Source: Suillus spraguei (Eukaryota; Basidiomycota; Agaricomycetes; Boletales; Suillaceae). Taken from it: 35,182 nucleotides of DNA. The translations under genes were made by a program, and so were the position numbers. Location: the NCBI GenBank assembly GCA_016800925.1, contig JABCPU010000611.1, forward strand, positions 1 to 35,182, written 5' to 3'. The notes beneath the pieces were generated by a model. The model made no database searches and was not told where the DNA came from. It was given only the letters and a program-made list of their open reading frames with translations. Below are positions 1 through 35,182 of the stretch, in pieces (positions within the stretch are counted from its first letter, which is position 1; each line of letters starts with the position of its first letter).

Positions 1-219
1 ACCTAAGTCGTCTTGAATCGTCTCTAAGTCTAAGCACTCCTTAGCCTTAGTCTCTATTCTCGTAGAACCTCTTAGACTTGTCTTTGAGGCCGAACCCTTG
101 ATCGTACTCGGAACGGTTCCTTGTACTTTCACCTTGTCCTCTTTGGACATTGTAAGAACTTCCCAGCAGACCGCTGTGTCTTTTCACTGTCGCTGGTGAC
201 GCCACCCCAGTTCGTAACA
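1..219 (+). repeat. 5' LTR of element A, truncated by window edge
   Basis: Matches 7068-7289 of the right LTR and ends in the same TTCGTAACA / TTTGTAACA terminus. The first half, including promoter and RNA start, lies outside the window. Confidence 0.92.
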
Positions 220-220
220 A

Positions 221-231
221 AAGATTAAAGT
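221..231 (+). promoter_or_regulatory. Self-priming primer-binding site of element A
   Basis: One base after the LTR end lies AAGATTAAAGT, the exact reverse complement of ACTTTAATCTT at 7018-7028 in the right LTR. That LTR position is about 33 bp downstream of a TATATAAG box, where the RNA should begin. In Tf1 and the sushi-like chromoviruses, the first 11 nt of the RNA anneal to a site next to the LTR and prime reverse transcription. No tRNA-like TGG primer site was seen here. The assignment is inferred from position and complementarity. Confidence 0.75.
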
Positions 232-409
232 CACTGATCGTCGACTATCCAGTCTTCGACCCTGAACCCTGATGCTTAGATAAGCAGATTAGCGTACGCG
301 TACGCTAGATTGTCAAGAGAAGCCCTCTGACAGAAGACAAGCCCTAACGGACAGCAAGACAGCGCGTGTAGGCACCGAGAAAGTATAACTCACCAGACGA
401 ATCATCAAC

Positions 410-1345
410 ATGGCGACCAAAGAATTTGAATACAAGATCGGTCAGCCAAAGGTTTTGATGGAGATCGCGACAACTCTCGCGAATTTATCCAGTCATGCAA
501 TCTTCACTTCGACATCAACGAAAAGCTTTACACCACGAAACAGAAGATCATTTTCATAACATCCTTTATGACCGAAAGAATGCCAAATCCTGGAAAGAGC
601 AATTCCTTGACCATGCTCAATCAACCGACACCTCTGGACAAAAAGTTGGTTATGGGACAATGGTGGATTTTATGAAAAGCTTCAAAGAAGCCTTCGACCA
701 GTGGATACCAAAGGAACCGCACTCACGAAACTCAGGACCTCAAACAAGGAACGAGATCTTCACACTACATCGCTGACTTTGAGGCACTTGCAGCCAAGGC
801 TCATATCACCGATAATGCAACAAAGATCCAATTCTTCCAAGATGGCCTGAATTGGGGTATCCTTACAAAGCTTTTCGCACTAGGAGATGTCTCAGAAGTA
901 TTCGAGACGTTGTGCTGCAATGCGTTTCCATTGACAATTCCCATCATCGTCTCAAGCCATGAGGACACGTCATGCTCCACAACAGAAGAAGAAGAACTAT
1001 GGAAATGCACGTACATCCGAACCGTGATTCCAACGCAATGGTCGTAGATCGAATCTCCGATACGGAGAGATCCGAATGCATGAAGAAGGACAATGCTTCA
1101 GATGCAAGAAGACAGGACACGCATTCATAATTGTCCTGACAGAAAGAAGAAGACCCCGCTCCGACAAACTGAAGTCAAAGAAGGGAAGAATGAAGAAACT
1201 GTGAGGCGGATTGTGAGGATTTTTGAATTGGAGAAACAAAGATCGACGTATGTTTCTCCCAATGTACTACTAAGACTTGTACGCGCTGTAGGTGAAAGAA
1301 AGAACTTCGTGTCCCTATCACCCTTCACTCGCGTACTCGCTTAAA
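410..1345 (+). pseudogene. gag: Element A gag (capsid-nucleocapsid), frameshifted
   Basis: The ATG at 410 opens a reading frame that continues as a recognisable gag only after a one-base shift near 454. Capsid-type sequence follows in pieces (about 455-776 and 775-1000) containing ERNAKSWKEQF and ADFEALAAKA, typical of retrotransposon Gag helices. A zinc knuckle begins at about 1098 with CFRCKKTGH, but the last cysteine is lost to another frameshift; the related fragment at 26246-26287 keeps the full CX2CX4HX4C. Gag would package element RNA in virus-like particles. At least three indels make this copy non-functional. Confidence 0.85.
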
Positions 1346-4300
1346 ATCCGTCGACACCACCGCTGTATTGATTCAGGCGTGGCCGGAACATTTATCTCCG
1401 AAGAGTTTGTGAAACTCCATCAAATCACACGACGAAAACTCAAAACACCATTTCGAGTTACTACAGCAGATGGAACTCTTATCAAAGGAGGACCAATCAC
1501 ACACTACTGTCTCCTAGTGGTCAAAATGATGAATGAACCATGTATGGAAAATTCAATATTACCAAACTAGAAGAAGAGATCAAATCCTTCTGGGAATTCC
1601 ATGGTTAGCGCAATGAACCCAAGTATAGATTGGGCTGCTGAAACACTGTCCTCCCCCGAACAGCAAATCGGATGAAATCGAAATTGATATGGATACGGAT
1701 CAGAAGAAGAATGGATTGCCCCCACTTTCAATTGTCATTCTAAGAAATGGCAACATTCCCGACTTCCGAGATCCCTCATCATCCCTTCTATTCCTAATGA
1801 TTCCGAACCAGAAGTACAAACACTGCACACACCGACCCTACTCCACGTGTACAATTACCACGATCAGTATCACCATCCCCGCCAGAAAAGCGCAAGAATG
1901 AATCCGAACCCGAACATCGGCGGACCAAGAACCTATTGAGCAACGGCCAATAGAAGAACAGAAGTATGGAAAGAGAAAAGCAGAAGAAGAGATCCCGGAC
2001 GAGATACCAACATACCGAAATTATCCAAGTTCTATGTCCCCCGAAAACTCTTCAACATACTCCTTCGCTTCAATTGAAGAAATCCCCGATGAAGGAGAAC
2101 CCGTGCCCTCGTTGATCCCAACAGAGGATGATGACCAATTCAACACAATGCAAGATGTCTGGCATGCGCCAGAAGTACGTGAAATTTCCTCTTATGAACT
2201 GGAGATGGAGAATTTCTTGTGGAATACGATACTGATGGAGTTAGCATGAGAATCATAGAAGAAGTATCCATGGACACGCCCTCACACATGATGGAATTCC
2301 CGACTTGAACAACTCCCCAACTATTCCACAATTCCTTCCTCCTCCGAAATACAGTAACAAAGCTCAGGAATTCGCCACGGATGAGAAGGAAAAGAAAAAG
2401 AAATCCTTTGAAGAATTGGTCCCGGACTATTTGCACGACTTCGCAGACATCTTTGCTAAAGACGGATTAAACAAACTACCCCCGAACGCCCTGGTATTGA
2501 TCATCGATCGATACTAAACCCGGTTTATTCCCTGCACATCAAAGGTTTACCAGCTATCGGAAAAGAAGCGCTGCCGTCAAAACGTTTATCGATGAAAACG
2601 TTGGCAAAGGTTTCATCTCAGAATTGAAGTCACCCCAAGCCAGTGGCTTCTTCTTTGTGGGAAAGAAGAGTGGAGAATTGCGTCCCTGTCAAGATTATCG
2701 CTACATCAATGATTGGACAGTCAAGAATGCCTATCCGCTCCCGCTCCTATTCCCTTGTTGCAACGCTTCACAACGCACAGTTCTTTACAAAATGGATATT
2801 CCGGTCCGGCTATAACAATATTCGCATCCATCCTGATGATAGGTGGAAAGCTGCTTTTACTACGGAATTCGGCCTCTTTGAACCGAACGTCATGTTCTTT
2901 GGCCTCTGCAATTCCCCAGCAACTTTCCAAGCATACATGAATCGCACCTTTCCACAGGAAATCAATGAAGGATGGATGGTTATCTACATGGACGATATCC
3001 TGATTTCTCTACAACATGGCAGAACATCGGAACGGACAAGACGGTTTTGATGAAGATAGAAAGAACATTTGTTCTTAAAACTGGAAAATGCACCTTCGAT
3101 GCAGAGAAGTGGAGTACCTGGAATGATAATTGCCCCGGACAAGTTGCTATGGATACCGCCAAGACAAGGGAATCTCGAATGGCCAGTTCCAAATCTGTAA
3201 AGATGTTCGTCATTCCTTGTTTTGCAACTTCTACCGCACGTTCATTTCCCATTATCTGAATTGCCCGACCCCTTATCGATTAACAAAGAAAGATAAGGCT
3301 TTGATTGGTCAACCAATGTATGGACACCTTCGAAGAACTGAAACGATGCTTACATCCCAACCGTACTCCGTAACCCTGATCCTTCCGACAATTTGCTATT
3401 GCTACGACGCTTCGCTCGTAGCAACCGGCGGAGTTCTCTTACAGACTGATGAAAATGGTGTTTATCACCCATGTGCATATCTCTCACAGTCTTTGAACCC
3501 CGCAGAACGCAATTACCAGATCTTTGACGGGAACTCCTTGCCGTAATCCGGGCATTGAACGAATGGCGCCATTATCTTGAGGGAAACCCACACCCGTCCT
3601 GGTATTCACCGACCACAAGAATCTTCTGTATTTAGAAGTGCACAAAAGCTTACCCGCCGCCAAGCACGTTGGCAATTGATTTGTCTATTTACGACATTGA
3701 ACTGCACATGTTGCAGGTACTAAATTGGCAGTACCTGATGCACTATCTCGCCGGCCGACTATGACTCCGGCAAAGACGATAACGAAGGACCAGACACTTC
3801 TTCCTGATGCTCTATTCGTTCGTCTTATTGATACCGATCTGCAAGATGTCTTATTATCCTCCAACCCCCTTGACGACCCTGTCTTCAAGACAGTGTCTGA
3901 CGCCCTCGATGGCGTGTGTCTTCCTCCATGAAATCAGCCTCTCTGACTGGAAGATTGAGGAGAACGTCCTCTATTTTAAGAATCGTGCCTACATTCCACC
4001 GGCGCATCGTCCTGATATCCTGAAAGGTATCATGATCATCCTACGTGGGCCATCCCGGTAGATTTAAAACTGAAGAACTCGTTAAACGAGAAGCATGGTG
4101 GCCCGCTATGGGCTCCTATATTCGGAAATACGTTGAGGGTTGCGCCCTTTGTCAGCAAATGAAAGCTGATACGCATCCTGTTGCCCACCGCTTCTCCGAT
4201 ACCTCGTCTGCGACTCGCCCTTTTCCCAGGTCTCTGTTGATCTTATCACCGACCTTCCTGTCTCTGGGGCTTTGATAGTATCATGGTCATGGTAGACCAT

Positions 4301-5241
4301 GGCCTTACGAAGGGGGTAATTATTATCCCTTGTCTAAAACCGTCACTTCCGAAGGGATTGCTAAGCTATTTTTAAACATGTTTACCGTCGATTTGGACTC
4401 CATGACAAAGTCATCTCGGATCGAGGTCCACAGTTCCTATCGCGCTTTTCTAAAGAGCTTGCCCGACTTCTTGATTACATCATTGCTCCATCCACAGCTT
4501 ACCACCCTCAGACCGATGGTCAAACAGAAAGGCTAATCAAGAACTTGAAACATACCTACGCATCTATTGCCCAACAATCCTGAAGATTGGGTAGAACACC
4601 TACCAATCGCCGAATTTGTCCACAATCACCGAAAACATGATGCAAGAAATGCATCACCCTTTTATTTGATGATGGGATATGAACCATGCGCTATCCCTCA
4701 CCTTACCCTGATTCATCAGTCCCCGCAGCAGAAGATCGAGTACGATCCCTGCAGAAGATAAGAGAAGAAGCAATCGCCTGCCATAACATTGCAATGCAAA
4801 CAATGGCCGAACGATCCCGAGGAGATAAGTACATTCCATGGAAGATCGGAGATAAGGTTTGGTATCTGCTGCCAATCTTAGACTCAAACTCCCATCAAGG
4901 AAAATTGCGCCAAAACGATACAGACCTTTCCCGATCATCGATGTCTTATCACCCATCACGTTCACACTCAAACTCCCTCCACAGTGGAAAATTCATCCTA
5001 CGTTCCATGCTTCTGTCTTATCATCCTATAGCGAAACAGACGTACATGGTCCGAACTTCCCCGAACCACCACCTGACATCATCAAAGAAGAAGAAGAATA
5101 TGAAATAGAAGCAATTCTTTCTCACAAAGGAACCGGCACTCGCCGATGCTATCTGTTTCCTGGAAAGGATATTCACAGGAGATAATGAATGGCTCCAGAA
5201 AAGAACTTGAAGAACTCCGCTCAAATTTTGAATGCTTATAA
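1346..5241 (+). pseudogene. pol: Element A pol: PR-RT-RNase H-IN-chromodomain, frameshifted
   Basis: Domains in order: retropepsin at 1346-1570 with the DSG active site followed by GTFIS; an acidic linker to about 2400; RT at about 2560-3250 with the box GELRPCQDYR, KMDI and the catalytic YMDD at about 2987; RNase H at 3270-3760; integrase zinc domain at about 4045-4180 (HPGRF...CALCQQ) and core at about 4290-4560 ending in the DDE-type TDGQT box; and a chromodomain at 5090-5241. The stop is TAA at 5239. Many one-base deletions relative to copies B and C switch the frame, so no polyprotein can be made. The chromodomain suggests that this family targets its integration to chromatin; this is family knowledge rather than something seen here. 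Confidence 0.92.
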
Positions 5242-5313
5242 GAAGCAACACCCCTCTGATTATCCTTCAGTCAATCAACTCGCACTAGCACTTGATCAAC
5301 TAACACGTCTCAA

Positions 5314-6662
5314 ATGTCTTTCCCCACTGCATACATCACCCCCGTCACCGTTGCCAACAATGACTCTGACTCCTGAAGCTGAACAATATGGAACCTTGCC
5401 ACTGAAATCGACAACACCTCCTACATCGAAGCTGCCCTTCTATGTGAAGGACACGCCCTTGAAATTGAAAGAATCCTCACAGAAAGAGGTGCCTTCCCGG
5501 CCCTCCTCCTCATCAACATTATCTGTACCGCCGCCCTCATTGAAACCACAGCCAATGAAACCACTGACACTACATATCATCAATGCTTCTTACATCTTCA
5601 AAAACGCATTCGTTCTTACACTATGCTGTTGCTTCCCAGTTCTTTTAAAAGCGATGTTGAAGAAGCTATTCACATCGTGGCTGAACGTCGAGCAGGCGTT
5701 GCTCGACCTCCCTCTCCGAAGGAAGATGCGCCACTTCCTATTCCAGCACCTCTTCTTCACGCATGTATTCTAGTATTGATGCCCTTGCTGGCTTATGCAC
5801 TGCTGTCCAAGAGATTGGGCAGCTCACCAACGCGGTCGTTGAAACCATCCAGCACTCAGTCGCTGAAACCAGAGCAGCCAGAAACTTAGTCAAAGAAGCC
5901 ATCACTGATCTACAACAAACGCAAGACGACCTCGCTTCTCCCCGAACCCCATCTCCTATTGAAAAACCGACCTCACCGTCTCCCGTCATAGTCTCTCATG
6001 ACCATCCTGCATGGCTATACGAGCCCTGTACAGAAGAACAGTGTGAAGCTGCAAAGAGATTAGGGATTCCTGTTGCTGAGTTAATAGCACTAGGTCCTCG
6101 ACTTCATGACCTTCACATCCACCCTCCCATGTCTATCCCGTCATCATTTGGTCCAATGGATCCTGTCTCGCCAGTCTTAGTAAAAGACTTAGGTACCACC
6201 TCTCCCTCCTCCTCTAACGAACTCCTTGTGGTTGCTGAACGAGGGACCACTCCTGACCTCCCCGCATCCACGTACACTTTGACCAGCAAGCAACAGGCAC
6301 AGCTTCGACGCAACAATGCCTTCGCCTTAAAACGCATGACACGACGGAAAGGGAAGAAGCGTGCTGGATCCACCAGTCCTACACCCGTTATTTCACCATC
6401 ACCATTATGCATGTCCACTTCCAACACTGATGAAAACATGAAATGTCGACTCTGTGGCATGGTCAGACATCGGCAAAAGAATTGTCTCGACTATCAATGT
6501 CAAATCTGTCTGCGACACGCTCCTACCCATCTGTCCATTTACTGCCCTCAGCGTCGTGGGGAACCTCCGTTTACGCTTACCTGGAAGGACGATGGATTTT
6601 ATGATGCACTGCGTAGGTGGGAACAGTATCTTATTAACCGTCGACGACGAAAAGAAGGTTGA
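5314..6662 (+). pseudogene. Element A third ORF: zinc-knuckle protein downstream of pol
   Basis: This starts at the ATG at 5314, 73 bp after the pol stop. In this copy it is broken in its first third but open from 5763 to 6662 (about 300 codons). The product has a variable N-terminal part, a helical middle, a serine/proline-rich linker, a basic RRKGKKR tract, and a C-terminal pair of cysteine motifs. The first motif, CRLCGMVRHRQKNC, is a perfect CX2CX4HX4C knuckle; the second, CQICLRHAPTHLSIYC, is a CX2CX6HX4C variant. A TWKDDGFYDALRRWE box follows. The same ORF lies in the same place in copies B and C. The role is unknown; it sits where env lies in other elements, but has no signal peptide or fusion features. 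A second nucleocapsid-like or RNA-binding protein is the best guess. Confidence 0.75.
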
Positions 6663-6803
6663 CAGGCAAGGACTGTAGCAGAGGAGGAAGTGGCTTATAT
6701 GTTAGGAGGAAGTGCTGCTGATGAAGACGTCGCTAACTATGATGACTATGATCCCGTCTATGACGACAACAGAGATGTTTGAAAGTCGTAACTTTCAATG
6801 TAA

Positions 6804-6814
6804 TAAGGGGGTAA
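6804..6814 (+). promoter_or_regulatory. Polypurine tract of element A
   Basis: AAGGGGG followed by TAA directly precedes the TG of the 3' LTR. This is the expected plus-strand primer. Copy C has AAAAGGGGG at the matching place. Confidence 0.75.
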
Positions 6815-7289
6815 TGTTACAATTGTACGTGCCCCTATTCATTTTCCCTTTATCTTCTTACTTGTATATCATGTCACATGACTCTGACTCATATGCTCAA
6901 TGCATCTGTACAAACACATGCCTTCCTTATTAGGATACACAGTTACATTCTCACGGTTACCTGGTCTGTGCGCACATATATACCTATATAAGCGCAGTGT
7001 ACTTGTAGAGATACTTTACTTTAATCTTACTGGGTTTTACCTGGAATCTCCTTCGCTTAGGTCTCCAACCTAAGTTGTCTTGAATCGTCTCTAAGTCTAA
7101 GCACTCCTTAGCCTTAGTCTCTATTCTTGTAGAACCTCTTAGACTTGTCTTTGAGGCCGAACCCTTGATCGTACTTGGAACGCATTCCTTGTACTTTCAC
7201 CTTGTCCTCTTTTGGACATTGTAAGAACCTCCCAGCAGACCGCCTGTGTCTTTTCACTGTCGCTGGTGACACCACCCCAGTTTGTAACA
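6815..7289 (+). repeat. 3' LTR of element A (475 bp)
   Basis: It runs from TGTTACAATT to TTTGTAACA, with inverted TGTTAC/GTAACA ends. It is followed directly by TGCGG and element D's RT sequence. Compared with the left LTR, most differences are C-to-T or G-to-A at CpG. The matching 5-bp duplication cannot be checked because the left insertion edge is outside the window. Confidence 0.93.
6985..6992 (+). promoter_or_regulatory. TATA box in the A-family LTR
   Basis: TATATAAG lies 33 bp upstream of the start of the 11-mer at 7018 that pairs with the primer site, so 7018 is the likely RNA start. Copy C has TATTTAAG at 34889-34896, 34 bp before the same 11-mer. Confidence 0.65.
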
Positions 7290-7841
7290 TGCGGCATTAT
7301 GGTCCATTCATAAAGTCCTTTCAGTGTGTCAATTGCTGTATACTTGATGTCATCAGGGTGTACCCTCGTCTGAAAGAATGAATTAGTCATATCTATTTTA
7401 CCAAATTTTTTCTTTTGGCGCAGTCTCATAAGATTTCATCAACCCACGGGAGAGGGTGATTGTCTGGTATTGTGTTTGCATTCAGAGCATGGTAATCATT
7501 CACCCAATGTGGTAAGACTGTGGATCTTTCTTTGGGACTAGGAAGGCTGGCGACACAAAAGAACTTGAGGAAGGTCTTAGCTGTCCTGCCACGATATGCT
7601 GGTTGAGAAGAGCCTCCAAAGCTTTGCAATACTTGCAGGGCATGTTGTACTTATGGCATTGTATAATCTTGTTGGGGTCTTTAAGCCTTATTCGGTGGAT
7701 GACATCGGTTGGCAGTTGGTCGATGTGTGAAATGTCATCCGGGAATTGGTCCTCATACTTGTGACACATTTTGGCATTCAGATGTTGTAAGTGTTCTTCA
7801 ATGAAAGCCAGCATATCAATTTGTTGGCGAAGGACTGACAC
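7290..7841 (-). pseudogene. pol: Element D pol, RT N-terminal part, cut by element A
   Basis: Reading down the - strand there is an RT leader (PDDISHIDQLPTDVIHRIRL), a finger-domain SPAFLVPKKD, then WVNDYHALNANT and [18 protein letters not shown], and finally YEWTIMP, where the gene stops at 7290 against element A's LTR. These are the conserved blocks 1-3 of Ty3/gypsy RT; the YxDD block would lie beyond A. Frameshifts occur near 7430 and 7560. RT copies element RNA into DNA; this copy is dead because of the insertion and the frame breaks. Confidence 0.88.
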
Positions 7842-7913
7842 AACATTTGATACTTTAGTCGTGGTGTGCTTCTCATTGTTGTCGAGGCTTGTTGTAAGAA
7901 CAGTTTGAAGTTC

Positions 7914-9353
7914 TTAAATAACATTTTTACATAGTTGTAATACATCACGATGTGAGGGGATTGGGACTTGTATGCATTTTACGTGTTTGGGGGGATGTAA
8001 GAGGTCGTAATTCAAAGACTTGTTGATGCATGTGTGGAGTTCATGATCTATAAGGAGAAAATTATGTGATAAGAAAGGCTTCCAAAGGAGCAGGGGCACA
8101 ATGAGATTAGGCACAATTATTGCACATATGGTACGTGAATTCCAGTCATGATTTACAGACAAAGGAGACAAATGAACATATTCAGAAAAACAGAAAGAAG
8201 AATTGGCAGACAAGAGAAATGCAGAATTTGCCTCTATTGTGGTACACAGTTTGCGTCTCTGTAGACCAAGTTTAGTCACTAGGTCCTCATTAATAAGAAC
8301 TAGATGTGATCCATGATCAATTAAGGTGTCTACGCGCTCGAATGAAGCAGAAAGTGGTCCAGTCAAGAGACAAGGCCAGAACAAGTGGGGGGTTTCAAAA
8401 GGAGCCATGTACATATCATCCTTGGATTCAAAGATCTCTTCAATAACCAATGAAGGCATGACCGCTCCAATAGGTGCAACAATGGCAATGGGTTTTGACA
8501 TCTTGTAGGTTTTGGGCTTGGCAGCAAGAGCATCTGCTTCCATCAGGGCCTTATAAGAGGATGCATCAGGTGCGCCGTCAGTACACTCCCTTGACCTATG
8601 GGAGACGTAAAATTTGCGACACTTATTGCGACACTCAAAGCATCCATTGTGATCGGTTAGGAGGGTACGTTCAGCCTGCATAAGAGCTCCGAGGCGAGGT
8701 GTGGAAGTGTTTGTGTAACTATGAGGGTTGGGCTTGGGTAGGAAGTTGGAAGAAGTGGCACGTTTCATTTTATGTAAGTCTTCTGTGATTTTCCTGTGAG
8801 CAGCGAGATCTTCCATCCTCTTGTTGTCGAGGAGGTGAACCTCCTTGATCCATTGTTTGAGAGTCAGCATGCTCGCAAGGTTTGCTCTCATCACAGGTAC
8901 CATGAGTTTGTCACATAGACTAGCTTCTAGCTGATTGTGCAACTGTGCATCATTCAAGTGCAAAGTAGTACCAAACAGCAGGGAGTTCTGGTTTCGAAGT
9001 CCTAACGCCCATTCATAGAAGGGTCAGGATCCTTGTGGCGACCCAAGAACCTTCTTGTGAAGTTTCAGGTCCCAGTGCGCCTCGAGCCAGTCTTTCTTTA
9101 AAGCCTTCATGTAATCTTCAAAGGTCCCAATGTCTAGAGTAGCACATTGTGCGAGATACCAGGTGTGTAAGCGGTTGTCTTTCATTCCGAAGGCCACCAT
9201 TATAACTTGGTTCTTGGCTTTGATTTCTTTGTGCATGAAGTACATTAGGCAGGAATTTTCCCAATCTTGGGCTACCTCAGGCATGAAATCGCCGGCAAGT
9301 AGTTTGGGTGGTTTACTTGGGGCTGACTGGTTGACAGAAGCTGTGTGGGTCAT
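7914..9353 (-). pseudogene. gag: Element D gag C-terminal part and protease
   Basis: Continuous - strand frame apart from one TGA at 9024-9026. The first part is capsid-like (KLLAGDFMPEVAQDWENS and the following helices). Next come FYEWALGLRNQNSLL, a cysteine-rich box CFECRNKCRKFYVSHRSREC (C-X3-C-X6-H-X4-C, or CX2C with longer spacing), and at about 8290-8340 a retropepsin active-site region, VDTLIDHGSHLVLI. There the usual DS/TG reads DHG. That may be a family feature or damage; I cannot tell. The ORF continues to 7914 and connects by a short non-coding-looking gap to the RT part. The upstream end is cut at 9353 by element E. Confidence 0.82.
9349..9353. repeat. Target-site duplication of element E, left copy
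   Basis: GTCAT directly outside the left LTR. The same five bases follow the right LTR at 16336-16340. Five bases is the usual Ty3/gypsy duplication size. Confidence 0.92.
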
Positions 9354-10122
9354 TGTTAAGACTGTACTCAAGGGTAGAGAGATCCGAAGGGCTTTGGCCT
9401 CAGTTCGTACACTGTGCCCCTTTCTCGAGTAATGCCCCTTATTTCAGGGAGGAGTTATTCGTCCGAAGACCCGGAAGGAGTTGCGTGACGGATCCAGGTG
9501 TCCGAAGGTGTCGGATATGATACGTCCGAAGGTTATTCGGAACGTAAGGAGAGGACAGAGATTAAGGCTAGTTTCGGAACGAGTTCCTAACTAGAAACTA
9601 ACGGAGATGGACTATCCGAAGATAGAGTCAGAGGTATAGACTATAGGACTCAATCCTAAGTCTCGGAAGGTGACTTAAAGCGGAGAGTGGCTTAAGTCCG
9701 GAGGAGGCAGAATGAGTAGAATCTAAGATGATATTTGAACTAAGGTTCTATGGAGATCTACAAGTGATTTATATACTGTAAGTATCTAAGACGGATAATC
9801 AGCAAGTCCGGGACCAAGGGCTATGTACGAAGTGTAGCGGAAGTCTATTAGTTAATGCATAGCGGATCAGTAAGCATGAATCGGAAATGAACACAGGAAA
9901 CGGATCAGTAACACAGGACGGAAATATAAACAGCCAGAGTACCGGTAGCAGGAGAAATGACGAAAGGAGATAGACGCAGATGTACACAAGGGAGTTAAGG
10001 TGCGAGAAGTGAGTACATTCGGATGGGTGGTCCGGACAAGATCTGTGGACCAGACAGATATGGAAACGATCGGATCTGGACGGATATGGTCGGATCTGAG
10101 ATTAGAAGTATGGTATATGACA
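9354..10122 (-). repeat. 3' LTR of element E (769 bp)
   Basis: On the + strand it runs TGTTAAGACT to TATATGACA, and is the left-hand LTR of a - strand element. It holds a TATA box at 9768-9775 and the RNA-start 11-mer at 9731-9741, which here has one C-to-T change relative to the 5' LTR. Confidence 0.95.
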
Positions 10123-10126
10123 GTAT

Positions 10127-10135
10127 CCCCCCCTT
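10127..10135 (-). promoter_or_regulatory. Polypurine tract of element E
   Basis: On the - strand this reads AAGGGGGGG, separated from the 3' LTR by four bases. It is the expected primer for plus-strand synthesis and confirms that the left LTR is the 3' one. Confidence 0.65.
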
Positions 10136-10317
10136 AGGGCCGAACCCCTGAGGCACAAGAAGCGTCAATCCGGATTGGACAAGATTAATGCGAGACGATG
10201 GGGAAGTTTGATGGTTGTAGTGCTGAGTCTGTAATCCGACAGATATATGGACGTCAGACGTCTGAAATGATTCCTACCCCCACTTCATATCCTTGTTAAC
10301 AAAACTTGTCTCCAAAC

Positions 10318-11332
10318 ATGTCTGGAAAGAAATCCGATGCCCCTAAGTCTGCTGCTGACCTTGTGGCGGATCTGGAGCAGCAACTGGCGGCTGCTAAGGC
10401 TGCAGCGGAAGCTGAGGCGGAGCGGAAGCGGAAAGAGGCGGAGGAGCGGAAAAGGCAGGAGGAGTTGAAGCAGATTGAGTTGGCGGAGATCCGGAGGGAA
10501 ATGGAGGAGAAGAGGCGGAGAGCACTGATTGAGGCTCGGGTGAGTGCTGTGGACTCTTCCGGATCCGGATATTAATGGGTTGGCAAAGGCCAAGGCTGCT
10601 CCTGTGTCTGGAGCAAAGGATGGGTACTGCTCCCGTTGCGTCACTAAGGGCCGGATGTGCCAGTGGGGTGATGCTGAGAAGAATGCCATGGTGAGTCGTC
10701 CGAAAAACCTCGGATCCGCTGATTTCGACGTTTCGTAGATTAAGTCCTGTGACGTCTGCCAGAAGGACAAGGCCACTTGTCCTGGAAGGCCCGGATTCAT
10801 TAAGGGGCCCAAGGGCCGGAAGAGGCAGCGTCCTGCTGGTACTCCGTCTCCGAAGGGCAAAGGCAAGCGCCGTCAGAGGAGTCCTACTCCGGATGTGGCG
10901 GACGCGGATGTCTTCTCTAATCCAGTCACTATCGAAGGTATGGATGAGGATTTTGTGGAGTATGATGATCAGGCTTGGGTGGCTGCTGCTAATGGCATCA
11001 TTGCTGAGTTGGCGCGGACCAACGGACTTCTCCAAGATGGTATTGCGGCGGCGGAAGGGAGTCAGATTGCCATGGAGCGGATGAGCTCTACCATGGAGGC
11101 CTTCCTCCAGCAACAGAGGGAATTCCAGGCCCTGCTCATCGAGGAAATTCGGACCGGATTTAGGCTTTCCATTTCTGCCGGATCCGACAAGGATGGCGCT
11201 GGTGAGGAGATTGGGGAAGAGGTGGCGGATGAGAATGGAGGAGAGATGGCGGATGGGACTGGGGAGGAGATGGCGGATGGGACTGGGGAGGAGACTGGGG
11301 GTGCCGGAGGTGAAATGGAGACTGGAGCTTAG
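10318..11332 (+). CDS. Antisense three-exon gene in element E: coiled-coil, Zn2Cys6-like, acidic-tail protein
   Basis: Exons 10318-10539, 10589-10690 and 10739-11332 join in frame to 305 codons plus TAG. Both introns (49 and 48 bp) start with GTGAGT and end in AG; an acceptor 6 bp further on in intron 1 would also keep the frame. The ATG at 10318 has A at -3 and a pyrimidine-rich stretch upstream. Residues about 15-70 are Ala/Glu/Arg/Lys-rich and predicted coiled coil. Cysteines 88, 91, 98, 112, 115 and 122 form C-X2-C-X6-C-X13-C-X2-C-X6-C, close to the fungal Zn(II)2Cys6 cluster (usual middle spacing 5-12). A Lys/Arg-rich nuclear-signal-like stretch spans about 126-150. The C terminus has a helical part and an acidic tail built on a 24-bp repeat at about 11240-11300. 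It converges on the integrase gene, whose stop lies 57 bp away. A DNA-binding or regulatory role is an inference. Confidence 0.72.
10540..10588 (+). other. Intron 1 of the antisense gene
   Basis: GTGAGT donor, ATTAATG branch-like sequence, AAAG acceptor; 49 bp. Read as coding, the frame meets TAA at 10573. An alternative acceptor at 10594 also keeps the frame. Confidence 0.6.
10691..10738 (+). other. Intron 2 of the antisense gene
   Basis: GTGAGT donor, GCTGAT branch-like sequence, CGTAG acceptor; 48 bp. Removing it places the two cysteine triplets 13 residues apart and keeps the frame. Confidence 0.7.
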
Positions 11333-11389
11333 TCCAGATCCGGATTTCCGCTACTGCCCTCAATGTACTTATATTTCGTTATGTACTCT

Positions 11390-12547
11390 TCAAGCAATGG
11401 GACCAGGCTTGTCCGGATATGCTGAGTGGAAATCCGCTACGAGATCCGATGCATTTCCGAGTTCTGTGGCCAGTAACCAGGAAGTTTCTTCGTCCGTTCC
11501 TTCGTATCCGGACCAACGGACGAGGTATAGAAGTTGGCAGTGGTGCCTACGACGGTCCAGTTTAGAGTCCAGGATTTCGGATATCTCGTACTCTGGTTCT
11601 CCGTCGACTTCCACTGGTGGCGGAGGAGGTTGGATGCGATTGGGAATGGTGTTCAGAACTGCTGGCTCTAACTGCGAGACATGGAAAACAGGATGTACGG
11701 AACGCATAGAATCCGGAAGTCGGATGGCGAAAGAATGAGTACCCGGGCGGGATATAATTTCGAATGGTCCCAAATTCTTTTCCGAAAGTTTCTTCGATGG
11801 ACGAGTGGAGCGGAAGTACTTGGCTTTGACGAAGACTTGTTCTCCAATCCGGAAGTCTGGAGCAGGCTGTCTTTTAGCATCCGTGGGTCCTTGATAGCGT
11901 TTCTGAGCTTCGGACATCTCATCTTGGAGGAACTGGTGAAGTTTGTTAAGGTCTAGGGCATATTCCTGGGCACGGATGGAGGATAGGTCGCGTTCCGGAT
12001 GGATGGAAATGTTCGGATGATAACCTTTATTGGCGAAGAAAGGTGAAACTCCGGTAGTGGCACTCGGAGCATTATTGTATGCAAACTCTGCGAGGGGCAG
12101 CAGCTCAGACCAGTTGTCCTGCTGATAGTTGCAGTAGATCCGGAGGTACTGTTCCAGCATTTGGTTGGCACGTTCTGTTTGTCCGTCCCCTTCGGGATGA
12201 TATCCGGATGTGAAGTGTAGGACCATGTCCAATGCCTTTCCTAGGGAACGGAAGAAGTGGGATACGAACTCTGTTCCTCGATCCGAGGTTACATGGGACG
12301 GGACTCCATGCTTAGAGAAGACATGGAGGAGAAATAGACGGGCGAGATCAGGAGAAGTAATGGTGTCGTGGGTCGGGACGAATATGGCTTGCTTGGATAA
12401 ACGATCTATGATGACAAGGATGGCTGTAAAGCCAGATGAGTCCGGAAGTTGTTCAATGAAATCCATAGAGATGGAATTCCATGGTTTTTCTGGGACGGGA
12501 AGTTGCTTGAGTAGACCGTAGGGCTTATGTCTCGGAACTTTGGCTCA
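11390..12547 (-). CDS. pol: Element E integrase core and chromodomain (end of pol)
   Basis: Open from the TGA at 12545-12547 to the stop at 11390. The integrase core has its first Asp in MDFIEQLP, the second in SDRGTEF and the Glu in GQTERANQMLEQYL, giving a full DDE triad. A GPFEI-type C-terminal domain follows, then a proline tract and a complete chromodomain (EPEYEISEIL...YLVRWSGY...TSWL). Integrase inserts the cDNA, and the chromodomain is known in chromoviruses to bind modified histones. The upstream part of pol is cut off only by single TGA codons, so this may be translated poorly or not at all. It converges with the antisense gene. Confidence 0.9.
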
Positions 12548-12901
12548 GGCGCAGGATGTGCAGGATCTGACATACTCTTTGACAAAGGCTCGTACTCTGG
12601 GCCAGGTATAGTTGCGTCGGATGAGCTCGAGAGTACAATTCTGTCCGAAATGTCCGGATAGGGGGTGGTCATGGCAATTCCGGAGGATGCGAAGTTGTAG
12701 ATCATTGGTATCCGGAATGTAGATGCGGTTGTCACAACAAAGGAATCCACCATCGTCTATTGTCCATCTCGGATCTGAAGGAACCGTAAAATGTGTTTGT
12801 GCAATGGGGTCATGAGGGAGTGCTATCAGAATGTCTTTCCGGAGGTGTTCGGTGTCCATAAGAACAGCTGCTCTAAGGACCGGAGTTGCTAAAATGGAAG
12901 C
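12548..12901 (-). pseudogene. pol: Element E integrase zinc-binding domain between two nonsense codons
   Basis: The - strand frame carries the integrase HHCC domain: HDHPLSGHFGQ, LELIRRNYTWPRVR and CTSC. Directly upstream is a TGA at 12902-12904 and directly downstream a TGA at 12545-12547. Family sequence has Arg at each place, so both look like CGA-to-TGA changes. Without these two codons the frame would run unbroken from the RNase H remnant into the integrase core. Confidence 0.88.
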
Positions 12902-14232
12902 TCATAGGGACGAAGCTAATTGTTCTGAAGCAAATATTGGACGGAGGTTGTGAGGGTTAATCTGAGCGTAGTCCTTATCCCCCTCTTTAGGGTAGACGTC
13001 CCATCGTTTAGTGAGGGAATCTGGCTTGACTCCAAGTCTTCCAGGACAGTAACGGATAACGAGGTTGAACTGATGGAGGAACTCGGACCAGCGGGCCTGA
13101 CGACGGGATAGCAGTTTGGTGGTTAAGGCCGCGGAAATCCACACAAAGGCGGAGGGATCCATCCTTCTTTTGACAAATAGGACGGGGGCTCCGTGGGGAG
13201 AAGATGAGGAGCGGAGGAGTCCGGACGAGATGTTTTCGTCAAGGAACTTCCGGAGGGCCTCAAGCTCTACCGGAGAAAGAGAGTATATGGTTCCGAGAGG
13301 CGGACTAGCCCCTTCTTCCAACTCAATCTTGAGATCGTAGGGTCGATGTGGGGGAAGTTGTCCGGCTTTGCCTTTGTCGAAGACATCCGCAAATTCATGG
13401 TAGTTGGAAGGGATTCTAGAGAGGTCTGGAGGATCGGATGATATGGATGCGGATCGAAGGTTTACTTCGGAGGGACAGAGGTAGATGCTGAACTGAGTAG
13501 ATCCTTCTAACTTGCAGGCACGGCAAAAGGCCACTGTGTTTATCAACGATATGTTAGGGACTGGGGTACCAGCGGAGGGTTCGGATTTGGTCAGAGGCGG
13601 AGTCTCTGCCACGGATGGGGTGCTCTGAGGCGACGGAGATTTTGGAGGGGAGGAATCTTCCTTGGGTGGAATACCCAAAGGTAACAGAGGTGTCGGATTG
13701 GATTTTCCTGCCATGGTCGGTGTGTCTGGAGGCAGCGGTGATGCGGATGGGGTTAATGGCACTCCTTGTTCAGTAGTTCGGAACTCGATGCTGCCCAATA
13801 CCCAGTCAATCAACGGATTGTGTCGGGTGAGCCAGCTATATCCGAGAACGATATAACATGAGGAATCCAAAGGGGTGACGTAGAATGTGTCGGAAGTGAT
13901 TACACCGGAGGAGAATCGGACGGATAAGTTTATGGCTTCGACAATATTGTTATTGCATGTACCATCAAATAAACGGAGTGGAAGCGGAGGAATCTGATAG
14001 GTAGGAATTTTATGTTCTCGGACGAAATCAGTGTCTATGAAGCAGTGGGAGGAACCACAGTCTATGAGGGCCGGAAAGTCAGATATATTGGAGAAAGATG
14101 GAAGAGAGACATATGGACACAGAGAGTTCGGATCAGGAAGAGTTACAGCGTTGAGTCGTAGTTCCGTTGCACGGGTTGGGCCAACGCGACCCTCATCCCG
14201 TACGGAGTCAGGAGGGTCGCGGACTAATTTTT
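12902..14232 (-). pseudogene. pol: Element E pol N-terminal part: protease and deleted RT/RNase H
   Basis: The frame is entered by -1 slippage from gag. The protease shows ALIDCGSSHCFID, with Cys where DSG or DTG is usual, and later YIVLGYSWLTRHNPLIDW. A proline/serine linker is followed by the pre-RT YHEFADVFDK and HRPYDLKIEL segment, then SSPHGAPVLFVK, the start of RT. At about 13121 the sequence jumps from the RT block around VDFRGLN to the end of RNase H (TTKLLSRRQARWSEFL). The palm, the YxDD site and nearly all of RNase H are therefore missing. A one-base deletion just before this junction is compensated across it, so the ORF stays open to the TGA at 12902. Confidence 0.9.
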
Positions 14233-14233
14233 T
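14185..14233 (-). promoter_or_regulatory. -1 ribosomal frameshift signal between gag and pol of element E
   Basis: On the - strand, the heptamer A AAA AAT in the gag frame (14227-14233) is immediately followed by the gag TAG. Slipping back one base enters the pol frame. A 5-nt spacer (14222-14226) separates it from a perfect 10-bp GC-rich stem, CGCGACCCTC with GAGGGTCGCG (14212-14221 with 14185-14194), with a 17-nt loop. Heptamer pattern, spacing and stem match the known signal layout. Confidence 0.85.
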
Positions 14234-15516
14234 GCCTCATCCGAGGCTTCCAGTTCCGTTTCCGGAGTGAGCACAGTAGCGCGGCCTTTGGCAGCGTGCG
14301 AAGTGGATTTGGTGCATTCCCGGGCAGTGTGACCAGGTCCGCTGCAGAACATACAGAGCCTTTTGTCAATACGTCTCTGACACTCCTGGGTGGTTAGCTT
14401 TCCGTCCGCACCAACAACGCTAGGGAGATCCGAAACTTTCGGGGCAGAGGATGTTGTGGAGGATGTGGGTTTATTGAATTTGGGCGTATCGGATCCGGAT
14501 GAGTTGGAACTCGTCCGGTCGGATGTTGACTGCCTGGGAGGATTGGAAGAGGTGGTTCTACTCTCTCGGGTGACTTCGCCCCTCCGTTCCCAGTAACAGG
14601 TGTCGATGGTCTTGGCGAGAGTCTTGAACTCCGAAAAAGTAGTGGGCTTACCCATGCGACTAATCTCATCTTTGATTCGGGCCGGAAGTCCATTGTAGAA
14701 TTGGCATCGTAGGGCTCCGTCTCCCCATTCGCGTACTTGGGAGGCAAGTCGCTGGAATTCTACAACGTACTTGTTGATCCGTTGTCCGTCACGCATGTGG
14801 AGTTGTTCTAACTGCATCTCTGCGTCTCCGGAGGGATTGTGTGGTCCAAAATTGGTTTGGAGCTCGAGCATGAACTCGGAGTAGTCATCCATCCAGTCCG
14901 GACGGTTGCTATATCCGTCCGAAAGGAGGTCCGGTTCAAACCACTCGAGAGCCATACCCTTAAGGTAGGATTGGGCGAAATTGACTTTAGCGCGTCCGGA
15001 ACGGAAAGCGCTAGGTTTGCTCTGGAAGTTGAGCTCACATTGGACGAAGAATGCCCGGAGCTTGCAAGGTTCGGACCCATCGAAGGTATCTGGCTCACGG
15101 ATTTTGACTTTGCTATCATCCAAGGTGGGGGTACGACGGCTACTGCGAGCGAGGTGGTTAATGGCTACGGATAGTTGGGCTAGGACCTGGTCCTGAGGGC
15201 TCAGGTGGATTTTATCTTCTTCGTCATCCAGGTCCTTATTGTCCGGATCATCAACTTCATCATCTGGTAGGTTACTGCGCAGCTCATCATCAAAGCAAAT
15301 GGTCGGGCGCGAATTGGAGTCTGGGTTATCCGGGTTCCGAGTTGGTGTTATCGGATCCGGTCTGACTTGACGGGCGGAGATACTTTGACCTATGTCGCTC
15401 ATGCTTGCGCGGCGTTGAGAGAAACTGGTGAATGTTTGGACGATGGGTGTGGGATCTCGTTGGATCGGACCAAGTCCGGCTCCTCGGAGTGTGTTTTGAG
15501 TTTTACGGGGAGGCAT
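14224..15516 (-). CDS. gag: Element E Gag polyprotein (430 aa), intact
   Basis: Unbroken 430-codon frame from the ATG at 15514-15516, about 50 bp inside the 5' LTR, to TAG. An acidic N-terminal stretch is followed by the retrotransposon capsid domain (about residues 135-290; FDGSEPCKLRAFFVQCELNF, KGMALEWFEP, EFMLELQTNFG, QYVVEF-like helix, FYNGLP). Next comes a Ser/Thr-rich linker and one zinc knuckle, CMFCSGPGHTAREC (CX2CX4HX4C), near residue 395. It forms the particle shell and binds element RNA. It has no disabling change, unlike pol. It ends on the frameshift signal. Confidence 0.95.
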   Translation of the reverse strand: MPPRKTQNTLRGAGLGPIQRDPTPIVQTFTSFSQRRASMSDIGQSISARQVRPDPITPTRNPDNPDSNSRPTICFDDELRSNLPDDEVDDPDNKDLDDEEDKIHLSPQDQVLAQLSVAINHLARSSRRTPTLDDSKVKIREPDTFDGSEPCKLRAFFVQCELNFQSKPSAFRSGRAKVNFAQSYLKGMALEWFEPDLLSDGYSNRPDWMDDYSEFMLELQTNFGPHNPSGDAEMQLEQLHMRDGQRINKYVVEFQRLASQVREWGDGALRCQFYNGLPARIKDEISRMGKPTTFSEFKTLAKTIDTCYWERRGEVTRESRTTSSNPPRQSTSDRTSSNSSGSDTPKFNKPTSSTTSSAPKVSDLPSVVGADGKLTTQECQRRIDKRLCMFCSGPGHTARECTKSTSHAAKGRATVLTPETELEASDEAKN

Positions 15517-15553
15517 GATATGGGATGGTTGCTAAGTTACTCGGAAAGGTTTG

Positions 15554-15564
15554 AGTTCGAATAT
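15554..15564 (-). promoter_or_regulatory. Self-priming primer-binding site of element E
   Basis: Two bases inside the 5' LTR edge. The + strand reads AGTTCGAATAT, a perfect 11-nt inverted match to ATATTCGAACT at 15944-15954 in the 5' LTR. That site begins 27 bp downstream (element sense) of the TATA box, so the RNA 5' end can pair with this site as in Tf1-type self-priming. Confidence 0.78.
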
Positions 15565-15566
15565 AC

Positions 15567-16335
15567 TATTAAGACTGTACTCAAGGGTAGAGAGATCCGA
15601 AGGGCTTTGGCCTCAGTTCGTACACTGTGCCCCTTTCTCGAGTAATGCCCCTTATTTCAGGGAGGAGTTATTCGTCCGAAGACCCGGAAGGAGTTGCGTG
15701 ACGGATCCGGGTGTCCGAAGGTGTCGGATATGATACGTCCGAAGGTTATTCGGAACGTAAGGAGAGGACAGAGATTAAGGCTAGTTTCAGAACGAGTTCC
15801 TAACTAGAAACTAACGGAGATGGACTATCCGAAGATAGAGTCGGAGATATAGACTATAGGAATCAATCCTAAGTCTTGGAAGGTGACTTAAAGTGGAAAG
15901 TGGCTTAAGTCCGGAGGAGGCAGAATGAGTAGAATCTAAGATGATATTCGAACTAAGGTTCTACGGAGATCTACAAGTGATTTATATACTGTAAGTATCT
16001 AAGACTAATAATCAGCAAGTCCGGGACCGAGGGCTATGTACGAAGTGTAGCGGAAGTCTATTAGTTAATGCACAGCGGATCAGTAAGCATGAATCGGAAA
16101 TGAACACAGGAAACGGATCAGTAACACAGGATGGAAATATAAACAGCCAGAGTACCGGTAGCAGGAGAAATGACGAAAGGAGATAGACGCAGATGTACAC
16201 AAGGGAGTTAAGGTGCGAGAAGTGAGTACATTCGGATGGGTGGTCCAGACAAGATCTGTGGACCGGACAGATATGGAAATGATCGGATCTGGACGGATAT
16301 GGTCGGATCTGAGATTAGAGGTATGGTATATGACA
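15567..16335 (-). repeat. 5' LTR of element E (769 bp)
   Basis: Same length as the left copy, no indels. The element-sense promoter is in this copy: TATATAAA at 15981-15988, and the predicted RNA start at 15954. The outer edge is followed by GTCAT. Confidence 0.95.
15981..15988 (-). promoter_or_regulatory. TATA box of element E
   Basis: TATATAAA on the - strand, 27 bp before the 11-mer that pairs with the primer site. The same 27-bp spacing holds in the 3' LTR (9768 to 9741) and in the solo LTR (22285 to 22258). Confidence 0.7.
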
Positions 16336-16340
16336 GTCAT
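16336..16340. repeat. Target-site duplication of element E, right copy
   Basis: GTCAT, matching 9349-9353. Removing E and one copy rejoins element D's gag in frame. Confidence 0.92.
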
Positions 16341-16481
16341 TGTGTCAGAGGTGTGGTAGGATATATGCATCTGGTCTGCTTCAGATTCCGAAGAAGAATT
16401 GTTATGAGATGGTCTGGGAGGATCAGGAGGAGCAGTTGTTTTCAGGTGGATGTTTCTCAGTGGTAGGGATGAAGCAGGCAT
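16341..16481 (-). pseudogene. gag: Element D gag N-terminal end, separated by element E
   Basis: An ATG at 16479-16481 opens a frame (MPASSLPLRNIHLK, then a Ser/Glu-rich stretch to SDT) that continues in the same frame in the piece ending at 9353 once E and one target-site copy are disregarded. The rest of the apparent ORF to 16080 is read-through into E's LTR. Confidence 0.75.
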
Positions 16482-16640
16482 CTGGAGTTCAGTTGTGCAT
16501 GAACGCGTGACTATAGTACTTTTGACAGTTGGTTTCTTCTTTGTGGAAGACAGTTTGGCGGTTCAGGTGGTGGGCAGGCAGCCCTTCTTGAGTTCAAGAG
16601 GTGGGTGGTGGTTGAAGGATGGTTTAAACAGTTTTATTGA
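16482..16640 (-). other. Leader of element D between putative LTR and gag
   Basis: 159 bp, C/A-rich in element sense, no ORF. No tRNA-type or self-complementary primer site could be identified, which leaves the LTR edge uncertain. Confidence 0.4.
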
Positions 16641-16906
16641 TGTTTAAAAAAAGTGGAGACTCACCGCAGAGTGGCAGTGAGAAACACTAGAACAAATTGA
16701 ACAATATAACAGGACAAAACCGTGGATTTTAGATGTGATACAAAATGAGCAGATGATAGTATCTAAGAGACCCGAGTCTGACCATATGTGAGGTCCGAAA
16801 CCGTAATATAAGCGATACGAACAGACACGTGACTGATGTAGTAAGCAGCGAGCTTACAGTTGGTTATGTACATGTTAATTACATAGTAATTAGTAATGTT
16901 ATAACA
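16641..16906 (-). repeat. Putative 5' LTR of element D
   Basis: A 266-bp stretch starting TGTTTAAAAA and ending GTTATAACA on the + strand, bounded by TG and CA, at the right distance upstream of gag. The partner LTR lies outside the window, so this is only a proposal. Confidence 0.35.
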
Positions 16907-17360
16907 GTTCATTCGGGAACTCAGATTCGAACAAACTAGAGTTATTAATTAAATCTAATTATATAACACACTGCTCACCATAGTAGTAATGAAAGAACAG
17001 CTAAACAGGAGATTGAGCTATGAATGTGCAGCAACACAGCAGGGTGAATGGAATTGGAGACCCATGATAAAAAGAAGTCAAAGTCGCCATGGTAGTCAAA
17101 TAAAACAGCCCAAAAAGGAGAAAGAATGATGAACATTCAATCGAGCTGTCCGGACTGAAATAAGGTTCGCCAATACCGTCTATGAAAGCTGCGAATTGCA
17201 GGTCCACCATAGTCCGAATTGACATTGTTGAGACTCAAGATGTGAATACTATTCCATAATGTCGATAACTTTACGTACACTGCAATTCAACCATCCGTAG
17301 AAATCTGTATGCTGCTTTGCATCGGAAAAACGATCCCTTGTATATTTTGGCAATTACATA
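16907..17360. other. Intergenic sequence downstream of the peptidase
   Basis: AT-rich near 16930-16970. It contains a 74-codon - strand ORF with no recognisable motif. Nothing else is supported. Confidence 0.4.
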
Positions 17361-18849
17361 TTAGTTGGTAGTGGCATAAGTGAACGAGGTCATGGCAAAA
17401 CCGATCTTGCGGTTATCGTGATCTAACACAGTGTAGAAGCGCTGCATAAATGTCCAGCCAATAATAAAGTCAAGCCCTGCGCCAGTTGGCATACTCAGGG
17501 TTTTAATGATGAGATATATGTCATCCTTCTCAGCATGAATCCTGTGGTTGAGAGAACGAGGCCAAATTTGAGTGTTAGGGCTGAGACTGAAGACTCCCTG
17601 TACAAAACAGTGAACAAGGGGTGTGAGGGCTGACAGAATTGACATATGTTGCCAATATGGAACTTCAACTCCTGTAGGGCACTGTACTGGCGAGAGGTAA
17701 TATGGAGAAGACCGTTCCACTTATTGATAGTGGCGCCAATTGCAGCCCGGTACCTGCCATAGGCATCTATCGAACACTGATTAGACAATTATTACTCGCT
17801 GCACCCTAAATACAAACCGGAAGCAATGTAAATAAAGTTGCAGCCAGTATCGATGATACCAGCAGTAGGGAACAAGATGTTGATGTCCCTGTTGCCGTAC
17901 ATGATTCTCTGATCAAGACCCCAGTATCTCTGTGAGTGGCGGGTGTTGGTGATATCTCTGAAACAACACAATTACTAAGAGTCTGGATTGATCTAGGAGC
18001 TGAGGTAGCTTATGTGTATACAATGTTACTAGTGCACTTGGTGTAGTCAGGTTCACCAAAGGCGAGCTGTCCGGTGTCTCCATCCCCAGTTCGGAGGGGC
18101 TGGAAAAACATGCCAACAATGTTCTGACAAATGGCGCCTGCGGTAACCAGCCAGTCAGTAAAAGTTGGATATGCGGCAGGCAGGTCATTTGTCAGGGTGC
18201 TGACTGTCAAATCTTGAGGCCCGATGCCAAGGACACTGTCAGAGTCTCTGAAGTTGCTCACAGTAGAAGCAACAGCGAGTTCGTAGTTGGGGATGGTGAT
18301 CCCATGACTGAGAGTGACAGTATCGATGAAGAAAGTTCCTATAGATAGTTGTAGGTATTTTCAACTTATGATATTGTTGTATGTCATACCAGAGAAGGAG
18401 GTTGTACTAGGAAACTCACTACCACCGTAGGATTCCTTCATGCCCCGTCTGGTGTTGAAGCCGGTTTCGCCATATGGAGTGCCAGTGCCAATCCATGTGA
18501 CCGCGCTACCGCAGTCGACAGCCAATTTGTCTTCAATAATGAATTAGCAGCCACGTGTTTTCTCAATGTTGAACTAACAGGTTGTGGGGGGGCTGCCAAC
18601 GTTAAGTGCTACGATGTATCTACCCCAGGAGTATGTCATAGGAATGCTTTCAGCACATCGGCCATGCATATTGTAGTCCCTGAAGGTCGCCACACAAGCT
18701 TTATCATGTTGCACGAGGTTAATAGTACCATTGGAGGAGTTCAGTCTCCTGGTAAGGGGGAGGATGATGGGGGAATCGCGAACTTCAACGGGCGATCCCG
18801 TGATTGACAAAGCTAGGAGAAGTGTCAAGAAGGATACGGTGAGGAACAT
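17361..18849 (-). CDS. Secreted A1 family aspartic peptidase (polyporopepsin-like), possibly a pseudogene
   Basis: Six exons (18579-18849, 18390-18530, 18014-18338, 17818-17957, 17648-17766, 17361-17597) total 411 codons, a normal length for secreted pepsin-like enzymes. An N-terminal hydrophobic signal (MFLTVSFLTLLLALS) and a propeptide come first. The first lobe has the VGSPPTTY lead-in and active site VDCGS, where the family has DTGS. A flap-like SYGGSEF follows, then FGEPDYTKC, YWGLDQ, the second active site IIDTGC, and a C-terminal YLIIKTL...FMQRFYTVLD...IGFA typical of the family. Introns are 48-56 bp. Introns 1, 2 and 4 are GT-AG; introns 3 (17958-18013) and 5 (17598-17647) start ATAAGC and ATATGT where GT is expected. 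The frame is otherwise uninterrupted. It would digest extracellular protein if active. Confidence 0.82.
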
Positions 18850-18883
18850 GGCTTATTGGACATAATATCATCCTCAGTAGCCC

Positions 18884-18891
18884 ATTATATA
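18884..18891 (-). promoter_or_regulatory. TATA-like box of the peptidase gene
   Basis: On the - strand TATATAAT lies about 35-42 bp upstream of the ATG at 18847-18849, followed by a short leader. Position fits a compact fungal promoter. Confidence 0.5.
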
Positions 18892-18893
18892 CT

Positions 18894-20627
18894 TCAAGTT
18901 ATGTGCCAGCAAACGCGATAACTGTGGCACGCACTATTTTGAAACATCCCCCCTCGAAAAGGGGATGATGAGGTAGCTCCAATCCAAGTCACGACATGAG
19001 TGCAAGGATTCAACCTCTCGATAAAGTGTGGTAAGAGACAGTTTGCTTTTATGTAACTCGCGTTCATTTCCATAGAGATGCCACCCATCATGGATACATT
19101 TCCCAGGTTGGTGTGGCGTTAGGAATAGCATTCATATGGGAGGGAAGTTGACTTTTGGAACTTAGGACTCAAACAGAATAACCTGACCAAACTAAGCATT
19201 TATTTTTGGTGGTAAAGGATCAACTACCCTACCAGTAGGGTTTATATACAGTAGGGGATCGAATATGATGGAATAGCGAAGAAGAAAAATAAGGTGAGTA
19301 AGAGAGAAACAAAACAACGGAAATTGGTTGCCATCATAATGAGCATTACAGTTAGTGTAGCAAGCGCTACTGAACGTTGAGGAGAGCGGTTGCAATGTGA
19401 CAGAGAAGCCTGGCGCAAATGACATGTAAAATCTTCTCCTGTTACATCACATAGCGTTCATGATGTGTCCTTGTTTCAGAGTGCCAGGTTATGCAGCCCG
19501 CTGGAATGTTCTGGTATTAGGGGATACAATCTGATAGGTCTGACACAACCGGAGGTGGCAAATCCCAAGGTGACAGTGCGTGGAAACGAGATACCCACGA
19601 GGACAGTAATTTGAGGCTCAACAGTCTGATCATTTTCTCGTTTTCTTCTGTGTGTGTCAAAGGTCTAGTGTACTGATACTGTATTTGTGGAGATGTACAT
19701 TGCATCCTGAGTTTCAGCTCCATTAGTGCGGGAAGGTACCTAAATGACTTCGAAATATGCGGGAGATTGGACAACTGGTCCTTGCCCTGTCTTTGTGGAA
19801 GTTGATTACAGTTCTGTGACTTGATCAACTTTCTTGAAGGCGTGATGCATCCAGGATAGTTCATCTGGGCAGTGGTACTTGGGTTTGTGTCTCTCGCTTG
19901 CATCTAACTTTTATTCATCATAATTATGTGCCAGTAACCAGTTTCAAGGACACAAGCTGGATACAGCCACGCAACTTTTGCTTAGCCTATATCATTTGTT
20001 CACTGCAATGCACGCCATAAGTTGAATCAAGGTCAGGTCAGCCATCCAACAAGCACCTCTTTCACGGCGATGATGACGCTCCTTGGAATCTGTCGTTCAA
20101 AAGGTGCGCTCTCATGGTTCCTTAGAATTGTTCATTTATATGCCTCCTGCAGGTTTTACTCTCGCTCACGGTATCTGTTGCCTGTTGTCGAGCCCTGGTG
20201 CCGCTCGTAGCAGAGTCAAATCCCTCGATATCTTCCATCCTGCATGTTCCACGCCCACCTTTTCCAGCCCTGCACTCCAAGCCGATGCTCTCATCTTTAC
20301 AGGAAACTCTGTTAGCGCCGGCATAAATTGCATCTCCACAGCCCACCTTTTTTTTCCCGCCACCTTCTCATCACTGATTTTTCTTCGTGGTTCTCAATAG
20401 TGACTTGGGAAATTTTGTCTATTTTCAGCCTTACCAAGCAAGGTGATGTCTGTGGGACAGGAACAGGAATGAACGAGAAGACGAGTCGGATGAGCACCAT
20501 TGTACTGTTTCCAGAATCCAGTGTATTTTCGTCCACCTTCTTTGTTCTACTGTACTATGAACCTGATAGTCTGTTCACCTGGGAAGATAACATCACATAC
20601 CGTGTGAGGGTGAAACGTGACTTGGTT
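18894..20627. other. Unassigned sequence between peptidase and repeat cluster
   Basis: No recognisable gene. The longest frames are a - strand 128-codon ORF (19517-19903) and a + strand 105-codon ORF (20083-20400), neither with a motif I recognise. There is a short perfect hairpin CCCTAC-CA-GTAGGG near 19227. It may be old repeat-derived DNA; no terminal structure was found. Confidence 0.4.
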
Positions 20628-20840
20628 GGGTTGGGCCATTGCAGAGAGACTCATTTTGGTGTTGTCAAGGTCAAAAGAAACAGTGAACATTGCAATAGAC
20701 AACATAAGTTACACACTATATGAGAATGAGCCATCACCAAAGCACCACCAGCATTGAAATCACACACTTCCTCATTGGACAGCAAGAGACTGTGACAAGC
20801 AGCCAACATTGGGCAAGCAAACCAAAAGACAAGAACACAT
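20628..20840. repeat. Direct repeat, copy 1 (about 213 bp)
   Basis: Begins GGGTTGGGCCAT and contains AAAGCACCACCAGCATTGAA. It matches 21044-21251 along its length with scattered substitutions and small indels. Its tail resembles the unit of the minisatellite at 21265. Confidence 0.8.
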
Positions 20841-21043
20841 GAAATGAAATTGCTAGCCAGATGATACCTGGACTTTGACGTCACATTATGATGGTCTCCA
20901 GGACATGAAGGAATTCATGGAAATGAGACGGCTGAAAAGGAGGCGAAATTGGCAGCCATGAGTAGAATGAACAATAATGAACGAGAGAACCTACCCTGAT
21001 ATCTCAGACATGGCACACTCCCACTCAGCATCTCCACTCTGAA

Positions 21044-21251
21044 GGGTTGGGCCATGGCAGAGAAACTCATTCCAGTGGTGTCAAGGTCAAAAAAACAGTA
21101 GACATTTCAACAGACAACATTACACACTGTATAAGAATGGGCTGTCGCCAAAGCACCACCAGCATTGAAATCATGCACTTCCTTTTTGTTGGGCAGCAGA
21201 TTGTGACAAGTTGTCAGCATCAGGCAAGCGAGCCAAAACACGAGAACACGA
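21044..21251. repeat. Direct repeat, copy 2 (about 208 bp)
   Basis: Second copy of the 20628-20840 repeat, same orientation, starts 416 bp apart. The 203 bp between them is not repeated. Confidence 0.8.
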
Positions 21252-21264
21252 GAACCACCACCAA

Positions 21265-21608
21265 CTGAGAGCAGGACACAGCCAGAACATCATTTAGCAT
21301 TGAGCCAAAAGGCTAGAAAATGGCACTCTCTGAGAGCAGAACACAGCCAGAGAATCATTAGCATCAAGTGAGCAAACCAAAAGAAGATAACACATACTCT
21401 GAGAGCGGGACACAACAAGAGTGCCATCAGGGTTTGGTATTAAGCGAGCCAAAAGATGAGAACATGCACTGGCTGGGAGTGGGATGTGACCAGCATATCA
21501 TCAGGGTTGAGTAAGTGAGCCAGCAAACAAAAAACGCACTGGCTGAGAGCAGGACATGGTCAGAACATCATCAACGTCAGGCAAGCAAGCCAAAAGACAA
21601 GAACAGCT
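21265..21608. repeat. Degenerate minisatellite, five units of 65-74 bp
   Basis: Units start at 21265, 21330, 21399, 21473 and 21543, each with a form of CTGAGAGCAGGACACAGCCAG, then CATCA, then GCAAGCAAGCCAAAAGA and GAACA. The units are diverged, so the array is old. The ends of the two 210-bp repeats upstream share the same core. Confidence 0.75.
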
Positions 21609-21887
21609 TACTACAGGACCTGATTTCACACTCCAAAGGTGAAACTAAATGCCTCGAATGTGAAGGCAACTCTAGGTTGATGGCAAAGCTGCTCTCATCT
21701 GACATGTGTTCAATGAGTGGAAGATGACTTGGCGAAATATTATCTTCAAATAAGAAGAGCATATTCAGATGGTCAAGAACACCATATCCATGGGCTGATT
21801 TGTGTTGGGACAGTATGTATTTCACTGGAAAATAAAGATCTGGAAAGGTTCATTTGAAAAGGGTCTGAAAAGGCCCTATTTGCATGT

Positions 21888-22619
21888 TGTTAAGATTGTA
21901 CTCAATAAAGGGTAAATCCGGAAGGGCTTGGCCTCAGCTCATGCGCTGTGCCCCTTTGCCGAGTATGGTGCCCTTAATTTCTATAGGGTCACACACATCT
22001 GGAGGAAGTCCGGATATAGGGATGTGAAGTGCGGCAGACTTCTGGACATAAGAGTGGGGAAGACTAAAGGCTACCACAGACAAAGTCTGGAGTAGAAACA
22101 GACAGTATAAAGACTACCTGAAGATAGAGCCAGAGGTATGACCGAGGATGGAGGTCTAAGGCCTGGAGATGGACAAGAGACTAAGTTCAAGTCTGGAAGA
22201 GGTTCAGAGGCGGACTAAGTCCAGAGGAATGAGTAGGAACTAAGTTGATATTTGAACTGAAGTACTACAGAGATTTACAGGTGGTTTATATACTATAAAT
22301 AGTTACAGAAAGATCAGTCAGCACAGTATGAGGCTATGTACAAAACATATGCAAAGTCCAACAGAACATAAGTAAATGAAACTCAGAGATGAAGTGAAGT
22401 AACGGATCAGTAAGCAGATGGAATACAGAGATAGCCAGAGAGCTGGACTTGTGAATGTACAAACAGAGTTATTACGAATGGAGGTAGATCAGGAGATAGA
22501 GAGGAGCATAGGTCCAGACATCTGGTTATTGAAGGGAGGAAGCGCAGGATATGCAGGTCCAGACATCTGGACTTCTGAGAAGTCGGATCGGAGATCATGT
22601 CTGGATATGGTATGCGACA
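21888..22619 (-). repeat. Solo LTR related to element E (732 bp)
   Basis: Runs TGTTAAGATT to GCGACA, aligns along its length with E's LTR but is clearly diverged, and is flanked on both sides by CATGT (21883-21887 and 22620-22624). It keeps the TATA box (22285-22292) and the RNA-start 11-mer (22248-22258) at the same 27-bp spacing. A solo LTR with duplication indicates insertion followed by LTR-LTR recombination. Confidence 0.9.
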
Positions 22620-22656
22620 CATGTATTAGTTCTCAAATTTGGCCACAGGTCTCTGG

Positions 22657-22683
22657 ATTATTATTATTATTATTATTATTATT
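22657..22683. repeat. (ATT)9 microsatellite
   Basis: Nine perfect ATT units, 33 bp beyond the solo LTR's duplication. Confidence 0.95.
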
Positions 22684-23217
22684 TGGAAAAGCGAGTTTAT
22701 TATGTAATAACTGACACTGTCTAGCCTTACATAAACACTTATAGCAGTACTAAAGTACCATCCAAGGAAAAATGCTCTTACACACACACTATCCATAGCA
22801 CAGTGTGGGGCTCCATTTACTGCCTGGTTACCTCATTCCGTGAGGTCCTGTGCAGTCTGATACCCACTAAAACCTCATAATTCATTATCCAGGCTTTGCT
22901 TTCTTGCGGGGTTGTTATGATTACATTTGACCATGTGGTTTGAGTTTGGGTATGTGTCTTTGGTTGTCGCTCTAACACTTTATGATGAGAATATTTGAAC
23001 AGCAAATATATTAGGACAGAGCCACAAAGTGAAATGTATGAGTGCTAAGATGTTTGGGTGACAGCGTGCAGCACTAACTGGCCTCGATTGAAGATCTGCC
23101 CAAGAGAGGAGGTGAGCTGTGAATCCCCAAAAATGGTAGGAGTCTGCGACAATGCATCACAGTGAAGCTGCAGACACCTGACATAGTAGGAGGAGGGACT
23201 CACAATATGAGGATGGG
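22684..23217. other. Unassigned 3' flank of the YR retrotransposon
   Basis: No gene seen. It probably holds the end of the YR element, but no split or inverted terminal repeat could be recognised. Confidence 0.35.
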
Positions 23218-24922
23218 CTAACTGCTTCTGGGCATTGATAGATGAATAAATTCTTCATGAAGATTTGGAACAGCTTGCATGTGCGGTGCGAGGATCTGTG
23301 CATGTTTCTGCAGGTATAATTGAAAAGCATCGCTAGCCCACTGGCCTTTCATTTTGACAACTTCGAAAGGAATATTCTGGAGTAGGTATTCAAGTGTGGA
23401 ACCTATGCAGATGCTGTGTCCTTACAATGGGTTCAGGTCTGCTGCTTGGGCCAAGCGGCCCACAAACTTCTGCATTGTTAGTGGGTGGTAGCCTTTCTTG
23501 AATCAGTAGGTGAATAGAGCTCCTTCAGGGGGAGGCTTGTTGACTCGCAGGTGCTGGAGGAGGGCTTGCTCTGGGTCAGAGGGACTATTCTGCTGGGCGA
23601 AAGACACATCTTCTCCCTCTCTGGAGGTCTTGGTGCGAGGTATGTGAAAGACTCTCATTGGGAGATTGTTATGATCTCATTTGATCCGCATATCTGACAG
23701 CTTAATGTGTATGTCAGGGTCAAAGGACATTAAGGTGGGGACTGTAACTTCTCCCATGCAGGTGGTGCAGTAGAAGGCTGTTGTTAAGCAACTATACACT
23801 GCCACATCTAAAGGTGTGTTGAGGTTTAGTTTGTTGTGGAGTGAGCATATGAAGTTGATGGTGTAGGGACAATGCTTCTTGTGCTTTGATGCATGCGGGG
23901 CGAGGTTCTCTGATGCCTTGAGGAGGGCGTCAATCTGTTGGTTATTGAGGGACCAATCTAAACCATGCAGGATGTGCCATGCTTGGACTCCGAATATGTA
24001 GTTCACAATCCTCTTGCCAGAGTATGAACCTGCTATGAGGGTAATAAATGCAGAAATGAGGGTTGATGATGCTGGTGCATGTTCTTCTTCTGGGATTGAG
24101 TGCTGTAAGAACCAGTAAGGCTCCAGCTGCAAGTTTTGTAGGGTGTGGGACCTGCTAAGATAAGAACATGCTGAATGGTTAGATGAGTTGTTAGTGATTG
24201 TTATGCAATATGGAGAGCTATAATTCTGTGATGAAAGACAATAGACTTCAATGATAATGATAAGAATGAGTGTGATACGAGAATGAGACTGGACTTGTGA
24301 GACTGATCTGATTGCCTGTAGAAACAAGTGTACATGAGCTATTTTATAGTATGAAACGCTAAGGGTCCTTGGGTATGGAAAGGCCAAACAATTAGGTGAG
24401 GACAGTTGCAGAAGGATGTGGTGTTGAGCCTGACAGGGTAGAGTAGAGAGAAAGGAGAGAAAGTATGAAAATTGAGTGAGTGACAATATGAAGGGGTATG
24501 ATATTTGACAGAGTTAACGAGAGTTTTGCTTGTTTTTGACAGATTCCAGATGACTAAGTGACAAGAGGGCGATGGAGATGCACTAAGGGCCAATATGCGA
24601 TGAATGGATGACAACAAATGACAATGGAATCAAGATGAGGCAGTGGTCATTGATGGTGGTGAAGGTAAGCATTAATTTTGCTATTTCCGGACACAGATGC
24701 TTGGTAATCACTACAGCGTGAGTCGCAGTATACATGGTACACTAGGAGTCTGGAACTGTATGACACATGGGTGCTTTCAGCCCATGCATGCCACATCACG
24801 TCTTGGATGCGTGATATGTCTTCTGCTGCGAGGGAATTTGGCCTAAGTCTTTGTGTGACTAAGGTCCAGAGACAGAGATGTAGCTCAGCTGCACAGTGTG
24901 GGTGGAGAGCAGAAGGGATCAA
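23218..24922 (-). pseudogene. Tyrosine recombinase of the YR retrotransposon, interrupted
   Basis: The N-terminal SAM-like core-binding part (WAESTHVSYSSRLLVYHVYCDS) is separated by a 617-bp insertion from IPEEEHAPAS, YSGKRIVNYIFGVQAWHILHG and the catalytic domain. The catalytic part runs to TAG at 23218. In GHSICIG (about 23407-23418) the Arg of the HxxR motif is Cys, and in TTCMGEV (codon at 23758-23760) the first catalytic Arg is also Cys; both codons are TGC where CGC is the simple ancestor. The tyrosine region LYLQKHAQILAP remains. Three in-frame stops (TGA at 23677, TGA in FTY*FKK, TAA before GHS) are also C-to-T explainable. The enzyme would have integrated circular cDNA. Confidence 0.85.
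24097..24723. mobile_element. 617-bp insertion in the recombinase gene (MITE-like), with TGAGT duplication
   Basis: The insert spans 24102-24718, flanked by TGAGT at 24097-24101 and 24719-24723. Its ends read GCTGTAAG and CTACAGCG, giving a short imperfect inverted repeat (GCTGTA/TACAGC). Removing the insert and one TGAGT makes the recombinase frame continuous (CDS then IPEEE) with no lost or extra base. It has no coding capacity I recognise. The superfamily is undetermined; a non-autonomous DNA transposon is the best guess. Confidence 0.72.
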
Positions 24923-24997
24923 GTTGAGATCAGGAGGATAAGCTAGGTAAGACTTATAATCAACTGTTATCTATCTTGCGTGATTAGTTAGGACATA

Positions 24998-26064
24998 CTA
25001 TATTTTCGACATTTGGGAGAGTTCTTCTCCCTGCTGTTCAAGGACACAATTTTTGAGAGTGCGCTTGGCATATTGGAGCATGTCTCGAGTTTTGGCAGTC
25101 GAGAGAATTGTGTTGGGAGTGTGAGTGTCCTTGCTTTTGTTTGCATGTACAGGGGCATCGAAGTCGATGACGAACTCCCTGATAGAGGGAGGGATAGGAA
25201 TGGGGGGCAAAAGCAGGGAGTGTGGAGGATATCTTCCATGTGATGGGTTATCCGCAGGGTTGAGAATGCCAGGGACATAGCATGTGAGGATGATGCAGGC
25301 AGTGGATTGAGTGGCAGCATGAATGTGTCTGAATATGTAGTTTGTGGGGTGGTTGCGGCTATGTCCCTTCCACCAGCCTTCCATGACCCCTCTGTTTTCT
25401 CCGTAAACCTTGAAGCAAGGGATTGGGACGGATCATGATGCTTGGATGATGCTGAGGACCAGGAATTTGAATCCAATGGCTTCGGCCCATCTGATGTCGC
25501 GCCTGTCGTTCTTCCATCCTGGTATGAGATGCCAGGCTTGCCACCAACCATTGACCCAAATTGTAATTCCCATGCCCGAACTAGCATCAGAGTTGGAATT
25601 GGGATCTGTGAATGTGCAGGGACCCTGGATAGGCCTGCTGATGGTGGACTGGCAAAGAGATGCGGACCACCATCTGAGGTCGGCAGCACAATTCTTAGGT
25701 GGGGTATGTGGCACAAGAGGATGGTCACCAAAAATGGAGAGCATGGCTTCCAATTCAGTGATGTAGGCTCTGCCTGCTGGGAGAATGAGCGAAGCATGTA
25801 GTAACTTATTATGGAGTTTCTGGACTTTGAGGAGTATGTGGCAGGGTTGAGAGTCCCATGCCATAATGGTGTCCAGGTACTTCTTCTTCTTGCTATCTGG
25901 AATCTTGATCGTGTGCTCATTGAGATTCCATGTGAATCCTGTGAACGGTGGGTCTGGGTAGAACTTAATGTCTTTGGATACCTCCCAGGGATTACCTGTC
26001 TGGGCAGAGACAGCACTGATGTCATCCATGCAGCAGGAAAATTTGGCATCTTCCACCAACCGGG
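24998..26064 (-). pseudogene. RT-RNase H of the YR retrotransposon, 5' truncated
   Basis: One - strand frame with a single TGA at 25433-25435. It starts within RT just before CCMDDISAVS, the catalytic aspartate pair. GFTWNLNEHTIKIPDSKK and KLHNKLLHASLILPAGRAY follow, typical of YR retrotransposon RT. RNase H contains SDASSG-like DASSGMGI and RDIRWAEA, then after the TGA KVYGENRGVMEGWWKG, HAATQSTACI and LNPADNPSHG. It ends 75 bp before the recombinase frame. Family sequence has an Arg-like codon at the TGA, so CGA-to-TGA is likely. Confidence 0.82.
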
Positions 26065-26477
26065 GCAATGCGTTTCCATTGACAACTCCCACCATCGTCT
26101 TCAAGCAATACGAACACGTGATGCTCCGCAACAGAAGAAGAAGAACTATGGAAATGCGCGTTACATACCTAATCGTGACTCCAATGCAATGGTCGTAGAT
26201 TGTATCTCCGACATGGAGAGATCCGAATGTATGAAGAAGGGACAATGCTTTGGATGCAAGAAGACAGGACACCGCATTCATAACTGTCCTGAAAGAAAGA
26301 AGAAGAAGATGAAGAAACTGTGAGGCGGATTGTAGAGGATTTTTGAACTGGAGAAACAAAGATTCGACGTATGTTTCTCCCAATGCTTTACTAAGACTTG
26401 TACGCGCTGTAGGTGAAAGAAAAGAACTTCGAGTCCCTATCACCCTTCACTCGCGTACTCGCTTAAAATCTGTCGAC
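26065..26477 (+). pseudogene. gag: A-family gag/protease fragment (element F)
   Basis: Homologous to about 917-1352 of element A. It includes an intact zinc knuckle, CFGCKKTGHRIHNC (CX2CX4HX4C), at about 26246-26287 and a basic KKKMKKL tail. It stops at GTCGAC in the start of the protease, where the inverted LTR of copy B begins. The left edge joins the YR element's RT in opposite orientation. A larger truncated copy may continue past the right window edge. Confidence 0.82.
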
Positions 26478-26949
26478 TGTTACGAACTGGGGTGGCGTCA
26501 CCAGCGACAGTGAAAAGACACAGACGGTCTGCTGGGAGTTCTTACAATATCCAGAAGAGGATAAGGTGAAAGTACAAGGAACGCGTTCCGAGTACGATCA
26601 AGGGTTCAGCCTCAATGAGAGTCAAGAGGTATCCGCGAGAATAGAGACTAAGGCTAAGGAGTGCTTAGACTTAGAGACGATTCAAGACGACTTAGGTTGG
26701 GGACCTAAGCGAAGGAGATTCCAGGTAAAACCCAGTAAGATTAAAGTAGGGAATCTACTACAAGTACACTGTGCTTAAATAGGCCAATATGTGCGCACAG
26801 ACCAAGAGAGACATGAGAATGTAAGTGCGTATCCAAAGAAGGAAGGCAACTATAGTACAGATGCGTTGAGCATATGAGTCGGATCATGTTACGTAATATA
26901 CAAGGTAAATGAAGTAAGAAAATGAATAGGGGTATGTACGATTGTAACA
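26478..26949 (-). repeat. LTR of copy B (472 bp)
   Basis: Reverse complement of the A-family LTR, bounded by TGTTACGAAC and GATTGTAACA. It directly interrupts the gag/protease fragment at GTCGAC. The polypurine tract AAAAAGGGG follows on the inner side at about 26950-26962. Confidence 0.93.
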
Positions 26950-27035
26950 TTACCCCTTTTTATACGTAAAGTCACCGACTTTACTCATCTTGGTTCGCAT
27001 AGTAAACCGGATCATCACTCCATTCGTAGTCTTCG

Positions 27036-28436
27036 TCAGCAAAGGATCCACTCCTCATATACCGGCTTCTTCCAGACCAGCGCGTCGTTTGGAGTCCCTT
27101 CTCTTTTCTGCTTGAATACGTTCATCGTCAAGCTGCTGCTCCCAAGCGTGAGTGCGTCATAGAATCCCTCGTCTTTCCAAGTTAACTCGAAGGGAGGGGC
27201 CCAACTCGTTTGGGCAATAAAGAGATAAATGAGTCGGCGACCAATACCTGCAAACCTTGCACTGATATTCCGCACAATTCTTTTGACGATGTCCTAGCAA
27301 CCCACAGACCGGCACTTCATATTCTCGTCAGGGTTGGAATGAACTTTGCGTAAGGGAGACGGAGAAATGATAGGCGTAGGGCTAGTAGATCTGGCGCGCT
27401 TCTTTCCCTTGTTCTTCTTCATACGTTTTAAGGCAAGGGTGTTAGCTCGCTTGAGTTGCGCCTGTTGAGTGGGAGATAACGTGTATGCTGACATGGGGAG
27501 GTCCGGGGTAACTGCTCGTTCAGCAGCAGTAAGAAGCTCGTCGGAGGAAGATGAGGAAGTTATGCCAAATCTTTTACTAAGACCGGTGAGACAGGGTCCA
27601 TTGGACCGAATGACGATGGAATAGACATTGGGGGATGTATGTGAAGGTCGCGAAGTCGAGGGCCGAGTGTTACAACTCAGTGGTAGGGATACCTAGTAAT
27701 TTAGCGGCCTCGCACTGCTCTTTTGTGCAGGGTTCATACAGCCAATCAGGGCAGTCAAGAGAGGTCGTGGCGGGAGGTGTGAAGCTGGTCGTTCGATGGG
27801 AGATGGGGTTCGAGGAGATGCAAGGTCTGCTTGTGTCTGCTGCAAATCAGTGATGGCTTCTTCCACTAGGTTTCTGCTGCTCTGGTTTCAGCGACTGACT
27901 GCTGGATGGTATCGACAACTGTATTGGTGAGTTGCCCAATTTCTTGCACAGCAGGTGTAAGCCAGCAAAGGCATCAAGACTAGAATAGATGCGCGAAGAG
28001 CGGGTGCTGGAACAGGAAGTGGCATATCTCTTTGCGGAGAGGGAGGTCGAGCAACGCCTGCTCGACGTTCGGCAATGATGTGAATAGCTTCTTCAACATC
28101 ATTCTTAAAGGAATCGGGAAGCAACAGCATAGCGTAAGCACGAATGCGTTTTTGGAGATGAATGAAACGGTGACGGAGTGTGATTTCTGTAGTTTCTTTG
28201 GCAGTGGCTTCGATGAGGGCTGCAGTGCGGATGATGTTAACATGAGTAGAGCGGGGAAGGCACCTCTTTCGGTGAGAATTCTGTCGATTTCGAGGGCATG
28301 TCCCTCACAGAGGATGGCGGCTTCGATGTAAGAGTATTGTCGATTTCTGCAGTGAGAGTTCCATATTGTTCAGCTTCAGAGTCGGAGTCGTTGGTGGCAG
28401 CACGACGGGTGTAATGTAAGCAGTGGGGAAAGACAT
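27036..28436 (-). pseudogene. Copy B third ORF: zinc-knuckle protein
   Basis: Starts at the ATG 28434-28436 and ends near 27040 on the - strand, with frameshifts. It shares with A's third ORF the conserved segment MLLLPDSFKNDVEEAIHII, the NKGKKRARSTSPTP basic tract, DENMKCR before the first knuckle, and the terminal TWKDEGFYDAL box. Several one-base differences from copy C break the frame at different places. Confidence 0.72.
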
Positions 28437-28508
28437 TTCAATGTTGGTAGTTGATCAAGTGCTAGTGCGAGTTGATTGACTGAAGGTAATCAGAGGGCAT
28501 GTTGCTTC

Positions 28509-30833
28509 TTATAAGCATTCAGGATTCGAGCGGAGTTCTTCAAGTTCTTTTCTGGGAGCCATTCGTTATCTCCCGATGAATATCCTTTCCAGGAGACAAG
28601 ATAGCGTCGGCGATTGCCGGTTCCTTTGTGAGAAAGAATGCTTCATTTCATATTCTTCTTCTTCTTCGATGATGTCAGGTGGTGGTTCGGGGAAGTTCGG
28701 CCGTGTACGTCTGTTTCGCTATAGGATGATAAGACAGAAGCATGGAACGTGGGTGGATTTTCCACTGCGGAGGGAGTTGAGTGTGAACGTGATGGGAGAT
28801 AAGACATCGATGATCGGGAAAGGTCCGTATCGTTTGGGGCAGTTTCCTTGATGGGAGTTTGAGTCTAAGATTAGCGGCAGATAGCCAAACCTTATCTCCG
28901 ATCTTCCATGGGTGTACTTATCTCCTCGGGATCGTTCGGCCATTGTCTGCATTGCAATGTTATGACAGGCGATTGCTTCTTCTCTTATCTTCTGCAGAGA
29001 TCGTACTCGATCTTCTGCTGCGGGACGGATGAATCAGGGATAAGGTGGGGATAGCGCGTGGTTCGTATCCCATCATCAAATAGAAGGGTGATGCATTCCT
29101 TGCATCGTGTTTTCGGTGGTTGTGGACGAATTCGGCGATTGGTAGGTGTTCTACCCAATCTTCAGGGTTGTTACGGCAGTAGATGCGAGGTATGTTTCAA
29201 GTTCTTGATTAGCCTTTCGTTTGACCATCAGTCTGTGGGTGATAAGCCGTGGATGGAGCGATGACGTAGTCGAGAAGTCGGGCAAGTTCCTTTGAGAAGC
29301 GAGATAGGAATTGCGGTCCTCGATCCGAGATGACTTTGTCATGGAGTCCAAATCGTCGGTAAACATGTTTTAAAAATAGCTTAGCCACACCTTCTGAAGT
29401 GATGGTTTTCAAACAAGGGATAATAATTACCCCCTTCGTAAGGCCATGGTCTACCACGACCATGATACTGTCAAAGCCTCCAGAGACAGGGAGGTCAGTG
29501 ATAAGATCAACAGAGACCTGGGAGAACGGGCGAACAGCCGACGAGGGAATAGGCGGAGCGGGGTCGAACAGGATGAGTATCCGCTTTCATTTGCTGACAA
29601 AGGGCGCAACCCTCAACGTATTTCCGAATATAAGAGCCCATTGCAGGCCACCAGGCTTCCGTTTGACGAGTTCTTCAGTTTTGAATCTACCGGGGTGTCC
29701 CGCGGTAGGATGATCATGATACCTTTTCAGGATATCGGAGCGATGCGCCGGTGGAATATAGGCGCGATTCTTAAAATAGAGGACGTTCTCCTCAATCTTC
29801 CAGTCAGAGAGTGCCGATTTCATAGGGGGAAGGCACACGCCATCAAGGGCATCAGACGCCGTCTTGAAGACAGGGTCGTCGAGGGGTCAGAGGATGACAG
29901 CACATCCTTCAGTCGGTGTCAATAAGACGAACGAATAGAGCGTCAGGGAGGAGGGTCTGGTCCTCGTTATCGTCTTTGCCAGAGTCATAGTCAGGCCGGC
30001 GGGATAGTGCATCAGGTACTGCTAATTTAGTACCTGCAACGTGATGCAGTTCGATGTCATAAATAGACAAAATCAATTGCCAACGTGCTTGGCGACGGGT
30101 AAGCTTCTGTGCACTTCTAAAGTACAGAAGGTTCTTATGGTCGGTGAATACCAGGACGGGTGTGGGTTTCCTTCGAGATAATGACGCCATTCGTTCAATG
30201 CCCGGATCACGGCAAGGAGTTCCCGATCAAAGATCTGGTAATTGCGTTCTGCGGGGTTCAAAGACTGTGAGAGGTATGCACATGGGTGATAAACACCATT
30301 CTCATCAGTTGTAGAGAACTCCGCCAGTTGCTACGAGCGAAGCGTCGGTAGCAATGGCAAATTGTCGGGAAGGATCAGGGTTACGGAGTACCGGTTGGGA
30401 AGTGAAGCGTCGTTTCAATTCTTCGAAGGTGTCCATACATTCGGTTGACCATTCAAAGGCCTTATCTTTCTTTGTCAAATCGATAAGGGGTCTGGCGATG
30501 TCAGAATAGTGGGAAATGAACGTGCGGTAGAAGTTGCAAAAACCGAGGAATGACCGAACATCTTTTACAGATTTCGGGATTGGCCATTCGGAGATTCCCT
30601 TGGTTTGGCGGTGTCCATAGCAACTTGTCCGGGGCGAATTATCATTCCGAGGTATTCCACTTCTTCTGCATCGAAGGTGCATTTCTCCGGTTTCAAGAAC
30701 AGATGTTCTTTCGTATTTTCATCAAAACTCGTCTGTCCGTTCACGGTGTTCTGCCATTGTGTAGAGAAAATCAGGATATCGTCCATATAGATAACCATCC
30801 ATCCTTCATTATTTGTATTTCTTGTTGAAAGGT
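28509..30833 (-). pseudogene. pol: Copy B pol from RT active site to chromodomain
   Basis: From the fold-back centre outward: VIYMDDILIF of RT at about 30770-30800, [22 protein letters not shown], the RNase H starting [11 protein letters not shown], the tethering [21 protein letters not shown], integrase zinc domain (HPGRFKTEELVKR) and core ([10 protein letters not shown]...SDRGPQF...HPQTDGQT), chromodomain remnant, and TAA at 28509-28511. Everything upstream of the RT palm is absent. Frameshifts are scattered throughout. Confidence 0.88.
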
Positions 30834-33208
30834 TGAACGAATCATGTTCTTGAGTTCTGGAATTAGCAACTTTTCAAGCATACATGAATCGCACCTTTCA
30901 ACAAGAAATCAATGAAGGATGGATGGTTATCTAATGGACGATATCCTGATTTTCTCTACACAATGGCAGAACACCGTGAACGGACAGACGAGTTTTGATG
31001 AAAATACGAAAAGAACACTGTTCTTGAAACCGGAGAAATGCACCTTCGATGCAGAAGAAGTGGAATACCTCGGAATGATAATTCGCCCCGGACAAGTTGC
31101 TATGGACACCGCCAAGACCAAGGGAATCTCCGAATGGCCAATCCCGAAATCTGTAAAAGATGTTCGGTCATTCCTCGGTTTTTGCAACTTCTACCGCACG
31201 TTCATTTCCCACTATTCTGACATCGCCGACCCCTTATCGATTTGACAAAGAAAGATAAGGCCTTTGAATGGTCAACCGAATGTATGGACACCTTCGAAGA
31301 ATTGAAACGACGCTTCACTTCCCAACCGGTACTCCGTAACCCTGATCCTTCCCGACAATTTGCCATTGCTACCGACGCTTCGCTCGTAGCAACTGGCGGA
31401 GTTCTCTGCAGACTGATGAGAATGGTGTTTATCACCCATGTGCATACTCTCACAGTCTTTGAACCCCGCAGAACGCAATTACCAGATCTTTGATCGGGAA
31501 CTCCTTGCCGTGATCCGGGCATTGAACGAATGGCGTCATTATCTCGAAGGAAACCCACACCCGTCCTGGTATTCACCGACCATAAGAACCTTCTGTACTT
31601 TAGAAGTGCACAGAAGCTTACCCGTCGCCAAGCACGTTGGCAATTGATTTTGTCTATTTACGACATCGAACTGCATCACGTTGCAGGTACTAAATTAGCA
31701 GTACCTGATGCACTATCCCGCCGGCCTGACTATGACTCTGGCAAAGACGATAACGAGGACCAGACCCTCCTCCCTGACGCTCTATTCGTTCGTCTTATTG
31801 ACACCGACTTGAAGGATGTGCTGTCATCCTCTGACCCCCTCGACGACCCTGTCTTCAAACAGCGTCTGATGCCCTTGATGGCGTGTGCCTTCCCCTATGA
31901 AATCGGCACTCTCTGATTGGAAGATTGAGGAGAACGTCCTCTATTTTAAGAATCGCGCCTATATTCCACCGGCGCATCGCTCCGATATCCTGAAAAGGTA
32001 TCATGATCATCCTACCGCGGGACACCCCGGTAGATTCAAAACTGAAGAACTCGTCAAACGGAAGCCTGGTGGCCTGCATGGGCTCTTATATTCGGAAATA
32101 CGTTGAGGGTTGCGCCCTTTGTCAGCAAATGAAAGCGGATACTCATCCTGTTCGACCCCCGCTCCGCCTATTCCCTCGTCGGCTGTTCGCCCGTTCTCCC
32201 AGGTCTCTGTGATCTTATCACTGACCTCCCGTCTCTGGAGGCTTTGACAGTATCATGGTCGTGGTAGACCATGGCCTTACGAAGGGGGTAATTATTATCC
32301 CTTGTTTGAAAACCATCACTTCAGAAGGTGTGGCTAAGCTATTTTTAAAACATGTTTACCGACGATTTGGACTCCATGACAAAGTCATCTCGGATCGAGG
32401 ACCGCAATTCCTATCTCGCTTCTCAAAGGAACTTGCCCGACTTCTCGACTACGTCATCGCTCCATCCACGGCTTACCACCCCAGACTGATGGTCAAACGG
32501 AAAGGCTAATCAAGAACTTGAAACATACCTCGCATCTATTGCCGCAACAACCCTGAAGATTGGGTAGAACACCTACCAATCGCCGAATTCGTCCACAACC
32601 ACCGAAAACACGATGCAAGAATGCATCACCCTTCTATTTGATGATGGGATACGAACCACGCGCTATCCCTCACCTTATCCCTGATTCATCCGTCCCCGCA
32701 GCAGAAGATCGAGTACGATCTCTGCAGAAGATAAGAGAAGAAGCAATCGCCTGTCATAACATTGCAATGCAGACAATGGCCGAACGATCCCGAGGAGATA
32801 AGTACACCCATGGAAGATCGGAGATAAGGTTTGGCTATCTGCCGCTAATCTTAGACTCAAACTCCCATCAAGGAAACTGCCCGAAACGATACGGACCTTT
32901 CCCGATCATCGATGTCTTATCCCCATCACGTTCACACTCAACTCCCCCGCAGTGGAAAATTCACCCACGTTCCATGCTTCTGTCTTATCATCCTATAGCG
33001 AAACAGACGTACACGGCCGAACTTCCCGAACCACCACCTGACATCATCGAAGAAGAAGAAGAATATGAAATCGAAGCAATCCTTTCTCACAAAGGAACCG
33101 GCAATCGCCGACGTTATCTTGTTTCCTGGAAAGGATATCATCGGGAGATAACGAATGGCTCCCAGAAAAGAACTTGAAGAACTCCGCTCGAATCTTGAAT
33201 GCTTATAA
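30834..33208 (+). pseudogene. pol: Copy C pol from RT active site to chromodomain
   Basis: Starts inside RT around the NSPATFQAYMN-equivalent region. A one-base deletion next to the catalytic Tyr puts MDD out of frame with its upstream sequence. RNase H ([14 protein letters not shown]), the [19 protein letters not shown] segment, integrase zinc domain, integrase core with SDRGPQF, and the chromodomain ending in TAA at 33206-33208 can all be followed across frames. It is the mirror image of copy B. Confidence 0.88.
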
Positions 33209-33277
33209 GAAGCAACACGCCCTCTGATTATCCTCAGTCAATCAACCGCATAGCACTTGATCAACTACCACTTCGAA

Positions 33278-34582
33278 ATGTCTTTCCCCACTGCCTACAT
33301 TACCCCCGTCACTGTTGCCACCAATGACTCCGACTCTGAAGCAGAACAATACGGAACCCTTACCGCAGAAATCGATAACCTCCTACATCGAAGCCGCCAT
33401 CCTCTGCGAGGGACATGCCCTCGAAATCGAAAGAATTCTCACGAAAGAGGCGCTTCCCCGCCTACTCATCGTTAACATCATCCGCACTGCAGCCCTCATC
33501 GAAGCCACCGCAAAGAAACTACAGAAATCACACTCCGTCACCGTTTCATTCATCTCCAAAAACGCATTCGTGCTTACGCTATGCTGTTGCTTCCCGATTC
33601 TTTTAAGAATGATGTTGAAGAAGCTATTCACATCATTGCCGAACGTCGAGCAGGCGTTGCTCGACCTCCCTCTCCGCAGAAGATACGCCACTTCCTATTC
33701 CAGCACCCCTTCTTCGCGTTTATTCTAGTCTTGACGCCTTTACTGGCCTATACACTGCTGTCAAGAAATCGGGCAACTCACCAAACAGTTGTCGAACCAT
33801 CCAGCAATCAGTCGCTGAAACCAGAGCGGCAGAAACTAGTAGAAGAAGCTATCCTGATTACAACAAAGCAAGTGATCTTGCTCTCCTCGAACCCATCCCC
33901 TATCGAACATCAACTTCATCACTCCCCACGTCTCTTGATGCCCTGATTGGCTGTATGAACCTGCACAGAAGACAGTGTGAGGCCGCTAAACTATTAGGTA
34001 TCCCTGCCACTGAGTTGGTAACACTCGGCCCTCGACTTCGCGACCTTCATATCACCCCCATGTCTATCCATCGTCATTCGGTCCTATGGATCCCGTTTCA
34101 CCAGTCTTAGTAAAAGACTTCGGCATCACTTCCCCTCTTCTCCACCGAACTTCTTGCGCTGCTGAACGAGCAGTTACCCCGGACTCCCCATGTCAGCATA
34201 CACTTGTCCTCCGCTCAACAGGCGCAACTTAAGCGAGCAACACCCTTGCCTTAAAACGTATGAGAAGAATAAGGGAAAGAAGCGCGCCAGATCCACTAGT
34301 CCCACCCCATCATTCTCCGTCCCCTTACGCAAAGTCATTCCAACCCTGACGAGAAATGAAGTGCCGTCTGTGGATTGCTAGGACATCGTCAAAGAATTGG
34401 CGGAATATCAGTGCAGGTTTGCAGATATTGGTCGCCCACTCATTTATCCCTCTACTGCCCTAACCGAGTTGGGCCTCCTCCCTTCGAGTTAACTTGGAAA
34501 GATGAAGGATTCTATGACGCACTTCGCTTGGGAGAAACAGCTTGACGATGAACGTATTCAGCAGAAAAGAGAAGGACTCTAA
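33278..34582 (+). pseudogene. Copy C third ORF: zinc-knuckle protein
   Basis: ATG at 33278, 69 bp after the pol stop, to TAA at 34580-34582. The N terminus MSFPTAYITPVTVATNDSDS is better preserved here than in A. ALEIERILTKEALPRLLI, an FKNDVEEAIHIIAERRAGVA helix, the KKRARSTSPTP tract and the cysteine pair region near 34365-34455 are recognisable across several frameshifts. Confidence 0.72.
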
Positions 34583-34708
34583 ACGACGCGCTGGTCTTGA
34601 AGAAGCTAAGTATATGATGAGTGGATCTTTGCTGATGAAGACTACGAATGAGCGATGATCCCGTTTACTATGCGAATCAAAGTGAGTAAAGTCGGTGACT
34701 TTACGTGT

Positions 34709-34718
34709 AAAAGGGGGT
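34709..34718 (+). promoter_or_regulatory. Polypurine tract of copy C
   Basis: AAAAGGGGG directly before TAA and the LTR's TGTTAC. Confidence 0.7.
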
Positions 34719-34720
34719 AA

Positions 34721-35182
34721 TGTTACAATCGTACGTGCCCCTATTCATTTTCTACTTCATTTACCTTGTATATTACGTAACATGACTCTGACTCATATGC
34801 TCAACGCATCTGTACTATAGTTGCCTTCCTTCTTTGGATACGCACTTACATTCTCACGTCTCTCTTGGTCTGTGCGCACATATTGGCCTATTTAAGCACA
34901 GTGTACTTGTAGTAGATTCCCTACTTTAATCTTACTGGGTTTTACCTGGAATCTCCTTCGCTTAGGTCTCCAACCTAAGTCGTCTTGAATCGTCTCTAAG
35001 TCTAAGCACTCCTTAGCCTTAGTCTCTATTCTCGCGGATACCTCTTAGACTTGTCTTTGAGGCTGAACCCTTGATCGTACTCGGAACGCGTTCCTTGTAC
35101 TTTCACCTTGTCTCTTTTGACATTGTAAGAACTCCCAGCAGACCGTCTGTGTCTTTTCACTGTCGCTGGTGACGCCACACAG
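34721..35182 (+). repeat. LTR of copy C, cut by window end
   Basis: Starts TGTTACAATCGTACG, TATA box TATTTAAG at 34889-34896, RNA-start 11-mer ACTTTAATCTT at 34923-34933. It ends at GACGCCACACAG, about ten bases short of the expected ...GTAACA terminus. Confidence 0.93.

Follow-up and report, generated by a model that had tools for sequence, protein, structure and literature searches.

Element E, a chromodomain LTR retrotransposon of the ectomycorrhizal mushroom Suillus spraguei, contains a gene that runs against its own transcript. In our leading reading, to which as a whole we give about an even chance, this is an antisense accessory gene with two predicted introns that is held under selection, and its predicted zinc-cluster product likely binds the CGGA words with which E is filled.

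The window, that is, the whole stretch of DNA analysed here, is one entire contig of 35,182 bp, and the genome searched comprised 86.2 Mb in 1256 contigs. A public S. spraguei protein, P0002, matches contig C467 of this genome at 99% over 195 residues. Direct reading places a GTCAT target-site duplication on either side of E (9349–9353 and 16336–16340), and the two LTRs are identical at 750 of 769 positions (Table 1). Read on the + strand, the 3′ LTR lies just upstream of the antisense gene; the polypurine tract, also read directly, is the complement of CCCCCCC at 10127–10133, and no short inverted repeats were found within 9300–10400. Judged by Pfam domains alone, E is a chromovirus with a Ty3-type gag, a protease and an integrase with a C-terminal chromodomain (PF00385, 25.3 bits against a cut-off of 25.1). 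PF00665, PF24626, PF19259 and PF12384 each scored above their own Pfam cut-offs, and a zinc-knuckle match in gag fell under its cut-off. The pol region of the window copy lies in a single frame and, as an earlier note on this DNA had described in terms of two nonsense codons and a large deletion, it has two internal stops and lacks part of RT/RNase H; an internal stop of the integrase adjoins 12545. In other copies, the frames open at the pol position reach 1271 aa.

Table 1 Features of element E and its antisense gene on the 35,182-bp contig.
Feature	Position	Strand	Basis
Element E, chromodomain LTR retrotransposon	9354–16335	-	
3′ LTR, 769 bp, TG..CA ends	9354–10122	-	LTR comparison and direct reading
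Region with polypurine tract and predicted promoter/5′ UTR of the antisense gene, 195 bp	10123–10317	+	promoter role putative
Exon 1, charged coiled-coil-like N-terminus, residues 1–74	10318–10539	+	by eye
Intron 1, GTGAGT...AAG, 49 nt	10540–10588	+	predicted
Exon 2, first cysteine triplet C88-x2-C91-x6-C98	10589–10690	+	spliced translation
Intron 2, GTGAGT...TAG, 48 nt	10691–10738	+	predicted
Exon 3, second triplet C112-x2-C115-x6-C122, basic stretch, EYDDQAWVAAAN helix, acidic tail, stop	10739–11332	+	
Integrase: H2C2 zinc-binding, rve core, Tf2-1-like SH3, chromodomain	11390–12901	-	ORFs and Pfam
Protease and RT/RNase H remains, large deletion	12902–14236	-	ORFs and Pfam
gag, Ty3-type capsid match	14224–15531	-	ORFs and Pfam
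5′ LTR	15567–16335	-	LTR comparison

The antisense gene occupies 10318–11332 of the + strand, between integrase and the 3′ LTR, with its ATG at 10318 and its stop at 11330–11332, which confirms the three-exon model and the coordinates proposed in the earlier note. Both introns have the GTGAGT donors and nearly the length of about 50 bp that the note gave them (49 and 48 nt), and spliced translation agrees that the exons join in frame to 305 codons. Alternative acceptors likewise keep the frame, and the acceptor of intron 1 is weak, being AAG rather than YAG. The exon 1–2 junction of the window gene is the same in P0003, a public S. spraguei protein. At the intron 2 point, several public Suillus proteins, among them P0004, P0005 and P0012, are continuous (NxxIKSCD/VKACD), as the TAG acceptor gives, and P0006 and P0010 differ from the window gene. 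Because the proteins of other Suillus run continuously across this point, we favour the 305-codon form over a 303-codon form. The integrase frame ends at 11390, so that the two genes lie tail to tail with 57 bp between their stops; the antisense ATG is 195 bp outside the 3′ LTR. The EYDDQAWVAAAN helix of exon 3 is conserved. Across the gene, the minus strand also holds an open frame of 318 aa.

Genome searches with three relatives of the protein returned at least 138, at least 140 and at least 138 matches, and the merged list holds at least 145 antisense-gene loci. The gene is convergent within 2 kb in 89 of 109 integrase hit rows (which count loci C469 and C456 as two pieces each) and lies on the same strand in none. 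Twelve of the 20 rows without a listed gene were inspected, and all 12 have the gene or a remnant of it; among the eight others, C685 gave a gene match in a later search. Convergent integrase accompanies the gene in 13 of 14 diverged loci, one after a gap of about 1 kb, and was absent from the convergent place within the stretch inspected at L050. The two-intron model was recovered in seven of ten loci tried; the models for L056 and L057 came out odd, and L061, which has nonsense codons in exon 1, yielded none. By eye, intron 2 has the same position and phase in the window gene and the diverged L049/L050 lineage, and intron 1 is absent from L049, whose integrase is 77% identical. Extra residues at the place of intron 2 in P0024, a relative of P0011, suggest that intron 2 also exists, unspliced, in a third lineage. 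All database relatives with an organism name are Suillus hypothetical proteins, and many others are metagenome proteins, in a search that reaches only those relatives that have short words in common with the query and a similar length.

For comparisons among close copies, we used the best 40 of 220 candidates (97–100% identity, window copy included), picked by similarity to the antisense gene, a choice that favours intact genes. In all of them the gene is flanked by LTR and integrase sequence, with gaps or only in part in L021, L042 and L043; on contig C1160 (21.6 kb), two of the E-family copies, L016 and L023, lie close together and inverted. The GT and AG of both introns are present in 40 of 40 close copies, as expected if splicing of the sense strand cannot remove antisense introns, and as the earlier note had argued in holding that such introns survive retrotransposition. 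The gene is intact in 26 of the 40 and carries one-base exon indels in the other 14; integrase segments are clean in 12 of the 38 copies that entered the integrase comparison. Frameshifting indels number 17 in gene exons and 46 in integrase (p = 0.003 per base and copy). Decay thus hits both genes, and the intactness of the window copy alone is no evidence of function: the contrast that the note drew between an intact gene and a broken pol holds for this copy but is not special to it.

Among non-CpG variants shared by at least two of the 40 close copies, we counted 27 synonymous and 4 nonsynonymous changes in the gene, and 25 and 4 in integrase; private variants split 23:15 in the gene (40 copies) and 25:18 plus three stops in integrase (38 copies). 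Even if all mutations are assumed to be transitions, the ratios in the gene remain significant (shared, p = 5e-10; private, p = 4e-4). Clear constraint on CpG transitions in the gene was not seen, with 17 synonymous to 21 nonsynonymous shared (p = 0.10) and 16:30 private, against 31:61 expected. The comparison of dN/dS between copies that had been suggested as a test gave 0.11–0.28 for exon 3 when the window copy was set against 10 diverged copies of the family, in a table without L057 and L062 of the 14 diverged loci, which have no clean exon 3 start and both look frameshifted. L049 and L050 have about 48% of exon 3 residues in common with the window copy; against them, dN/dS was 0.18–0.20 with dS saturated, and it was 0.48 between the two. 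Frame comparisons in six pairs gave pN/pS of 0.15–0.53 for the gene's own frame and 0.7–1.4 for the 318-aa minus-strand frame. Another minus frame, at 0.25–0.70, contains stops, and its low values are expected from the third codon positions that it has in common with the gene. Judged by variant ratios, dN/dS and frame comparisons, selection keeps up the antisense gene in the replicating lineage about as it does integrase. Together with the conservation seen among copies, this purifying selection strongly supports the earlier claim of a real coding gene rather than a decayed sense ORF.

The window protein contains exactly six cysteines, C88-x2-C91-x6-C98-x13-C112-x2-C115-x6-C122, a spacing that agrees with the Zn2Cys6 rule (C-x2-C-x6-C-x5-16-C-x2-C-x6-8-C). 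They are followed by a basic stretch at residues 126–160 (12 K/R against 1 D/E), a conserved helix region and an acidic tail. The Pfam family Zn_clus reached 21.2 bits in the relative P0011 (cut-off 21), the other nine relatives in the same test were below the cut-off or had no match, and five of 12 aligned members matched at E values up to 1. The window protein itself scored 10.9 bits in its 303-residue form, below the cut-off of 21, and its 305-residue form matched no Pfam family; the Pfam scan found no bZIP, TRP28 or SMC domain. When cysteine pieces were searched separately, four of ten matched Zn_clus, and neither of the two from the window protein did. In P0002, the first triplet resembles positions 16–35 of the profile (E 0.0054; the best match of this piece is an integrin PSI domain, below that domain's own cut-off) and the second resembles positions 2–18 (E 0.018). 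The ACDxCRxxKxxC half matches Zn_clus in relatives. No Zn_clus match spans both triplets in the window protein or in ten relatives tested, and the order of the halves seems not to be the canonical one; mainly through one relative, the data suggest that the halves of the zinc cluster are in swapped order. For the relative P0001, AlphaFold2 was confident about one long helix only, giving the cysteine region a pLDDT of about 50–70; Foldseek found no match in the PDB, and the sole matches of a PDB sequence search had E values of 0.64–0.66. The product is predicted to be a zinc-cluster DNA-binding protein.

The DNA of E is dense in a word that contains CGG. The whole element has 235 CGGA/TCCG sites against 69.7 ± 8.1 in dinucleotide shuffles, and CGGA is the top enriched 4-mer in five of five segments (LTR, antisense gene, both pol parts and gag), by 2.9–4.4-fold over the shuffles. 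Enrichment in gag, pol and the gene is about as high as in the LTR (4.1-fold; 28 sites against 6.7–6.9 expected); the 195 bp at 10123–10317 have 3 sites against 1.6 expected. Six 1-kb bins fully inside E hold 26–40 sites per kb and the two end-straddling bins 23 and 12, and density drops at the element boundaries to 1–9 outside E, except for 16 in the bin 1001–2000. More than half of the CpGs of E (206 of 388) fall inside the motif, compared with 12.5–13.8% in three other parts of the window. In gag and pol, the sites are found in each of the three codon frames. In gag, pol5, int and the antisense CDS, none of 1000 codon- and protein-preserving shuffles had as many sites as the real sequence, and in the short intN 8 of 1000 did; four control ORFs of the window had no excess by the same procedure. 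Codon usage alone is therefore rejected as the source of the CGGA excess. The other LTR-element family of the window, the single family compared, has CGGA at only 0.8–0.9 times expectation, which rejects CGGA as a general window feature; one host exon used as a control had 10 sites against 6.9 ± 2.4 expected.

The diverged loci L049 and L050 bear on the age of this pattern. CCAGA and CTGGA are among their top 5-mers, and CGGA ranks third and second, respectively, among their 4-mers; as the two 5-mers are CpG-decay forms of CCGGA, this suggests an old CGGA saturation in both. A CGGA-rich LTR of L050's own lineage was rejected as a candidate, 371 bp of that stretch being an inverted LTR of the window family; recounted without it, L050 has 17 sites against 6.5 expected. 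Motif CpGs had decayed at 7.9% and other CpGs at 5.8% in close copies, and at 43.6% and 44.9% in diverged ones; the reverse comparison gave 15.9% against 17.3% and 18.5% against 18.4%. We therefore saw no protection of motif CpGs after insertion, their decay being equal or slightly faster in close copies, and rejected such protection as an explanation. The excess more likely arose in the active lineage than through the sparing of old copies.

A second LTR family with the same word exists elsewhere in the genome, read here from a single copy, L075, and a 0.9-kb piece of another, L076. The LTR of L075 (150–1500) is about 1.34 kb long, had 2180 first-look candidates, and carries a CGGAGGAG-type tandem array; with the array left out, it has 36 CGGA sites against 7.8 expected, and the DNA beyond it has 1 against 3.4. 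Its alignment with the E LTR is limited to 59 bp plus a few stretches of at most 27 bp. The internal DNA of the second member (L076, 1–901, contig C225), which lies between two LTRs about 6 kb apart, has 30 sites against 5.9 expected and no long ORF within the 0.9-kb piece, and the element looks non-autonomous.

The other LTR-element family of the window is present as two regions, 84–85% identical; its integrase has a Tf2-1-like SH3 match, and its chromodomain scores 20.2 bits against the cut-off of 25.1 in a broken copy. At 26600–35182, two copies of this family face each other as a near-perfect inverted pair centred near 30860, with arms mostly 97–100% complementary, which may reflect inverted duplication or an artefact of assembly. 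Extra frames on the sense strand follow its integrase at 5189–6662 and 33261–34110, with a cysteine-rich end in the left copy; the two tested matched no Pfam family above its cut-off and are perhaps a different accessory gene at the same element position. Beside E, 7290–9348 contains apparent remains of another minus-strand LTR element (frames at 7500–9443, by eye) with no CGGA enrichment (3 sites against 5.5 expected).

A zinc-cluster-like protein encoded by a CGG-rich element suggests that the protein binds the element's own DNA, since CGG triplets are described as typical targets of Zn2Cys6 proteins in the consulted sections of PMC5559640; this link between protein and word is circumstantial. 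The window protein resembles the fungal Zn2Cys6 proteins in its six cysteines and two C-x2-C-x6-C triplets, and CGGA contains the half-site CGG, but its halves are seemingly reversed and it scores below the Zn_clus cut-off. The separate transcription that the earlier note deduced from the introns is an inference; in the mechanism we propose, the antisense gene would be transcribed from the 3′ LTR side of integrated DNA. Transcription from that side would hide its introns from sense-RNA splicing, so that they would persist through each round of reverse transcription. The protein would enter the nucleus by means of its basic stretch, dimerise through its helices and bind integrated copies at CGGA sites. 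Most probably, copies would thereby be kept accessible or have their transcription regulated; we favour such anti-silencing or self-regulation because the CGGA sites are not confined to the LTR. If there are CGGA-tagged relatives that lack the gene, they would be exploiting this protein as well. A bolder version, which we regard as tentative and less probable than the reading above, is that a permuted zinc-cluster protein from an antisense, intron-bearing gene reads more than 200 CGGA words as part of a self-labelling system independent of VANC and HBZ, and that non-autonomous CGGA elements parasitise it.

Several other explanations share parts of this evidence. The gene could be an antisense regulator like HBZ, spliced from the 3′ LTR side, nuclear, and tuning sense transcription at the 5′ LTR only, with the coding CGGA sites otherwise caused; its location, orientation and splicing resemble those of HBZ as outlined in PMC3185765, and the LTR does have four times the expected sites. 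Regulation through the LTR alone would need none of the enrichment seen in gag, pol and the gene, which equals that of the LTR, and with no bZIP match and an ATG outside the LTR we consider this reading unlikely. Equally unlikely in our estimate is that the accessory gene is real and the CGGA saturation a compositional or mutational peculiarity of the clade, unrelated to the protein. The protein–motif link does draw on a general preference of zinc-cluster proteins for CGG, and the controls were one host exon and one other LTR-element family of the window. Yet the enrichment survives control for dinucleotides and codon usage, is seen in each of the three codon frames of both gag and pol, falls off where the element ends, and recurs in LTR and internal DNA that is largely non-alignable with E; another point against a compositional cause is that motif CpGs are not protected from decay. 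There is a smaller chance still that the protein serves the particle or the pre-integration complex, as a nucleic-acid chaperone or as an import factor, rather than acting on transcription or chromatin. The basic stretch would suit such roles, which are discussed for plant antisense proteins in the relevant part of PMC7264820, but they leave the CGGA saturation on both DNA strands unexplained.

Two further accounts fare worse. Introns would suit a host gene that the element had captured or that had been domesticated out of it, but the multiplicity of the gene (at least 145 loci), the integrase beside it in 13 of 14 diverged loci and the exclusively Suillus hypothetical proteins among its organism-named relatives led us to reject this origin as very improbable. 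A decayed sense ORF or a chance open frame, for which the 318-aa minus-strand frame might speak, is rejected by the pN/pS of that frame in comparison with the gene's own, and its probability is negligible.

Antisense accessory genes as such are already known in plants and in the fungal Boty elements, as presented in PMC7264820. In plant Gypsy elements, the aORF-3R genes (Grande gene23, RIRE2, Retand ORF4/TRP28 and PvRetro13) lie antisense in the interval between pol and the 3′ LTR, are conserved and present in most copies, and are suspected of a nuclear or DNA-binding role, according to the relevant sections of PMC7264820 and PMC11963269. The E gene has the same orientation and place, occurs in most family copies and is conserved like the other element proteins; it differs in its introns, its zinc-cluster-like motif and the element-wide DNA word, and the Pfam scan showed neither TRP28 nor SMC in it. 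The chromodomain-bearing Boty-like elements of Botrytis cinerea contain brtn, an additional antisense gene, in the accounts available to us (PMC7264820, PMC8365987, PMC4227169, PMC5987419). Likened by description, brtn and the E gene are both antisense genes of fungal chromodomain elements, the Boty host being an ascomycete. The earlier note knew of no fungal case with introns: this part stands, as we found no description, in the open-licence literature, of the E gene itself, of introns in an antisense accessory gene or of a basidiomycete case, but a fungal antisense gene as such was already on record in the brtn passage of PMC7264820. Among retroviruses, HBZ and other HTLV antisense proteins are antisense, spliced nuclear regulators in the portion of PMC3185765 that we used. 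HBZ belongs to the bZIP proteins, and its major form has its start within the 3′ LTR; the E protein shares neither this domain nor this start site.

The closest working parallel comes from the VANDALs, which are DNA transposons. In the cited portions of PMC5735166 and PMC10398659, VANC of the Arabidopsis VANDALs recognizes a motif that abounds in its own family and is seldom met in the remaining transposable elements, and its binding removes silencing. E likewise encodes a protein of its own and holds a short word in high density. VANDAL motifs lie mainly in non-coding DNA and tandem repeats, whereas the CGGA of E also runs throughout coding DNA. Rarity in other elements holds for E against one LTR family in the window, and the second LTR family elsewhere has CGGA; anti-silencing is shown for VANC and is proposed for the E protein.

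How transposons recognize their own copies and deal with them is an open question, and E contains a candidate protein together with a candidate address label. With more than 100 gene loci, a second CGGA family and a CGGA-poor neighbour as a control, self-recognition in fungal retrotransposons becomes directly testable. By the sequence evidence, introns on the antisense strand can survive rounds of retrotransposition in a lineage that replicates; the case would also extend antisense accessory genes to a basidiomycete.
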